In this document: positions 1-64,000 of the stretch, piece after piece
How positions within the stretch are numbered: the stretch's first letter is position 1
How the letters are laid out: the number at the start of each line of letters is the position of its first letter
DNA from: Caulobacter sp. Root1455
Lineage (GTDB): Bacteria; Pseudomonadota; Alphaproteobacteria; Caulobacterales; Caulobacteraceae
Direction of reading: 5' to 3'
Length of the DNA stretch: 64,000 nt
NCBI RefSeq assembly: GCF_001426905.1
Contig: NZ_LMFQ01000021.1
Location: 297,558-361,557 of the forward strand
The notes under the pieces: generated by a model
What the model was told of the DNA's origin: nothing
Databases searched by the model: none
Seen by the model: the letters and a program-made list of their open reading frames with translations, nothing else
Position numbers and translations under genes: made by a program

Positions 1-485
1 CCCCCGGCCAGCTTCTCGACGCTCTGCCCCACGGCGTTGACGACGGTCAGCTGGGTGCGGGCGTAGGTCTCGACCTCTTGCAGGTGGCGGCGCTGCTCGA
101 CGTCGGCGGCGGCGCGCTCGGCGTCCTCGGCGGCGCGGGCCGCCTGGTCGCTGGCCAGCTTGCGCTGGACGCCGTCCAGGCCCTTGGCCAGCGCCCGGAC
201 CTGCCGATCGTCGGTCTCGGGCGAGACCAGCGGCTTGTCGTACTGGCCCGCGCCCAGGGCGTCGACCGAACGGCTCAGGCCATCCAGGGCGCGATGCGTA
301 GCGTCATTCCAGGCCAAGAGCCCGATGATCAGGGTGGCCACCAGCGTCGCCATGCCGGCCATGCTGAACGGCGACACCAGGCCCGGTCCGCCGAACGCCG
401 CCCAGCCCAACTGGCCCAGACCCGCCAGCAGGCCGAGGATGACGATCAGCCTCCAGCCAAGAGGCAGCCGATTGAACCCGCTCAT
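1..485 (-). CDS. Methyl-accepting chemotaxis protein, N-terminal part (runs off the left edge)
   Basis: Reading the minus strand from an ATG at 485 gives 161 codons open to the window edge. The protein has two hydrophobic segments (about residues 11-31 and 40-58) separated by a very short periplasmic turn. A HAMP-like stretch follows (about 59-115: DATHRALDGLSRSV, then a heptad-rich Ala/Glu/Arg coiled coil). The end of the visible part (VVNAVGQSVEKLAGG) resembles the second HAMP-type helix seen before chemoreceptor signalling domains. A GGAG lies 7 nt before the ATG. The signalling domain is outside the window, so a HAMP histidine kinase is a possible alternative. The almost absent periplasmic loop suggests it senses an intracellular or membrane signal (inference). 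Confidence 0.7.
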   Translation of the reverse strand, partial: MSGFNRLPLGWRLIVILGLLAGLGQLGWAAFGGPGLVSPFSMAGMATLVATLIIGLLAWNDATHRALDGLSRSVDALGAGQYDKPLVSPETDDRQVRALAKGLDGVQRKLASDQAARAAEDAERAAADVEQRRHLQEVETYARTQLTVVNAVGQSVEKLAG

Positions 486-610
486 TCCGAATCTCCGAGG
501 CCCAGCTAGGCCAGGTTCGAGAAATGGCGACTGAGTCCTAACGCCTCATTAACCATACCCGGGCCGCGACATTTTGACGGGGGTTGACGGCCGGTTCGAT
601 TGAATATAGC

Positions 611-631
611 CATCAAGTTATGGAACTGATG
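611..631. promoter_or_regulatory. Candidate ArsR operator overlapping the arsR-type start
   Basis: CATCA at 611-615 is mirrored by TGATG at 627-631, and GTT at 617-619 by AAC at 624-626. This gives an interrupted inverted repeat that straddles the ATG at 620. ArsR/SmtB repressors commonly bind such dyads at their own promoter. TTGACG at 574 and 584 could serve as a -35 element. Confidence 0.45.
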
Positions 632-967
632 AGTTATAGACCAGGCCTCGACGCCACCTTCGCCGCCCTGGCCGACCCGACCCGGCGCGCCATCCTGGCG
701 CGGCTGGCGACGGGGGAGGCCTCGGTCGGCGAACTGGCCGCGCCGTTCGCCATGAGCCAGCCGGCGATCTCCAAGCATCTGAAGGTGCTGGAGAAGGCCG
801 GGCTGGTCTCGCGGGGCCGCGACGCCCAGCGCCGTCCGGTGCGGGTGCGGGCCCAGCCCCTGGCCGAGGCCAACGCCTGGCTGGAGGCCTACCGACAGAC
901 GCTGGAGGCCAACTTCCAGCGCCTGGACGCCCTGCTCGACGAACTGAAGACCACCCAGGGACGCTGA
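620..967 (+). CDS. ArsR/SmtB-family winged-helix transcriptional regulator
   Basis: This 115-residue protein has the ArsR winged-helix fold: LADPTRRAILARLATGEASVGELA followed by the recognition helix region MSQPAISKHLKVLEKAGLVSR. No metal-binding Cys cluster (CxC) is visible, so it belongs with the metal-independent ArsR proteins that partner SRPBCC/AHSA1 proteins. An ATG at 629 and an upstream in-frame GTG at 584 are alternative starts. I prefer 620 because the extra N-terminal residues carry no family similarity. The stop lies 38 nt before the AHSA1 gene, so the two are probably cotranscribed. The dyad over the start codon suggests autorepression. Confidence 0.85.
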   Translation: MELMSYRPGLDATFAALADPTRRAILARLATGEASVGELAAPFAMSQPAISKHLKVLEKAGLVSRGRDAQRRPVRVRAQPLAEANAWLEAYRQTLEANFQRLDALLDELKTTQGR

Positions 968-1005
968 AGCGCCCTCCCCCAATCCGATCCAGAAGGAGAC
1001 GACCC

Positions 1006-1485
1006 ATGGCCCAAGACAAGCTGACCGTCGCCACCCAGGGCGACCGCGAAGTGGTGTTCACCCGCGCCTTCGCCGCCCCCCGCGACCTGGTGTTCGACTG
1101 CATGACCAAGCCCGACCTGGTGAAGCGCTGGCTGCTGGGCCCGCCCGGCTGGACGATGCCGGTCTGCGAGATCGACCTACGGGTCGGCGGCAAGTTCCGC
1201 TATGTCTGGCGCAACCAGGACGGCCGGGACATGGGCATGGCCGGCGTCTATCGCGAGATCGCCGCGCCGGAACGGATCGTCCACAACGAGGTGTTCGACG
1301 ACGACTGGACCGGCGGCGAGACGACGGTCACCTCGACCCTGACCGAGGCCGGCGGCCGCACCACCCTGACCACCTTGGTGATCTACGCCAACGAAGCGGC
1401 TCGCAAGGGCGCCCTCGTCAGCGGCATGACCGACGGCATGGAGATGGGCTACGCCCGCCTCGACGCCCTGCTCGAAACCGTCTGA
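1006..1485 (+). CDS. SRPBCC/AHSA1-domain protein
   Basis: A 159-residue protein with the helix-grip START/Bet v1-like AHSA1 fold. Diagnostic segments are REVVFTRAFAAPRDLVFDCMTKPDLVKRWL near the N terminus, then the DLRVGGKFRYVW strand and the long C-terminal helix ending in YARLDALLETV. A GAAGGAG ribosome-binding site precedes the ATG. It directly follows the ArsR-type regulator; this ArsR-AHSA1 pairing is common in bacteria. The fold forms a hydrophobic cavity, but the ligand cannot be read from the sequence, so the function is open (small-molecule binding or Hsp90 co-chaperone-like). Confidence 0.85.
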   Translation: MAQDKLTVATQGDREVVFTRAFAAPRDLVFDCMTKPDLVKRWLLGPPGWTMPVCEIDLRVGGKFRYVWRNQDGRDMGMAGVYREIAAPERIVHNEVFDDDWTGGETTVTSTLTEAGGRTTLTTLVIYANEAARKGALVSGMTDGMEMGYARLDALLETV

Positions 1486-1510
1486 CCGGGACCGGGGGGG
1501 GAGAACGGCC

Positions 1511-2188
1511 ATGGAGGATCGCCTCGCCGACGCCATGGCCGCTCTCCGCTCGGCCGCCACCGCCCACGACCTGGCCAATCTGGACCGGTTCGGAATCGTC
1601 GCGCCCGGCGCCCTGGGCGTGTCGATGGCCAATCTACAGAAGATCGCCAAGCGCCTGGGCCGCGACCACGACCTAGCCGCCGCCCTGTGGGCGACCGGCG
1701 TCTACGAGGCCCGGATGCTGGCCAGCCTAGTCGACGACCCGGCCCGGGTGACGCCGGAGCAGATGGACGCCTGGCGGGCCGACTTCGACAACTGGGGCAT
1801 CGTCGATACGGTTTGCTTCAAGCTGTTCGACCAGTCGCCCCACGCCTTCGCCAAGATCGACGCGTGGGCCGGGCTGAACGACGAGTTCGGCCGGCGGGCG
1901 GCCTTCGCCCTGCTGGCCTGCCTGGCCCTGCACGACAAGGGTGCGGGCGACCAGCCGTTTCTCGACGGCCTGGTCCTGATCGAACGCGCCGCCGGCGATG
2001 ATCGCAACTTCGTCAAGAAGGCGGTGAACTGGGCGCTGCGGGCGATCGGGCTGCGCGAGAGCCCGCTGCTGAAGGCCGCCGCCCTGGAGACGGCCCGTCG
2101 CCTGGCCGCCTCGCCCGACGCCGCGCCGCGCTGGGTGGGCAAGGACGCGCTGCGGGCGCTGGCGAAGGCAACCGCCGTTCGCAGCTGA
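1511..2188 (+). CDS. AlkD-like DNA alkylation repair protein
   Basis: A 225-residue all-helical protein resembling the AlkD/HEAT-like repeat DNA glycosylases. Recognisable features are GVSMANLQKIAKRLGRDHDLAAALWATGVYEARMLASLVDDP near residues 37-78, DNWGIVDTVCFKLFD (about 98-112), and RNFVKKAVNWALRAIG (about 165-180). In AlkD these positions form the DNA-binding concave surface and include the catalytic Asp of the WD-type helix. The family excises bulky or cationic N3/N7-alkylated purines. It starts 26 nt after the AHSA1 gene on the same strand, so it may belong to the same transcript. Some relatives lack glycosylase activity. Confidence 0.8.
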   Translation: MEDRLADAMAALRSAATAHDLANLDRFGIVAPGALGVSMANLQKIAKRLGRDHDLAAALWATGVYEARMLASLVDDPARVTPEQMDAWRADFDNWGIVDTVCFKLFDQSPHAFAKIDAWAGLNDEFGRRAAFALLACLALHDKGAGDQPFLDGLVLIERAAGDDRNFVKKAVNWALRAIGLRESPLLKAAALETARRLAASPDAAPRWVGKDALRALAKATAVRS

Positions 2189-2280
2189 TCCACGGCGTTT
2201 CGAAGAAAATCCGACACCGCCCTGTCGCATCGGGCCCCGCCCGATCGTCTTGTCTACAAGCCCTCCGAAGGAGACCGTCG

Positions 2281-2703
2281 ATGAGTGATCTGGCCTTGCG
2301 TTCCTCCCCCCGCCGCATCGGCCGCAGCGTGCTGGCGGTGATCGCCGGTTTCCTGGCCGTGGTCGTGCTGTCCACGGGCGTCGACGCCGTCCTGCACGCC
2401 GCCAAGGTCTATCCGCCGCCGGAACAGGGGATGCACGATCCGCTGCTGAACCTGCTGGCCCTGGCCTATCGCAGCGTGTTCACCCTGGCGGGCGGCTGGA
2501 TCACGGCCAAGCTGGCCCCGAACACTCCGCTGCGCCACGCCTTCGTCCTGGGCGTGCTGGGCCTGATCGCCGGCACGGCCGGGGTGGTCGCCACCTGGAA
2601 CCTGGGCCTGGGACCGCATTGGTACCCGATCCTCCTGGCGGTCACCGGCCTGCCCCTGTGCTGGCTGGGCGGCTGGCTGGCGGTGCGGGGACGAACGTCG
2701 TGA
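2281..2703 (+). CDS. Small multi-pass membrane protein of unknown function
   Basis: 140 residues with four predicted membrane spans: about 14-36 (GRSVLAVIAGFLAVVVLSTGV), 57-80, 87-107 and 115-136. There is a good AGGAG ribosome-binding site just upstream. Many Pro, Gly and Ala residues in the spans and the short loops resemble the small uncharacterised alphaproteobacterial inner-membrane proteins. I recognise no catalytic or transport motif. It is followed by a family A palindromic repeat rather than another gene. Confidence 0.7.
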   Translation: MSDLALRSSPRRIGRSVLAVIAGFLAVVVLSTGVDAVLHAAKVYPPPEQGMHDPLLNLLALAYRSVFTLAGGWITAKLAPNTPLRHAFVLGVLGLIAGTAGVVATWNLGLGPHWYPILLAVTGLPLCWLGGWLAVRGRTS

Positions 2704-2753
2704 GGCTGTCGCGGGGCTGGGGCCTGGCGCTGGAGACGCGCCAGGCCTCGAAA

Positions 2754-2864
2754 GTTGTCATCCCGGAAACGCGCAGCGTTGTCCGGGACCCAGGGGACTG
2801 GGCCAACGCGGTGCAGCCGCCCCTGGGTCCCGGACAGCCTCTGCGAGGCTTCCGGGATGACAAC
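2754..2864. repeat. Family A intergenic palindromic repeat, copy 1
   Basis: The outer arms are perfect 15-mers (GTTGTCATCCCGGAA at 2754 and its complement ending at 2864). A nested pair of 16-bp arms (GTCCGGGACCCAGGGG near 2781 and its complement near 2820) lies inside, so the RNA would fold into a long interrupted hairpin. Related copies sit at 6535 and 41504. It lies between convergent genes. Confidence 0.85.
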
Positions 2865-2887
2865 CCAAGTGGGGCCTTCGAAAGGCT

Positions 2888-3805
2888 CTAGACCCGCTCG
2901 ACCAGCACGCCCGGCCGTTGCGCGTCCAGCCCGAACGTCACCGGCAGGTGGCGCACGTGCGGGGTCTGCAGGTTCAGGGCCTTGGCCCCGCGCGCCACGG
3001 CCAGCTTGCCCAGCGCCATCGGGCCAAAGCCGTCCTGCACGCGCGGCTTGGCGCCCAGCCGGCGGCGCAGCACGCCGTTGGCGTAGATGACGTTGGCCCG
3101 CATCAGGGCTGGCGGAGTCATGAATTCGATCGAGATCGAGACGTTCAGCATCGGACCGTTCTCGATCCGGTGCGGGGCGTTCTGCCGCCAGGTGACCATG
3201 GTCCCGGGCGTCAGGTCGTAGACCTGGGCCCCGGCGTCCCAGGCCGGATCGAAGGCGAACTGCTCGGCGGTCTCCTTCAGGACGATCTTCTCCAGCGCCA
3301 GCTCGCCCACATAGGGATCGGCGACCGGATAGACCCAGACCTTCTTGCGCCCCCGGATCTGCCACAGCGACACCAGCGGCACGTCGAGATGGTAGAAGAC
3401 CTGGGCGTCGGCGCTGCTGATCAGCATGCCCAGATCCCGCTTGAAGGTCTTCAGGCCCGGCGCGCGGGCCTCCTTCTCGGCGAAGATCTCGTCGCAGAGG
3501 GCGGCGTATTCCGGCACGAAGTCGTTGGTCTTGCGCAGGTTCAACCAGATGCGTCCGGCCTTGGCGGCCTCCAGCAGCTGGTCGCCGGTCAGATTTCCCG
3601 CCGCGCCCTTGCGCCAGGTGGTCCAGGCCTGAGGGTCCTCGCCCATGGTGAAGACGCCCAGCTGGTCGCGCGGATACTGGTCCAGCAGGCGCGCCAGGCC
3701 CTCGTCGTCGAACATCGGCCGCTCGTGCAGGCTGTGCTGGAACACCAGGTTCTCGCGGCCGAAGGTCTTGGCCTTTTCGGGGGTCCAGTCGCTGATGACG
3801 CTCAC
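2888..3805 (-). CDS. JmjC/cupin-like Fe(II)/2-oxoglutarate-type protein
   Basis: 305 residues from a GTG at 3805 that overlaps the stop of the glycosyltransferase gene (GTGA). The central beta-helix region has the metal-binding pattern of cupin-like JmjC hydroxylases: His139-Leu-Asp141 (FYHLDVPLVSLWQIRGRKKVWVYP) and a distal His212 (APHRIENGP). A lysine cluster at 154-155 is where the 2-oxoglutarate ligand usually sits. No DNA-binding or signal sequence is visible. Position as last gene of an acetyltransferase-glycosyltransferase operon suggests a role in modifying a surface glycan or its machinery (inference). The substrate is unknown. Confidence 0.7.
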   Translation of the reverse strand: MSVISDWTPEKAKTFGRENLVFQHSLHERPMFDDEGLARLLDQYPRDQLGVFTMGEDPQAWTTWRKGAAGNLTGDQLLEAAKAGRIWLNLRKTNDFVPEYAALCDEIFAEKEARAPGLKTFKRDLGMLISSADAQVFYHLDVPLVSLWQIRGRKKVWVYPVADPYVGELALEKIVLKETAEQFAFDPAWDAGAQVYDLTPGTMVTWRQNAPHRIENGPMLNVSISIEFMTPPALMRANVIYANGVLRRRLGAKPRVQDGFGPMALGKLAVARGAKALNLQTPHVRHLPVTFGLDAQRPGVLVERV

Positions 3806-4737
3806 GACGCGGTCCTTCCGTAGAAGTGGATCTTGAACGGTCCCCACCACAGGGTCTTGCCCAGCCCCCGTGCGGCGCGGTCCAGCCAGTCGGCGCGGTC
3901 GCCCGCGCGGGTCAGCCACTTGAAGCCGGCAACAGCGCCGAACAGCGCGCTCTGAACCACCCCGACGGCCATCCAGCGGGCGACGCCCACGCGGTCGGGG
4001 GGGCTGGCGGCGGCGCAGTGCGAGGTCGGGCCCTGGCCGTAGGCGAAGGCCCGGCGGATCGTGTAGTCCAGGCTCAGGCGCTCGGGCACGGGGTCTTCCC
4101 AGACCCAGGCGGCCGGCTCCCAGGCGAAGCGCGCGCCATGGGCCTGCATGTGGCCGAACAGCATGTCGTCCTCGCCGCCGATGTGATTGCGCTCCACGGC
4201 GAAGGGCGCGGCCGGATCGGGCAAGGCGGCGCGGCGCAGCAGGCTGTCGCCGCAGCCGTAATAGTGGTCGATGACCCCGGCCTCGGCGGGGCCTTCGCGC
4301 GAGAAGAAGCGCTCCAGGTAGTCGCGATGCCGGGTCACGCCGACCGGCGCGCGGGCCCGAACCGGACCGAACACCACGTCGGCGTCGTAGCGCGCCTGGG
4401 CGGACAGCAGCGCCGCCAGCCAGCCGGTCGGGGCCTCTTCGTCGTCGTCGAGGAAGGCGATCAGTTCGCCGCTCGCCTTGGCCATGCCGGCGTTGCGGGC
4501 GTGGGCCACGCCGGGGCGCGGCTCGTGGACATAGTGGACCGCGAACGGGGCCTCGTGGGCCAGCGCGGCGACGGTCGCTCGCGCCGACGGCGTCTGGTCG
4601 TTGTCGACGATCACCAGCTCCAGGGCGGCGAAGTCGACACCGACCAAATCCAAGCCAGTTTGGGCGAACACCGAACGCGCCGCGACCGCCAGGCCGTGCG
4701 GACGCCGTTGGGTGGGGATCATGACCGTGACGCGCAT
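3802..4737 (-). CDS. Family 2 glycosyltransferase
   Basis: 311 residues with a GT-A fold start (MRVTVMIPTQRRPHGLAVAARS). The acidic nucleotide-sugar/metal motif is at Asp97-99 (LIAFLDDDEEAP), and an acceptor-side region GGEDDMLFGHMQ carries the ED pair expected of the catalytic base. A hydrophobic C-terminal stretch (VGVVQSALFGAVAGFKW) may anchor it to the membrane. A GGAG precedes the ATG. It begins 24 nt after the CelD-type acetyltransferase and overlaps the next gene by 4 nt, so the three form an operon. The sugar donor and acceptor are not readable. Confidence 0.85.
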   Translation of the reverse strand: MRVTVMIPTQRRPHGLAVAARSVFAQTGLDLVGVDFAALELVIVDNDQTPSARATVAALAHEAPFAVHYVHEPRPGVAHARNAGMAKASGELIAFLDDDEEAPTGWLAALLSAQARYDADVVFGPVRARAPVGVTRHRDYLERFFSREGPAEAGVIDHYYGCGDSLLRRAALPDPAAPFAVERNHIGGEDDMLFGHMQAHGARFAWEPAAWVWEDPVPERLSLDYTIRRAFAYGQGPTSHCAAASPPDRVGVARWMAVGVVQSALFGAVAGFKWLTRAGDRADWLDRAARGLGKTLWWGPFKIHFYGRTAS

Positions 4738-4761
4738 GGGAGCTCCAGGCTTTGGCGAACC

Positions 4762-5892
4762 TTAGCCGCCGCGCCTTTGCGCTTGGTTAGCGAACGCGTC
4801 GACCAGACCGCGCATGCGTCCGCCCAGGGTCAGCTCGACGCTGGCGATGGCGTCCATGCGGCGGGTCAGGCGTCCGACCGGACCCGCGCCCCGCGAGCCG
4901 GCCAGGGCCATCACCCCGTCCAGCGAGTGGGCCATGCGGCCGGCCATGGTCGCGGCCGTGGCCGTGCCGTCGCCGATCTGGACCTGGCTGAGCGCATAGG
5001 CGCCCTTGTAGTGGTCGTGGCCGGGGCCGAGGTCGTAGTGGCGCAGGCCCAGGCCCGGCATGGCGGCGATGGCGCGCATGAGGAAGATCTGGCCGGGCGA
5101 CCACTCGCCATGGGCCGGACTGGTCGAGGCGATCCACGGGTGGAACACGCCGTCCAGCCGCACCCCGAAATGGCCGGCCACCAGCTGGCCGCCGGCATAG
5201 AGGTTGATCATCAGCCCCCGGAACGGGCCGGTCTGCTTCTGGAACAGGTCCAGCAGCAGGCCGCGCACCCAGTCGGGGCGCAGGAAGTCATGGACGCCGG
5301 TGCGCTCCAGCTGTTCGCGCTTCCAGGCGATCAGCTGGTCGAAGGCCTCGCGCGAGCGGTCGGCGGCGACCAGTTCGAGGGTCCCCATCTCGCGCTCGAG
5401 CTTGCTGTCCAGCCGGCGCCAGTTCTTGATCTTCTTGGGACTGGCGGCGCGGACGGCCTCCAGATAGGCCTCGGCGTCGGTTCCGCCCAGGTCGATCACA
5501 TGAGCGGTCTTCCGCTCGCCGCGGCCGAACACGCCGTGGGGGTCGATCAGGCCGGTGTAGCGGTAGGCGGTCAGGTCGGCGGCGCGCAGCACCTCGGCGG
5601 CGTCCAGCCCGGCCTCGGCGCGCGAGACCAGGCCGTGATAGTCCGACAGCGGCGAGCCGATGGCCCGGGCCATGGCGCCGGGACGACGGTGATGCGGCAG
5701 GAAGCCCAGGGTCTGCCCCCCGCGACGGATCACGGCCACGCGGGCGTCGTCGCGCACGGCGCCGACGGCGCGCGCGAAGTCCGGACCCAGCAGCGGGCTG
5801 GCGAAGGCCGGCTCGGCCGCCGCCATCTCCCGCCACAGCCGCACGTCGGCCTCGGCGAGATCGCGCGGGTGAAGGGTCTCAACGTCCAGCAT
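4762..5892 (-). CDS. CelD/BcsL-type GNAT acyltransferase for extracellular polysaccharide
   Basis: About 376 residues. The C-terminal half has the FemAB/GNAT_6 fold: the stretch KKIKNWRRLDSKLEREMG, the region around FDQLIAWKREQLERTGVHDF, the segment GGQLVAGHFGVRLDGVFHPW, then RHYDLGPGHDHYKGAYA. The family N-acetylates sugars in exported polysaccharides. Caulobacter HfsK, which acts on the holdfast, belongs to this group, but I cannot show that this gene is HfsK rather than a paralogue. The ATG at 5892 is preferred because AGGA lies 9 nt upstream; an in-frame GTG at 5898 is possible. A bulged palindrome lies just before the start. Confidence 0.75.
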   Translation of the reverse strand: MLDVETLHPRDLAEADVRLWREMAAAEPAFASPLLGPDFARAVGAVRDDARVAVIRRGGQTLGFLPHHRRPGAMARAIGSPLSDYHGLVSRAEAGLDAAEVLRAADLTAYRYTGLIDPHGVFGRGERKTAHVIDLGGTDAEAYLEAVRAASPKKIKNWRRLDSKLEREMGTLELVAADRSREAFDQLIAWKREQLERTGVHDFLRPDWVRGLLLDLFQKQTGPFRGLMINLYAGGQLVAGHFGVRLDGVFHPWIASTSPAHGEWSPGQIFLMRAIAAMPGLGLRHYDLGPGHDHYKGAYALSQVQIGDGTATAATMAGRMAHSLDGVMALAGSRGAGPVGRLTRRMDAIASVELTLGGRMRGLVDAFANQAQRRGG

Positions 5893-5902
5893 CGCCACCT
5901 GT

Positions 5903-5922
5903 CCTAAACCGATCCGGTTAGG
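5903..5922. promoter_or_regulatory. Dyad in front of the acetyltransferase operon
   Basis: CCTAA at 5903-5907 plus CCG at 5909-5911 mirror CGG at 5915-5917 plus TTAGG at 5918-5922, with one bulged A. It lies about 11 nt from the start of the operon's first gene, so it could be an operator or an mRNA hairpin near the ribosome-binding site. Confidence 0.35.
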
Positions 5923-5980
5923 GAATAGTGGAGCTGGCGCTGCAACTGGCGGGCCACCTTGCCCGGCGCCGATACCCCTG

Positions 5981-6472
5981 TCAGGCGAACGTGGCCTTCA
6001 GGATCGTCTCGATGCCCTGCTGGTCGACGATGTCGAAGGCGGCGGGCTTGTCGGAATCGACGTCGAACACCGCCAGCAGCGTTCCGGCCGCGTCGAACAC
6101 CGGCACGACGATCTCGCTCGCCGAGCGGCTGTCGCAGGCGATGTGGCCCGGAAAGGCGTGGACGTCCTCGACCAGCTGGGTCTGGCCGGTTTGCGCCGCC
6201 GCGCCGCAGACGCCGCGCCCGTAGGCGATGCGCAGGCAGCCCAGCGTGCCCTGATAGGGCCCGACCACCAGCTCGCGCGCCTTCAACGGATCGACCACGT
6301 AGAAGCCGGTCCAGAAGTAGTGGTCGAAGCTGCTGGCCAGCATCGAGGCCACCGTCGCCATGCGGGCGGTCAGGTTGGGCTCGCCGTCCAGCACCGAGGC
6401 GATCTCGTCGGCCACCTCGGCGTAGCGGGCGGCCTTGTCGGCGGTCAGGGTCTTGTCGTTGAAAGCTTCGGC
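5981..6472 (-). CDS. msrC: Free methionine-(R)-sulfoxide reductase (GAF domain)
   Basis: 163 residues forming a single GAF domain. The three family cysteines are all present at Cys80, Cys90 and Cys114 (GTLGCLRIAYGRGVCGAAA and HIACDSRSASEIVVPVF), together with the EDVHAFPGH active-site segment. Enzymes of this family reduce free Met-(R)-SO using thioredoxin, with Cys114-type nucleophile and resolving cysteines. I chose the ATG at 6472; an upstream in-frame ATG at 6526 would add a basic 18-residue tail not found in the family. It acts in the cytosol. The gene is monocistronic, with a family A repeat upstream. Confidence 0.9.
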   Translation of the reverse strand, partial: AEAFNDKTLTADKAARYAEVADEIASVLDGEPNLTARMATVASMLASSFDHYFWTGFYVVDPLKARELVVGPYQGTLGCLRIAYGRGVCGAAAQTGQTQLVEDVHAFPGHIACDSRSASEIVVPVFDAAGTLLAVFDVDSDKPAAFDIVDQQGIETILKATFA

Positions 6473-6534
6473 CATGGGCGGGGATATAGCGCGTTCGGCG
6501 GCGGATGCGACCCCTTCGCGCCACATCTAATCCC

Positions 6535-6636
6535 TGTCATCCCGGACAAGCGCGCAGCGCGCCGATCCGGGACCGACGCGTGAACTCAGCGCTTCCGGCG
6601 GTCCCGGATCTTCGCTGCGCTCCGCCCGGGATGACA
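6535..6636. repeat. Family A intergenic palindromic repeat, copy 2
   Basis: Outer arms TGTCATCCCGG at 6535 and its complement ending at 6636. An inner pair (ATCCGGGACCG and GGTCCCGGAT) repeats the nested design of the copy at 2754. It sits between two minus-strand genes, downstream of the enoyl-CoA hydratase. Confidence 0.85.
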
Positions 6637-6646
6637 ACCGTTTGAA

Positions 6647-7531
6647 CTACTTGAACGGATGCTCGCCCCACGCCGGCCAGATGTCCGGCAGGTCGCTGGA
6701 CACCTTGTCCGGATAGACCGGCGCGCGCTTCTCCAGGAACGAGCTCACCCCTTCCTTGGCGTCGCCGGCCGCGCCGCGTGACTGGATGGCCCGGCTGTCG
6801 GCCTTGTGGGCCTCCATCGGGTGGTCGGCGCCGGCCATGCGCCACAGCAGCTGGCGCGTCAGGGCCACCGAGACCGGAGCGGTGTTGTCGGCGATCTCGC
6901 GGGCCAGGGCCCGGGCGGCCGGCAGCAGGTCCTCCGGCGCGTGCAGCGAGCGAACCAGCCCGCGCTCCTTGGCCTCCTGGGCGCTGAACACTCGGCCGGT
7001 GAAGCACCATTCCAGCGCCGTCTGCAGGCCCACCAACCGCGGCAGGAACCAGGACGAACAGGCCTCGGGCGTGATGCCCCGACGGGCGAAGACGAAGCCG
7101 AACTTGGCGTCGGTCGAGGCCAGGCGGATGTCCATGGGCAGCTGCATGGTCACCCCCACCCCGACGGCCGCGCCGTTGACGGCGGCGATGATCGGCTTGA
7201 GGCTTTCGTACATCCGCAGCACCACCCGGCCGCCGCCGTCGCGATAGATGTCGCCGACCTTGCCCTCTTCCCGCTCCAGCGCCTGGGGGTTGGTGCGGTC
7301 GAAGGTGGCCCCGCCGCCCGACAGGTCGGCCCCGGCGCAGAACGCTCGGCCCGCGCCGGTGACGATCACCGCCCGCACCGCGTCGTCGTTGTCGGTGAGG
7401 TCGAAGACGCCGATCAGCTCCTTCATCATCCGGGCGGTGAAGGCGTTCAGCTTCTCCGGACGGTTCAGGGTGATGGTCGCGATCCCGTCCTCGACGGCGT
7501 AGAGCAGGGTCTCGAAGCTGGGCGCGGCCAT
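6647..7531 (-). CDS. Enoyl-CoA hydratase/isomerase (crotonase family)
   Basis: 294 residues with the crotonase fold. ITLNRPEKLNAF opens the domain. The first oxyanion-hole strand is AGRAFCAGADLSGGG (about residues 58-72) and the second is AAVNGAAVGVGVTMQLPMDIRLAS, followed by GITPEACSSWFLPRLVG, the usual catalytic-Glu region. The ATG at 7531 has GGAGG 8 nt upstream; an in-frame ATG at 7558 lacks a site. The family hydrates or isomerises enoyl-CoA thioesters in beta-oxidation-like pathways. The exact substrate is unknown. It is separated from the GMC gene by a family B repeat. Confidence 0.9.
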   Translation of the reverse strand: MAAPSFETLLYAVEDGIATITLNRPEKLNAFTARMMKELIGVFDLTDNDDAVRAVIVTGAGRAFCAGADLSGGGATFDRTNPQALEREEGKVGDIYRDGGGRVVLRMYESLKPIIAAVNGAAVGVGVTMQLPMDIRLASTDAKFGFVFARRGITPEACSSWFLPRLVGLQTALEWCFTGRVFSAQEAKERGLVRSLHAPEDLLPAARALAREIADNTAPVSVALTRQLLWRMAGADHPMEAHKADSRAIQSRGAAGDAKEGVSSFLEKRAPVYPDKVSSDLPDIWPAWGEHPFK

Positions 7532-7591
7532 GGTGTTTTCCTCCGGGTTTGGCGGCACTCAAACACGCGTATGAATGCCCTGCAACCGCCT

Positions 7592-7696
7592 TGCGTCCTT
7601 CGAGGCCCGCGGCGCGGGCGCCTCAGGATGAGGAAGTCGGTTGCCCTGAATTCCTCATCCTGAGGTGCGTAGCGCAGCGAAGCCTCGAAGGACGCA
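7592..7696. repeat. Family B intergenic palindromic repeat, copy 1
   Basis: Arms TGCGTCCTTCGAGG at 7592 and its exact complement ending at 7696. An inner pair, CTCAGGATGAGGAA and TTCCTCATCCTGAG, flanks a short AT-richer centre. Copies of the same element occur at 60287 and 61261. It lies between divergent genes. Confidence 0.9.
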
Positions 7697-7796
7697 GGGC
7701 TTCCCCGACGACACCCTTGGCCTTCTCGCCAGACCTGCCATTCTCCAGTGATCACCGATCACGCGGAGACACGCGGGGCGGAAAAGGGAGGATCCG

Positions 7797-9467
7797 ATGA
7801 CGTCGATCATCGAAGCCGACTACATCGTTGTGGGCGCCGGCTCGGCCGGTTGCGTGCTGGCGGCGCGGCTGTCCGAGGACGGCCGCCACAAGGTTCTGCT
7901 GCTGGAGGCCGGCGGCGACGACCGGCCGACCAAGAACCCGTCCCAGTTCATGTCCAACCTGATGATCCACATCCCGGTCGGCTACGCCCAGACCCTGAAG
8001 GATCCCAAGGTCAACTGGCTGTACGCCACCGAGCCGGATCCCGGCACCGGCGGGCGCTCGCACGTCTGGCCGCGCGGCAAGGTGCTGGGCGGCTCGTCCT
8101 CGATCAACGGCCTGCTCTATATCCGCGGGCAACAGGCCGACTATGACGGCTGGCGGCAGCTGGGCTGCGAGGGCTGGGCCTGGGACGACGTCTATCCCTA
8201 TTTCCGCAAGGCCCAGCACCAGGAGCGCGGCGACTGCGGCGACTGGCACGCGACCGGCGGCCCGCTGAACGTCTCGGACGTCACCGAGACCAACCCGATC
8301 TCCGACGCCGTGGTCGAGGCCTGCGTCGAGGCCGGCATCCCCCGCAACGCCGACGTCAACGGCGCCCGGCAGGAGGGCGTGGCCTACTACCAGCTGACCG
8401 TGAAGAACGGCCAGCGCTGCTCGGCGGCGGTGGCCTATCTGCATCCGGCCATGGGCCGTCCGAACCTGAAGGTCGAGACCAACGCCCTGGCCCGCAAGGT
8501 GCTGTTCGATGGCAAGCGCGCGGTCGGGGTCGAGTTCAGCCAGAACGGCGTGGTCCGCACCGCCAAGGCGCGGGCCGAGGTGATCCTGGCCGGCGGAGCG
8601 ATCAACTCTCCGCAGCTGCTGCAGCTGTCGGGCGTGGGTCCGGGCCAACTGCTGGCCGAGCACGGGATCGCCGTGGTCCACGACCTGCCCGGCGTCGGCG
8701 AGAACCTGCAGGACCACTATGTCACCGGGACGCGCTTTCGCCTGAAGGCCGGAACGATTTCGGTCAACGAGCAGAGCAAGGGAAGCCGGCTGGCGGCCGA
8801 GGCGCTGAAGTACCTGTTCCAGCGCAAGGGCCTGCTGACCCTGTCGGCGGCCCACATCGCCGCCTTCTGCAAATCTCGGCCCGATCTCGCGGAACCCGAC
8901 ATCCAGTTCCACATCCTGCCGGCCACGATGGATCTGGAGAAGCTGTTCAACGAGCAGAAGATGGAACTGGAGGGCGCGCCGGGCCTGACCATCGCTCCCT
9001 GCCAGCTGCGGCCCGAGAGCCGGGGCCACATCCGCATCAAGTCGGACGATCCGACCACCTATCCGGCGATCTTCGCCAACTACCTGTCCGATCCGCTGGA
9101 CCAGGAGGTCACGGTGGCCGGCCTGAAATGGGCCCGCAAGATCGCCGCCCAGCCGGCCATCGCACCGCTGATCGACCACGAGATGAACCCGGGCGCCGAC
9201 TTCGCCACCGACGCCGCCCTGCTGGAGTTCGCGCGCGCCACCGGCTCGACGATCTATCACCCGGTCGGCACCTGCCAGATGGGCGCCGGGCCGATGGCCG
9301 TGGTCGACAGCCAACTGCGAGTGCGGGGACTGACCGGCCTGCGGGTGGTCGACGCCTCGGTCATGCCGCGCCTGGTGTCGGGCAACACCAACGCCCCGAC
9401 CATCATGATCGCCGAAAAGGCCTCGGACATGATCCGCCAGGCCGCCAAGACCGAGGTCGCCGTCTGA
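7797..9467 (+). CDS. GMC-family FAD-dependent alcohol/choline dehydrogenase-like oxidoreductase
   Basis: 556 residues. The N-terminal FAD-binding dinucleotide motif is VVGAGSAGCVLAARL (about residues 12-26), followed by the GMC signature WPRGKVLGGSSSINGLLYIRG-type region and the second signature GAINSPQLLQLSGVG. The C-terminal active-site segment STIYHPVGTCQMG supplies the catalytic His, with an Asn in SGNTNAPTIMIAEKAS. GMC enzymes oxidise primary or secondary alcohols; BetA is the best-known relative, but no bet genes are present here. Its stop overlaps the start of the acyl-CoA synthetase (TGATG), so the alcohol oxidised may end up as a CoA ester (inference). Confidence 0.9.
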   Translation: MTSIIEADYIVVGAGSAGCVLAARLSEDGRHKVLLLEAGGDDRPTKNPSQFMSNLMIHIPVGYAQTLKDPKVNWLYATEPDPGTGGRSHVWPRGKVLGGSSSINGLLYIRGQQADYDGWRQLGCEGWAWDDVYPYFRKAQHQERGDCGDWHATGGPLNVSDVTETNPISDAVVEACVEAGIPRNADVNGARQEGVAYYQLTVKNGQRCSAAVAYLHPAMGRPNLKVETNALARKVLFDGKRAVGVEFSQNGVVRTAKARAEVILAGGAINSPQLLQLSGVGPGQLLAEHGIAVVHDLPGVGENLQDHYVTGTRFRLKAGTISVNEQSKGSRLAAEALKYLFQRKGLLTLSAAHIAAFCKSRPDLAEPDIQFHILPATMDLEKLFNEQKMELEGAPGLTIAPCQLRPESRGHIRIKSDDPTTYPAIFANYLSDPLDQEVTVAGLKWARKIAAQPAIAPLIDHEMNPGADFATDAALLEFARATGSTIYHPVGTCQMGAGPMAVVDSQLRVRGLTGLRVVDASVMPRLVSGNTNAPTIMIAEKASDMIRQAAKTEVAV

Positions 9468-11005
9468 TGCATCCGTTCCATCACGCCCAAAGCCAGCCGA
9501 ACAAGCCGGCCTACATCATGGCCGGCTCGGGCGAGGCGGTGACCTACGGAGAGCTCGACGCCCGCTCGAACCAGGGCGCCCAGCTGTTCCGCGCGCTGGG
9601 CCTGCAGGCCGGCGACGTGATCGCCATCCTGATGGACAACAACGCCCGCTTCTTCGAGATCGCCTGGGCCGCCCAGCGCGCCGGGCTCTATTTCACCTGC
9701 GTCTCGACCAAGCTGACCCCGGCCGAGGTCGAGTACATCGTCAAGGACTGCGGAGCCAAGGCGCTGATCGTCAGCCCGGCCCTGGACGCGGTGGCCCAGG
9801 CCGTCGCGCCCTTGATCCCCGGCGTGCGGCTGTTCCGGGTGGGCGGCGGCAAGGACGGGTTCGAGGACTTCGAGGCGGCTCGGGCCGCCATGCCGACGAC
9901 GCCGATCGCCGACGAGACGGCGGGCTCGGACATGCTCTATTCCTCGGGCACCACCGGCCGGCCCAAGGGCGTCAAGCCGGCGCTGAGCGGCGGGCCGATC
10001 GACGCGCCCCACGCCCTGCAGATGATGGCCATGGGCCTGTTCGGCTTCAGCGGCGACAGCGTCTACCTGTCGCCCGCCCCGCTCTATCACGCCGCCCCGC
10101 TGCGCTGGTGCATGACCGTGCACAAGCTGGGCGGCACGGTGATCGTGATGGAGAAGTTCGATCCCGAGGCCGCCCTGGCCCTGATCGAGAAGTACGGCGT
10201 GACCTGCGGCCAGTTCGTGCCGACCCACTTCGTGCGGATGCTGAAGCTGCCGCCGGAGGTTCGCGCCAAGTATGACGTCTCGTCGATCACCTCGGCGGTC
10301 CACGCCGCCGCCCCCTGCCCCGTGCCGGTCAAGGAGCAGATGATCGCCTGGTGGGGTCCGGTGATCTTCGAATACTACGCCGGCACCGAGGGCAACGGCT
10401 TCTGCTGGATCAATTCCGACAACTGGCTGGCCCACAAGGGCAGCGTCGGCCAGGCGGTGCTGGGCGAGCTGCGGATCTGCGACGAGGCCGGCGAGCCCGT
10501 GCCCGTCCGCACCGAAGGGACCGTCTACTTCGCCAACGGCCCGGCCGTGAACTACCATAACGCCCCGGACAAGACCGCCGAGAGCTACAACCAGCATGGC
10601 TGGACCACCCTGGGCGACGTGGGCTGGGTCGACGAGGAGGGCTATCTGTACCTCACCGACCGCAAGAGCTTCATGATCATCTCGGGCGGGGTGAACATCT
10701 ATCCGCAGGAGATCGAGAACCTCTTGATCACCCACCCCAAGGTCGCCGACGCCGCCGTGGTCGGCGCCCCGCACGAGGAGATGGGCGAGCAGGTGGTGGC
10801 GGTGATCCAGCCGCTGGATCCATCGGTCGACCAAGCTTCCCTGGCCGAGGAGCTGATGGCCTTCGTCCGCGCCAACCTCAGCCATGTGAAGTCGCCCAAG
10901 CGCATCGACTTCATGGCCGAACTGCCCCGGCACCCGACCGGCAAGCTCTACAAGCGGCTGATCCGGGACGCGTATTGGGGCAAGGGCGAGGGCGGGATCG
11001 TTTAG
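9467..11005 (+). CDS. AMP-dependent acyl-CoA synthetase
   Basis: 512 residues of the ANL superfamily. The ATP/AMP-binding motif is YSSGTTGRPKGVKPA. A10-type elements are TLGDVGWVDEEGYLYLTDRKSFMIISGG, and the catalytic lysine lies in HPTGKLYKRLIRD close to the C terminus. The start overlaps the GMC stop by one base in TGATG, indicating translational coupling. The family activates carboxylic acids to CoA thioesters via an acyl-adenylate. No signature fixes the chain length; the lack of a long-chain linker motif and the neighbouring dehydrogenase suggest a medium or aromatic acid (weak inference). Confidence 0.9.
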   Translation: MHPFHHAQSQPNKPAYIMAGSGEAVTYGELDARSNQGAQLFRALGLQAGDVIAILMDNNARFFEIAWAAQRAGLYFTCVSTKLTPAEVEYIVKDCGAKALIVSPALDAVAQAVAPLIPGVRLFRVGGGKDGFEDFEAARAAMPTTPIADETAGSDMLYSSGTTGRPKGVKPALSGGPIDAPHALQMMAMGLFGFSGDSVYLSPAPLYHAAPLRWCMTVHKLGGTVIVMEKFDPEAALALIEKYGVTCGQFVPTHFVRMLKLPPEVRAKYDVSSITSAVHAAAPCPVPVKEQMIAWWGPVIFEYYAGTEGNGFCWINSDNWLAHKGSVGQAVLGELRICDEAGEPVPVRTEGTVYFANGPAVNYHNAPDKTAESYNQHGWTTLGDVGWVDEEGYLYLTDRKSFMIISGGVNIYPQEIENLLITHPKVADAAVVGAPHEEMGEQVVAVIQPLDPSVDQASLAEELMAFVRANLSHVKSPKRIDFMAELPRHPTGKLYKRLIRDAYWGKGEGGIV

Positions 11006-11037
11006 ACCGCGCTTCGACATGTTGATCTTTAAAGGTT

Positions 11038-11066
11038 TTGCCACCATATTATGAAAATGGTGGCAA
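11038..11066. promoter_or_regulatory. Perfect 10-bp inverted repeat at the start of the nucleotidyltransferase gene
   Basis: TTGCCACCAT at 11038-11047 and ATGGTGGCAA at 11057-11066 are exact complements around a 9-nt AT-rich loop. It directly precedes the likely TTG start at 11068. It could be a repressor operator or a hairpin covering the ribosome-binding site. Confidence 0.6.
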
Positions 11067-11067
11067 C

Positions 11068-12081
11068 TTGACAATCCAACGGCTTCCCCTGGCGATCCAT
11101 ACGAATGTCGCCGATCTGCTCGACCAACTTCGCGTGGCGCAGATCGCGGCCTTTGGCGACGGCGCCAGCTTCCTTCGACGAGAACGGAAGGGGCGCTTCT
11201 ATTGGTATGTTCGATCACGACAGGAACGCGGCGAACGCGCCGAGCGGTATCTTGGACCCGAAACGCCCGAATTGATCGCGACGATCGAAGCCGCCAAGGC
11301 CGCGAAGGTCGTGGCGGACGGCCGTCGCAGGATTGTCCGCGCGTTGCGCGGCGCTGGGCTCCATGCGCCCGACGAACGGTCGGCTCGTATTCTTCGCGCC
11401 CTGAGCACGGCGGGGGCGTTCCGCCTCCGCGCGGTCCTGGTCGGCACCGTGGCGTTTCAAACCTATGGCGCGCTGCTGGGCTTTATTTTGCCGTTCCAGG
11501 CCGTGCGCACGACCGACTTGGATATCGCCCAAGACTACGGCGTCTCGGTCGCGCTGGACGACGGCTTGGATAGCTCGCTTTTCGAGGTGCTGCGCGGCGC
11601 CGACCCAGCCTTCGCGCCGGTCCCCAAGCTCGATTCATCGAAGAGCGCGACTTATCGCACGCCGGACGGCTACGCCGTCGACGTGCTCACGACGAGTCGG
11701 GGCGACGGTGACGCCGAAACCTCAAGACTAGCCGCTCTCGACACCGATGCGACGCCGCTGAGGTTTCTCGATTTTCTGCTCCGCGATCCCGTGGACGCCG
11801 CGATCCTGCACGACGATGGGATTCTCGTTCGTGTTCCTGCCCCAGCCCGCTTCGCGGTCCACAAACTGATCGTCTCGCGCAGGCGCGACCAAGGAGATCC
11901 CAAGCGACGCAAGGATATGGAACAGGCTCAGGCGCTCATCCACGCCCTGACCCAGGACGATCCCTTCGCCCTGCGCGAAGCCTATGCCGAAGCCCGCGAG
12001 CGTGGCGAGACCTGGCGAAAACTGTTGGATGAAGCCGTCAGTCTGCTGCCGGAGACGGCGAAAGCCGCGTTGGAGGTCTGA
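11068..12081 (+). CDS. Nucleotidyltransferase-fold protein (NTP_transf_8-like)
   Basis: About 337 residues from a TTG at 11068; a TTG at 11038 would place the palindrome inside the coding sequence. The middle has a minimal nucleotidyltransferase core: VLVGTVAFQTYGALLGF, then VRTTDLDIAQDYG with the DxD metal pair, and later YAVDVLTTSRGDG as the third strand. The C-terminal half is helical (APARFAVHKLIVSRRR). The N-terminal third is rich in Lys/Arg/Glu. Third-codon positions are more mixed than in neighbours, suggesting recent transfer. Such proteins resemble toxin/antitoxin nucleotidyltransferases, but no partner gene is adjacent; target unknown. Confidence 0.65.
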   Translation: MTIQRLPLAIHTNVADLLDQLRVAQIAAFGDGASFLRRERKGRFYWYVRSRQERGERAERYLGPETPELIATIEAAKAAKVVADGRRRIVRALRGAGLHAPDERSARILRALSTAGAFRLRAVLVGTVAFQTYGALLGFILPFQAVRTTDLDIAQDYGVSVALDDGLDSSLFEVLRGADPAFAPVPKLDSSKSATYRTPDGYAVDVLTTSRGDGDAETSRLAALDTDATPLRFLDFLLRDPVDAAILHDDGILVRVPAPARFAVHKLIVSRRRDQGDPKRRKDMEQAQALIHALTQDDPFALREAYAEARERGETWRKLLDEAVSLLPETAKAALEV

Positions 12082-12165
12082 CCCGTCCAAGGGCGTCGCC
12101 GTACCCGGGAGGCGCCAACCTTCGAGGCCGAGGCTTGCCCGCCCCGCTCTCCCGTGCGACCAATC

Positions 12166-12177
12166 AAACAACTGTTT
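12166..12177. promoter_or_regulatory. Candidate TetR-type operator before the MaoC gene
   Basis: AAACA at 12166-12170 and TGTTT at 12173-12177 form a compact dyad about 28 nt before the MaoC start codon. AAAC/GTTT dyads are typical of TetR-family regulators of acyl-CoA metabolism. No such regulator gene is adjacent. Confidence 0.3.
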
Positions 12178-12204
12178 ACAAGAAGCATGCGGGAGCAAAA
12201 CGCC

Positions 12205-12654
12205 ATGAAGGAAGTCGCCTACGCCGACATCGCCGGTCTGGTCGGCCAGGAGATCGGGGTCTCCGACTGGGTCGAGATCAGCCAGGAGCGGGTCAACCAG
12301 TTCGCCGAGGCGACAGGCGACCACCAGTGGATCCATGTCGACGTCGAGCGCGCGACCCGCGAGATCGGCGGCCCGATCGCCCACGGCTTTCTCACACTGT
12401 CGCTGATCCCGATGCTGGGGGCGGGCATCCTGCGGGTGACCGGCGTGACGCGCGGCATCAACTACGGCTGCGACAAGGTGCGGTTCACCGGCATGGTCCG
12501 GGTCGGCAAGAAGGTGCGCATGCGCCAGAAGCTGCTGGCCGTCGAGCCCAAGGCCGGCGGCCTGCAGATGAAGAACGAATGCACCATCGAGATCGAGGGC
12601 GAGGAGCGCCCCGCCTGCGTGGCCGAGACGATCTCGATCATCTACGGGGCCTAA
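12205..12654 (+). CDS. MaoC-like (R)-specific enoyl-CoA hydratase
   Basis: 149 residues with the single hot-dog fold of MaoC/PhaJ proteins. The catalytic motif is FAEATGDHQWIHVDVERA, with Asp and His positioned as in (R)-hydratases, followed by IAHGFLTLSLIPML. The GINYGCDKVRFTGMVRVGKKVRMR strand pair completes the fold. ATG at 12205 with GGGAG upstream is preferred over an in-frame ATG at 12154. The family hydrates enoyl-CoA to (R)-3-hydroxyacyl-CoA. It appears monocistronic and is followed by a large inverted repeat. Confidence 0.9.
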   Translation: MKEVAYADIAGLVGQEIGVSDWVEISQERVNQFAEATGDHQWIHVDVERATREIGGPIAHGFLTLSLIPMLGAGILRVTGVTRGINYGCDKVRFTGMVRVGKKVRMRQKLLAVEPKAGGLQMKNECTIEIEGEERPACVAETISIIYGA

Positions 12655-12685
12655 GCCTGATCGACATCCAGGCTCGGTGCGTGGT

Positions 12686-12772
12686 CCTCGTCCTTCGACA
12701 AGCTCAGGATGAGGACCATTTACAAATCCGAGCCGTGGAAAAACCTCATCCTGAGCTTGTCGAAGGACGAGG
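12686..12772. repeat. Perfect 29-bp inverted repeat (family B variant)
   Basis: A 29-bp arm starting CCTCGTCCTTCGACAAGC at 12686-12714 is exactly complemented at 12744-12772, with a 29-nt spacer. It shares the CGTCCTTCGA and CTCAGGATGAGG words with family B but differs in the middle. It lies between convergent genes, so it may also terminate transcription. Confidence 0.9.
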
Positions 12773-12809
12773 TTTTCACCCAGACGGTGAAGGCCAATGC
12801 GCCTAAGCC

Positions 12810-13595
12810 TCACCCGCCCGCCATGGTCCGCAGAGCGGCGGCCGTGGCGGGGTCGGCGGGCAGGAAGGTCTCGATGGCCAGCTCGGCCACCGTCACATCC
12901 AGCGGCGCGCCGAAGGTCATGGTGGCGCTGAGGAACGACAGCTCACCCGCCGCCGTCTTCAGCCGCAGGGGCGCGGCGATCGCCCCGTCGCCGGCGCGCG
13001 GATGGGCCTCGCCGCCGGGATAGGCGGCCAGCTCCCTGATCAGGTCGGCCAGCTCGGCGTCGCCGCTCTCGGCCAGCTGCCGGCGCAGGCGCGACAGGAT
13101 GTGGCCGCGCCATTCGGCCAGGTTGGCGATCCGCGGCGCGACCCCGTCCGGATGCAGGCTCAGCCGCAGCACGTTGACCGGCCCCTCCAGCAGCCTGGCG
13201 TCGACCCCGGCCAGCAGCGGCGCCACGGCCGCGTTCGAGGCCAGCAGGGTCCAGCGCCGGTCGACGGCCAGGGCGGGAAACGGCATGTGGGCGTGCAGCA
13301 CCGCCTCCACCGCCGTCCGCATCGCCGCCAGGCCCGGATCATCGAACGATCGCTCGGGGAACATCGGCGCGAAGCCGGCCGCCAGCAGCAGGGCGTTGCG
13401 CTCGCGCAACGGCGCCTCCAGCCGCTCGGCCAGGCGCAACACCATGTCGCGGCTGGGCGCGGCGCGGCCAGTCTCCAGGAACGACAGGTGCCGGGTCGAG
13501 ATCTCGGCCTCCAGCGCCAAGTCCATCTGGCTCAGGCGCCGCTTCTGGCGCCAGTCGCGCAGGCGCTCGCCGAAGGTGGGAACGGTGGTGGTCAT
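12810..13595 (-). CDS. XRE-family transcriptional regulator with MmyB-like ligand domain
   Basis: 261 residues. An N-terminal helix-turn-helix (GERLRDWRQKRRLSQMDLALEAEISTRHLSFLETGRAAPS, about 8-47) is followed by an MmyB-type ligand-binding domain. The latter shows FPALAVDRRWTLLASNAAVAPLL and later LSATMTFGAPLDVTVAELAIETFLPAD. MmyB-like proteins bind a fatty acid-like ligand and typically repress a divergent oxidoreductase or hydrolase gene. Here the divergent neighbour is an exported alpha/beta hydrolase, and the intervening region has an ATTAC/GTAAT dyad that could be its operator. Confidence 0.9.
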   Translation of the reverse strand: MTTTVPTFGERLRDWRQKRRLSQMDLALEAEISTRHLSFLETGRAAPSRDMVLRLAERLEAPLRERNALLLAAGFAPMFPERSFDDPGLAAMRTAVEAVLHAHMPFPALAVDRRWTLLASNAAVAPLLAGVDARLLEGPVNVLRLSLHPDGVAPRIANLAEWRGHILSRLRRQLAESGDAELADLIRELAAYPGGEAHPRAGDGAIAAPLRLKTAAGELSFLSATMTFGAPLDVTVAELAIETFLPADPATAAALRTMAGG

Positions 13596-13629
13596 AAGGC
13601 CAGGCTAGGACCAAGCCGGCCCCTTCGCC

Positions 13630-13646
13630 ATTACCTCCGGCGTAAT
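13630..13646. promoter_or_regulatory. Candidate MmyB-regulator operator
   Basis: ATTAC at 13630-13634 and GTAAT at 13642-13646 form a dyad with a 7-nt spacer in the 118-bp region between the divergent XRE regulator and hydrolase genes. Its placement fits control of both promoters. Confidence 0.45.
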
Positions 13647-13713
13647 CGACCAGGCTCGCGGCCGCTCCGATGCTGAGGAGGCTCGAACGACGAGCGCCTC
13701 GCCGGAGATCGCC

Positions 13714-14649
13714 ATGACCGCTCTCGCTCACCAGCCCAGCCGCCGGACCCTGACCCTGCTGACCGGCCTCGGCGCCGCCCTGACCGCCGCCGGCCCGTCG
13801 ACCGCCGCGCCGCGCCCGGCCCCCGCTCCCGCCGCCGCGCGAAGCGGAATCGTGGCCCGCGACGGCGCGCGCCTGTTCCACCGCGACTGGGGCGAGGGCC
13901 GGCCGGTGGTGTTCCTGGCCGGCTGGGGCCTGCCCTCGGAGGCCTGGGCCTATCAGGCCGCCGCCCTGTCGGACCAGGGCCTGCGCTGCATCGCCTATGA
14001 CCGCCGGGGCCACGGCCGCTCGGACGCGCCGGGACGCGGCTACGACTACGACACCCTGGCCGACGACCTGGCCGCCGTGCTCGACACCCTGGATCTGAAG
14101 GACGTCGTGCTGGTCGGCCATTCGATGGCGGGCGGCGAGATCACCCGCTACCTGACCCGCCACGGCGACGCGCGGATCGCCAAGGTGCTGCTCCTGGCGC
14201 CGATGGGCCCCTGTCCGGCGCGCCGCCCCGACAATCCCGACGGCCTCGATCCGGCAATGTTCGAGCAATTTCGCCAGAACGTGCTGCTGCGTGACTATCC
14301 GCGCTGGCTGGAGGCCAACAGCGGCCCGTTCCTGACCCCGACCACCTCGCCGGAAATGAAGGACTGGATCCGGGGCATGATGCTGGGCACGTCGATGAAG
14401 GCCCTGGTCGAGTGCAACCGCTCGGCCACGGCCATGGACCTGCGCGCGGAGTTGAAGACGATCCGGATTCCGACCTTGATCATCCAGGGCGACCGCGACG
14501 CCTCGACGCCCCTGGAGGTCAGCGGCCGTCGCTATGCGGCCCTCGTGCCCGCCGCGCGGCTGATCGTCTACGAGGGCGCGCCGCACGGCCTGATGTTCAC
14601 CCACATCGAGCGGCTGAACGCCGACATCCTGGCCTTCGCCCAGAGCTGA
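13714..14649 (+). CDS. Exported alpha/beta hydrolase
   Basis: 311 residues. The N terminus has a twin-arginine-like signal (SRRTLTLLTGLGAALTAAG, then an Ala/Pro linker to about residue 42). The hydrolase core has the nucleophile elbow GHSMAG with Ser137, an acid in IIQGDRDASTP, and the catalytic His in EGAPHGLM. The oxyanion region is FLAGWGLPSEAW. It resembles non-haem chloroperoxidase/arylesterase relatives, but the reaction may simply be ester hydrolysis. It is divergent from the MmyB-type regulator, which probably controls it. A 15-bp hairpin terminates the gene. Confidence 0.85.
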   Translation: MTALAHQPSRRTLTLLTGLGAALTAAGPSTAAPRPAPAPAAARSGIVARDGARLFHRDWGEGRPVVFLAGWGLPSEAWAYQAAALSDQGLRCIAYDRRGHGRSDAPGRGYDYDTLADDLAAVLDTLDLKDVVLVGHSMAGGEITRYLTRHGDARIAKVLLLAPMGPCPARRPDNPDGLDPAMFEQFRQNVLLRDYPRWLEANSGPFLTPTTSPEMKDWIRGMMLGTSMKALVECNRSATAMDLRAELKTIRIPTLIIQGDRDASTPLEVSGRRYAALVPAARLIVYEGAPHGLMFTHIERLNADILAFAQS

Positions 14650-14663
14650 CCCGCCGTGAAACG

Positions 14664-14700
14664 ACAGAGGCCGCGGGATCGCTCCCGCGGCCTCTGTTTC
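14664..14700. terminator. Bidirectional hairpin terminator between convergent genes
   Basis: A perfect 15-bp stem (ACAGAGGCCGCGGGA at 14664-14678 with its complement at 14683-14697) and a TCGC loop, followed by T-rich sequence. It separates the hydrolase from the convergent CsbD gene. Confidence 0.85.
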
Positions 14701-14717
14701 GTCAGTTCCGCCTCAAG

Positions 14718-14900
14718 CTAGCGCTTGATCGCGTCGCCGATCTTGTCCTGGGCCTGGCCGACCTTGTTCTGAACGTCGCCCTTGGCCTTCTGGGCCGCGC
14801 CTTCGGCTTCGAGGCGTTCGTTGTCGGTCGCCTTGCCGGCGGCTTCCTTGACCGCGCCGATGCCCTTGTCGACGGCGCCTTCCACTCGGTTGGTGCTCAT
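14718..14900 (-). CDS. CsbD-family general stress protein
   Basis: 60 residues with the whole CsbD pattern: MSTNRVEGAVDKGIGAVKEAAG, then LEAEGAAQKAKGDVQNKVGQ. The protein is hydrophilic, rich in Ala, Lys, Glu and Gly, and has no signal peptide. CsbD proteins are abundant stress-induced proteins of unknown biochemistry. CAGGAG lies upstream of the ATG. A clean GGAAC-N17-CGTT promoter of the EcfG/SigT type lies 36 nt from the start, which places it in the alphaproteobacterial general stress regulon. Confidence 0.92.
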   Translation of the reverse strand: MSTNRVEGAVDKGIGAVKEAAGKATDNERLEAEGAAQKAKGDVQNKVGQAQDKIGDAIKR

Positions 14901-14935
14901 GGTTTCGCTCCTGCTGAATTTGAACTCCCCCTAGA

Positions 14936-14961
14936 AACGGGAAGGTCCGGAGCGAGGTTCC
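14936..14961 (-). promoter_or_regulatory. EcfG/SigT-type general-stress promoter
   Basis: On the minus strand GGAAC (14961-14957) is separated by exactly 17 nt from CGTT (14939-14936). This matches the established alphaproteobacterial EcfG consensus and is correctly placed for the CsbD gene. Confidence 0.75.
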
Positions 14962-14989
14962 TGTGTCGCCTATCCTACAGTGAGGCGGC

Positions 14990-15844
14990 CTACCGGCCGA
15001 CCGCCATGGCGGTGGCGGACACCGCCGCGGCGGCCTGGCTCGCCGCCTGGCTGGAGGGTTCGATCGGCTTGGCGGGTCTGGCCTGGATCACCGGCGGACC
15101 GGCCGTCTTGTCCAGCAACGAGACCGTCTCGCGGATGTACTTGGCGTGGGTGACGATGCCGATTTCCAGGCGCTCGCCCGACAGCTCGACCTGCTGGGTC
15201 AGCATGCCGGCCACGAACTGCACCTCCTGGCTTTCGGTCGACCCCGGTCGACGGCGCGCGCCCTCGGCCATGAACACCGGCCCGCCCGAATTGCCGGGGA
15301 ACACCGAGAAGTCCATCAGGAAGGTCGGAAACACGCTGGCCGGGGCCAGCGGATAGGACGCCACCCGGCCCGAACGCAGGATCGGGAAGCCGGCCGGATT
15401 GGCCGACAGGCCGCGCGGAAAGCCCAGGGCCATCATCTCGTCGCCGGGGCCCAGGCCGTACTTGTTGAAGGTGTCGTCCTGGGCCAGCCAGGCTAGGGGG
15501 ATGGCCGCCTTGGTGAACTCCGGCGGGGCCTCGACCTCGATGGCGGCGATGTCGCGGGTGGGATGCTTGACCCACAGGGCGTGGTCGCCGTCGCGGATCT
15601 TCAGGGTGTGGGGATCATAGCGCCAGACGCCGTCGGCGCTCTGGATGCGATAGCCGATCTTGGCCGAGACGCCGGGCATCTTGTCGAAGACGTGGGCGGC
15701 GGTGACCAGGATGGTGCGGGGGCGGCCGTCGGGAGTGGGATCCTCGATCAGGAAGCCGGTGCCGACCGTCCGTGATCCGTCGCCGAGCGGCTGTTCAAGC
15801 TGCACGGTCGCTTGGATCAGGTCGACCGACAGGTCCCAAGCCAT
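14990..15844 (-). CDS. Trypsin-like serine protease (S1 fold), no signal peptide
   Basis: 284 residues with a complete trypsin-like triad: His51 (ILVTAAHVFD), Asp98 (HPTRDIAAIEV) and Ser186 (VFPGNSGGPV). The N terminus (MAWDLSVDLIQATVQLEQPL) lacks a signal sequence, so it is probably cytoplasmic or non-classically exported. The last 45 residues are Ala/Gln/Ser-rich low complexity. GAGG lies 5 nt before the ATG. DegP-like PDZ domains are absent. It is divergent from oligopeptidase B, with a GGTCA/TGACC dyad at 15881 between them. Confidence 0.88.
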   Translation of the reverse strand: MAWDLSVDLIQATVQLEQPLGDGSRTVGTGFLIEDPTPDGRPRTILVTAAHVFDKMPGVSAKIGYRIQSADGVWRYDPHTLKIRDGDHALWVKHPTRDIAAIEVEAPPEFTKAAIPLAWLAQDDTFNKYGLGPGDEMMALGFPRGLSANPAGFPILRSGRVASYPLAPASVFPTFLMDFSVFPGNSGGPVFMAEGARRRPGSTESQEVQFVAGMLTQQVELSGERLEIGIVTHAKYIRETVSLLDKTAGPPVIQARPAKPIEPSSQAASQAAAAVSATAMAVGR

Positions 15845-15880
15845 CTATGCCCTCACGCCCCCGGATTCACGCTACGCGAG

Positions 15881-15893
15881 GGTCAGTTTGACC
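15881..15893. promoter_or_regulatory. Dyad between the protease and ptrB
   Basis: GGTCA and TGACC flank GTT at 15881-15893 in the 105-bp divergent intergenic region. It may be an operator; no cognate regulator can be named. Confidence 0.25.
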
Positions 15894-15949
15894 AGCGCCG
15901 TCTAGGCGCACAAGTTGGCGTTCTGACGCATCAGGGGGAAAAACTCACC

Positions 15950-18157
15950 ATGAACCGGCGCAAAATGATGACGAGCGCGGCCGCTGTCATTACGTCGGTG
16001 TCGGTGATCCCCCCCGAGAACGCCTTATCCGAGAGCATGATGCCAGAGTCTCCCCCGCCTGTCGCGCCAGTCGCTCAGAAGATCCCCAAACGCACCGAGC
16101 AGTTGGGCCGCGTCCGCGTCGACGACTACGCCTGGATGAAGGACGACAACTGGCAGAAGGTCCTGCGCGATCCGACCTTGATCAAGCCGGAGGTCAAGGA
16201 CCACCTGACCGCCGAGAACGCCTATGTGAAGGCCATGCTGGCCTCGACCGAAGGCCTGCAGGCGGCGATGTTCGAGGAGATGAAGGGCCGCATCAAGGAG
16301 GACGACGCCTCCGTCCCCGTCCCCGACGGCCCGTTCGAATACTATTCGCGCTTCAACATCGGCGGTCAGCACCCGATCTTCGCGCGCCGGCCGAAGGGCC
16401 AAGGGGGCGCCAAGGCGGACGGCGAGGAGATCCTGCTCGACTGCGACGCCCTGGCCAAGGGCAAGGCCTACAGCCAGGTCAGCGCCGCCGACCACAGCCC
16501 CGACCACAAGCTGTTCGCCTACGCCGAGGACGCCCAGGGGTCGGAGGTCCACCACATCTATGTGAAGGACCTGGCCACCGGCGAGGTCCTGAAGGAGCCC
16601 GTCGAGAGCAGCACCGGCGACTTCGCTTGGTCGCCCGACTCCCAATGGCTGTTCTGGACCCACCGCGACGACAACGGCCGATCGGACAAGATCTACCGGC
16701 GCCCCGCGCGGGGCGGGCTGAAGGACGACGTGCTGGTCTATGACGAGCCGGACGAAGGCTTCTTCGTCAGCGTCGGCACGACCGGTTCGGACGCCTTCAT
16801 CACCATCAGCGCCGGCGACCACGAGACGTCCGAGGCCCTGCTGATCCCGGCCTCGGACCCCACCGCCGAACCGACCGTGGTCGAGCCGCGCACCGTGGGC
16901 CTGCGCTATTTTATCGAGCACTGGGACGGCCGCTTCGTCATCCTGACCAACGCCGACGGGGCCATCGACTTCAAGCTGGTCGAAGCGCCGATCGCCACGC
17001 CCGGCCGCGCCCACTGGAAGGACTTCGTCCCGCACAAGCCCGGTCACTTCATCACGGGTCTGGCCGCCTACAAGAATCACCTGGTCCGCGTCGAGCGGGT
17101 CAACGCCAACACCCGCATCGTCATCACCGACCGCGCCACCAAGGCCGAGAAGCCGATCGTCATAGACGAGGAGGCCTATGTGTTGGGCCTGGAAGACGGC
17201 TACGAGTTCGACACCCCGGTGATGCGCTATGTCTACCAGTCGCCGACCACGCCCCGGCAGTGGTTCGACTACGACATGGCCACCGGCGAGAAGGTCCTGC
17301 GCAAGACCCAGGAGATCCCCTCGGGCCACGACCCGGCCGCCTATGTCACCCGGCGGCTCTACGCCGAGGCCCCCGACGGCGCGCAGGTTCCGATCACCGT
17401 GCTGATGAAGAAGGGCGTGGCTCTGGACGGCCAGGCGCCGCTGCTGCTGTACGGCTACGGCAGCTACGGCATGTCGATGGATCCGTCGTTCTCGATCCGC
17501 AACCTTAGCCTGGTCGACCGCGGCTGGATCTGGGCGACGGCCCATATCCGCGGCGGTTCGGAGAAGGGCTACGGCTGGTTCCTGGACGGCCGCAAGGACA
17601 AGAAGAAGAACACGTTCACCGACTTCATCGCCTGCGCCGAGCACCTGCACGCGGCCGGCTACGGCGCGGCGGGCCGCACGGTGGCCTATGGCGGCTCGGC
17701 CGGCGGCATGCTGATGGGGGCGATCACCAACCTGCGGCCCGACCTGTGGTCCGGGATCATCGGGGCGGTGCCGTTCGTCGACGTGCTCAACACCATGAGC
17801 GACACCTCCCTGCCCCTGACCCCGCCGGAATGGCCCGAATGGGGCAATCCGTTGGAGGACAAGGACGCCTACGACTACATCGCCAGCTATTCGCCGTACG
17901 ACAACGTCACGGCCAAGCCCTATCCGGCCGTGCTGGCGACCGGCGGCCTGTCGGACCCGCGCGTCACCTACTGGGAGCCGGAGAAATGGACGGCCCGGCT
18001 GCGCGAACACACGACCAGCGGCGCCCCGATCCTGCTCAAGATCAACATGGAAGCCGGCCACGGCGGGGCTTCGGGACGGTTCGACTTCCTCAAGGAGATC
18101 GCCTTGGACTATGCGTTCGCCGTGTGGGCGGTCGACAAGGGATGGGCCAAGGCGTGA
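15950..18157 (+). CDS. ptrB: Oligopeptidase B (S9A prolyl oligopeptidase family), with signal-like N terminus
   Basis: 735 residues. After a basic, hydrophobic N terminus (MNRRKMMTSAAAVITSVSVI) comes the oligopeptidase B opening RVDDYAWMKDDNWQKVL (about 56-72), then a seven-bladed propeller. The catalytic domain has Ser583 (AYGGSAGG), Asp669 (GGLSDPRV) and His704 (EAGHGG), plus the GSYG and HIRGGSEKGYGW segments. The family cleaves short peptides after Arg/Lys. The ATG at 15950 has GGGGGA upstream; the longer in-frame opening has no family match. E. coli PtrB is cytoplasmic, so the N-terminal export-like segment here is notable. Confidence 0.92.
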   Translation: MNRRKMMTSAAAVITSVSVIPPENALSESMMPESPPPVAPVAQKIPKRTEQLGRVRVDDYAWMKDDNWQKVLRDPTLIKPEVKDHLTAENAYVKAMLASTEGLQAAMFEEMKGRIKEDDASVPVPDGPFEYYSRFNIGGQHPIFARRPKGQGGAKADGEEILLDCDALAKGKAYSQVSAADHSPDHKLFAYAEDAQGSEVHHIYVKDLATGEVLKEPVESSTGDFAWSPDSQWLFWTHRDDNGRSDKIYRRPARGGLKDDVLVYDEPDEGFFVSVGTTGSDAFITISAGDHETSEALLIPASDPTAEPTVVEPRTVGLRYFIEHWDGRFVILTNADGAIDFKLVEAPIATPGRAHWKDFVPHKPGHFITGLAAYKNHLVRVERVNANTRIVITDRATKAEKPIVIDEEAYVLGLEDGYEFDTPVMRYVYQSPTTPRQWFDYDMATGEKVLRKTQEIPSGHDPAAYVTRRLYAEAPDGAQVPITVLMKKGVALDGQAPLLLYGYGSYGMSMDPSFSIRNLSLVDRGWIWATAHIRGGSEKGYGWFLDGRKDKKKNTFTDFIACAEHLHAAGYGAAGRTVAYGGSAGGMLMGAITNLRPDLWSGIIGAVPFVDVLNTMSDTSLPLTPPEWPEWGNPLEDKDAYDYIASYSPYDNVTAKPYPAVLATGGLSDPRVTYWEPEKWTARLREHTTSGAPILLKINMEAGHGGASGRFDFLKEIALDYAFAVWAVDKGWAKA

Positions 18158-18181
18158 TGGGTGTGGCGTTGAAGAACAAGG

Positions 18182-18292
18182 CCCTCCCCCTGTGGGGGAG
18201 GCGGCGCGCAGCGCCGGTGGGGGGATACGTCGGGCGTTCGATCACTCCCCCCTCCGTCGGCTGCGCCGACACCTCCCCCATGGGGGGAGGAC
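18182..18292. repeat. Family C intergenic palindromic repeat, copy 1 (contributes an RBS)
   Basis: CCTCCCCCTGTGGGGGAGG at 18183 pairs with the right part containing CCTCCCCCATGGGGGGAGG, ending near 18291. A GTCGGCTGCGCCGAC hairpin lies within. Its right end supplies the GGGGGGAGG that precedes the ATG at 18297. A second copy is at 24142. Confidence 0.88.
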
Positions 18293-18296
18293 TTTG

Positions 18297-18848
18297 ATGA
18301 GCGTCACCATCCGCCCCTCCACCGACAAGGACCTGGTGGCGATCACCGCCATCTACGGCTGGAACGTCCTCAACGGCCTCGGCACCTTCGAGGAGGTCCC
18401 GCCGGACGAGGCCGAAATGGGCCGCCGCCGCGCGGCCTTCCTGGCCAAGGGTCTGCCCTATCTGGTCGCCGAGCAGGACGGGGTGGTGCTGGGCTACGCC
18501 TATGCCGGCCCGTTCCGCCTGCGCGCCGCCTATCGCTACACGGTCGAGGACAGCGTCTATGTCGGCCCCGACGCCGTGGGCAAGGGCGTGGGCAAGGCGC
18601 TGCTGTCGGCCGTGATCGAGATCTGCGAGGCCCAGGGCCTGCGCCAGATGTGCGCGGTGATCGGCGACAGCGGCAACGCCGCCTCGATCGGCCTGCACAC
18701 GGCGCTGGGCTTCGAGCAGAAGGGCGTTTTCCCCGACATGGGCTACAAGTTCGGCCGCTGGGTGGATCTGGTCTGGATGCAGCGCCCGCTGAACGGCGGC
18801 GGTTCGCGCGAACCGGACGCGCCGGGGATGGAGTTGCGCGGCGTCTAG
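18297..18848 (+). CDS. GNAT N-acetyltransferase, phosphinothricin/amino acid acetyltransferase type
   Basis: 183 residues with a complete GNAT fold. The opening IRPSTDKDLVAITAIYGWNVLNGLGTFEE is characteristic of the Pat/Bar/MnaT group, followed by the beta-4 strand GYAYAGPFRLRAAYRYTVEDSVYV. The acetyl-CoA pyrophosphate loop is GKGVGKALLSAVI, and GNAASIGLHTALGFE completes motif B. These enzymes acetylate glufosinate, methionine sulfone or free amino acids; the natural substrate here is unknown. Its Shine-Dalgarno sequence is the right end of the preceding repeat element. Confidence 0.9.
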   Translation: MSVTIRPSTDKDLVAITAIYGWNVLNGLGTFEEVPPDEAEMGRRRAAFLAKGLPYLVAEQDGVVLGYAYAGPFRLRAAYRYTVEDSVYVGPDAVGKGVGKALLSAVIEICEAQGLRQMCAVIGDSGNAASIGLHTALGFEQKGVFPDMGYKFGRWVDLVWMQRPLNGGGSREPDAPGMELRGV

Positions 18849-18904
18849 AAAGATGACGGCGATGCAACTTGCCCCGCCGTCCTCGCCTGCCTAGGGTCCC
18901 CGTC

Positions 18905-19255
18905 ATGCGCGGCCTTCGCACCCTGATGCTGATCCTGCTGGCGGCGGTGTTCGCCGTCGGCGGACCGCTGCGCGCCCTGCCCGCCCAGGCCGGGACCGTC
19001 CCGCCCTGCCACGAGACAGCGGCGGGCATGGACGAAATGGCGGGCATGACCCACGACAAGGCCCCGCCCCACAAGTCCAAACCCGACGCCCTGGCCATGA
19101 GCTGCTGCGCCGGCTGCCTGCCCGCCGCCGCCCGCGACATCGCCCCGGCCGCGACGCGGGGCGCGACCGTCCGCATCGCCTTCGCCCCACTCAGCCAAGC
19201 CGTCGACGGCCTGAGCCCGGCGCCGGAACACGGCCCTCCCAGACCCCTCGCCTGA
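18905..19255 (+). CDS. Small exported Cys/His/Met-rich protein, DUF2946-like
   Basis: 116 residues from the ATG at 18905 (an in-frame ATG at 18869 gives a Pro/Arg-rich tail unlike a signal). A signal peptide is clear: MRGLRTLMLILLAAVFAVGG, with cleavage near ALPAQA. The mature protein has likely copper-type ligands: PCHETAAGMDEMAGMTHDK and MSCCAGC. The Cys cluster plus position before an outer-membrane protein recall DUF2946/CopL-like proteins of copper or cobalt operons. Function is inferred only from ligand content and neighbourhood. Confidence 0.65.
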   Translation: MRGLRTLMLILLAAVFAVGGPLRALPAQAGTVPPCHETAAGMDEMAGMTHDKAPPHKSKPDALAMSCCAGCLPAAARDIAPAATRGATVRIAFAPLSQAVDGLSPAPEHGPPRPLA

Positions 19256-19314
19256 AGCCTTCCGCGCGGCCGCCGCGTGGATCATTGTTTCCTTGCTTCA
19301 GAAAGGTCGGTCCG

Positions 19315-20649
19315 ATGACCACCAAGATCACTCGCGCTTGGCTGCTGGCCAGCGCCGCCGTCGCGGCGAGCCTATGCCTGGCCGCCCCTGCCCAGGCCCA
19401 GGACCATGCCGGCCATGACATGGACCGGATGTCCGACGCACAGATGACGGACGCCGAAATGGCGACCATGGCCGTCGACGCCGAAACCATGGGTGCTTCC
19501 ACGCCCATGCGCAGCCCGCTGGGCGCCTATCGCATGCAACGCGACGCCTCCGGCACCAGCTGGCAGCCCGACGCCTCGCCGATGGACGGCGTCATGGTCC
19601 ACAAGGGCGGCTGGATGCTGATGGGCCACGCCCTGTTCAACGGCGTGTACGACGACCAGGGCGGCCCGCGCGGCGACGACAAGGCGTTCCTGGCCGGCAT
19701 GGTCATGGGCATGGCCCAGCGCCCGCTCGGCGGCGGGACCCTCGGCTTCAAGGCCATGCTCAGCCCCGATCCCTTCATGGGCAAGAGCGGCTATCCGCTG
19801 TTGCTGGCCACCGGCGAGACGGCCGACGGCCAGACCCCGCTGGTCGACCGCCAGCACCCCCACGACCTCTTCATGGAGCTGGCGGCCAGCTACAGCCGTC
19901 CGCTGGGCGGCGGCTTCGACGGTTCCCTCTATGCCGGCCTGCCGGGCGAGCCGGCGTTCGGGCCGCCGGCCTTCATGCACCGCCAGGCGGCCATGGACAG
20001 CCCGGAGGCCCCGATCACTCACCATTGGTTCGACTCGACCCACATCACCTTCGGCGTGGTGACGGCCGGGGTGTCGCGCCAGACCTGGAAGGTCGAGGCC
20101 AGCGCCTTCCGCGGCCGCGAGCCGGACCAGAACCGCTACGACATCGAGACCGGCCGGCTGGACAGCGTCGCGACCCGCGTCTCGTGGAACCCGACGCCGA
20201 ACTGGGCCCTGCAGGCCAGCTGGACGCGGATCAACAGTCCCGAGGCCCTGGAGCCCGGCGATGACGAGGCCCGCACCTCGCTCAGCGCCCTCTACGCCCG
20301 TCCGTTCGGGAACGGCGGCTCGCTCAGCGCCACCCTGGCCTGGGCCCGCAAGGACCGCATCCCCGGCGACGCCCTGCAGGCCTGGCTGTTCGAAGGCGCC
20401 GTGAAGCCCGACCCGCACTGGACCGTGTTCACCCGCGCCGAGCAGGTCGAGCAGGACGAACTGGCCGGCCATCACGGCGGCGCGGCGACCGTGCGCAAGC
20501 TGTCGGTGGGCGCGATCTACGACGTGCCGCTGTCGGACACCGTCAAGCTCGGCTTCGGCGGCCTGGCCAGCGCCTTCGACGCCCCCGCCGCGCTCGGCTA
20601 CGACGATCCGACCGGCGGCATGGCGTTCGTGCGGCTGAAGATCGGCTAG
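19315..20649 (+). CDS. Predicted outer-membrane beta-barrel protein linked to copper handling
   Basis: 444 residues. The signal peptide runs to about APAQAQ (residue 30). A His/Met/Asp-rich segment DHAGHDMDRMSDAQMTDAEM follows, which could bind copper. The rest has alternating aromatic/polar strands with many Gly and Trp (for example PTPNWALQASWTRIN, GGSLSATLAWARKD) and ends in an aromatic-poor strand FVRLKIG. AAGG precedes the ATG, 60 nt after the small Cys-rich gene. Proteins of this type occur beside CopA/CopB homologues in alphaproteobacteria, but neither is present here, so the link is inferred. Confidence 0.6.
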   Translation: MTTKITRAWLLASAAVAASLCLAAPAQAQDHAGHDMDRMSDAQMTDAEMATMAVDAETMGASTPMRSPLGAYRMQRDASGTSWQPDASPMDGVMVHKGGWMLMGHALFNGVYDDQGGPRGDDKAFLAGMVMGMAQRPLGGGTLGFKAMLSPDPFMGKSGYPLLLATGETADGQTPLVDRQHPHDLFMELAASYSRPLGGGFDGSLYAGLPGEPAFGPPAFMHRQAAMDSPEAPITHHWFDSTHITFGVVTAGVSRQTWKVEASAFRGREPDQNRYDIETGRLDSVATRVSWNPTPNWALQASWTRINSPEALEPGDDEARTSLSALYARPFGNGGSLSATLAWARKDRIPGDALQAWLFEGAVKPDPHWTVFTRAEQVEQDELAGHHGGAATVRKLSVGAIYDVPLSDTVKLGFGGLASAFDAPAALGYDDPTGGMAFVRLKIG

Positions 20650-20721
20650 CGCTCTTTGTCTTGACGCGCCTTCTTCACGCGAACCGGTTCCCGCTTCGCT
20701 CGAAGGCGACCTGGCCAAAGA

Positions 20722-20751
20722 AAAACCCCCGCCGTCGCCGGCGGGGGTTTT
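20722..20751. terminator. Bidirectional hairpin terminator
   Basis: A perfect 13-bp stem (AAAACCCCCGCCG and its complement) around TCGC, with A and T tracts at either side. It serves the outer-membrane protein gene on the plus strand and mucR on the minus strand. Confidence 0.9.
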
Positions 20752-20779
20752 GCATTTCCAAACCTCCTAAGAGGTCGGA

Positions 20780-21208
20780 TCAGCCCTTGCGGCCGCGCGG
20801 GGCCTTGGCCTTCCGGCCGCCTTGACCCAGGCCCAGGGCCTTGGCCATGGCCGAGCGCGCTTCGCTATAGGCCGGGGCGGTGGTCGGATAGTCGTTCGGC
20901 AGACCCCACTTGGCCTTGTATTCGGCCACGGTCATGCCGTGCGTGGTCAGGTGGCGCTTCAGCGTCTTATAAGGCTTGCCGTCTTCGAAGCTGATCAGGG
21001 CGTCAGGCGTAATGCTGCGACGGATCTGAGCCGGCGTAGCCTTCGTAACCGTTTCCACGGGAGCCGCTTCAGGAGAACCAATACCAGCCAGAGCATCGTG
21101 AGTCGCTCGGATCAGGGCCGGCAAATCGGAAACCGACGTGCTGTTATTGGCCACGTAATTGGCGACGATCTCGGCAGTGAGCTCGATCAGGGTAGCCTTG
21201 TCTTCCAC
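20780..21208 (-). CDS. mucR: MucR/Ros-family transcriptional regulator
   Basis: 142 residues from a GTG at 21208 with GGAG 8 nt upstream; the in-frame ATG at 21325 would add an unrelated tail. It has the MucR opening EDKATLIELTAEIVANYVANN and the Ros/MucR DNA-binding core (DGKPYKTLKRHLTTHGMTVAEYKAKWGLPNDYP). The His86/His90 pair is present, but the two Cys of the Ros zinc finger are replaced by Ser73 and Asp76. Caulobacter MucR proteins act with SciP in cell-cycle control of ctrA and flagellar genes. A basic tail (GRKAKAPRGRKG) ends the protein. A bidirectional terminator follows. Confidence 0.92.
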   Translation of the reverse strand: MEDKATLIELTAEIVANYVANNSTSVSDLPALIRATHDALAGIGSPEAAPVETVTKATPAQIRRSITPDALISFEDGKPYKTLKRHLTTHGMTVAEYKAKWGLPNDYPTTAPAYSEARSAMAKALGLGQGGRKAKAPRGRKG

Positions 21209-21796
21209 GAGGGTGTCTCCGGTGGGTACTTGACTTGGAAATACACCCGCCCTGTCGAAATACAAGTACTCAATCCGGGTAATCGTGCTTGCCAAGCCCT
21301 TAAGGCAAGCGAATCTTGAGAACAACGACGAGAAAATCGCCTCGCGTCTAAACCATAAGAAGCGGTCAAGGCCTCGTTAGCCGGTCGCTGAGCAGCCCTT
21401 TCAGACCGATGTTGCTCGAACAAAAGTTTCAACGTCGCAATGATTCGTGGCGTCGGCAGATCAGGCAAAGATCAGCTTTCTTCCAATGGCGCGCCTTGTC
21501 GAAGCTGGGCCTTGCCCTTGAAACACAAAGACTTGTCGCCGCCGAGCCGACTTGAGCGACGATATGTGATCACAGACGCCGTCTAGGTTTTCAAAGGCCA
21601 AGTCGCGCCGCCGGATGCTGGAAGACTTCAAGACGCCAAACCGCGCGCGCCTCAGCTCGGCGAGCCCGCCGGCGGTCGAATCTCAGGCGTGAGACGCACG
21701 GGCTAATTTCTGTGGAAAACTGCGATTCAGCGTCAGGCCGCGGCGCGACGACCCGGAGGCCGCCGAAGCGGAAGCTGATTTAGAGGAAGAAGAGAG
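21209..21796. other. Gene-free region upstream of mucR
   Basis: 588 bases, less G+C-rich near 21210-21340, where the mucR promoter must lie. The only sizeable reading frame (minus strand, 21187-21468) overlaps the mucR start, has no ribosome-binding site and no family-like content. I see no RNA gene or repeat in the remainder. Confidence 0.6.
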
Positions 21797-21870
21797 TGGC
21801 TGGGGAACTAGGACTCGAACCTAGAATGACGGTACCAAAAACCGCAGTGTTACCATTACACCATTCCCCA
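21797..21870 (-). tRNA. tRNA-Gln (UUG)
   Basis: On the minus strand the acceptor pair TGGGGAA/TTCCCCA, a T-arm with GGTTCGAGTCC, and the anticodon loop TTTTGGT (anticodon TTG) form a complete cloverleaf of 74 nt. The CCA end is encoded. Confidence 0.96.
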
Positions 21871-22020
21871 GCAGGAACGGCGAGACCCTCGGGGCCCGGC
21901 GAGGCGGTGGAGATAGCGCAGGAGTCGGACGGATGCAACGTCGCTTTGAACTTCTTTTTTCGAGGTGATTTTTGTCGCTTGCGAGACCGTCGAGGCCTGT
22001 CTATAAGCCGCCCTCCAAGT

Positions 22021-22097
22021 CGGAGTGTGGCTCAGTCTGGTAGAGCACTGCGTTCGGGACGCAGGGGTCGCAGGTTCAAATCCTGCCACTCCGACCA
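22021..22097 (+). tRNA. tRNA-Pro (CGG)
   Basis: Acceptor CGGAGTG pairs with CACTCCG. The anticodon loop is TTCGGGA (anticodon CGG), the T-arm reads GGTTCAAATCC, and CCA is encoded. Full length is 77 nt. Confidence 0.96.
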
Positions 22098-22275
22098 TTA
22101 TTTTCCCGAGATTTCCAAACATACAGCCTGGCGGCGCCGCCCCTCGCGGTGTCGCTCGAGCCGCGCCAGCGTGGGGGTCATGTTCGATCCCGGAACGCTA
22201 GGTTGCGCGCTGTTCATTTGACCGCCGCGCCAGGGTCGCTACTAGCTTGCGCGACAATAGGCAGCAGGACGTCCG

Positions 22276-24063
22276 ATGAAGCAGTTTCTCATGACCGTGG
22301 CCGGCGTTTTCGTCGGCTTGGTGTTGTTCCTTGTCGGCGTCCCCTTCCTTCTGATCGTCATGGCGGCCGGCGCGGCCCGCCCCGCCCCGGTTCCTGCCCA
22401 CACCGTGCTGCAGCTGGATCTTCGCGGCGGCCTTTCCGATCAGGATTCGCAGAACCCGTTCGCGGCCTTCGGCGGCGGGGGCGGCCAGTCGGTGATGTCG
22501 ATCATCGAGACGCTGCGCCGCGCCGAAACCGACGACAAGGTCAAGGCGGTGCTGGTGCGCCTGCCCGAGGGCGGCATGGCCCCGGCCTCGGCCGACGAGC
22601 TGCGCCTGGCCTTCAAGCACTTCCGCACGGTCGGCAAGAAGCCGATCTTCGCCCACAGCCAGGGCCTCTATCCTTCGGGCCTGGTCACCTCGACCTACAT
22701 GCTCGGCGCGGCGGCCAGCGAGTTCTGGATGCAGCCCGACAGCTCGCTGCAGGCGACGGGCGCGTCCAGCGAGGAGATGTTCTTCAAGCGCTTCTTCGAC
22801 AAGTACGACGTCAAGGCCGACTACGAGCAGCGCTACGAGTACAAGAACGCGGTCAATCCCTACCTCTATAGCGACTACACGCCGGCCCACCGGGAATCGA
22901 CGCTGTCGTGGATGGGCTCGGTCTACACCACGGCCCTGACGACGGCCGCCCAGGACCGCAAGGTCGATCCGGCCGCCCTGATCAGGACGATCGAAGCCGG
23001 CCCCTACAGCGCCGAGGAGGCCAAGGCCAAGGGCCTGATCGACCGCGTCGGCCAGGTCAAGGAGGCCCAGGACGCCATGCTGTCGCGCGCCGGCAAGGGC
23101 GCCAAGCTGGTGGACTTCGACGACTACGTCTCGCGCGCCAAGCGTACGCCGCCCAAGGCCGGCCCGACCATCGCGGTCGTCTCGGCCGAGGGCGCGATCA
23201 TGACCGGCAGCGGCGAAGGCGGTTCGCCGTTCGGCGGCGACAGCACCATCTATTCCGACCAGGTGGCCAAGGCGCTGTACGACGCCATCGACGACAAGGA
23301 CGTCAAGGCGATCGTGTTCCGGGTTTCCTCGCCCGGCGGCTCGGACACGGCCTCGGAGCAGATCCTGGCCGCCGTGAAGGCCGCCAAGAAGGCCAACAAG
23401 CCGATCGTGGTCAGCATGGGCACCTACGCCGCCTCGGGCGGCTACTGGATCAGCTCGGGCGCTTCGGCGATCGTCGCCGAGCCCACCACCCTGACCGGCT
23501 CGATCGGCGTGTTCGGCGGCAAGTTCGCCCTGGGCGACGCCCTGGCGCGGTTCGGCGTCGACACCCGCCAGGTGCATGTGGGCGGCGACTATTCGGGCGC
23601 GTTCGGCACGAGCCAGGAGTTCACCCCCGACCAGCGGGCCAAGTTCGCCGCCTGGATGGACCGCATCTATGTCGGTTTCGTCGGCCGCGTGGCCGAAGGC
23701 CGCAAGCTGCCCGTCGAGCGCGTGCGCGAAATCGCCAAGGGCCGAGTCTGGACCGGCGTCCAGGCCAAGCAGCTGGGCCTGGTCGACGAGCTGGGCGGCT
23801 TCTACGAGGCCGTCGACAAGGCCAAGAGCCTGGCCGGGATCAAGGGCGAGGTGAAGCTCAAGAAGATCGGCGCCTCCAAGTCGCCGTTCGAGGCCCTGGA
23901 GAAGGCGCTGGGCGTCAGCGAGACCTCGATGCGCACCCTGGCCGCCTCGGCCTGGTTGCTGGGCGATCCGCGCTCGCAATCGATCCTGGACGAGATGGCC
24001 AAGGCCCGGCTGCGCTCGACCCCCAGCGGGGCCTCGGTGCTGGCCGAGACGCCGGTTCACTAG
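22276..24063 (+). CDS. sppA: Signal peptide peptidase SppA, 67K type
   Basis: 595 residues. One N-terminal membrane anchor (about 4-30) is followed by two tandem S49 domains. The general-base lysine Lys190 lies in the first domain (EYKNAVNPY), and nucleophile Ser387 in the second (TYAASGGYWISS), the arrangement of the long E. coli-type SppA. The substrate-binding segment VFRVSSPGGSDTASE precedes it. SppA digests cleaved signal peptides in the inner membrane. The gene follows the tRNA-Pro gene and ends in a good intrinsic terminator, so it is probably monocistronic. Confidence 0.95.
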   Translation: MKQFLMTVAGVFVGLVLFLVGVPFLLIVMAAGAARPAPVPAHTVLQLDLRGGLSDQDSQNPFAAFGGGGGQSVMSIIETLRRAETDDKVKAVLVRLPEGGMAPASADELRLAFKHFRTVGKKPIFAHSQGLYPSGLVTSTYMLGAAASEFWMQPDSSLQATGASSEEMFFKRFFDKYDVKADYEQRYEYKNAVNPYLYSDYTPAHRESTLSWMGSVYTTALTTAAQDRKVDPAALIRTIEAGPYSAEEAKAKGLIDRVGQVKEAQDAMLSRAGKGAKLVDFDDYVSRAKRTPPKAGPTIAVVSAEGAIMTGSGEGGSPFGGDSTIYSDQVAKALYDAIDDKDVKAIVFRVSSPGGSDTASEQILAAVKAAKKANKPIVVSMGTYAASGGYWISSGASAIVAEPTTLTGSIGVFGGKFALGDALARFGVDTRQVHVGGDYSGAFGTSQEFTPDQRAKFAAWMDRIYVGFVGRVAEGRKLPVERVREIAKGRVWTGVQAKQLGLVDELGGFYEAVDKAKSLAGIKGEVKLKKIGASKSPFEALEKALGVSETSMRTLAASAWLLGDPRSQSILDEMAKARLRSTPSGASVLAETPVH

Positions 24064-24088
24064 GCTCGGCTTTCGTTAGGCGAGGACC

Positions 24089-24122
24089 AAGGGCCGTCCG
24101 GGCGACCGGGCGGCCCTTTTTC
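24089..24122 (+). terminator. Intrinsic terminator of sppA
   Basis: A 13-bp stem with one G-U pair (AAGGGCCGTCCGG at 24089 against CCGGGCGGCCCTT) and a GCGA loop is followed by a T run, 26 nt after the sppA stop. Confidence 0.9.
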
Positions 24123-24141
24123 GTGCCCGGTCCCCAGGGAT

Positions 24142-24284
24142 CCAAGGCCCTCCCCCCATGGGGGGAGGCGGCCGGAGGCCGGTGGGGGGAGGTTTGGGGT
24201 CGCCGACATGGATCCGGCCATCGGCCGATCACTCCCCCCTCCGTCGGCTTCGCCGACACCTCCCCCACAGGGGGAGGGCCTTGG
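24142..24284. repeat. Family C intergenic palindromic repeat, copy 2
   Basis: Perfect 15-bp outer arms (CCAAGGCCCTCCCCC and its complement ending at 24284). The interior holds GGCGGCCGGAGGCCGGTGGGG and CCCCCTCCGTCGGCTTCGCC-type words shared with the copy at 18182. Confidence 0.88.
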
Positions 24285-24825
24285 ATGCATGGTTTCGCCG
24301 CCTCACGCGGAAGCCCGCTGAGCTGGTGGGGAGGGTGCGAAGCGCCCGGGCCTCGCCCGGATGATTTGCAGTTTTGAATACCGTTTCGACGAAGTTCAGG
24401 CGCTTCGCGCGGCCGTTATCCGGAAGCCTTCGGATCGCGGATTCTTAACCCGCTCCGATGGAGGCCCCCGACGGGCAGGACGTTGGCGCGTCCTGGACCG
24501 TGCGGGCGATTTCAGCCCGCACCTGCCGCTCTCGCCGATCCCCCGCCGCCTGGGCTTCGTCCTGTGTTGCAAGGAACCTGCCCAGAACCGTCGCGAAGGC
24601 GTCCACCGAAGGACCACCGACAAACGCTTCCCGCTCGACCACCCCCGAGGCCGCAGCGGTCGCCGTACGTGCGCCCTCCCCGTGCCTTCAGGTGGGATCA
24701 TTATGCGGGCGGTTCGAAAGGGTGAGGATCAAATAGGTCCAGAAAGTTCAAGACGTTGAAATCGCTGGACCTTGCCCGCTATCCGCCGAGCATGGACGCC
24801 TCGGGATCCAGGCAAGCGCCCAAAG
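24285..24825. other. 541-base region without a firm gene
   Basis: It follows the family C repeat and precedes the terminator of the TonB-dependent receptor. Several overlapping frames exist on both strands. Only the minus-strand frame at 24445-24642 has codon use resembling local genes; it is listed separately with low confidence. No RNA gene was recognised. Confidence 0.5.
24445..24642 (-). CDS. Possible small protein gene, 65 codons, GTG start
   Basis: A minus-strand frame from a GTG at 24642 reads VVEREAFVGGPSVDAFATVL and continues through a charged, Ala/Glu/Arg-rich helix-like stretch (RFLATQDEAQAAGDRRERQV) to a stop at 24445. Third-codon positions are mostly G or C, which is why I list it. 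The ribosome-binding site is weak and no family is recognised. The opposite-strand frames are longer but have Arg/Ser/Pro-rich shadow composition. It may also be the remnant of a longer gene. Confidence 0.25.
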   Translation of the reverse strand: MVEREAFVGGPSVDAFATVLGRFLATQDEAQAAGDRRERQVRAEIARTVQDAPTSCPSGASIGAG

Positions 24826-24854
24826 AAAAACGGCGGGCTCGTGAGAGCCCGCCG
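24826..24854 (-). terminator. Intrinsic terminator of the TonB-dependent receptor gene
   Basis: A perfect 10-bp stem (CGGCGGGCTC with its complement) and a 4-nt loop is followed on the minus strand by a T run (AAAAA on the plus strand at 24826-24830), 28 nt after the stop codon. Confidence 0.9.
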
Positions 24855-24881
24855 CCTTCCTAGTCTCAAGCGATGAACCGC

Positions 24882-27800
24882 TTAGAACGCCCAGTCGAAG
24901 CCGAAGCGAACCGAACGCGGCGGTTGGTAGGCCGTGACCTTCTGGTAGTCAGGGTTGTGGGACCCAACGGCGCCCGATTGTTCGCCGAACTCGTCCTTCT
25001 CGATGCCGGCGTCCAGGTTGAACACGTTGAAGATGTCGGCGCGGAGCACCAGGCCACCTTCTTCCTTGTCCATGTAGGGCAGGCTCGGGATGAACTTCGA
25101 CGGCACGGTGTAGCGGGCCGACAGGTCGAAGCGGGTGACCCACTCGCCTTCGAACACCGAACCGCGGTTCGCGACCTTGCCATTGCAGAAGCGAGCGGCG
25201 GCGCCGTAGCTGCCGTTGGCGATGTCGGCGTCCGGCGTCGAGCCGGTCGGAGCGTTGCCGATGCAGCCGTACTTGCGCGGCGAGATCACCGACAGGTTGG
25301 AGCCGATCAGCAGGTCGTCGGTCACGGCGTACGAACCGAACAGCTTGATCTGATGGCCGCGGTGGTTCGGCAGCAGACCATAGGTGCCCGGGATGAACGC
25401 CAGGTGGTCGAAGTCGACGGTGATGCCGGCGTCGGTCTGACCGTTGTCCGAACGCGAAGCCCCTTCGAAGTTACCCTTCGATTCGGAGATCGTGTACGAA
25501 CCCTGCAGGCCCCACTTGCCGTCGAACGCGCGTTCGAAGCTCATTTCCAGGCCGAGATATTCGCGCTTGGCCTTCGGGAACTGCATCTGCTGGGCGGTGA
25601 CCGTGATCGTCTTGATCGTGGTCTCGCCCGGCAGCGGGTCGGCGAGCGTGATGTTCACGTCGCTGCCCGGATTGATGATCAGGTACTGGTGTTCACCGAA
25701 CCACACGTCGGCGCAACCGGTGCCGCCGGCGTTGTTCAGAGCGTAGCCGTTGGCCGCGCACCAGTTGCGGATGCCGTAGTCCAGCAGGGCGTCTTCGCTG
25801 ATCCGACCCAGATCGCGATAGGTGACGTTGACGTTGGCGGTCCACAGCTCGTTGAAGCGGTGCTGGAAGCCCAGGATGTATTCGTCCTGATAGGTCGACT
25901 TCAGGTTATGGGCCGCGATGGCGTCCGCGTCGGGCGAGGTGCCGTTGTTGCGAACGTTGCACGACTTTTGACCCACGGGAGCCGCCGAACCGACGGTCGC
26001 CGGACAGGCGACCAGGCTGCCACCTTGGATTTCCGCGCCGAGACCGGCCGCGGGCAGAGCCGTGCCAGGGGTCAGAGCACCGAAGGTCGCGCTGCCGCCA
26101 GCCGGGAGCCAGAACTCCGAGATGTCGATGGCCGGGCTGGCCGCGCGGAACGCGGTGTTGGACGCGACCGGCAGGTAGGTACGGCCGTACGAACCGTACA
26201 GCTTGTCGTTACGATCGCCGAAGACGTCGTAGGTGAAGTTGCCGCGCAGGCCGATTTCGTTGTCGAACGACGAGAACACGTTGCCGTTCGGATCGGCCAC
26301 CGAGAACTGGTCCTTACGGACGCCGATGCCCAGGGTCAGGCGATCGTTGATGTCCCAGGCGTCCTGAATGTAATAGGCCTTGTTGACGCCGTCGAAGCCG
26401 CCGCCGGTCTGGAACTTGCGGCCCTCGATGTACTCTTGGCCCGCCGCGACCGCGCCGCCCAGAGCGCCAGCGGCGCCGGCCTTGCGGTAGGTGTAGTTGC
26501 GGCCGCCGTTACGCACCGAGAACTGCGTCAGGGTGGTGTTTTCGCGATCGTAACCGAAGCGGACGTGGTGGCTGCCGAACAGCTTGAAGTACAGGTCGGC
26601 GTCGGCGCGATAGAATTCGCGTTCGGCGAGCGACGGGAAGGTCGTGGCCGAGGCGTTCTGGTTGCTGATCGTGACCGCGGTGCCGATACGGGCGTCTTGG
26701 ACCAGCGGTTGGCTGAAGAGGTTGCCCACCGAGGCGTTGTCGACTTCCGAACGACCGTAGGCGGCCGACAGGGTCAGCCAGTCGGTGAAGGTGCCGGTAT
26801 AGCGGGCGACATAGTTCTCGCCGCCTTGATAGAGCGTATTGGCGCTGGTGCGGCCCGGCAGGATCTCATCGTTGGCCAGCAGGTAGTTGTAGCTGTCGCG
26901 CTTGCGCTTACGGCTGGTGTCGAAATAGGTCAACTCGACGTGCTGGCGGTCGGTGATGTAACCGTCCAGCTTGAAGGCGTAGAACGGGTCGGCGGTGCGG
27001 TCCTCGACATAGGTGCTCTTCGCGATGCCGGTGGTCGAGTTGGTCGCCGTGGTGGTTTCCAGGTTCTGGAAGCTGGCCAGACCGTAGAAGAACAGGTGGT
27101 CCTTGATGATCGGGCCGCCGGCTTCGACGATGAAGCTCTTGTCCGTACGATTGACCAGCGAGTTGCGGGTGATCGTGGTGTTCGGAGCCTTCTCGCGCAG
27201 GCTGTTCGGCTCGTAGTTGCCGTGGATCGCGAAGGTGAAGTCGTTCGAACCCGACTTGGTCACCGCGTTGATCACGGCGCCGGTGCCGCGGCCGAATTCG
27301 GCGGGATAGCCGCCGGTCTTCACTTCAACCGACTTGTAGAACTCGAAGGGCACCAGGGTGGCGCCGATGCCGTTCACGAAGTTGGTGATGTTCAGGCCGT
27401 TGACGAAGAACACGTTCTCGCCGATCGACGCGCCGCCGACGGCGGCTTGCGACTGACCTTGGCTGACGAAGGTGCCGACGGTGTCGCCGGGGACGGCCGA
27501 CGGAGCCAGCAGCGTCAGGGCGGTCACGTTGCGGGCGATCGGGACTTGCTTGGTCAGGGTTTCGACGTCGACCACCAGACCCGTGGTGGTGCCGGCGAAG
27601 TCCAGCTGCGGGTTGGCGGTGCCGGTGACGACGACTTCCGACACTTCGGCGCCGGCTTCATTGATCGTGAAGCCGTAGTTCGAGGCGGCGCCGATGCTGA
27701 CCTTGACGTTGCCGTCGCTGGTGGGCTGGAAGCCGGCCTTGTTGATCGTGACCGAATAGCCGCCCGACGGGATCAGGGCGGCGCGGAATTGACCGTCGGC

Positions 27801-28058
27801 GTCGGTGGTCAGGTTGCGCTCGAAGCCCTGGGCCAGCGACTTGACGACGATCGTCGCGCCGGCGACCGGGGCGCCGTTGGCGTCCTTGACGGTGCCGATC
27901 AGCGTGCCGCTCGAATAGTCCTGGGCGCTAGCCAGGGTCGGGATCGCCGTGGCGACCGCGGTCAGGGCCAGCGGCGCGGCGACGGTGGCCAGGCCGGCCA
28001 GCAGCGTCGACGTCAAAAGACGCGCGCGAGCGCCGCCCTTGGTGGAAGTCATCTTCAT
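24882..28058 (-). CDS. TonB-dependent receptor with N-terminal carboxypeptidase-regulatory-like domain (Oar-like)
   Basis: 1058 residues from the ATG at 28058, which has AGAGGGGA just upstream. A signal peptide ends near TLASAQD. A CarboxypepD_reg-like beta-sandwich follows (LIGTVKDANGAPVAGATIVVKS), then a plug domain (SQAAVGGASIGENVFFVNGLN; GGYPAEFGRGTGAVINAVTKSG) and a large barrel ending in aromatic FGFDWAF, as outer-membrane barrels do. Such Oar-like receptors import or bind large ligands in Caulobacter and Xanthomonas. The ligand cannot be inferred. The long 5' region suggests regulated expression. Confidence 0.92.
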   Translation of the reverse strand: MKMTSTKGGARARLLTSTLLAGLATVAAPLALTAVATAIPTLASAQDYSSGTLIGTVKDANGAPVAGATIVVKSLAQGFERNLTTDADGQFRAALIPSGGYSVTINKAGFQPTSDGNVKVSIGAASNYGFTINEAGAEVSEVVVTGTANPQLDFAGTTTGLVVDVETLTKQVPIARNVTALTLLAPSAVPGDTVGTFVSQGQSQAAVGGASIGENVFFVNGLNITNFVNGIGATLVPFEFYKSVEVKTGGYPAEFGRGTGAVINAVTKSGSNDFTFAIHGNYEPNSLREKAPNTTITRNSLVNRTDKSFIVEAGGPIIKDHLFFYGLASFQNLETTTATNSTTGIAKSTYVEDRTADPFYAFKLDGYITDRQHVELTYFDTSRKRKRDSYNYLLANDEILPGRTSANTLYQGGENYVARYTGTFTDWLTLSAAYGRSEVDNASVGNLFSQPLVQDARIGTAVTISNQNASATTFPSLAEREFYRADADLYFKLFGSHHVRFGYDRENTTLTQFSVRNGGRNYTYRKAGAAGALGGAVAAGQEYIEGRKFQTGGGFDGVNKAYYIQDAWDINDRLTLGIGVRKDQFSVADPNGNVFSSFDNEIGLRGNFTYDVFGDRNDKLYGSYGRTYLPVASNTAFRAASPAIDISEFWLPAGGSATFGALTPGTALPAAGLGAEIQGGSLVACPATVGSAAPVGQKSCNVRNNGTSPDADAIAAHNLKSTYQDEYILGFQHRFNELWTANVNVTYRDLGRISEDALLDYGIRNWCAANGYALNNAGGTGCADVWFGEHQYLIINPGSDVNITLADPLPGETTIKTITVTAQQMQFPKAKREYLGLEMSFERAFDGKWGLQGSYTISESKGNFEGASRSDNGQTDAGITVDFDHLAFIPGTYGLLPNHRGHQIKLFGSYAVTDDLLIGSNLSVISPRKYGCIGNAPTGSTPDADIANGSYGAAARFCNGKVANRGSVFEGEWVTRFDLSARYTVPSKFIPSLPYMDKEEGGLVLRADIFNVFNLDAGIEKDEFGEQSGAVGSHNPDYQKVTAYQPPRSVRFGFDWAF

Positions 28059-28671
28059 AATATCCCCTCTAGCATGGCGAAGCACCCCGACCGCCCGCAC
28101 GCGCCCTTTTCGGGGGCGTTACGTTCGGCCTGTACGGGTTTTTGCCCCAACTCCACCACGAGAACTTAGGTGTCCCGGAAAACATTTCCCCGGTTGGGGT
28201 GACGTTAGGAGGCGCGCCGCGCGCCGGTCAATTGCCATTACCGATCCGTAATAACATCGCCCCAGGCTGTCGCATTATCGCAACACGATCGCCTCATTTC
28301 CGACGAACGCCGCTCAGATTTTCCACAAACCGATCGATAACACGGGTCTCACCCCCCGTATCCCGTTGGGTTGAAAGGCAAATTCGCCCCATTCCCGCCA
28401 CGGGCGGCCTTTCGACCAGACGCGACAATAAAACAGGTCAAAACGCCCCCCATCGTGTTGACATTCGGGAAATCACCCCAAGAAACAGCCCTGTTATCGC
28501 TATCAAATGCTGAACACTGACCATCTGCGAGAAATTCCTCCCGCGCGTCGCCCAAATTTCGGACACATTTTACCGCCGCCGACCGTTGCACGGGCGCCTA
28601 AGTGTCGGGATGATGAGCAACAGTCGCCTCGGCGCGCCCCCTTCCCAGCCCTCCCCCGCGAGAGACACCCC
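28059..28671. promoter_or_regulatory. 613-base divergent intergenic region (TonB receptor / DUF442 gene)
   Basis: The region is more A+T-rich than its surroundings and has no credible gene. It includes a near-palindrome around TTACCGATCCGTAA (about 28228-28241) and A/T tracts. Its length is far above that of other divergent gaps here, so it probably carries several regulator sites or an untranslated leader for the receptor. Confidence 0.4.
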
Positions 28672-29082
28672 ATGACCGCGTTCCGACGTGTAACCGACTC
28701 GCTTTCGGTCAGCCCTCAGATCGCCATCGACGACCTGGGCCGCGCCGCGAGCGAGGGCTTTGTTCTGGTGATCAACAATCGCCCCGACGACGAGGAGCCG
28801 GGCCAGCCCTCGAGCGCCCAGGTCGAGGCCGCGGCCCGGGCCGCGGGCCTGGACTACGTGCATATTCCGGTGCGGGGCGGGCCTACCCCTGACCAGGTCG
28901 AGGCCGTGCGCCGCGCGGTCGAGGGCGCCGAGGGACCTGTCCTGGCCTTCTGTCGTTCGGGCACGCGCTCGATCGTCACCTGGTCCCTGGGCCAGGTCGC
29001 CTCGGGCGCGGCCGATCGCGCCACCCTGGTGCGCCAGGGCGCGGACGCCGGCTACGACCTGTCGGGCGTGCTCGGCGTCTAG
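28672..29082 (+). CDS. TIGR01244/DUF442 family protein (phosphatase/sulfur-transferase-like)
   Basis: 136 residues from the ATG at 28672. The opening SLSVSPQIAIDDLGRAASEGFVLVINNRPDDEEPGQPSS is characteristic of DUF442 (Blh phosphatase-like) proteins, followed by YVHIPVRGGP. The active-site loop is AFCRSGTRSIV, a Cys-based phosphatase P-loop-like turn. Related domains are fused to persulfide dioxygenase-type enzymes and linked to sulfide metabolism; no such partner is adjacent. It is divergent from the TonB receptor and convergent with a small lipoprotein-like gene. Confidence 0.85.
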   Translation: MTAFRRVTDSLSVSPQIAIDDLGRAASEGFVLVINNRPDDEEPGQPSSAQVEAAARAAGLDYVHIPVRGGPTPDQVEAVRRAVEGAEGPVLAFCRSGTRSIVTWSLGQVASGAADRATLVRQGADAGYDLSGVLGV

Positions 29083-29089
29083 GGAAGAC

Positions 29090-29242
29090 CTAGTCGTGGT
29101 GGCTGAGAACGACCCGGGCCGCCATCGCCGACGGTTCGGGCTCGCAGCTGGCCAGCACGAACTGAGCCGCGATGAGACAGAGGATGGCGAAGGCCGCGCG
29201 CTGGAGCCGTTTTGAAACAAAAATCGCGGTGTCGGCGGCCAT
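29090..29242 (-). CDS. Small membrane or lipoprotein, 50 residues
   Basis: A minus-strand frame too short for usual gene finders. It runs from the ATG at 29242, with GGAG 8 nt upstream, to a TAG at 29090. The sequence starts MAADTAIFVSKRLQRAAFAI and continues with a hydrophobic segment to VLASC, a textbook lipobox (L-A-S-Cys), then EPEPSAMAARVVLSHHD. Lys/Arg precede the hydrophobic core, as in lipoprotein signals, giving a mature lipopeptide of about 18 residues. Codon third positions are mostly G/C. Function unknown. It is divergent from the MBL hydrolase and convergent with the DUF442 gene. Confidence 0.6.
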   Translation of the reverse strand: MAADTAIFVSKRLQRAAFAILCLIAAQFVLASCEPEPSAMAARVVLSHHD

Positions 29243-29341
29243 GATCGTTACTCCGGGAGGTTTACGGACCGCTCACCGCAAGACCGGCGCCGGGGCTCCC
29301 TCCACACCCCGCTGGGCCAGACACCGCAGGGAAAGGCCGAC

Positions 29342-30235
29342 ATGATCCCCTTCGTCCGCGAGATCGAGTTCGAATACGGGCGCTGCGACCAGGTCTCGCC
29401 GCTGATCCGTCGCGTGATCGCCGACAATCCGGGGCCCTTCACCTATGTCGGCACCGGCACCTACATCGTCGGGCGCGGGACGGTGGCGGTCATCGATCCG
29501 GGCCCCGATCTCGACGGCCATCTCCAGGCGCTGCTGGCGGCGCTGGAGGGCGAGCGCGTCAGCCACATCCTGGTCACCCACCACCACAGCGACCACTCCC
29601 CCCTCGCCCGCCCGCTGCGGAAGGCGACCGGGGCGACGATCCATGGCCGCCGCGCGCCGCACCTGGCCGAACCGGATCCGGGCCTGGTGCTGGAGGCCGG
29701 CGAGGACGAGGGCTTCCGCCCCGATGTCGAGATCGCCGACGGCGACGTCTTCGAAGGTCCGGGCTGGACCCTGCGGGCCGTGGCCACGCCGGGCCACACC
29801 TCCAACCACGTCTGTTTCGCCCTGAAGGAAGAGAACGCCCTGTTCTCCGGCGATCACGTGATGGGCTGGTCGACCACGGTGATCACCCCGCCCGACGGCG
29901 ACATGGGCGACTATTTCGCCAGCCTGGAGAAGGTGCGGGCCCAGGGGTTCGACACCCTGTGGCCGACCCACGGCTCGCCGGTCCGCGACGTGGCGCCGTT
30001 CATCCAGGCCTATGCCGACCACCGGCGCGCCCGCGAGGCTCAGGTCCTGGCGGCCCTGGCCCAGGGGCCGACCACGATCAAGGCCATGGTCCCCACGCTC
30101 TACGCCGCCGTCGACCCGCGCCTGCACCCGGCCGCCGCCATGTCGGTGCTGGCCCATATGCTGCTGCTGGTGAAGCAAGGGCGGGTCGGCTGTGACGGCG
30201 AGCCGGGGCTGGACAGCCTGTATCGGCTGGTCTGA
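29342..30235 (+). CDS. MBL-fold metallo-hydrolase (LACTB2/glyoxalase II-like)
   Basis: 297 residues. The metal site is HHHSDH at His80-His85, followed by GHTSNHVCF, then FSGDHVMGW and PTHGSP, which together bind two metals. The C-terminal 60 residues form a small helical winged domain (AQVLAALAQGPTTIKAMVPTLY) seen in LACTB2-type proteins. Members hydrolyse thioesters, lactones or RNA. The substrate here is unknown. It is convergent with the acyl-CoA ligase fusion gene, leaving a 4-base gap with no terminator between them. Confidence 0.9.
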   Translation: MIPFVREIEFEYGRCDQVSPLIRRVIADNPGPFTYVGTGTYIVGRGTVAVIDPGPDLDGHLQALLAALEGERVSHILVTHHHSDHSPLARPLRKATGATIHGRRAPHLAEPDPGLVLEAGEDEGFRPDVEIADGDVFEGPGWTLRAVATPGHTSNHVCFALKEENALFSGDHVMGWSTTVITPPDGDMGDYFASLEKVRAQGFDTLWPTHGSPVRDVAPFIQAYADHRRAREAQVLAALAQGPTTIKAMVPTLYAAVDPRLHPAAAMSVLAHMLLLVKQGRVGCDGEPGLDSLYRLV

Positions 30236-30239
30236 GGTC

Positions 30240-33152
<2,913 letters not shown>

Positions 33153-33296
33153 CGGCCCCGCTCTCCCGATCTGTTATCGTTGTTCAGACAAGGCTAGCGG
33201 CGCGACGGCGACGGCGCAACGCGGCGCGCGCCCGGGGCGATCGAAACCTGATCGCGCTGATCCGTCGCAGCGCCCGTTCAGGCCACGGAAACCCCG

Positions 33297-35147
33297 ATGG
33301 CCTATAGTCCGCGGACACGGCGACGGACAGGCTTGATTCAAGTGCGAAGACTGCACGCCATCTTGGCCGACGACCGGCTGGACGAAGTGGCGATGGACAC
33401 CCATCGCCTGCTGCTGTCCCGGGTGATTCCAGCCTTGCTGTCGGCCGCCGTCGCCCAGCTGGCGTTGGGCGTGACCTTCGCCGCGTGCTGGCTGGCCGTG
33501 TTCCTGACGGCCGAGGGTCTGGCGCGGCTGGCGACCGGGCGGTTCAGGCCGGGAGTCCCCGGCACGCCGACGATGCGCGCCGTCTTCCTGCTGGGCGCCC
33601 TGCCGATCAACCTGACCTGGTCGTGGCTGGCGGCGATGATTTGGTTCTCGCCGCTTCCCGACATGAAGCTGGCCGCCGTCGCGGTGTGGGTCGGACAGAT
33701 CGTCTACACCCAGAACTTCCGCCACCAGCCGGTCGCCCTGATCGCGGTCTCCGCCTTCGCGCCGATGGTCAGCCTGATCGTCTTCCCGCTGTTCTTCCTC
33801 CCCGGTCAGGGCGTGGGCCCCAACATCGCCCGCTGGGGCCTGGTCCTGGTCGTCGCCACGACGCTGAACGTCATGCTGGCCAACCGCGCCGCCGCCAACC
33901 GGATGGACGCCCTCACCCGCGGCCTGCGCGAGGAACGCGAGCGGGCCCTGGAGGCCAACCGCGCCAAGTCGACCTTCGTGGCCGTCACCAGCCACGAGCT
34001 GCGCACGCCGATGAACGGCCTGCTGGGCATGGCCTACGCCCTGGACCGCACCAACCTCAACGAGGCCCAGCGCCGCCACGTGCGCCTGATGATCAAGTCG
34101 GGCGACAGCCTGATGCAGGTGCTCAACGACGTGCTGGACCTGTCGAAGATCGAGGCCGGCAAGGTCGACCTGGACCACGTGGCCGTCAATCTGCACGACC
34201 TGGTCCGCGCGGCCGGCGACGCCTGGCGCGACGCCGCCGCCGAGAAGGGCTTGTGGCTGCGCGCGGAGATCGACCCGTCCGCGCCCGCCTGGATCCTGGC
34301 CGACCCCCAGCGCATCCGCCAGGTGCTGATGAACCTGATCTCCAACGGCCTGAAGTTCACCAGCAAGGGCGGGGTGACGATCCAGCTGCTGGCGCCGCCG
34401 CCGGAATCGTCGCGGCCCCTGTCCTCGACGGCCGACGGCGCGTGCGAGATCCGGTTGCGGGTGGTCGACACCGGCGTCGGCGTCGACGCCGATGTCCACG
34501 ACCGCATCTTCGAAAGCTTCACCCAGGCCGACAACGCCGTCTCGCGCAGCCACGGCGGCACGGGTCTGGGCCTGACGATCTCACGCGCCCTGGCCCATCA
34601 GATGGACGGCGACCTGGTCCTGGAAAGCGGCGACCTGAAAAAGGGAGGGGGCGGCGCGGCGTTCGTCTTCACCCTTCGCGCCGTTCCGATCGCGCCCCCC
34701 GCCGCGACGGCCGAAGAGGTCGAGGATCAGGACACGCCGGACCTCGACACCCTGCGGATCCTGATGGCCGAGGACAACGCCATCAACCAGGTGGTGGTGC
34801 GCACCATGCTGGAAGCCACCGGCGTGGCCCTGACCATCGTCGACGACGGCCAGGCGGCCCTGACCGCCCTGAAGGCGGACGCGTTCGACGCGGTGCTGAT
34901 GGACATCAACATGCCGGTGATGGACGGCATCACCGCCCTGAACGCCATCCGGGCCGGCGTGGCGGGCGATCCGGCGATCCCGGTCATCGCCCTGACCGCC
35001 TCGGCCATGTCGGGCGACCGCGAACGCTTCCTGGCCATGGGTTTCGACGACCACCTGGGCAAGCCGATCCGGCCGGCCGACCTGCTGTCGTCGATCTGCT
35101 CGGCCGTGCGGCCGAAAGACCGCTGCACCAAGGCGGCCCGGTCGTAG
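33297..35147 (+). CDS. Membrane hybrid sensor histidine kinase with C-terminal receiver
   Basis: 616 residues. Roughly six membrane segments (about 40-200) form a sensor with no large periplasmic loop. A short coiled coil leads to the HisKA H-box with His233 (TSHELRTPMNG) and an HATPase domain (N box Asn350, DTGVGV, GGTGLGLTIS). A receiver domain at about 486-605 has acidic pair Glu492-Asp493, phospho-acceptor Asp536 (LMDINMPVMDG) and Lys589. No response-regulator or phosphotransferase gene is adjacent, so it probably works in a phosphorelay with a remote Hpt. Later in-frame Met codons are possible starts. Confidence 0.9.
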   Translation: MAYSPRTRRRTGLIQVRRLHAILADDRLDEVAMDTHRLLLSRVIPALLSAAVAQLALGVTFAACWLAVFLTAEGLARLATGRFRPGVPGTPTMRAVFLLGALPINLTWSWLAAMIWFSPLPDMKLAAVAVWVGQIVYTQNFRHQPVALIAVSAFAPMVSLIVFPLFFLPGQGVGPNIARWGLVLVVATTLNVMLANRAAANRMDALTRGLREERERALEANRAKSTFVAVTSHELRTPMNGLLGMAYALDRTNLNEAQRRHVRLMIKSGDSLMQVLNDVLDLSKIEAGKVDLDHVAVNLHDLVRAAGDAWRDAAAEKGLWLRAEIDPSAPAWILADPQRIRQVLMNLISNGLKFTSKGGVTIQLLAPPPESSRPLSSTADGACEIRLRVVDTGVGVDADVHDRIFESFTQADNAVSRSHGGTGLGLTISRALAHQMDGDLVLESGDLKKGGGGAAFVFTLRAVPIAPPAATAEEVEDQDTPDLDTLRILMAEDNAINQVVVRTMLEATGVALTIVDDGQAALTALKADAFDAVLMDINMPVMDGITALNAIRAGVAGDPAIPVIALTASAMSGDRERFLAMGFDDHLGKPIRPADLLSSICSAVRPKDRCTKAARS

Positions 35148-35231
35148 CGCCGTTCCCAGCGCAATGGCGCTTGCAAAAATAAATCCCAGCCGATCCCTTC
35201 CAGCCTCTGATTGTCGCGTTGGGAGCCGCCG

Positions 35232-35573
35232 TTGAAACTCGATCTGAAGCGCATCGTGGTCTTTACGGCCGACGTGCCGGGCCTTGCCCGTTTCTACCAG
35301 GACGTCATCGGTCTCGCCGTGTGCGGTCGGGAAGACGGATGGGTCGAGTTCGACGCGGGCGCCTGCCGCCTGGCGCTCCACCATGGGAAACCGGTCGTGG
35401 GTCAGCGCCCGCCCAAGCTGGTGTTCTTCGCCGCCGACGTCGCCGCCGCCAAAGCCATGCTGCAACGGCGCGGGGCCGTCGTGCTGGGTCCGGTCAAGTC
35501 CACGAGCACCTTCGACATGTGCGACGGCAAGGATCCGGACGGCAATCCGTTTCAGATCTCGAGCCGAGGCTAG
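35232..35573 (+). CDS. Glyoxalase/bleomycin-resistance-fold (VOC) protein
   Basis: 113 residues from a TTG at 35232, chosen because GGGAG lies 6 nt upstream. A single VOC domain: RIVVFTADVPGLARFYQDVIGL, then WVEFDAGACRLALHHG, and the metal/ligand strand DPDGNPFQISSRG at the C terminus. VOC proteins range from glyoxalase I to fosfomycin resistance and dioxygenases; the activity is not resolvable. It converges with the APH/kinase fusion gene, 6 nt away. Confidence 0.8.
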   Translation: MKLDLKRIVVFTADVPGLARFYQDVIGLAVCGREDGWVEFDAGACRLALHHGKPVVGQRPPKLVFFAADVAAAKAMLQRRGAVVLGPVKSTSTFDMCDGKDPDGNPFQISSRG

Positions 35574-35579
35574 CCGCCC

Positions 35580-37079
35580 CTACCCCATCGATTCCGCCAG
35601 GGCCCGGGCTTCATCCTCGAAGGCGCTGACCGTGTCGACCCGGCGCCAGGCGATGTCGCCGGTGTCGCGGGACAGCTGGCTTTCCAGCACGGCGACGTCG
35701 GCGTCGGAGGCGTCGTTGACGCGGGCGGCGACGCGGGCGCGCAGCACCTCGGGCGGCGCCTCCAGCCAGACGCCCTGGAACGCCACGTCGACGTCCTTGG
35801 CCAGGGCCTCGGCGCGGGCCCGCTGCTCGGGTTTCAGGAACACCGCGTCGACCACCACCGAGCGGCCGGCGGCCAGGGTCAGGGCCGCGTCGCGGAACAG
35901 CTCGCCATAGACCCGCTCGCTCATTTCCGGCGTGTAGGCTTCCTTGGGCAGACGCTGCAGCGAGGGCACGCCGCACAGGCGCTTGCGGATCTCGTCGGTG
36001 CGCAGGACCACCGCCCCCGGGGCCGCGCCCAGGCCGGGCGCGCAGACCCGGGCGAAGGTCGACTTGCCCGAACCCGAGAAGCCGCCGGTCGCCACCAGGC
36101 TGACCGGCTTGGGGGCCAGGTGCTCCAGCGCCGTGGCCAGATAGGCCCGCGCGGCCTCGTCGTCGTTGCTGTAGGCCCAGACGTGGGTGCGCACCGCGGC
36201 GCGGACGCTGAGCATCAGCGGCAAGGCCGCAAGGCCTGTCCACAGGCCTTCGCCAAAAGTGCGGGCGGCCTCGTCCAGATAGGCGTTCAGCACCCGGCCG
36301 GCCGCGTCGCGGCGACGGCGGAAGTCCAGGTCCATCAGCAGGAAGGCCAGGTCGTACTGGATGTCGATGTCCGACAGCGAGTCGTTGAACTCGATGCAGT
36401 CGAACAGGATCGGCTTGCCGTCCTCGACCAGGATGTTGCCCAGGTGCAGATCGCCATGGCAGTGCCGCGCGAAGCCCTGCCCCGCCCGCTCGTTCAGCAG
36501 CGGGCCCAGGCGCTCCAGCGCCAGGTCCGTCTCGGCGATCAGCCGCTCGACGGCCTGGGCGCCCAGCCGCGGGGCCAGGCCGCGCAGCAGGTTGGCGTTC
36601 GAGGCGATCGTGTAGCCCAGGGCCCCGACCCCGCCGCCCTTCGGCCGCAGCGGCGCCCCGGCGTGGAACTGGGCGATGGTCCGGCCCAGGGAATCCTCCA
36701 GCGCGTCGTCGATGGCCCAGGGCTGCTGGGCCAGCACGCCCTGCTCGTCGAAGCGGCGCATCTCCAGCAGGTACTCGACGATCTCGCCGGTCCCGTCCAT
36801 CTCGACCCCGCCGGCCTCGGTCCGCGTCAGGCGGCGCACGGCGCGATAGATGTCGGGCGCGGCGGCGCGGTTGAAGCTCAGCTCGCGCTCCAGCGACCAG
36901 CGGCGCAGCTCCAGGGTGGAATAGTCCAGAAAGCCGAAATTGACCGGGCGCTTGACCTTCCAGGCCGCCTCGCCGACCAGGAAAACCCGGGCGCACGAGG
37001 TCTCGATCACCCGATCGGCCCGCTCGCCCATCCAGGCGGCCACTTCCTGCTCGCGAACCGTCTCCGCGTCCTTGATCAC
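35580..37079 (-). CDS. Bifunctional aminoglycoside-phosphotransferase-like / P-loop kinase protein
   Basis: 499 residues in two kinase-like halves. The N-terminal half is an APH/choline-kinase fold with catalytic HGDLHLGNI at 208-216 and the metal-binding FDCIEFND. The C-terminal half is a zeta-toxin/gluconate-kinase-like P-loop NTPase with GGFSGSGKST at 332-341. This two-domain architecture is a known conserved family of uncharacterised proteins; antibiotic resistance should not be assumed. It is divergent from a TetR regulator that may control it. Confidence 0.88.
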   Translation of the reverse strand: MIKDAETVREQEVAAWMGERADRVIETSCARVFLVGEAAWKVKRPVNFGFLDYSTLELRRWSLERELSFNRAAAPDIYRAVRRLTRTEAGGVEMDGTGEIVEYLLEMRRFDEQGVLAQQPWAIDDALEDSLGRTIAQFHAGAPLRPKGGGVGALGYTIASNANLLRGLAPRLGAQAVERLIAETDLALERLGPLLNERAGQGFARHCHGDLHLGNILVEDGKPILFDCIEFNDSLSDIDIQYDLAFLLMDLDFRRRRDAAGRVLNAYLDEAARTFGEGLWTGLAALPLMLSVRAAVRTHVWAYSNDDEAARAYLATALEHLAPKPVSLVATGGFSGSGKSTFARVCAPGLGAAPGAVVLRTDEIRKRLCGVPSLQRLPKEAYTPEMSERVYGELFRDAALTLAAGRSVVVDAVFLKPEQRARAEALAKDVDVAFQGVWLEAPPEVLRARVAARVNDASDADVAVLESQLSRDTGDIAWRRVDTVSAFEDEARALAESMG

Positions 37080-37176
37080 GCCCCAACCTCTTCAAACACG
37101 CCGGAATTCGGGGCGTCGGCGTCCCCATAGCGGAAAGTTCGCGCCGCGTCGCGGCCAGTGCGCTTGCTTACGCTTT

Positions 37177-37202
37177 GGTTGATCGGATATGACCTATTAA
37201 CC
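37177..37202. promoter_or_regulatory. Possible TetR operator in the APH/TetR divergent region
   Basis: GGTT at 37177-37180 with GAT inward and AACC at 37199-37202 form an imperfect 26-bp dyad 21 nt before the TetR start. Evidence is only the symmetry and position. Confidence 0.25.
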
Positions 37203-37222
37203 TTAGATAGAGTCACAACCGC

Positions 37223-37849
37223 ATGCTGATCGACGCCGTCCTCAACCGGTCCGAACGCAAGAAGACCGAAATCCTGACCGCCGCGCGCGGCGTCTTTCTG
37301 CGGGAGGGCTATGCCGCCGCCGGCATGGAGGTGGTGGCCCGCATGGCGGGCGTGTCGACCGCCACGCTCTACGCCTACTTCCCGAGCAAGGCCAAGCTGT
37401 TCGAGATCGTCGTCCACGACGCCGTCGGACGCATGGCCGAACCCGTGCGCGAGAGCGTCCAGGCGATCGGCGACGCCCGCGCCCGGCTGACCAGCCTGGC
37501 GCTGGCCTATGCGACCTTCATGTCACAGCCCGCGACCCGGGCGATGTTCCGGATGGTCGCCAGCGAACGCCGGCGCTTCGAGACGGTGGCCGACCACGTC
37601 CTGCGCGCCGCCCACCAGGACCTGGGCGGGGCGGCGATCACGCTGATCCAGGACCTGGTCGAGACCGGCGAGCTGGCGGTCGACCAGCCGGCCTGGGCGG
37701 GCGGCCAACTGCTGGGCATGCTGGATCACGCCACCCTGGTGCTCGGCCTGGCCGCCGGCGACGAGGCTCAACCGGCACGGCCGCTGGGTGAGATTTGCGC
37801 CGACGCGGTGGAGACGTTCCTGGCGCGGTATGGGGTCGAGCCCCGCTAG
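37223..37849 (+). CDS. TetR/AcrR-family transcriptional regulator
   Basis: 208 residues. The N-terminal TetR DNA-binding domain is clear: KKTEILTAARGVFLREGYAAAGMEVVARMAGVSTATLYAYFPSKAKLFEIVV (about residues 13-64). The C-terminal helical domain (AMFRMVASERRRFETVADHVL, LVETGELAVDQPAWAGGQLLGML) is of the TetR_C ligand type without recognisable ligand determinants. It is transcribed divergently from the APH/P-loop kinase gene, and classic TetR logic would have it repress that gene and itself. Confidence 0.9.
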   Translation: MLIDAVLNRSERKKTEILTAARGVFLREGYAAAGMEVVARMAGVSTATLYAYFPSKAKLFEIVVHDAVGRMAEPVRESVQAIGDARARLTSLALAYATFMSQPATRAMFRMVASERRRFETVADHVLRAAHQDLGGAAITLIQDLVETGELAVDQPAWAGGQLLGMLDHATLVLGLAAGDEAQPARPLGEICADAVETFLARYGVEPR

Positions 37850-37909
37850 GACGACAAGGCTGGACGGTCGCCGGGCAGTCCGTCTAGCTTGCCGCTCCAG
37901 GGGACTTCG

Positions 37910-39022
37910 ATGACACCGCCAAACATCAGAACCAAGCTCGGCTTGGGCTTGCTTTCCATCCTGGCGGCCGCCGGGCTTTGCGGCTTCGCGGGCCAGGCCC
38001 GTTTTGGCGATCCGGACGACGGCTGGGCGAACCAACCCGAGTTCGCGACGAGCCGCGCCATCTGCCGACGCTTCAAGACGCTCGCCGTTCCGGCCAGCGA
38101 CATGCCCGATCCGGCAACGGCCGCCACCCTCAAAGGCTGTTCGTCGGAGGCGCTTTATTATGGGATCGGCGTTAAGCGCGACCCGGTCAAGGCCCGCCAG
38201 TGCGCGATCTTGGAGCTGAACGACCCCGATAACCGGGACGGCGTCTTCTCCGGAACAGGCATGCTGATGACGATCTATGCGACGGGCTTCGGCGCCAAGA
38301 AGGACCTCGACCTCGCCACCCACATGGCCTGCAATACCTGGGGCGCGCCCGTCGACACTGACATCCTTGTCCACGCCCTGCAGACGCGCAAGACCGTCCC
38401 GGACCCGACGCCTTTCGACTACTGCTACGACGTCAACCAGGGCGCATCGGATGTTTCGATGCCGGTGTGCGCCTGGCACGAGCAGCGGCGGACGAAGGCT
38501 GTCCGGGACGTCAAGGTCCAGGCGCTGACGGCGGCTTGGACCGCCGAAGAGAGCGCCGCCCACGACCAGCTGCTGAAGGCGCAAGGCGCGTTCTTGGAGC
38601 TTCGCCAGATGAACGAGCGCGGCGCCGGCACGATCAATCGCAGTGCGACCGCGCGTTTCGAGATGGAGTTGGAGGACGATCGTCTCGCCCTCCTGCAGCG
38701 CATGACGGCAAGCAAGGGGCCGACCGCTTCGCCGGCCCAACGCACGGCCGCCGACACCGCGCTGAACCAATTCTACCGCAATCTCATGCCGCTCCTGCCG
38801 CAGAAGGAGATGGTGGACTATGACGTGACCAAGCCGGGCGTGCGTGAGGCGCAGAGGGCGTGGATCGCCTATCGGGACGCGTGGCTGGCCCTGGCCGCCG
38901 TCAAATGGCCCAACGCTTCCCAGGACGGACTGGCGACCTACCTGACCCGAAAACGCCTCGGCCATCTGCATTGCGACGCCTATCACAACGGCGACGAACG
39001 GTTCGAGCAGGAGTGCGGCTAG
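37910..39022 (+). CDS. Exported protein with Sel1-like and C-terminal LprI-like region
   Basis: 370 residues from the ATG at 37910 with AGGGGA upstream. The signal segment IRTKLGLGLLSILAAAGLCGFAG is followed by a Sel1-like portion (CSSEALYYGIGVKRDPVKARQCAILE). The C terminus matches the lysozyme-inhibitor LprI/DUF1311 pattern: VREAQRAWIAYRDAWLALAAVKWPN, a Cys and a final EQECG. LprI-type domains bind and inhibit lysozyme in the periplasm. Codon use is more mixed than neighbours, hinting at transfer. It converges with pdxH. Confidence 0.75.
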   Translation: MTPPNIRTKLGLGLLSILAAAGLCGFAGQARFGDPDDGWANQPEFATSRAICRRFKTLAVPASDMPDPATAATLKGCSSEALYYGIGVKRDPVKARQCAILELNDPDNRDGVFSGTGMLMTIYATGFGAKKDLDLATHMACNTWGAPVDTDILVHALQTRKTVPDPTPFDYCYDVNQGASDVSMPVCAWHEQRRTKAVRDVKVQALTAAWTAEESAAHDQLLKAQGAFLELRQMNERGAGTINRSATARFEMELEDDRLALLQRMTASKGPTASPAQRTAADTALNQFYRNLMPLLPQKEMVDYDVTKPGVREAQRAWIAYRDAWLALAAVKWPNASQDGLATYLTRKRLGHLHCDAYHNGDERFEQECG

Positions 39023-39025
39023 GCC

Positions 39026-39691
39026 CTACGGAAACAACCTCTTCGTCTCCCAGCCCTCGCCGTCCCGCTCGTAGACCAGCCGTTCGTGCAGCCGGAACGG
39101 ACGGTCGCGCCAGAATTCGATGACCTGGGGGACGACACGATAGCCCGACCAGTGCGGCGGGCGCGGCACCTTGCCCAGGCCGAACTTCAGGGCCATCTCG
39201 GCCACCCGGCGTTCCAGGGCCAGGCGGTCGGGCAGCGGGCGGGATTGGTCGCTGGCCCAGGCGCCCAGCTGGCTGTGGCGCGCCCGGCTGGCGAAATAGG
39301 CGTCGGCCTCGGCCTCGCTCACCGGCTCGACCACGCCGCGCACCCGCACCTGGCGGCGCAGCGACTTCCAGTGGAACAGCAGGGCCGCCTTGGGCTGTCC
39401 GCCCAGCTCCACGCCCTTGGCGCTCTGGGTGTTGGTGTAGAAGACGAAGCCCCGGGCATCGACGCTCTTGAGCAGCACCATGCGCGAGTCCGGCAGGCCG
39501 TCGGCGTCGACGGTCGACAGGGCCATGGCGTTCGGGTCGCTCGGCTCGCCCTTGCCGGCCTCGGCCAGCCATTCCCCGAATTGGTGGATCGGGTCGCCCT
39601 CCGGCAGCAGCGGCGGGGGCACGGCCTCGGTCACCCGGCGGACATAGTCGTCCTCGGACGGCGAGGCGGGGATCAGGGGCGCGTCGGTCAT
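39026..39691 (-). CDS. pdxH: Pyridoxamine 5'-phosphate oxidase
   Basis: 221 residues from the ATG at 39691 (an in-frame ATG at 39727 has no ribosome-binding site). FMN-binding features include [26 protein letters not shown] and [17 protein letters not shown]. The substrate/FMN end has [28 protein letters not shown]. The enzyme oxidises pyridoxamine or pyridoxine 5'-phosphate to pyridoxal 5'-phosphate in the cytosol with O2. It is the only vitamin B6 gene in the window and faces the LprI-like gene. Confidence 0.95.
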
Positions 39692-39829
39692 GAGGTGGAT
39701 ATAGGGCGCCGCGCGCCAAAGGACCAAGCGTGTGGGGCCAGGCCCCTCGAGCTTGACGCGGCTGGCTGGCCGCGCGCATTAGCCGCCAACGATCGCGCGG
39801 ACGTTTCGCGCCCATGGAACAGACCCCTG

Positions 39830-40171
39830 ATGAAACTCGGCACGCGGGCGCGACTGGCCTGGATCCCCCTGGCGCTGTGGTGCGCGGCCGGCCTGTGGAT
39901 CGGCTATGTCGAAGCCGTCAGATGGAAGGGCGACGACGTCCAGGACTGGATCATCCTGGCGGCCGGCGGCCTGTTCCTGTTCGCGGGCGGGGCGTGGAAC
40001 CTCTGGCGGCTGCGCGCCAAGGCGGCGGAACAGGCGCGGGTCGAGGGACCGGACGTCGACGTGCCGGTCACCTGGCATCGCAAGAGCGGCTCCTGGGCCG
40101 TCATCCTCTTCATGGCCGGGGTGTTCGGGATCTTCGGCCTGGTCTGGCTGATCAGCGGCCAGATCCGCTGA
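39830..40171 (+). CDS. Small two-span membrane protein
   Basis: 113 residues with spans at about 8-26 (ARLAWIPLALWCAAGLWIG), 42-60 and 90-110. The middle is a soluble, charged loop. It starts at the ATG at 39830 close to a short competing frame whose ATG is at 39814. No family motif is recognised. It precedes the J-domain gene by 75 nt on the same strand and could be cotranscribed. Confidence 0.6.
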   Translation: MKLGTRARLAWIPLALWCAAGLWIGYVEAVRWKGDDVQDWIILAAGGLFLFAGGAWNLWRLRAKAAEQARVEGPDVDVPVTWHRKSGSWAVILFMAGVFGIFGLVWLISGQIR

Positions 40172-40246
40172 CGCCCGCTTGGCTTGAAAACGCTCGGAAA
40201 AGTTAACTTAACGCCCCGTTGACCAAACGGCGGCAGGGTCGGCGGC

Positions 40247-40948
40247 ATGACCGCCGGCTCGTCTTCCGTTCCCAGTCTCCAGGCCGCCCGCGCCATCCTC
40301 GGCGTCGCGCCCGGCGCCGACGAGCGCGAGCTGCGGGCCGCCTATCGCGAAGCCGCCAAGCGCGCCCATCCCGACCGCCCCGGCGGCGACGCGGCCCTGT
40401 TCCGCGACGTGCTGGCCGCCTACCGCCTGCTGCAGGACGCCCCGACGCGGCCGATCCATTTCCCGCCCGCCGTCGCCGAACCGGTCCGGGTCGAGCAGGC
40501 CACCCTGCGGATCGACGCCGCCCTGGCCTTCGCGGGCGGGTCGCTCGACCTGATGCTGGACGCCCGCAAGCTGCGCCTGACCCTGCCGGCCGGCCTGCGC
40601 GAGAACGACAAGGTCCGGGTCGAGAACGTGACCTTCCGCGTCGCGCTCGAGCATGATCCCGACGCCCTGGTGCGCGGCGGCGACCTGTGGCTGACCGCCC
40701 GCCTGGACGCCCGCGCCCTGGCCGAGGGCGGCCGGATCGAGGTGGCCACGGCGCTGGGTCCGCGCCTGGTCTGGATCTCGACCAAGGCCGCCGCCCGGGG
40801 CCTGGTGCGCCTGCCTGGCCAGGGCCTGCCAGCCCGCGGCCCGCACCGCGCCGGCGACCTGTTCCTGCGCCTGGAAGCCCTGGGCGACGGCGTCGAAAGC
40901 GCCGCCCGCTCGCAGCTGAAGCGCTTCGCGGCCGCCTGGGCGGCCTAG
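40247..40948 (+). CDS. J-domain (DnaJ-class) co-chaperone-like protein
   Basis: 233 residues. The N-terminal J domain is present with the HPD motif: AARAILGVAPGADERELRAAYREAAKRAHPDRPGG (about 13-47). No Cys-rich zinc finger follows; instead two DnaJ C-terminal-like beta domains (AALAFAGGSLDLMLDARKLRLTLPAGLRENDKVRVEN, and LVRLPGQGLPARGPHRAGDLFLRLE). This resembles CbpA/type II J-proteins but is shorter. It should stimulate DnaK ATPase through HPD. A TTAACTTAAC sequence near 40203 resembles CtrA half-sites but the spacing is not canonical. Confidence 0.85.
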   Translation: MTAGSSSVPSLQAARAILGVAPGADERELRAAYREAAKRAHPDRPGGDAALFRDVLAAYRLLQDAPTRPIHFPPAVAEPVRVEQATLRIDAALAFAGGSLDLMLDARKLRLTLPAGLRENDKVRVENVTFRVALEHDPDALVRGGDLWLTARLDARALAEGGRIEVATALGPRLVWISTKAAARGLVRLPGQGLPARGPHRAGDLFLRLEALGDGVESAARSQLKRFAAAWAA

Positions 40949-41020
40949 AGACCTTCCAAACACGCGTTTCACGGCCCTATGATCGCCCACGCCGCCGCGG
41001 AGCGGCCGGGAGGACGGATC

Positions 41021-41497
41021 ATGACCCAGGAAGCCCTGCGCGTCCGGCGCGAAAAGATCGTTCGCGAGCACATGGCCGACGAGATCGATCACGCCTGGGA
41101 CAAGGTGCTGGCGACCTTCCCCCACCCCCGCTACGAGATCATCGCCACCGGCGCCGTCCACGACGGCCGCCCCGATGTCGAGCGCTACTACACCACCTCG
41201 CGCCAGACCTTTCCGGACCAGCGCAACACCCTGCTGTCGCTGCGTCATGTCGACGACGGGATCGTGGTGGAGTTCATCCTGGAGGGCACGCAGCTGGGTC
41301 CGCTGGGTCCCCTGCCCGCCACCGGCCGGCCGTTCGCCTGCCAGATGACGGCCTTCTTCCTGTTCGAGGGCGAGACCCTGGTCTGCGAACGGATCTATTC
41401 CGACACCCTGACCATCGTGCGCCAGCTGCTGGGCGACATGACCCCGATGGAGGCGCTGGGCGCGCTGGTCGCGGCGGCGAAGGTGAAGACGGCTTGA
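41021..41497 (+). CDS. SnoaL/NTF2-like polyketide-cyclase-type protein
   Basis: 158 residues from the ATG at 41021 with GGGAGG 9 nt upstream. An alpha+beta NTF2-like fold fits: DEIDHAWDKVLATFPHPRYEI, VERYYTTSRQTFPDQ, VVEFILEGTQLGPLGPLPATGRPFACQM and FEGETLVCERIYSDTLTIVRQL. SnoaL-like proteins include cyclases, isomerases and dehydratases; no catalytic pair can be fixed. It precedes a family A repeat. Confidence 0.8.
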   Translation: MTQEALRVRREKIVREHMADEIDHAWDKVLATFPHPRYEIIATGAVHDGRPDVERYYTTSRQTFPDQRNTLLSLRHVDDGIVVEFILEGTQLGPLGPLPATGRPFACQMTAFFLFEGETLVCERIYSDTLTIVRQLLGDMTPMEALGALVAAAKVKTA

Positions 41498-41503
41498 TCG
41501 ATC

Positions 41504-41606
41504 TGTCATCCCGGACGAGCGCTTAGCGCGAAGATCCGGGACCGACGCCTGAGCGCCGCGTTCCAGGTCGGTCCCGGATCTCCGCTTCGCTGCGTCCGGG
41601 ATGACA
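41504..41606. repeat. Family A intergenic palindromic repeat, copy 3
   Basis: Arms TGTCATCCCGGAC at 41504-41516 and the complement at 41594-41606. The interior repeats the ATCCGGGACCGA / TCGGTCCCGGAT nested pair seen in the copies at 2754 and 6535. Confidence 0.88.
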
Positions 41607-41662
41607 GGTCGGTGAAAAGGATCGCGCGCGATAAAAAATTCGGCCCCGCCCCTTGCTAATAG

Positions 41663-41674
41663 ATCGTGCACGAT
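41663..41674. promoter_or_regulatory. OhrR operator candidate
   Basis: A perfect 12-bp palindrome (ATCGTGCACGAT) and an adjacent GATTAAATC symmetry lie 40-50 nt before ohr, the position expected for the MarR-type OhrR dimer. Confidence 0.55.
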
Positions 41675-41713
41675 TAAATCGTTCACTATCGAACAACGCC
41701 AAGGAGACAACCG

Positions 41714-42130
41714 ATGTCCACCCTCTATCAAACCCGCGCCACGGCCACCGGCGGCCGCGAAGGCAAGGCCCGCAGCGAAGACGGTCTGCTGGACGTGCGA
41801 CTGGCCCTGCCCAAGGCGCTGGGCGGCAACGGCCAGGGCACCAATCCCGAGCAGCTGTTCGCGGCCGGCTACGCCGCCTGCTTCCAGAGCGCCATGGCCC
41901 ACGTGGCCCGCCAGCAGAAGATCGGCCTGACCGGCTCGACGGTGACCGGCGTCGTCGGCCTGGCCCCGCTGGAGGTCGGCTTCAAGCTGGAGGTCGCGCT
42001 GGAGGTCGAAACCCAGGGCCTGACCCAGGACGAAGCCGAAGCGCTGGTTGCGACGGCGCACAAGGTCTGTCCCTATTCCAACGCCACGCGCGGCAATGTC
42101 GACGTCGCGATCACCACAAAGGCCGTATGA
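41714..42130 (+). CDS. ohr: Organic hydroperoxide resistance protein
   Basis: 138 residues with the OsmC/Ohr fold. Both catalytic cysteines are present: peroxidatic Cys56 (GYAACFQSAM) and resolving Cys119 (HKVCPYSNATRGN). Arg17 region (GREGKARS) is the conserved Arg that activates the Cys. Ohr reduces organic hydroperoxides, using lipoylated proteins as reductant. It overlaps ohrR in an ATGA, so the two form an operon, and the palindrome upstream suggests derepression by hydroperoxides. Confidence 0.96.
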   Translation: MSTLYQTRATATGGREGKARSEDGLLDVRLALPKALGGNGQGTNPEQLFAAGYAACFQSAMAHVARQQKIGLTGSTVTGVVGLAPLEVGFKLEVALEVETQGLTQDEAEALVATAHKVCPYSNATRGNVDVAITTKAV

Positions 42131-42576
42131 CTTCGAAGATTGAAAAGACCAGCGGCGAACCGGTCGAGGCCCTGCGCCTCGACCGTCAGCTGTGCTTCGC
42201 CCTCTACGGCGCCGCCAATCGGGTGACGCGGCTCTACCGGCCGCTGCTCGAGGCCCTGGGCCTGACCTATCCGCAGTACCTGGTCATGCTGGTGCTGTGG
42301 GAGGCCAGTCCCCGCACGGTCGGCGCCGTGGGCGAGGCGCTGGACCTGGAGTCCAGCACCCTGACCCCGCTGCTCAAGCGTCTGGAGACGCAAGGGCTGG
42401 TGGCGCGCGCCCGCGACCCCGAGGACGAGCGGCGGGTGATCGTCACCCTGACCGAAGCCGGCGCCGCCTTGCGCGACAAGGCCAAGGCCGTGCCCGAGCA
42501 GCTGTTCTGCAAGCTGAACATGCCGTTGGACGAGCTGGGCGACCTGCGCGAACGGCTAAAGGTCCTGGCGGTCTAG
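42127..42576 (+). CDS. ohrR: OhrR, MarR-family hydroperoxide-sensing repressor
   Basis: 149 residues with a MarR winged helix (PQYLVMLVLWEASPRTVGAVGEALDLESSTLTPLLKRLETQGLVARARDPEDERRVIV). Cys23 (RQLCFALYGAANRV) is the conserved peroxide-sensing cysteine of OhrR; a second Cys occurs late (LFCKLN). The ATG overlaps the ohr stop by 4 nt, indicating coupling. Oxidation of Cys23 by organic hydroperoxides should release it from the promoter, as in Caulobacter and Xanthomonas. Confidence 0.95.
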   Translation: MTSKIEKTSGEPVEALRLDRQLCFALYGAANRVTRLYRPLLEALGLTYPQYLVMLVLWEASPRTVGAVGEALDLESSTLTPLLKRLETQGLVARARDPEDERRVIVTLTEAGAALRDKAKAVPEQLFCKLNMPLDELGDLRERLKVLAV

Positions 42577-42633
42577 GGTGGATCAACGTTCAGCAGTTTG
42601 GCGGCTTGGTCAGTAAACCCTTCCTCCTTTCAA

Positions 42634-42763
42634 CCGTCATTCCCGCCCTTGTGGCGGGAACCCCTGGTGCAGCTGACGGTGAGACGTCTTGGCGCGCCAG
42701 CGCGCCACACCCCTGCACGTGCGACCGGTAGAGGGGTTCCCGCCACAAGGGCGGGAATGACGG
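42634..42763. repeat. Perfect 32-bp inverted repeat (family G)
   Basis: A 32-bp arm beginning CCGTCATTCCCGCCCTTG at 42634-42665 is exactly complemented at 42732-42763. The 66-nt spacer has its own GGCGCGCC-like symmetry. Each arm also folds back on itself (CCCGCCCTTGTGGCGGG), so several hairpins are possible. Confidence 0.9.
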
Positions 42764-42798
42764 AGAGAAGGAAGGGCGTGTCTGAACGTCGATACGCC

Positions 42799-42963
42799 CT
42801 AGCCTTCGCCCTCGTCCTCGCCGGCGAAACCGTAGGGCTCTGCCGGCGGCAAGCAGCTGACCAGAACCTGGGCCGTCAGGCCCGGCTCGGCGACGATGGA
42901 CGGCTGCTCGCCGAACACGGCCTCCCAAAGCTCGGCCAACGCCTGGTACGCGACATCGGGCAC
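42799..42963 (-). CDS. Small acidic protein, 54 residues
   Basis: A minus-strand frame from a GTG at 42963 to a TAG at 42799, with AAGGAG 8 nt before the start. It begins VPDVAYQALAELWEAVFGEQ and ends in an acidic tail FAGEDEGEG. There is one Cys in VLVSCLPPAEPYG. Codon third positions are strongly G/C, matching local genes, while the opposite-strand frame is Arg/Ala/Pro shadow. No family recognised. It lies between the sialate esterase (same strand, upstream 274 nt away) and the 32-bp inverted repeat. I infer a genuine short gene. Confidence 0.55.
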   Translation of the reverse strand: MPDVAYQALAELWEAVFGEQPSIVAEPGLTAQVLVSCLPPAEPYGFAGEDEGEG

Positions 42964-43018
42964 TCTACGCTCTCCTTACGAGAGACAATGCCGTTGAAGG
43001 TCAATGGGTTGCTGGTTA

Positions 43019-43046
43019 ACGGCGCGCGCGGCTCCGCGCGCGCCGT
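43019..43046. other. 13-bp alternating G+C hairpin
   Basis: ACGGCGCGCGCGG and its complement meet around CT, giving a very stable pure G/C stem with no T run. It sits downstream of the sialate esterase gene and upstream of the small acidic gene. It may halt transcription or mark an attenuator. Confidence 0.5.
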
Positions 43047-43237
43047 CCGCCCCCTGCCCGCGCCGGTTCGCTTCCGAACCGAGGTTGGTCGCGCCCCAGC
43101 ACAAGCCAGACTACCAGCCTAGGCGCGCCCCGGCGGCGCTGAAATGGAGCGAAACCCTCGAAGCGCGTCGGAACGCGGCCGAGGCCGCGACCGTCATTTC
43201 GACCAAGACGACCTGGGGCGGCCGCCCAGGGGACCGA

Positions 43238-45184
43238 CTAGGGCGCGATGGTCAGTTCGAACGGGGTCGCCGGTAATCCGGTCCGTCCATAGAGATTGAG
43301 GATCGGGCTGTCGGCCCAGGCGAAGCGGACCCTGACCGGCGCGAAGCCGGCCGGGATCGTCAGCCGGACCTGGTCGCCGGCCAGGGCCGCGTCCGCGAAA
43401 CGGCAGGCGCCGCCGGCGTCGCACAGCTCGAACCCGACCGGGCGGGCGTCGGCCTGGACCACCGCCGACTGGTCCAGCCGCACGACCACCGCATCCGCCG
43501 CCCGCGTCGCCGACAGCGGCGCGGGACCGGCCGCGACCAGGCCCGTCTCGCCATAGGCCAGCTTGCGCGCCAGCAGGGCCAGGCGGTGGCCGACCTGCTG
43601 CTTGTTGGCCGGATGGATGTCGTAGATGTCGCCGATGTCGACGGCCGAGGCGAGGCCGACCTTGGGATCGGCCGCGGCGGCCTGGCGCTGGGCGTCGCGA
43701 ACCCCGGCCCAGCCGGACTCGGCCGGCGCGGTCTGGCGCGGTCCGAACGCGGCCAGCTGCACCACCAGGAACGGCAGGTCCGGAGCGTCGAACGACCGGC
43801 GCCAGTCGGCGACCAGGGCCGGCAGCAGGCGGCCATAGGCGGCCGGCTCGGCGACATTGGCCTCGCCCTGGTACCAGGCGAAACCCTTCAGGCCGTAGGG
43901 GATCAGCGGCGCGATCATGCCGTTGCGCAGGGTCGACAGGCCGCTGCTCCCCACCCACGGCGCCGTCGGCGGCAGACCGCTCTGGGCGATGGCGGTCGAG
44001 ACCTTGTAGCGCCAGCTCGCGCCCAGCGGGGCGAACGAACCGTCGTCGAACTTCAGACCCTTCTGGGCCGCCGGTCCCCAGGCCCCGCCGCCGCCGCCGG
44101 CGTCGATGGCCCGCACGGCGATCAGGTTGGGACCGGCCCGCAGCACGCCCGGGGCGATCCTGTACGCGCGCGGCGTGTCCCAGCCCTGCGACGAACCGAT
44201 CTCGCGGCCGTTGACGAAGGTGGTGTCCAGGTCGTCGATCGGGCCCAGCGACAGGGTCGCGCCCTGCCTGGCCTGCTTTTCGGTCAGGACGATCGTCGCC
44301 CGCAGCCAGATCGTGCCGTCGAAGGTCTCAAGGCCTGGGTTGGTCTCCCAGAACTGCTCGGCCGGCATGGTCTTCCAGTCGCGGTCGTCGAAGTCCGGGC
44401 GGCTCCAGGCCGCGGCCTGCGGCTCGACCTTGGCGGCCCAGCGGTCGAGCATGGCGGTCCACTGGGCCATGCCGACGTCCGGCGACCGGGCGTAGTCGGC
44501 CAGCACGGCTAGGCCTTCGTCATAGCCGCCCAGGGCGTGGAGACCCTCGCGGCTGATCCAGTCCTGGATGATCGAACCGCCCCAGGTGGCGTCGATCAGG
44601 CCGATCGGAACGCCGGTGGTCTTCTTGATCTCGCGGCCCATGAAGAAGCAGGCGGCGCTGAAATTGTTGGCCGACTCTGGGGTGGCCGGACGCCAGGCGG
44701 CCTCCTTGGGCAGGGCCGTGGTCGGATTGGGCAGGCTGACGCGGCCGGTCTGCAGCAGGCGGATGTCGGGGTCGGCCGCGTTGGCCGCCTCGGCCTCGCC
44801 GCCCAGCGACCGGCGCAGCGGATATTCCATGTTCGACTGGCCCGAGCACAGCCAGACGTCGCCGACCAGCAGGTCCGAGATGGTCTGGCGCTCGCCGCCG
44901 GCCTGGGTCGTCAGGGTCAGGGCCGCACCCGGTTCGCGGGCCGGAAAGGTCGTCGACCAGCGGCCTTCGGCATCCGCCGTCGCGCTGGCCTTGGCTTCGC
45001 CGAGCGACAGCTCGACGACCGCCCCCGGCCCGGCCGCGCCCCAGACCCGGATCGGCTGGCCGCGCTGCAGGACGGCGTGGTCGGTGAAGACCGGCGCCAG
45101 CAAGGGCGCGGCGGAGACAGTCGTGGCGATTGCGCTGACCGCGGTCGCCGCCAAAAGGCCAAGGATCTTCGAACGCATGGACAT
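43238..45184 (-). CDS. Secreted sialate O-acetylesterase-type esterase
   Basis: 648 residues. The signal ends near TTVSAAP. Ser117 lies in the SGNH/GQSNM signature (LCSGQSNMEYPLRR) and the catalytic Asp/His pair is in the C-terminal part (DIYDIHPANKQQVGHRL). A jelly-roll (galactose-binding-like) insertion follows the middle (FDGTIWLRATIVLTEKQARQG). GH-associated SASA-family esterases remove acetyl groups from sugars; in this cluster acetylated xyloglucan is plausible (inference). It follows the GH3 gene on the same strand, with a perfect inverted repeat in the 153-nt gap. Confidence 0.9.
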   Translation of the reverse strand: MSMRSKILGLLAATAVSAIATTVSAAPLLAPVFTDHAVLQRGQPIRVWGAAGPGAVVELSLGEAKASATADAEGRWSTTFPAREPGAALTLTTQAGGERQTISDLLVGDVWLCSGQSNMEYPLRRSLGGEAEAANAADPDIRLLQTGRVSLPNPTTALPKEAAWRPATPESANNFSAACFFMGREIKKTTGVPIGLIDATWGGSIIQDWISREGLHALGGYDEGLAVLADYARSPDVGMAQWTAMLDRWAAKVEPQAAAWSRPDFDDRDWKTMPAEQFWETNPGLETFDGTIWLRATIVLTEKQARQGATLSLGPIDDLDTTFVNGREIGSSQGWDTPRAYRIAPGVLRAGPNLIAVRAIDAGGGGGAWGPAAQKGLKFDDGSFAPLGASWRYKVSTAIAQSGLPPTAPWVGSSGLSTLRNGMIAPLIPYGLKGFAWYQGEANVAEPAAYGRLLPALVADWRRSFDAPDLPFLVVQLAAFGPRQTAPAESGWAGVRDAQRQAAAADPKVGLASAVDIGDIYDIHPANKQQVGHRLALLARKLAYGETGLVAAGPAPLSATRAADAVVVRLDQSAVVQADARPVGFELCDAGGACRFADAALAGDQVRLTIPAGFAPVRVRFAWADSPILNLYGRTGLPATPFELTIAP

Positions 45185-45200
45185 GACCTATCCCAAAATC

Positions 45201-45325
45201 CGCTCATCCCGGCGAATGCCGGGACCCAGATCCCATAACCGTGTGGCTGATTGGAGCAGCGCTGAGCTCATGGAGCCAGCACTCCGCCATGCCATCTGGG
45301 TCCCGGCATTCGCCGGGATGAGCGG
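45201..45325. repeat. Perfect 32-bp inverted repeat (family F)
   Basis: A 32-bp arm beginning CCGCTCATCCCGGCGAATGC at 45201-45232 is exactly complemented at 45294-45325 with a 61-nt spacer. It lies between the GH3 and esterase genes of the same strand and could attenuate the downstream gene or stabilise the upstream mRNA. Confidence 0.9.
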
Positions 45326-45337
45326 AGACAAAGAGAA

Positions 45338-47809
<2,472 letters not shown>

Positions 47810-47892
47810 AACTCCCCACATTTTATCGTTGAATTCCGACAGCGTTGTCAGTCGCACGCCGACGCAGCCGGAGCAATCTACACGCCCTCATT

Positions 47893-47904
47893 GGTACCGG
47901 TATC
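47893..47904. promoter_or_regulatory. Candidate LacI-type operator in the GH3/GH97 divergent region
   Basis: A TACCGGTA palindrome at 47895-47902 extends to a near dyad GGTACCGGTATC. LacI-family sugar repressors in Caulobacter bind related C/G-centred dyads. It is placed to control both divergent glycosidase sets. A further TTTGT/ACAAA dyad is at 47938-47950. Confidence 0.5.
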
Positions 47905-47937
47905 TAAAAGCTCGACGGCGATCCATACACGGTCTAA

Positions 47938-47950
47938 TTTGTGTGACAAA
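47938..47950. promoter_or_regulatory. Second dyad near the GH97 promoter
   Basis: TTTGT at 47938-47942 and ACAAA at 47946-47950 flank GTG, 36 nt before the GH97 start. Possibly a second regulator site. Confidence 0.35.
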
Positions 47951-47985
47951 TAGAAACGCCCATTGGGCGTCATGGGGGAGACGAC

Positions 47986-49971
47986 ATGCGGGGAATTGCG
48001 GCGAGTCTTGTGTCCGGCGCGGCCCTGGCGGCCCTGGCGGCAGGCCCGGTCGGCGCCGCCGAAAAGCGGCTTTCCTCCCCCGACGGCGCGCTCAGGATCA
48101 CGGTCTCGGACAGCGACGGCCAGGCCCGTTACGCCGTCGCCTACAAGGGCCGCCCCCTGCTGGCGCCCTCCCCGCTGGGCCTGGCGCTCAGCGCCGGCGG
48201 CTCGCTGTCCCACGGCCTGAAGATCACCGGCGCCGTCCCGTCGGCCAGCGACACGACCTACGACCTGGTCGCGGGCAAGACCCGGACGGTCCGCGACCAC
48301 TACAACCAGCTCAGCGTCGATTTCCAGGAGCCCGAGGGCGGCAAGCGCCGGCTGCGGGTGATCGTGCGGGCCTATGACGACGGCGTGGCCTTCCGCTACG
48401 TGCTGCCCCGGCAGGCGGGGCTCGAGACGGTCGACATCCGCAACGAGGAGACCCGCTTCGACTTCCCGGCCGACTACCGCTGCCGGGGCCTGAACCTGGG
48501 CAAGTTCGGGACCAGCCACGAGGGCGAGTTCGATCCGGTCCAGGCCTCGAAGCTCCGCGAGCACAATCTCTATGACGCGCCCCTGGTCTGCGAGGGCGGG
48601 GGCAAGGACGGAGGCGCCGCCTTCGCGATCGCCGAGGCGGACCTGAAGGACTATGCGGGCCTCTACCTGACCGGCCGCGGCGACGGCGGGCTGGGCGTGC
48701 AGGTCAAGCTGTCGCCCAGGCTGGACGAGCCGCGCATCGCCGTGCGCGGCAAGCCCGGCGCCGACATCGTCTCGTCCTGGCGGGTGGTCATGGTCGCGCC
48801 GACCGCCGGCAAGCTGATCGAGAGCAACCTCGTCGCCACCCTCAACCCGCCGACCACCCTGGCCGACACCCGCTGGATCAAGCCCGGCAAGGCCGCCTGG
48901 GACTGGTGGAACGGACCGGTCGTGTCGGGCGTGCCCAAGGCTGGGATGAACGACGCCACGATCAAGGCCTATGTCGACTTCGCGGCCGCCAACGGCCTGG
49001 ACTACATGCTAATCGACGACGGCTGGTACAGGAACAGCGGCGGGGCCGGCACGGTGAAGCCGGGCGCCGACATCACCAAGACCATCCCCGAGATCGACAT
49101 GCCCGGCCTCGTCGCCTACGCGGCCGAACGCAAGGTCGGCCTGTGGGTCTGGGCCCACTGGAAGTCGATGGACGACCAGATGGACGAGGCCCTGGCCCTC
49201 TATGAGAGGTGGGGCCTGAAGGGGATCAAGGTCGACTTCATGGACCGCGACGACCAGGCCATGGTCGACTACTACCACCGCCTGCTGACCAAGGCCGGCC
49301 AGCATCATCTGATGGTCGACCTGCACGGCGCCTATCACCCCACGGGCCTGACCCGCACCTATCCGCACTACCTGACCCAGGAAGGCGTGCTGGGCGCGGA
49401 GTACAACAAGTGGAGCCGGCGGATCACCGCCACCCACAACGTCACCCTGCCCTACACCCGCATGCTGCTGGGCCCGATGGACTACACGCCGGGCGGCTTC
49501 CGCAACGTGGCGCCGGCGGCGTTCAAGCCGCGCAACGACCTGCCGTTCGTACAGACAACGCGCGGTCAGGCCCTGGCCCTGTACGTGGTCTATGACAGCC
49601 CGTTCGGCCTGGTGTCCGACAGTCCCGACACCTACCGCGACAGCCCGGCCGGCCTGGACTTCGTCAGCGCGGCCCCGACCACCTGGGACGAAACCCGGTT
49701 CGTCGCCGGCGAGATCGGCCAGTCGATCGTGCTGGCCCGCCGCAAGGGCGCGGACTGGTGGATCGGCGCCATGACCAATGAGGCCGGACGGACCGTGAAG
49801 GTCCCGCTGGGCTTCCTGGGAACCGGCGCCTTCACCGCCGACATCCGCCAGGACGGCGCGGCGCCGACCGATCTCGCCGCCTCGAAGCGGACGGTGAAGG
49901 CCGGCGACGTCCTGACCCTCAAGCTCGCGCCCAGCGGCGGCGCGGCCGTCCATCTGACCCCCGCCCCCTAG
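47986..49971 (+). CDS. Secreted family 97 glycoside hydrolase (alpha-glucosidase/alpha-galactosidase)
   Basis: 661 residues. The signal ends near GPVGAAEKR. The GH97 N-terminal beta-sandwich (SSPDGALRITVSD, VAFRYVLP) leads to the catalytic barrel: WDWWNGP, YMLIDDGWYRNSGG, GLKGIKVDFMDRDDQAMVDYYHRL, then a C-terminal sheet. GH97 includes inverting alpha-glucosidases and retaining alpha-galactosidases; this one has the Asp in KVDFMD where retaining members carry the nucleophile, so alpha-galactosidase is favoured. That would fit galactose side chains of xyloglucan (inference). It heads a three-gene operon. Confidence 0.93.
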   Translation: MRGIAASLVSGAALAALAAGPVGAAEKRLSSPDGALRITVSDSDGQARYAVAYKGRPLLAPSPLGLALSAGGSLSHGLKITGAVPSASDTTYDLVAGKTRTVRDHYNQLSVDFQEPEGGKRRLRVIVRAYDDGVAFRYVLPRQAGLETVDIRNEETRFDFPADYRCRGLNLGKFGTSHEGEFDPVQASKLREHNLYDAPLVCEGGGKDGGAAFAIAEADLKDYAGLYLTGRGDGGLGVQVKLSPRLDEPRIAVRGKPGADIVSSWRVVMVAPTAGKLIESNLVATLNPPTTLADTRWIKPGKAAWDWWNGPVVSGVPKAGMNDATIKAYVDFAAANGLDYMLIDDGWYRNSGGAGTVKPGADITKTIPEIDMPGLVAYAAERKVGLWVWAHWKSMDDQMDEALALYERWGLKGIKVDFMDRDDQAMVDYYHRLLTKAGQHHLMVDLHGAYHPTGLTRTYPHYLTQEGVLGAEYNKWSRRITATHNVTLPYTRMLLGPMDYTPGGFRNVAPAAFKPRNDLPFVQTTRGQALALYVVYDSPFGLVSDSPDTYRDSPAGLDFVSAAPTTWDETRFVAGEIGQSIVLARRKGADWWIGAMTNEAGRTVKVPLGFLGTGAFTADIRQDGAAPTDLAASKRTVKAGDVLTLKLAPSGGAAVHLTPAP

Positions 49972-49985
49972 ACGGAAGTTCCCGC

Positions 49986-52208
49986 TTGTCCTCCTTCAAA
50001 ACCCTCCTCGCCCTGGCCGCGGCCGCCGGCGCGCTGGCCCTGGCCGCGCCCGGCCTGGCCGCGCCGCCGGTGGCTCAGCCCTATAGCTGGAACACCGTCG
50101 AGGTGCTGGGCGGCGGCTTCGTCAGCGGGGTGGTCTATCACCCCACTGAAAAGGGGCTGGTCTATATCCGCACCGACATCGGCGGCGCCTATCGCCTGGA
50201 CCGGGCGACCCGCCGCTGGATCGCCCTGAACGACGACCTCAAGCGCGCCGACGGCCAGCTGGCCGGAGCGCTGAGCCTGGCCGTCGATCCGCGCGACCCG
50301 AACCGGCTCTACATGGCGGCCGGCGAATATACCGGGCCCAATGCGCGCGGCGGCGCGGTGCTGCGCTCCACCGACCGGGGCGCGACCTGGCTGAAGACCG
50401 AGCTGCCGGTCAAGATCGGCGGCAACGAGGACGGCCGCAACACCGGCGAGCGGCTGATGGTCGATCCCGCCCAGGGCGCGGTGCTGTTCCTGGGCGCCAA
50501 GGACGGCCTCTATCGCAGCGCCGACCACGGCGAGACCTGGTCGCGGGTCGAGGGCTTTCCGCGCGTCCACGTCACGCTGACGGCCTTCGACCCCGTCGAG
50601 AAGACCAGGACCGGCGAAACGGCGATCGTCTATGCCGGCTTCGCCACGGCGCCCAAGGACGGGATGAGCGGCGGCGGCTTGCTGGTCAGCACGGACGGCG
50701 GCAGGAGCTGGGGCCTGGTCAGCGGCCAGCCGAAGGGCCTGATCCCGCACCACCTGGCGCTGGACGCCAAGGGCGGGGTCTATGTCGCCTACGGCAATGG
50801 CCTCGGGCCCAACGGCGTGACCAACGGGGCGGTCTGGAAGATGGACCCCGACAGCGGGGCCTGGACCGACATCACCCCGATCAGGCCCGGCGGGGCCGAC
50901 GTGTTCGGCTATGGCGGGCTCAGCCTGGACCCGGCCCATCCCGGCGTCGTCGTGGTCTCGACCCTCGACCGCTGGAACATGGGCGACGAGGTCTTCCGCA
51001 GCACCGACGGCGGCAAGAGCTGGAAGGGTCTGCGCGACAGGTCCGAGCACGACACCGGCGGCGCGCCCTGGGTGCGCGGCCTGGAGGCCAAGGCCGGCCG
51101 CGCCATGGGCCACTGGATCGGCGACATCGACATCGACCCGACCAATCCCGACGAGGCGATCTATGTCACCGGCTACGGCCTGTGGCGGACGCAGGACCTG
51201 ACCGAGGCCGACCGCTCGGGCCGCACCCACTGGCGCTTCGACGACGAGGGGCTGGAGGAGACGGTGGCCCTGGAGTTGGTCTCGCCTCCCAACGGAGCCC
51301 CCCTGATCAGCACGATCGGCGACATCGGCGGCTTCCGCCACGACGACCTGAACAGCGCGGCCCGCAGCCGCTATTTCGACCCGCACGGCGGCACCAATCG
51401 CGGCCTCGACTACGCCGAATTGGAGCCCAGCATTCTTGTTCGAACAAGCGACCCGACGCCGACCGCCGGTTTCCGCTCGACCGACGGTGGCAAGACCTGG
51501 AAGGCCTTCGCCGCCTCGCCGCCGCGCGACGCCCACATCCACACCGGCCGCATCGCCCTGTCGGCCGACGGCCAGCGGATGGTCTGGGCCATGCGCAACG
51601 CCGTTCCTTACGTCTCCAGCGACGACGGCAGGACTTGGCGGCCCGTGCAGGGCGTCACCAAGTCCGAGCGCCCCGACTTCACCCCGGCCTCGGACCGGGT
51701 GAACCCGCTACGGTTCTACGTCTATGACGCGGCCCAGGGCGCGGTGCTGGCCAGCGCCGACGGCGGCGAAACGTTCAAGGTCACGGCCCGCGACCTGCCG
51801 AGGGGCGGCCCGCTGAAGGCCGTCCCCGGCGTCGAGGGCGAGCTGTGGCTGCCCACCGCCCAGGGCCTGATGCGCTCGACCGACGGCGGCGCCGGCTTCA
51901 AGGCCGTCAGCGGCGTCGGCGACGCGGGCCTGGTCGGGTTCGGCAAGGCCGCGCCGGGCCAGACCCATCCGGCGGTGTTCGTCTGGGGCAAGGTCGGCGG
52001 GGTCGAGGGCCTGTTCCGCTCCGACGACGTCGGCAAGACCTGGGTCAAGCTGCACGACGATCCCAAGGGGCCCCATTGGGGCTTCGCCGAGCTGCGGGCC
52101 CTGACCGGCGATCCGAACCGCTTCGGCCGCGTCTATCTCGGCGTCCACGGCCGAGGCATCCTCTACGGCGATCCGCAAGCAAACGCTTCGGCGCCTGTCC
52201 AGCCTTAG
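49986..52208 (+). CDS. Secreted GH74-type xyloglucanase
   Basis: 740 residues from a TTG start at 49986 with GGAAG upstream, 14 nt after the GH97 stop. After the signal (ALAAPGLAAPP) comes the diagnostic GH74 opening GGGFVSGVVYHPTEKGLVYIRTDIGGAYR with the catalytic Asp. The two seven-bladed propellers are marked by repeated Asp-box motifs (STDRGATW, SADHGETW, STDGGKSW, STDGGKTW, SSDDGRTW, SADGGETF). GH74 enzymes cleave the beta-1,4-glucan backbone of xyloglucan, either endo or from reducing ends. It is the enzyme that points most directly to a xyloglucan locus. Confidence 0.93.
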   Translation: MSSFKTLLALAAAAGALALAAPGLAAPPVAQPYSWNTVEVLGGGFVSGVVYHPTEKGLVYIRTDIGGAYRLDRATRRWIALNDDLKRADGQLAGALSLAVDPRDPNRLYMAAGEYTGPNARGGAVLRSTDRGATWLKTELPVKIGGNEDGRNTGERLMVDPAQGAVLFLGAKDGLYRSADHGETWSRVEGFPRVHVTLTAFDPVEKTRTGETAIVYAGFATAPKDGMSGGGLLVSTDGGRSWGLVSGQPKGLIPHHLALDAKGGVYVAYGNGLGPNGVTNGAVWKMDPDSGAWTDITPIRPGGADVFGYGGLSLDPAHPGVVVVSTLDRWNMGDEVFRSTDGGKSWKGLRDRSEHDTGGAPWVRGLEAKAGRAMGHWIGDIDIDPTNPDEAIYVTGYGLWRTQDLTEADRSGRTHWRFDDEGLEETVALELVSPPNGAPLISTIGDIGGFRHDDLNSAARSRYFDPHGGTNRGLDYAELEPSILVRTSDPTPTAGFRSTDGGKTWKAFAASPPRDAHIHTGRIALSADGQRMVWAMRNAVPYVSSDDGRTWRPVQGVTKSERPDFTPASDRVNPLRFYVYDAAQGAVLASADGGETFKVTARDLPRGGPLKAVPGVEGELWLPTAQGLMRSTDGGAGFKAVSGVGDAGLVGFGKAAPGQTHPAVFVWGKVGGVEGLFRSDDVGKTWVKLHDDPKGPHWGFAELRALTGDPNRFGRVYLGVHGRGILYGDPQANASAPVQP

Positions 52209-52216
52209 GGATCGTC

Positions 52217-53842
52217 ATGAGCTTCAATCGCCGCGACCTGCTGAACCTCGGCGCCGGCCTGGCCGCCGCCTCCGCCACGCCCGCCCTCGCCGCCCCGAAA
52301 GGCGGCTTCCAGCCCAACTGGGAGTCGCTGGCCGACGGCTACAAGACCCCCGACTGGTTCCGCGACGCCAAGCTGGGGATCTGGTCGCACTGGGGCCCGC
52401 AATGCGTGCCCGAGTACGGCGACTGGTACGGCCGCCAGATGTATATCCAGGGCAATCCGGTCTACGAGCACCACGTCAAGACCTACGGCCACCCCACGAC
52501 CTTCGGCTTCATGGAGTTCATCCCCCGCTGGAAGGCGCAGAACTGGGATCCGGAAGGCCTGATGAAGAAGTACCAGGCCGCCGGGGCGAAGTACTTCATG
52601 TCGATGGCCAACCACCACGACAACCTCGACATGTTCGCCAGCCGCCACCATGCCTGGAACACCCTGCGCGTCGGTCCGGGGCGGGACATCGTCGGGACCT
52701 GGGAGAAGGTCGCCCGCGCCCACGGCCTGCGCTTCGGCGTCTCCAACCACTCGGCCCATGCCTGGCACTGGTGGCAGACCGCCTACGGCTACGACGCCGA
52801 GGGCCCGCTGAAGGGCCGGCGCTACGACGCCTATCGACTGACCAAGGCCGACGGCAAGGGCAAGTGGTGGCAGGGGTTGGACCCGCAGGAGCTCTACACC
52901 GGCCGCAACATGCTGATCCCCGACGGGATCGACAGCATCAAGGCCGCCAACGCCTGGCACGACGCCCGTGACGGCGAGTGGATCGAAACCCCGCCGCCGA
53001 ACAATCCGAGCTTCACCCAGAACTGGCTGGCGCGCCAGAACGACCTGGTCGACCGCTACCGGCCCGACCTGGTCTACTTCGACAACACCACCCTGCCGCT
53101 TGGCCAGGCCGGGCTGTCGGCCACCGCCCACTATTACAACCAGGCCCGCGCCTGGCGCGGCGCGACCGACGTGGTGGTGACCGGCAAGAAGCTCAGCCCT
53201 TTGCAACGCCGGGGCATCGTCGAGGACGTCGAGCGCGGCTTCTCCGACCGCCTGCGGTCCGAGCCCTGGCAGACCGACACCTGCATCGGCAACTGGCACT
53301 ACGACCGCGGGCTCTACGACCGCGACGGCTACAAGAGCGCCAGGGACGTGATCCAGCGATTGGTCGACGTGGTCAGCAAGAACGGCTGCCTGCTGGTCTC
53401 GATCCCCATGCGCGGCGACGGCACGATCGACGACAAGGAGGAGAAGGTGCTGGAAGGCATGGCCGGCTGGATCGCCGTCAACGGCCCGGCGATCTACGCC
53501 TCGCGGCCCTGGCGAATCTATGGCGAGGGCCCGACGCGGCTGGTCGAGGGCGTGATGAACGAGGGTGACGCCAAGCCGTTCGAGGCCGCCGACATCCGGT
53601 TCACGACCAAGGCCGGCGACCTCTACGCCCTGCCGATGGCGTGGCCGGACGGCGAGCTGGTGATCGAGAGCCTGGCGACCTCCGGCCCGACCAGCGCGGG
53701 CGAGGTGCGGCGGGTGGAACTGCTGGGCTCGCCCGAGCCGCTGGCGTTCAAGCGGGATGGCAAGGGGTTGCGGGTGGTCTTGCCCAGGGCGCGACCGGCG
53801 TTCACGCCGGTGGTGAAGATCTCGGGGCCTGGGTTGGTGTAA
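52217..53842 (+). CDS. Secreted GH29 alpha-L-fucosidase
   Basis: 541 residues. A twin-arginine-like signal (NRRDLLNLGAGLAAASATPALA) opens the protein. GH29 landmarks are WFRDAKLGIWSHWGPQ, KYFMSMANHHDNLDMF and the catalytic nucleophile region RPDLVYFDNTTLP; the C-terminal part is a beta-sandwich. It starts 8 nt after the GH74 gene. The enzyme would remove fucose from xyloglucan side chains. It ends at a family D repeat that may act as terminator. Confidence 0.92.
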   Translation: MSFNRRDLLNLGAGLAAASATPALAAPKGGFQPNWESLADGYKTPDWFRDAKLGIWSHWGPQCVPEYGDWYGRQMYIQGNPVYEHHVKTYGHPTTFGFMEFIPRWKAQNWDPEGLMKKYQAAGAKYFMSMANHHDNLDMFASRHHAWNTLRVGPGRDIVGTWEKVARAHGLRFGVSNHSAHAWHWWQTAYGYDAEGPLKGRRYDAYRLTKADGKGKWWQGLDPQELYTGRNMLIPDGIDSIKAANAWHDARDGEWIETPPPNNPSFTQNWLARQNDLVDRYRPDLVYFDNTTLPLGQAGLSATAHYYNQARAWRGATDVVVTGKKLSPLQRRGIVEDVERGFSDRLRSEPWQTDTCIGNWHYDRGLYDRDGYKSARDVIQRLVDVVSKNGCLLVSIPMRGDGTIDDKEEKVLEGMAGWIAVNGPAIYASRPWRIYGEGPTRLVEGVMNEGDAKPFEAADIRFTTKAGDLYALPMAWPDGELVIESLATSGPTSAGEVRRVELLGSPEPLAFKRDGKGLRVVLPRARPAFTPVVKISGPGLV

Positions 53843-53964
53843 CCACTTGCCCCCGACGGGTCGCTTCGCGACCGTCTTCCCCCACAGGGGGAAGAGGAAG
53901 ACGCGCGTCCTCCGCCCCCTGTGGGGGCGGACAGACCGCGAAGCGGTCAGGTGGGGGCAAGTGG
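53843..53964. repeat. Family D intergenic palindromic repeat
   Basis: Perfect 12-bp outer arms (CCACTTGCCCCC and its complement ending at 53964) enclose inner arms GGTCGCTTCGCGACC and CCGCGAAGCGG, and a CCCCCACAGGGGG hairpin. It begins right after the fucosidase stop, so it may also end the operon transcript. Confidence 0.88.
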
Positions 53965-54030
53965 GTGAGCCGCCGACGCATTGACGCTCTCTACGGCAAC
54001 CTCCCAGACTGCCGGAAAAAGGAAACGCCA

Positions 54031-54792
54031 ATGACCACCCTCGCCGGCCGCACGATCCTGATCACCGGCGCCTCCTCGGGCATCGGCGCCGCCTTCGCCC
54101 GGGCCGCCGCCGAGGCCGGGGCCAAGGTCGCCGCCGCCGCGCGCCGGGCCGACAAGCTGCAAACCCTCGTGGCCGAGATCACCGCCGCCGGCGGGACCGC
54201 CCAGGCCTTCGCCATGGACGTCGAGGACGAGGCCTCGGTCATCGCCGGTTACGACGCGGTCGAGGCCGCGTTCGGTGCGCCGGAGTCGGTGATCGCCAAC
54301 GCCGGGATCAACATCGAGGGCTCGGCGCTGGACATCGCGATCGAGGACTTCGACAAGGTCCTGGCCGTCAACACCCGCGGCGTCTTCCTGACCGCCCGCG
54401 AAGGCGCGCGGCGGATGATCAGGGCCGGCAGCCCGGCCAGCGAGCGCGGCCGCATCGTGCTGGTGGCCTCGATCGGCGCGCACAAGGTGCTGCCGGGCCT
54501 GACCGCCTACGCCGCCTCCAAGGCCGCCACCGCCCACATGGGCAAGAGCCTGGCCCGCGAATGGGCGCGCAAGGGGATCAACGTCAACGTCCTATGCCCC
54601 GGCTACATCAAGACCGAGCTGAACGCGGCGTGGTTCGACAGCGAAGGCGGCCAAAAGCTGGTCTCGACCTTCCCGCGCAAGCGGCTGATGGAGACGAGCG
54701 ACCTGGAGGCGATGGCGCTGTATCTCGCGTCCGACGAAGCGCGAGCGGTGACGGGGTCGGTGTTCACCGTCGATGACGGACAGTCGCTGTAA
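54031..54792 (+). CDS. Short-chain dehydrogenase/reductase
   Basis: 253 residues. The cofactor motif is TGASSGIG (Gly13-Gly19), the adenine side has AMDVEDEASV and NAGINIEG. The catalytic triad is Ser147, Tyr160, Lys164 (YAASK). AAGGA lies upstream of the ATG. The N-terminal ARRADKL after the second strand is a typical NADP(H)-preferring basic site. It may reduce a sugar-derived or acyl substrate; nothing in the neighbourhood identifies it. It is separated from the glycosidase operon by a repeat element. Confidence 0.93.
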   Translation: MTTLAGRTILITGASSGIGAAFARAAAEAGAKVAAAARRADKLQTLVAEITAAGGTAQAFAMDVEDEASVIAGYDAVEAAFGAPESVIANAGINIEGSALDIAIEDFDKVLAVNTRGVFLTAREGARRMIRAGSPASERGRIVLVASIGAHKVLPGLTAYAASKAATAHMGKSLAREWARKGINVNVLCPGYIKTELNAAWFDSEGGQKLVSTFPRKRLMETSDLEAMALYLASDEARAVTGSVFTVDDGQSL

Positions 54793-54795
54793 ATC

Positions 54796-54953
54796 ACCCT
54801 CTCCCGGAGGGGAGAAGGAGGGGCCCGCGCCGCAGGCGTGGGAGGATGAGGGGTGACGCCGTTGGCCGGAGCGCCGGCACGCCGGCAGACTCAGAATCCC
54901 CTCACCCTCCCACCGCTACGCGGTGGGCCCCTCCCTCTCCCCATGGGAGAGGG
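54796..54953. repeat. Family E intergenic palindromic repeat
   Basis: CACCCTCTCCC near 54796 pairs with GGGAGAGGG near 54945. Inner words GGAGGGGCCCGCGCCGCAGG and CCTCCCACCGCTACGCGG are partial complements. It is a looser dyad than families A-D, lying before a small gene. Confidence 0.7.
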
Positions 54954-55007
54954 TTTCCGTCAGCGTCCCCACACTGTAGACCACCTGCCTCACCCAAGGA
55001 GCCTTCC

Positions 55008-55199
55008 ATGCCCGACACCATCAAGCGCGGCGTCACCGTCGACCAGAAGCTGAAGGCTCATCGCTACCTGGCGACGCTGACCGCCGCCCGCGCCGCCGAC
55101 GTGGCCAAGGCCGCCAAGGCCCGCCTGGCCAAGCATCCGACCGGCCGCGACGAAGCCATCGACGCCGCCTATGCCGACCTGAGCGCCAAACAGAAATAG
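55008..55199 (+). CDS. Small hypothetical protein, 63 residues
   Basis: From the ATG at 55008 with AAGGAG 7 nt upstream. It is a basic, Ala-rich helical protein: KRGVTVDQKLKAHRYLATLT, then ARAADVAKAAKARLAKHPTG. No cysteine or signal peptide. The clean ribosome-binding site and G/C-rich third positions support a real gene. No family recognised; possibly DNA- or RNA-associated because of its Lys/Arg content (inference). Confidence 0.7.
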   Translation: MPDTIKRGVTVDQKLKAHRYLATLTAARAADVAKAAKARLAKHPTGRDEAIDAAYADLSAKQK

Positions 55200-55202
55200 A
55201 CC

Positions 55203-55922
55203 CTAGCCCCGCGTCCGGCCGAACCGCGCCACCAGGTCGTAGGCTTCGCCCGGGAACAGCTGCCGCACCCAGGTGATCGGCGCGTCGGCGCGCCAGGTGC
55301 GGCGCTCGACCGCCAGCAGGGCGGTTCCAGGATCAAGCGCCATCAGCCCCGCCGTCGCCGCGTCGGCCCCGACGGCGCTGATGCGGTTCTCGGCCTCGGT
55401 CCACGGCACGTGGTGCAGCAGCCAGGCGCCGGGCGACTCGTCGGCGAAGTCCAGGTCGGCCGCCTCGGGCACGGCGGCCAGGCTGATCAGCCGGTCCTCC
55501 AGGGCGAACGGCCGATCGCCGGCGACATGCAGGCCGCGCAGCACCAGCAGCTCGCCGCCCGCCGCCAGGGCGATCTCCTCGACATCGCCGGCCTTGGCCT
55601 CGCGCCGCCGCCGGTCCAGCAGATCGAAACGGTAGGTCTCGCCGCGCGCCACGATCTCGGCCTGGATGTCGGGAATGTCGAGCACGGTGGAATGGACGCG
55701 CGGCCGGGCCACGAACGAGCCGGCGCGGCGACGGCGGACGATCAGCCCCTCTTCCGCCAAGGCCGACATCGCCTTGTTCACGGTCATCCGCGAACAGCCG
55801 AACTGGGCCATCAGCTCGGTCTCGGACGGAACCTTGCGGCCCGGCGTCCAGGCGCCCGAGCGGATCAGGTCCTCGATCTCGCCGCGAATGCGCTGGTGCA
55901 GCGTCGTCTCGTTCACGCTCAA
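55203..55922 (-). CDS. hutC: HutC, GntR-family repressor of histidine utilisation
   Basis: 239 residues from a TTG at 55922 with AGGGAG 9 nt upstream (a GTG at 55916 is the alternative). The GntR winged helix is IRGEIEDLIRSGAWTPGRKVPSETELMAQFGCSRMTVNKAMSALAEEGLIVRRRRAGSFVA. The UTRA ligand domain follows (ERRTWRADAPITWVRQLFPGEAYDL near the C terminus). HutC proteins are released by urocanate. The gene follows hutF by 14 nt on the same strand, and its likely operator is the palindrome between hutF and hutI. Confidence 0.93.
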   Translation of the reverse strand: MSVNETTLHQRIRGEIEDLIRSGAWTPGRKVPSETELMAQFGCSRMTVNKAMSALAEEGLIVRRRRAGSFVARPRVHSTVLDIPDIQAEIVARGETYRFDLLDRRRREAKAGDVEEIALAAGGELLVLRGLHVAGDRPFALEDRLISLAAVPEAADLDFADESPGAWLLHHVPWTEAENRISAVGADAATAGLMALDPGTALLAVERRTWRADAPITWVRQLFPGEAYDLVARFGRTRG

Positions 55923-55936
55923 GCCAGCACGCTCCC

Positions 55937-57442
55937 TCAAGACAGAATGGCCAAGGCCGTCCGATAGCGCGCCAGGATCGCCTCGCGCGCGTGGTGGCGT
56001 CCGCCGCTGACGACCTGCCGGCCGCCGCGCCAGACGCCGTCGACGGTCCCGTGTCGCCCGGCGAACACCCAGCTGTCCAGCAGGGCGTCGCCGTCGCGGC
56101 CGATCATCGCCGGATGGGCGCGGTCCAGGGTCACGAAGTCGGCCGCCCGCCCCCGGCGCAGGCCGCCGACCACGCCCAGGGCCTGAGCCCCGCCGCCGAC
56201 CGCCGCGCGGAACAGCTCCCCGCCCGTCGAGCTGCCCGGCGCCTTGGCCAGCACGTTGCGGGCCCGCCGGGTCAGGCGCTGGGCGTATTCCAGGGTCCGC
56301 AGCTCCTCTGCCGCGTCGATCAGCACGTTGCTGTCCGAGCCGATCCCGAACGCCCCGCCGGCCGCCAGGTAGTCGTGGGCCGGGAAGACGCCGTCGCCCA
56401 GATTGGCCTCGGTGATCGGACACAGGCCCGCCACCGCGCCGCTCTTGGCCAGGCGCTCGGTCTCCGTGGCGTTCAGGTGGGTGGCGTGAACCAGGCACCA
56501 GCGCTTGTCGACGGGGGCGCTGTTCATCAGCCAGCGCACCGGCCGCGCGCCGGTGGCGGCCAGGCAGTCGTCGACCTCCTGGGTCTGCTCGGCGATGTGG
56601 ATGTGGATCGGGTCGGCGCCGGCCAGCGGCAGGATCGCGGTCAGCTCTTCGCCGGTCACCGCCCGCAGGCTGTGGGGCGCGATCCCGACCACCGCGTCGG
56701 GCAGGCCGGCGACCGCCGCGCGGCTGGCCTCGATCAGCCGGCCGTAGCCGTCGACGTCATGGATGAACCGTCGCTGGCCCTCGCCGGGCGCGACGCCGCC
56801 GAAGCCGGCATGGGCGTAGAACACCGGCAGCAGGGTCAGGCCGATGCCCGTCTGGTCGGCCGCCGCCGCGATCCGCGCCGCCATCTCGGCGGGGTCGGCG
56901 TAGGGCGAGCCGTCCTTGTCGTGGTGCAGATAGTGGAACTCGCCGACCCGCGTCGAGCCGGTCTCCAGCATTTCCATGTAGGCGAGCGCCGCGATCGCCT
57001 GGACCTCGTCGGGACCCAGCCGGTCGACGAACCGGTACATCAGCTCGCGCCAGGTCCAGAAGCTGTCTCCGCCCCTTCCACTATTGGGCGGGCCGCGTGT
57101 CTCCGTAAGGCCGGCCATGGCGCGCTGAAAGGCGTGGCTGTGCAGGTTGGGCAGGCCGGGCAGGCATGGACCGTGGGCGACTTCGCCGGACTGGCGGGCG
57201 ACGTCGGTGTCGATGCGGCTGATCACCCCGTCGGTGACCGTGAACCGCACGGCCTTGGCCCAGCCGTCGGCCAGCAGGGCCTGCTCGAACCACAGGGTCT
57301 GGGGACCGGCGGGCCGCGCGCGCTCGGGTTCGCGCTCCGGCGCGGGGGCGGGCGCGGCCTCGACCTCCCCCTCGGTCTTGGGGGGCGGCGTGTAGATCGG
57401 CTCGTCAGCCTCAGGTTCTGACGGAAACTCGTCGTCGGTCAC
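55937..57442 (-). CDS. hutF: HutF, formimidoylglutamate deiminase, with Pro/Glu-rich N-terminal extension
   Basis: 501 residues from a GTG at 57442 with GAGGA 8 nt upstream. The amidohydrolase core begins near residue 50 ([18 protein letters not shown]) and has the metal-binding [29 protein letters not shown] and the distal [19 protein letters not shown]. It hydrolyses N-formimidoyl-L-glutamate to N-formylglutamate plus ammonia, which HutG then deformylates. The first 45 residues (for example [22 protein letters not shown]) are a low-complexity extension absent from typical HutF. It is divergent from hutI across the HutC-type operator. Confidence 0.93.
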
Positions 57443-57464
57443 TGGACAGTCCTCGGGTCGCGCG

Positions 57465-57482
57465 AATATGTCTATACATATT
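57465..57482. promoter_or_regulatory. HutC-type operator between hutF and hutI
   Basis: AATATGT at 57465-57471 and ACATATT at 57476-57482 are perfect complements around CTAT. The core TGTCTATACA resembles known HutC sites. It is the only strong dyad in the divergent region. Confidence 0.8.
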
Positions 57483-57528
57483 GAAGCCGTCGGCAAGAGA
57501 CCGAACCGGCGTCGGGAGATCCCAGGCC

Positions 57529-58740
57529 ATGCGCTGCGATCGGGTGTGGAGCAAGGCCCGCCTGGCCACTTTCGCCGCCGACCTGCCGGGCATGGGCGTG
57601 GTCGAGGACGGCGTCGTGGCCAGCCTCGACGGTCGCATCGTCCATGCCGGCCCGGCCGCCGACGCGCCCGCCTTCAAGGCGCTTGAAACCATCGACTGCG
57701 AAGGCCGCTGGATCACGCCCGGCCTGATCGACCCCCACACCCACCTGATCCACGGCGGCGACCGCGCCCACGAGTTCGAGCTGCGGCTGGCCGGCGCGAG
57801 CTACGAGGACATCGCCCGGGCCGGCGGCGGCATCGTCTCGACCATGAAGGCCACCCGCGCCGCCTCGCGGGCCGAGCTCGTGGCCAGCGCCCTGCCCCGC
57901 CTGGACGCCCTGATCGCCGAGGGCCTGACGACCATCGAGATCAAGTCCGGCTACGGCCTGTCGCTGGACGATGAGCTGAAGAGCCTGCGCGCCGCCCGCG
58001 CCCTGGCGGACGTGCGCCAGGTGTCGGTGACGACCACCTTCCTCGGCGCCCACGCCCTGCCGCCGGAATACGCCGACGCCCCCGACGATTACATCGACCA
58101 CGTCTGCTACCAGATGATCCCCGCCGTCGCCGCCGAGGGCCTGGCGGACGCCGTCGACGCCTTCTGCGAGGGCATCGGCTTCACCCCCGCCCAGACCCGC
58201 CGGGTGTTCGAGGCGGCCCACGATCACGGCCTGCCCGTGAAGCTTCACGCCGAGCAGCTGTCGAACCTGAACGGCGCGGCCCTGGCCGCCGAGTTCGGAG
58301 CCCTGTCGGCCGACCACCTGGAACACCTGGACGAAGCCGGGATCGCCGCCATGGCCAAGGCCGGCACCACCGCCGTGCTGCTGCCGGGCGCCTTCTACTT
58401 CGTGCGCGAGACCAAATTGCCGCCCGTCCAAGCGTTGCGCGCGGCCGGCGTGCCGATGGCCCTGGCCACCGACTGCAACCCCGGCACCTCGCCCCTGACC
58501 AGCCTGCTGCTGACCATGAACATGGCCGCCACCCTGTTCCGGATGACCGTCGACGAATGCCTGGCCGGCGTCACGCGCGAGGCCGCGCGGGCGATCGGGC
58601 GGCTGGAAAGCGTCGGGACGCTGGAGGCAGGCAAGGCCTGCGATCTGGCCGTCTGGGACATCGAGCGTCCCGCCGAACTTGTCTATCGCATGGGCTTCAA
58701 CCCGCTCCATGCGCGCGTCTGGAAGGGTGAAGTCACGTGA
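57529..58740 (+). CDS. hutI: HutI, imidazolonepropionase
   Basis: 403 residues from the ATG at 57529 (an upstream ATG at 57481 lies in the operator). Metal ligands His70 and His72 ([19 protein letters not shown]) are followed by the [13 protein letters not shown] loop. LHAEQLSN and ADHLEHLDE provide further ligands, and [14 protein letters not shown] supplies the catalytic Asp. It hydrolyses 4-imidazolone-5-propionate to N-formimidoyl-L-glutamate. It overlaps hutH by 4 nt (GTGA). Confidence 0.95.
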
Positions 58741-60272
58741 TCGAAGTCGTTCTCAACCCCGGCGAGGTCAGCCTGACCGACTGGAAGGCCGTCTATCGCG
58801 GCGCGCCCGCGCGACTGCATCCCGGCGCCGCCCCGGTGATCGCGGAAAGCGCCGCCGCCGTCGAACGCATCCTGGCCAAGGGCGCGCCGGTCTACGGGAT
58901 CAACACCGGCTTCGGGAAGCTGGCCAGCGTGCGGATCGGCGACGCGGATCTCGAGACCCTGCAGCGCAACATCGTCCTGTCCCACGCCGCCGGGACGGGC
59001 GCGCCCTCGCCCGTCCCGGTGATCCGGCTGATGATGGCCCTGAAGCTGGCCAGCCTGGCCCAGGGCGCGTCGGGCGTGAAGCCGGCGACCACCGACCTGC
59101 TGGAGGCCATGCTCGTGAAGGGCCTGACGCCCGTCACGCCCTGCCAGGGCTCGGTCGGCGCGTCGGGCGACCTGGCCCCGCTGGCGCACATGGCCGCGAC
59201 CATGATCGGGGTCGGCGAGATCTTCGTCGGCGGCCAGCGTCTCCCGGCCATCCAGGCTCTGATGGAAGCGGGCCTCAAGCCGTTGACGCTGGGTCCCAAG
59301 GAAGGCCTGGCCCTGCTGAACGGCACCCAGTTCTCGACCGCCAACGCCCTGGCCGCCCTGTTCGACGCCGAGCGGCTGTTCCAGTCGGCCCTGGTCACCG
59401 GCGCCCTAGCGACCGAGGCCGCCAAGGGTTCGGACACCCCGTTCGATCCGCGCATCCACACCCTGCGCCGCCAGCCCGGCCAGATCGAGACCGCCGCCGC
59501 CCTGCGCGCCCTGATGGCCGGCTCGGCGATCCGCGACTCCCACCGCGAGGGCGACACGCGGGTGCAGGATCCCTACTGCCTGCGCTGCCAGCCGCAGGTG
59601 ATGGGCGCGGCCCTCGACGTGCTGCGCCAGGCGGCCGTCACCCTGGCGACCGAGGCCAACGGCGTCTCGGACAACCCGCTGATCTTCCCCGACACGGACG
59701 AGGCGCTGTCGGGCGGCAATTTCCACGCCGAGCCCGTGGCCTTCGCGGCCGACATGATCGCCCTGGCCGTCTGCGAGATCGGCTCGATCGCCGAGCGGCG
59801 CATCGCCATGCTGGTCGACCCGGCCTGCTCGGGCCTGCCGGCCTTCCTGACGCCGAAGCCGGGCCTCAACTCCGGCTTCATGATCCCGCAGGTCACGGCC
59901 GCGGCCCTGGTCTCGGAGAACAAGCAGAAGGCCTATCCGGCCAGCGTCGACTCCATCCCGACCTCGGCCAACCAGGAGGATCACGTCTCGATGGCCGCTC
60001 ACGGCGCGCGGCGCCTGCTGGCCATGGTCGAGGCCGCCGAGGCGGTGATCGGCATCGAGCTCCTGGCCGCCGTCCAGGGCTGCGACTTCCACGCGCCCCT
60101 GACCTCGAGTCCGGCCCTGGAGAGCGTGCGCCGGATCCTGCGGGCGCAAGTCCCGCACCTGTCGGACGACCGCCACTTCCACCCGGACATGGAGGCCGCC
60201 AACGCCCTGGTGCGCGCCGGCGCGGTCGTGGTGGCGGCGTCCAGCGTCGACCTGCCGGGGGTGGAGGCGTGA
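58737..60272 (+). CDS. hutH: HutH, histidine ammonia-lyase
   Basis: 511 residues from a GTG that overlaps the hutI stop. The MIO cofactor is formed by Ala142-Ser143-Gly144 ([16 protein letters not shown]). Other family marks are [12 protein letters not shown] and the C-terminal [18 protein letters not shown]. It deaminates L-histidine to urocanate in the cytosol, the first step of the pathway. Confidence 0.97.
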
Positions 60273-60286
60273 GCGCTCGAGCATCG

Positions 60287-60392
60287 TGCGTCCTTCGAGG
60301 CCCGCTGCGCGGACGCCTCAGGATGAGGAGCTTTGTCGCTGCTCAATTCCTCATCCCGAGGTGCGAGCCGCGGGCGAGCCTCGAAGGACGCA
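60287..60392. repeat. Family B palindromic repeat inside the hut operon (hutH-hutG gap)
   Basis: TGCGTCCTTCGAGG at 60287 and CCTCGAAGGACGCA ending at 60392, with inner CTCAGGATGAGG and CTCATCCCGAG. It interrupts the operon between hutH and hutG. Confidence 0.9.
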
Positions 60393-60414
60393 CGGCGGTT
60401 GGAGGGTCGGAGCC

Positions 60415-61242
60415 ATGAGCCCGCAGAACTGGCTCCACGTCACGCGCGGCGAGGCCCCGCTGGTCGTCAGCATCCCGCACGCCGGAACGATCATCCCGTC
60501 CGACATCGAGGCGCGGCTGGTCTCGCCCTGGCTGGCGCGCAAGGACGCCGACTGGTGGCTGGGCGAACTCTACGCCTTCGCCGACGGTCTGGACGCCGCG
60601 GTGGTCCGCACCGGCGTTTCGCGCACGGTGATCGACGTCAATCGCGACCCGTCGGGCGTGTCGCTGTATCCCGGCCAAGCCACCACCAGCCTGTGCCCGG
60701 TCGACACCTTCGACGGCGAGCCGCTGTATGTCGCCGGCCAGGAGCCGGGCGCGGCCGAGATCGCCCGGCGGCGCGTCACCTTCTTCGATCCCTACCACGC
60801 CGCCCTCGAGACCGAGCTCGACCGGCTGGTCGCGGTCCACGGCAAGGTGGTGCTGTACGACGCCCACTCGATCCGCTCGCGCGCGCCCCGGCTGTTCGAC
60901 GGCGAGCTGCCGCAGTTCAACATCGGGACGAACGGCGGGGCGGCCTGCGATCCGGGCCTGACCCGTAGGGTCGAGGCCGCCTGCGACGCCACGGGCCTGC
61001 CGCGCGTCACCAACGGCCGGTTCAAGGGCGGCTGGATCACCCGCCGCTACGGCCGGCCGGACCAGGGCGTCCACGCCGTCCAGATGGAGCTGGCCTGCCG
61101 CGGCTATATCGACGAGCCGGCGGCTCTTACGCCGGCGAGTTGGCCCACGCCCTACCACGCCCCGCGCGCCGCGCCGCTGCGCGCCGCGCTCACCGACGTG
61201 CTGAAGGCCTGCATCGCCTTCGCCCAAGCCGCAGTGAATTGA
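60415..61242 (+). CDS. hutG: HutG, N-formylglutamate deformylase
   Basis: 275 residues from the ATG at 60415. The FGase fold has VSIPHAGTIIPSDIE with the first metal His, DVNRDPSGVSLYPGQATTSLCP, VVLYDAHSIRSRAPRLF with the Asp-His pair, and the terminal GRFKGGWITRRYGRP motif. It hydrolyses N-formyl-L-glutamate to formate and glutamate, after HutF. A family B repeat separates it from hutH. Confidence 0.95.
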   Translation: MSPQNWLHVTRGEAPLVVSIPHAGTIIPSDIEARLVSPWLARKDADWWLGELYAFADGLDAAVVRTGVSRTVIDVNRDPSGVSLYPGQATTSLCPVDTFDGEPLYVAGQEPGAAEIARRRVTFFDPYHAALETELDRLVAVHGKVVLYDAHSIRSRAPRLFDGELPQFNIGTNGGAACDPGLTRRVEAACDATGLPRVTNGRFKGGWITRRYGRPDQGVHAVQMELACRGYIDEPAALTPASWPTPYHAPRAAPLRAALTDVLKACIAFAQAAVN

Positions 61243-61260
61243 TGAGGCCGGCAACCATCC

Positions 61261-61363
61261 TGCGTCCTTCGAGGCCCGCTGCGCGGGCGCCTCGGGATGA
61301 GGAATTCAATAGGGCGGTCCTCATCCTGAGGTGCGAGCCGAAGGCGAAGCCTCGAAGGACGCA
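61261..61363. repeat. Family B palindromic repeat inside the hut operon (hutG-hutU gap)
   Basis: TGCGTCCTTCGAGG at 61261 and its complement ending at 61363. The second copy in this operon, almost identical to the one at 60287. Confidence 0.9.
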
Positions 61364-61417
61364 GAGCGCCCAAGCCGCCCTCCCGCCAAACTCCCTCTCA
61401 ACGCTCGAGACCCGCCC

Positions 61418-63082
61418 ATGACCCGCCTCGACAACACCCGCGTCATCCGCCCCGCCACCGGGACCACCCTCACCGCCAAGTCCTGGCTGACCGAGGCCCC
61501 GCTGCGGATGCTGATGAACAACCTGCACCCCGACGTCGCCGAGCGGCCCGAGGAGCTGGTGGTCTATGGCGGCATCGGCCGCGCCGCCCGCGACTGGGAG
61601 AGCTACGACAAGATCGTCGAGACCCTGCGCCGGCTGGAGGACGACGAGACCCTGCTGGTCCAGTCGGGCAAGCCGGTCGGCGTGTTCCGCACCCATGTCG
61701 ACGCGCCGCGCGTGCTGATCGCCAACTCCAACCTGGTGCCGCGCTGGGCGACCTGGGAGCACTTCAACGAGCTCGATCGCAAGGGCCTGGCGATGTACGG
61801 CCAGATGACCGCCGGTTCGTGGATCTATATCGGCGCCCAGGGCATCGTGCAGGGCACCTACGAGACCTTCGTCGAGATGGGCCGCCAGCACCACGGCGGC
61901 GACCTGGCCGGCAAGTGGCTGCTGACCGCCGGCCTGGGCGGCATGGGCGGGGCCCAGCCCCTGGCGGCGGTGATGGCCGGGGCCTCGTGCCTGGCCGTCG
62001 AGTGCCAGCCCTCGCGGATCGAGATGCGCCTGCGCACCGGCTATCTGGACAAGGCCACCGAGAGCCTGGACGAGGCCCTGGCCTGGATCGAGGAGTCCCG
62101 TCGAAACCGGACTCCGATCTCGGTCGGCCTGCTGGGCAACGCCGCCGAGCTGCTGCCGGCCATGTTCGCGGCCGGCGTCCGCCCCGACCTGCTGACCGAC
62201 CAGACCAGCGCCCACGATCCGATCAACGGCTACCTGCCGGCCGGCTGGACCCTGGACCAGTGGGCGGCCGCCAAGGAGCGCGAGCCCGAAACGGTGAACC
62301 GCGCCGCCCGCGCCTCGATGGCGGTGCATGTGAAGGCCATGCTCGACTTCCAGGCCGCCGGCGTGCCCACCGTCGACTACGGCAACAACATCCGCCAGAT
62401 GGCGCTGGAGGAAGGCGTGACGAACGCCTTCGACTTCCCGGGCTTCGTGCCGGCCTATATCCGCCCCCTGTTCTGCCGGGGCATCGGGCCGTTCCGTTGG
62501 GCGGCGCTGTCGGGCGATCCGGAGGACATCAGGAAGACCGACGCCAAGGTCAAGGAACTGATCCCCGACAATCCGCACCTGCACCACTGGCTGGACATGG
62601 CCGCCGAGAAGATCAAGTTCCAGGGCCTGCCCGCCCGGATCTGCTGGGTGGGCCTGGGCGACCGCCACCGCCTGGGTCTGGCGTTCAACGCGATGGTCGC
62701 CTCGGGCGAGCTGAAGGCCCCCGTCGTGATCGGCCGCGATCACCTCGACAGCGGCTCGGTCGCCTCGCCCAACCGCGAGACCGAGGGGATGATGGACGGG
62801 TCGGACGCGGTGTCGGACTGGCCGCTGCTGAACGCCCTGCTCAACACCGCCTCGGGCGCCACCTGGGTGTCGCTGCACCACGGCGGCGGGGTGGGCATGG
62901 GCTTCTCGCAGCACGCCGGCATGGTGATCGTCGCCGACGGCACCGAGGCGGCGGCCAAGCGTCTGGCGCGGGTGCTGTGGAACGACCCGGCCACCGGCGT
63001 CATGCGCCACGCCGACGCCGGCTACGAGATCGCCAAGGCTTGCGCGCGGGAACACGGGCTGGACCTGCCGGGGATTTTGTAA
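61418..63082 (+). CDS. hutU: HutU, urocanate hydratase
   Basis: 554 residues from the ATG at 61418. The NAD-binding urocanase segments include [41 protein letters not shown] and the downstream [17 protein letters not shown]. The C-terminal [23 protein letters not shown] matches the active-site region. It hydrates urocanate to 4-imidazolone-5-propionate, between HutH and HutI. Placement after a repeat may lower its expression relative to hutH (inference). Confidence 0.97.
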
Positions 63083-63114
63083 GCCATACTCCCCCCTCCT
63101 CGCGGATTAGATAG

Positions 63115-63699
63115 ATGCGCGTCCTGAGAGCCGCCGACCGGATCGCCACGCCGTGGAAGAACGGCGGCGGCCACACGCGCGAGGTGGCCGCCTTCCCGCC
63201 GGGGGCGGACCTGGACGGCTTCGAGTGGCGGATCAGCCTGGCGCAGATCGCCGCCGACGGCCCGTTCTCGACCTTCCCCGGCGTGGACCGGGTGCTGACG
63301 GTGATCCAGGGCGAAGGGCTGCTGCTGACCGTCGACGACCGCATGCTGGCGCTGGACGCCGCTTCCCCGCCCCTGGCCTTTCCGGGCGAGGCGCGGGTCG
63401 CGGCCCGCCTGACCGACGGACCGATCAGCGACCTGAACGTGATGGTGCGGCGCGACAAGTGGCGGGCGCGGACCCGCAGGCTGACCGTGGCCGGCGCCAG
63501 CGAGGTGGCCGCCAAGGCCCGGGTGACCCTGGTCCTGGTCCTGGATCCGTTGCGCGTCCTTCGCCCCGGGGGCGCGATCGACCTGTCGCCGCTGGACGCG
63601 GTTCTGCTCGAACACGGCCACTCACACCTAAGCCTCGAGGGACGCGGCCGAACATTGATCTCCGAAATCACGGTCGACCCGGAACATATTCCACAGTAA
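63115..63699 (+). CDS. hutD: HutD-family protein
   Basis: 194 residues with the cupin-like HutD/Ves fold: TPWKNGGGHTREVAAFPPG near the N terminus, EWRISLAQIAADGPFSTFPGVDRVLTVIQGEG, then DLNVMVRRDKWRA. HutD is conserved in hut operons; its role is uncertain, possibly binding formimidoylglutamate and limiting pathway flux. It lies 32 nt after hutU. Confidence 0.9.
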   Translation: MRVLRAADRIATPWKNGGGHTREVAAFPPGADLDGFEWRISLAQIAADGPFSTFPGVDRVLTVIQGEGLLLTVDDRMLALDAASPPLAFPGEARVAARLTDGPISDLNVMVRRDKWRARTRRLTVAGASEVAAKARVTLVLVLDPLRVLRPGGAIDLSPLDAVLLEHGHSHLSLEGRGRTLISEITVDPEHIPQ

Positions 63700-63831
63700 A
63701 GCTTCGACTATTCCGCGCGGCAGGCAAATCAACGCGCGACCTCCCGTCGCACGGAATTTGCCACGTCTTCGCCTTATCTGGTCGCTAGTCGGGCCAACGC
63801 TTTAGGCCTCAAAACGATCCAGGACGAATTA

Positions 63832-64000
63832 ATGCAAGCATCGACAGCGAAGAAACTCGCCCCCCTGGCGCGCGGCGCGCTGGGCCTGGCCCTGGTCTTC
63901 GCTCCGATGGTGGTGGCGGCGATGGAGAACCCGCACAAGGCCCCCCGCGGCCCCTCGCCGACCCTGCAGCGCCTGCTGGCCGACATGGCCGCCAAGCCCC
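63832..64000 (+). CDS. Secreted hypothetical protein, N-terminal part (runs off the right edge)
   Basis: An ATG at 63832 with AGGA 7 nt upstream opens a frame to the window end (56 codons). The signal peptide KKLAPLARGALGLALVFAPM has a plausible cleavage after VVAAM. The mature start ENPHKAPRGPSPTLQRLLAD is Pro-rich. No domain is visible yet, so the function is unknown. Confidence 0.6.
   Translation, partial: MQASTAKKLAPLARGALGLALVFAPMVVAAMENPHKAPRGPSPTLQRLLADMAAKP

What the first reader, a model, noticed from the sequence alone, without database searches (positions are those of the whole stretch)
43238..53842. Compact xyloglucan-degradation locus without its own transporter
GH74 backbone cleavage, GH29 fucose removal, GH97 (galactose), GH3 (xylose/glucose) and an acetylesterase together match decorated xyloglucan. 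All five appear exported. There is no TonB receptor, permease or isoprimeverose enzyme alongside, so uptake must be encoded elsewhere.
Basis: inference. Interest (0 to 1): 0.55.

Follow-up and report, generated by a model that had tools for sequence, protein, structure and literature searches.

The report
Caulobacter xyloglucan locus split by hut
These five enzymes are one half of a largely known kind of bacterial gene cluster for eating the plant polysaccharide xyloglucan; its uptake receptor and remaining enzymes seemed missing only because a histidine-degradation operon sits in between and the window stops just before them.

Summary
Xyloglucan is very likely the substrate. The headline claim, no transporter alongside, is an effect of the window's edge. 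From 0.65 kb past it come GH31 alpha-xylosidase, GH35 beta-galactosidase, a halogenase-type protein and a TonB-dependent receptor, then on the other strand a sugar-acid dehydratase, DgoK, an aldolase, a sodium:solute symporter, a GntR regulator and GH5. That receptor is this genome's best match to a receptor beside GH74 in a Xanthomonas locus. A hut (histidine) operon separates the halves; it does so in 10 other genus genomes examined, while in 7 the halves lie 3-5 kb apart without hut. Both halves carry xyl-box-like operators, which elsewhere mark pentose genes and two further TonB receptors, one of them upstream of a GH95. Verdict: a Xanthomonas/Cellvibrio-type xyloglucan utilization locus, a new variant of a known kind, of modest interest. 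All activities are inferred from sequence.

The parts
43238..45184 (-). CE20-type carbohydrate acetylesterase (SASA halves with an inserted jelly-roll domain), left half of the locus
   Evidence: Pfam SASA 61 bits; best solved chain 7kmm, 379 bits over 26-643
45338..47809 (-). GH3 beta-glucosidase/exo-beta-glucanase (ORF open from 47857; likely ATG at 47809)
   Evidence: Pfam GH3 N, C and Exop_C; best solved chain 3rrx exo-1,3/1,4-beta-glucanase, 752 bits; start by eye
47837..47850 (.). second LacI-type palindrome (CGACAGCGTTGTCA), within one mismatch of the exact site before GH5 in the right half
   Evidence: seen before GH3 in 9 of 9 near genomes
47892..47905 (.). xyl-box-like palindrome TGGTACCGGTATCT between the divergent GH3 and GH97-GH74-GH29 genes
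   Evidence: same gap in 9 of 9 near genomes, not in G199, G064, G142
47986..49971 (+). GH97, retaining alpha-galactosidase-like; not a fixed part of the locus
   Evidence: Pfam GH97 three domains; best solved chain 3a24, 381 bits; present in 12 of 19 genomes with the left block in view
49986..52208 (+). GH74 endo-xyloglucanase
   Evidence: 2cn2 xyloglucan hydrolase 543 bits over 30-733 of 740
52217..53842 (+). GH29 alpha-L-fucosidase or alpha-L-galactosidase
   Evidence: Pfam Alpha_L_fucos 289 bits; best solved chain 7ljj exo-alpha-L-galactosidase, 319 bits; start by eye
54031..54792 (+). SDR oxidoreductase downstream of GH29; possible sugar dehydrogenase, weak link to the locus
   Evidence: at this place in several relatives, not seen there in G191, G091, G199
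55203..63699 (.). hut (histidine utilization) block that separates the two halves; not part of the xyloglucan system. The right half starts at C21:362208, 651 bases past the window's end
   Evidence: HutH, HutU, HutG models over cut-off, HutF-type and GntR-UTRA domains; right half

Best explanation
The five genes are the left half of a Caulobacter xyloglucan utilization locus of the Xanthomonas/Cellvibrio kind. The right half (GH31, GH35, halogenase-type protein, TonB receptor; then dehydratase, DgoK, aldolase, sodium:solute symporter, GntR, GH5) begins 0.65 kb beyond the window, on the far side of a hut operon. Likely working: exported GH74 (perhaps also GH5) cuts the backbone; the TonB receptor at C21:368509-371511 carries the oligosaccharides into the periplasm; CE20 removes acetyl groups, GH29 terminal L-fucose or L-galactose, GH35 beta-galactose; GH31 takes alpha-xylose from the non-reducing end and GH3 the glucose thus uncovered, in turns; single sugars enter by the symporter and other carriers. 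Xylose then lifts a LacI-type (XylR-like) repressor from xyl-box-like operators before both halves. Shown: gene content, order, homology, operator placement and conservation. Inferred: every activity, each protein's compartment, the repressor and the inducer.
For: Right half found past the window. GH31 closest to solved alpha-xylosidases 7kmp and 2xvg; GH35 to 3u7v, 7kmn, 4d1i. The receptor matches receptors in 18 of 80 GH74 loci at E 1e-30, the best eight at 42-50% over 982-1010 residues, whereas three other outer-membrane proteins of this genome match none of the 80; a receptor of a Xanthomonas GH74 locus picks it first in this genome, 507 against 419 bits. Hut lies between the halves in 10 other genus genomes; the halves are 3-5 kb apart without hut in 7; GH74-CE20-GH29 adjoin GH31-GH35 in Asticcacaulis. 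Two operator types occur in both halves.
Against: No expression or enzyme data. The operator pattern was drawn from sites in this locus, so its hits there are by construction; the left site differs from the published xyl-box at 4 of 14 bases. GH97 has no clear task on xyloglucan. In 5 of 13 further genus genomes no left-block gene was found within about 16 kb of GH31, and G208 showed only GH3. A GH31 tree does not make the hut-linked genomes one clade.
Confidence: 0.85

Rival explanations
1. One reading: a compact degradation locus without its own transporter, whose products depend on a receptor encoded elsewhere.
For: Inside the window no TonB receptor stands beside the five genes; the genome has many receptors (one search lists 50 matches, several pieces per gene) and two others carry xyl-box-like sites.
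Against: The receptor, GH31 and GH35 lie just past the window, the receptor is the best match to a GH74-locus receptor, and seven genus genomes have the two halves 3-5 kb apart without hut.
Confidence: 0.05
2. Two separate systems that happen to flank hut: a left set for one polysaccharide and a right set for another galactose- and xylose-rich glycan.
For: Genomes with the right set but without left-block genes nearby (G134, G182, G106, G035, G194); the left set carries GH97 in 12 of 19 genomes.
Against: Contiguous layout in 7 genus genomes and in Asticcacaulis; both operator types in both halves; GH74, CE20, GH35, GH31 and a receptor form one cluster in 7 Xanthomonadaceae loci.
Confidence: 0.07
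3. The left set acts mainly on another glycan with alpha-galactose and L-fucose or L-galactose ends, with xyloglucan a side substrate.
For: GH97 nearest to alpha-galactosidases; GH29 nearest to an exo-alpha-L-galactosidase; 11 of 19 genomes with the left block in view have no GH74 in it.
Against: GH74 in 8 of those 19; the CE20-type esterase nearest to 7kmm; constant company of GH31 and GH35 of the xyloglucan type.
Confidence: 0.03

Closest known systems
Xanthomonas XyGUL (PMC8245568; abstract and parts 1-3 of 4 of the Results read)
   Same: TonB receptor(s), GH74, CE20 acetylesterase, GH35, GH31; orthologue-level matches in two Xanthomonas and five related loci
   Different: Here GH29 instead of GH95 inside the locus, plus a GH3 and often a GH97; a hut operon in the middle; galactonate-type genes and a sodium:solute symporter instead of xylulokinase, xylose isomerase and an MFS carrier; the GH95 relative sits on another contig
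Cellvibrio japonicus XyGUL (PMC4285296; abstract and outline only)
   Same: alpha-xylosidase, beta-galactosidase and a TonB receptor in one locus; GH31 and GH35 close to its enzymes 2xvg and 4d1i (that these are the Cellvibrio enzymes is partly recall)
   Different: There the fucosidase is GH95 and, per PMC8245568, no endo-xyloglucanase or esterase is linked
xyl-box/XylR regulon of Xanthomonas and Caulobacter (passages in PMC7748154, PMC10380989, PMC7198004)
   Same: 14-base palindromes of the same form at pentose genes and in both halves; one exact published box at C4:106526
   Different: The sites of this locus differ from the published box at 1, 2 and 4 of 14 bases; binding was not tested and the repressor not identified

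Membership tests
XyGUL of the Xanthomonas/Cellvibrio kind | Alpha-xylosidase GH31 and beta-galactosidase GH35 of the xyloglucan type with a TonB receptor in one locus | tested here: met
XyGUL of the Xanthomonas/Cellvibrio kind | Endo-xyloglucanase GH74 and CE20 acetylesterase linked (Xanthomonas form) | tested here: met
   linked across hut
XyGUL of the Xanthomonas/Cellvibrio kind | GH95 fucosidase in the locus | tested here: not met
   The genome's one GH95 match is on contig C24; GH29 stands in the locus. Seen as a variant feature, as PMC8245568 calls the family variable in content
XyGUL of the Xanthomonas/Cellvibrio kind | Induction by, and growth on, xyloglucan or its oligosaccharides | not testable with these tools
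   needs bench work
GH74 | End-to-end propeller homology and the aspartate changed between 2cn2 and 2cn3 | tested here: met
   D64 aligns with it and is invariant in 10 sequences; that it is catalytic is recalled
CE20 xyloglucan acetylesterase | SGNH halves with an inserted domain and GQSNM and DIHP motifs | tested here: met
   alignment with 7kmm over 26-643; the motifs as catalytic sites are recalled
CE20 xyloglucan acetylesterase | Deacetylation of xyloglucan oligosaccharides | not testable with these tools
   needs an assay
GH97 retaining alpha-galactosidase | Homology and the aspartate that differs between 3a24 and 5e1q | tested here: met
   D417 aligns with it; its role as nucleophile is recalled
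GH97 retaining alpha-galactosidase | Score over the NCBIfam model's cut-off | tested here: not met
   491.5 bits against a cut-off of 800
GH29 xyloglucan fucosidase | GH29 domain | tested here: met
   Pfam 289 bits
GH29 xyloglucan fucosidase | Release of fucose rather than L-galactose | not testable with these tools
   nearest solved chain is an exo-alpha-L-galactosidase
xyl-box/XylR regulon | Operator before the genes, bound by XylR, released by xylose | tested here: inconclusive
   Operator-like sites found; binding not testable. Ten LacI-type genes exist, one 9.5 kb from the C12 site

The most novel reading that the evidence does not exclude
The GH97-GH29 pair marks a xyloglucan system tuned to side chains other than the usual fucosyl-beta-galactosyl one, for example ends capped with alpha-L-galactose or alpha-D-galactose, while the ordinary fucosidase (GH95) works from a separate xyl-box operon with its own receptor; one repressor ties the scattered pieces together.
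Probability: 0.12. Interest if true: 0.5.

Novelty: new variant of a known kind. Interest (0 to 1): 0.3.

Why it matters
It extends the xyloglucan system known from Xanthomonas and Cellvibrio to Caulobacter and Asticcacaulis and gives a testable regulon. It also shows how a window edge plus an intervening operon can make a complete utilization locus look transporterless. The GH95 relative found at a distance downstream of a receptor with a similar operator suggests that such systems can scatter while staying co-regulated.

Tried and rejected
Transporterless locus: rejected after reading past the window. The outer-membrane protein at window 24882-28100 as the missing receptor: rejected; it is of CarboxypepD_reg/OMP_b-brl_4 type with only a sub-threshold Plug match, and it matches none of the 80 GH74 loci at E 1e-30. 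GH97 as the xyloglucan galactosidase: rejected on linkage. The palindromes between CE20 and GH3 as an operator: set aside as a dispersed intergenic repeat; the loose core pattern is no commoner in the window than in shuffles (8 found, 8.6 expected). One origin of the hut-in-between state: not supported by the GH31 tree, so direction is left open. A Pfam scan of a presumed Xanthomonas GH95 used a wrong ORF and found nothing; the homology was shown by tblastn. Structure prediction and fold search were not used.
Full report
Observation. The five genes exist at the stated coordinates. Pfam gives SASA for 43238-45184(-), GH3 with Exop_C for 45338-47857(-), three GH97 domains for 47986-49971(+), BNR and Sortilin-type propeller repeats for 49986-52208(+) and Alpha_L_fucos for the ORF ending at 53842(+). 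Against solved structures the propeller protein is GH74 (2cn2 xyloglucan hydrolase, 543 bits over 30-733), the esterase is closest to 7kmm (379 bits), GH97 to 3a24 alpha-galactosidase (381 bits), GH29 to 7ljj exo-alpha-L-galactosidase (319 bits) and GH3 to 3rrx exo-1,3/1,4-beta-glucanase (752 bits). That 7kmm is the Xanthomonas XaeA structure is my recall; PMC8245568 describes XaeA as founding member of CE20. GH97 and GH74 are 14 bases apart and GH74 and GH29 8 bases, so GH97-GH74-GH29 is probably one transcript, with GH3 and CE20 on the other strand.

Beyond the window. The window is G000:C21:297558-361557. A search of the genome for GH31 gave one match, the ORF C21:362208-365045(-), 651 bases past the window's end. 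Then follow GH35 (365114-366808, -), a tryptophan-halogenase-type protein (366907-368439, -) and a 1000-residue TonB receptor (368509-371511, -). On the + strand come an IlvD/EDD dehydratase, DgoK, an aldolase-like ORF, a sodium:solute symporter, a GntR-FCD regulator, GH5 and an aldo-keto reductase. The dehydratase scores best with a dihydroxy-acid dehydratase subfamily and next with L-arabinonate dehydratase, below that model's cut-off. The aldolase was named through its G164 relative (87% identical), which passes a 2-dehydro-3-deoxy-6-phosphogalactonate aldolase model. GH31 is closest to the alpha-xylosidases 7kmp and 2xvg (1190 and 1187 bits), GH35 to the beta-galactosidases 3u7v, 7kmn, 8fa4, 5jaw and 4d1i, GH5 to endoglucanases.

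The receptor. It scores 682 bits with TIGR01782 (cut-off 310). It matches 18 of the 80 GH74 loci at E 1e-30 or better, the best eight at 42-50% over 982-1010 residues; the other three outer-membrane proteins tried (C24, C20, window 24882-28100) matched none of the 80 at that threshold. In the reverse direction a receptor from the GH74 locus of Xanthomonas sp. AmX2 (L139) finds this gene first in the genome, 507 bits against 419 for the next.

Relatives. Of 199 genomes of the family 58 match GH74 at E 0.001, many weakly. Of 75 genomes of the genus 19 match and 10 have a close GH74 (79-100% identity, the window's own included). One search names the genus Caulobacter and a second genus Asticcacaulis, through contig lengths equal to those of G082, G091, G116, G188 and of G060, G157. 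Left block, hut and right block were read in that order in five genomes with close GH74 (G164, G191, G082, G091, G188; G082's GH35 is mostly missing, G191 and G091 lack GH97 and SDR, G188 lacks GH97 and its contig ends in GntR), and on two contigs in G116, where no GH5 was found. Five more have hut between the halves, with differences: G203 (no GH97, GH31 or halogenase match), G215 (no CE20, GH97, GH74 or GH31 match; stretch ends in the receptor), G199, G064 and G142 (no GH74; G199 without dehydratase and GH5 match; the other two with stretches cut). I then took 13 of the genomes whose GH31 was not near HutH: 7 (G096, G170, G202, G201, G213, G121, G130) have GH29, GH3 and CE20, and all but G201 also GH97, with GH29 3.2-5.4 kb from GH31 and no hut match between; G208 shows only GH3; 5 (G134, G182, G106, G035, G194) show no left-block gene in the stretch, about 16 kb. 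By the coordinates, HutH lies within 20 kb of GH31 on the same contig in 16 of the 36 genomes whose GH31 is 75% identical or more. In G121 the genes left of CE20 (OhrR, orf39026, TetR, AAA/APH) are those of the window, so the place is shared and hut is the difference. A tree of 28 GH31 sequences needs 2 changes for the hut-linked state and does not make it a clade; G116 groups with G199, G064 and G142 there. Whether hut entered or left is open. In the 19 genomes with the left block in view GH29 and GH3 are present in 19, CE20 in 17 (G215 lacks it; the G142 stretch ends before it), GH97 in 12 (not in G191, G091, G188, G116, G203, G215, G201) and GH74 in 8.

Wider kin. Among the 80 GH74 loci, 7 Xanthomonadaceae loci (L113, L119, L123, L137, L139, L153, L155) hold receptor, GH74, CE20, GH35 and GH31 together, and Asticcacaulis L090, L091 and L138 hold GH74-CE20-GH29 next to GH31-GH35. 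The scan kept the best 80 of 302 relatives. Most of the others, among them Actinobacteria, Bacteroidota and Opitutae, show GH74 without this set.

Operators. Intergenic regions of the locus contain LacI-type palindromes. I wrote one pattern, TGRTASCGSTAWCW, to cover those seen here, so its hits in this locus are by construction. In the whole genome it has 9 places, against none for the pattern read backwards: 3 in this locus (GH3|GH97 at window 47892, GH35|halogenase, receptor|dehydratase) and 6 elsewhere. The 6 lie beside an arabinofuranosidase-like gene and a GH27-type gene; a sugar transporter with a GH43 and a dehydratase; a GH43 followed by an arabinofuranosidase; two TonB receptors; and one alpha/beta hydrolase with no evident link. 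One of the 6 equals the published xyl-box TGGTAGCGCTAACA (passages in PMC7748154 and PMC10380989). The GH3|GH97-or-GH74 site is kept in 9 of 9 near genomes (G000, G164, G191, G082, G091, G188, G116, G203, G215) but not found in G199, G064 or G142. The receptor|dehydratase site is in 8 of 8 genomes where that gap is in view, and in G199 between receptor and DgoK. An exact match in the GH35|halogenase region was not found in G164. A second palindrome, TGACARCGYTGTCA, has 5 exact places in the genome, one before GH5, and occurs within one mismatch before GH3 in the same 9 of 9 near genomes; another exact copy stands beside a gene that looks, by eye only, like glucose-6-phosphate dehydrogenase. 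Ten LacI-type genes exist, one at C12:257852, 9.5 kb from the C12 site: a candidate repressor, not tested.

The scattered piece. The genome's one GH95 match is at C24:761 kb. The protein is 55-57% identical, near full length, to genes in four Xanthomonadaceae GH74 loci (L153, L139, L113, L155) and matches three more (L119, L123, L137) cut by the stretch end; it had no match in the Caulobacter and Asticcacaulis stretches searched. It stands behind a GDSL esterase and a TonB receptor that lies 116 bases from an operator match. A GH2-type gene follows, so this operon may also serve another wall glycan.

Chemistry. Xyloglucan galactose is beta-1,2-linked and its xylose alpha-1,6-linked (PMC8245568). 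GH3 fits the beta-glucosidase that alternates with GH31; in Xanthomonas that role is played by GH3 enzymes encoded outside the cluster, here one is inside it. What GH97 cuts is unknown. GH29 could take fucose or L-galactose: a network study puts BpGH29 in a cluster whose members have been reported to release fucose from xyloglucan (PMC11189522, passage).

Print. Searches for Caulobacter with xyloglucan and TonB-dependent (12 papers) and with xyloglucan and GH74 (7 papers) listed, by titles and abstract openings, no paper on such a locus in Caulobacter. The library lacks most subscription journals. PMC8245568 mentions a Caulobacter GH35 (CC0788) as a tetramer.

Noticed in passing
G000:C21:366907-371511 (beyond the window) against stretches L043-L056: Receptor and halogenase-type gene look exchanged in place: the receptor is 40-44% and the halogenase 56-59% identical between this genome and five relatives whose adjoining GH31 and dehydratase are 88-96% identical; the first 200 alignment columns of the receptor are 52-88% identical, the rest mostly 20-60%. 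G191 differs again, so six genomes hold three receptor types.
   Followed up: partly
G000:C24:755-768 kb: TonB receptor with a xyl-box-like site, GDSL esterase, GH95 and a GH2-type gene in a row on the minus strand, the GH95 related to that of Xanthomonas xyloglucan loci.
   Followed up: partly
window 24882-28100 (-): 1072-residue outer-membrane protein with a carboxypeptidase-regulatory domain and OMP_b-brl_4 barrel; not related to the xyloglucan receptors at the threshold used.
   Followed up: partly
window 45185-45337: Inverted CCCGGCGAATGCCGGGA-type palindromes between CE20 and GH3; similar ones stand in the GH31|GH35 gap of G164, as if a dispersed intergenic repeat.
   Followed up: partly
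window 54031-54792 (+): SDR oxidoreductase downstream of GH29 in several but not all relatives; it might oxidise fucose or galactose.
   Followed up: no
window 35580-37079 (-): Protein with an aminoglycoside-phosphotransferase-like (APH) domain followed by an AAA_33 kinase domain, 93-97% identical in the same-genus genomes where it was seen whole.
   Followed up: no
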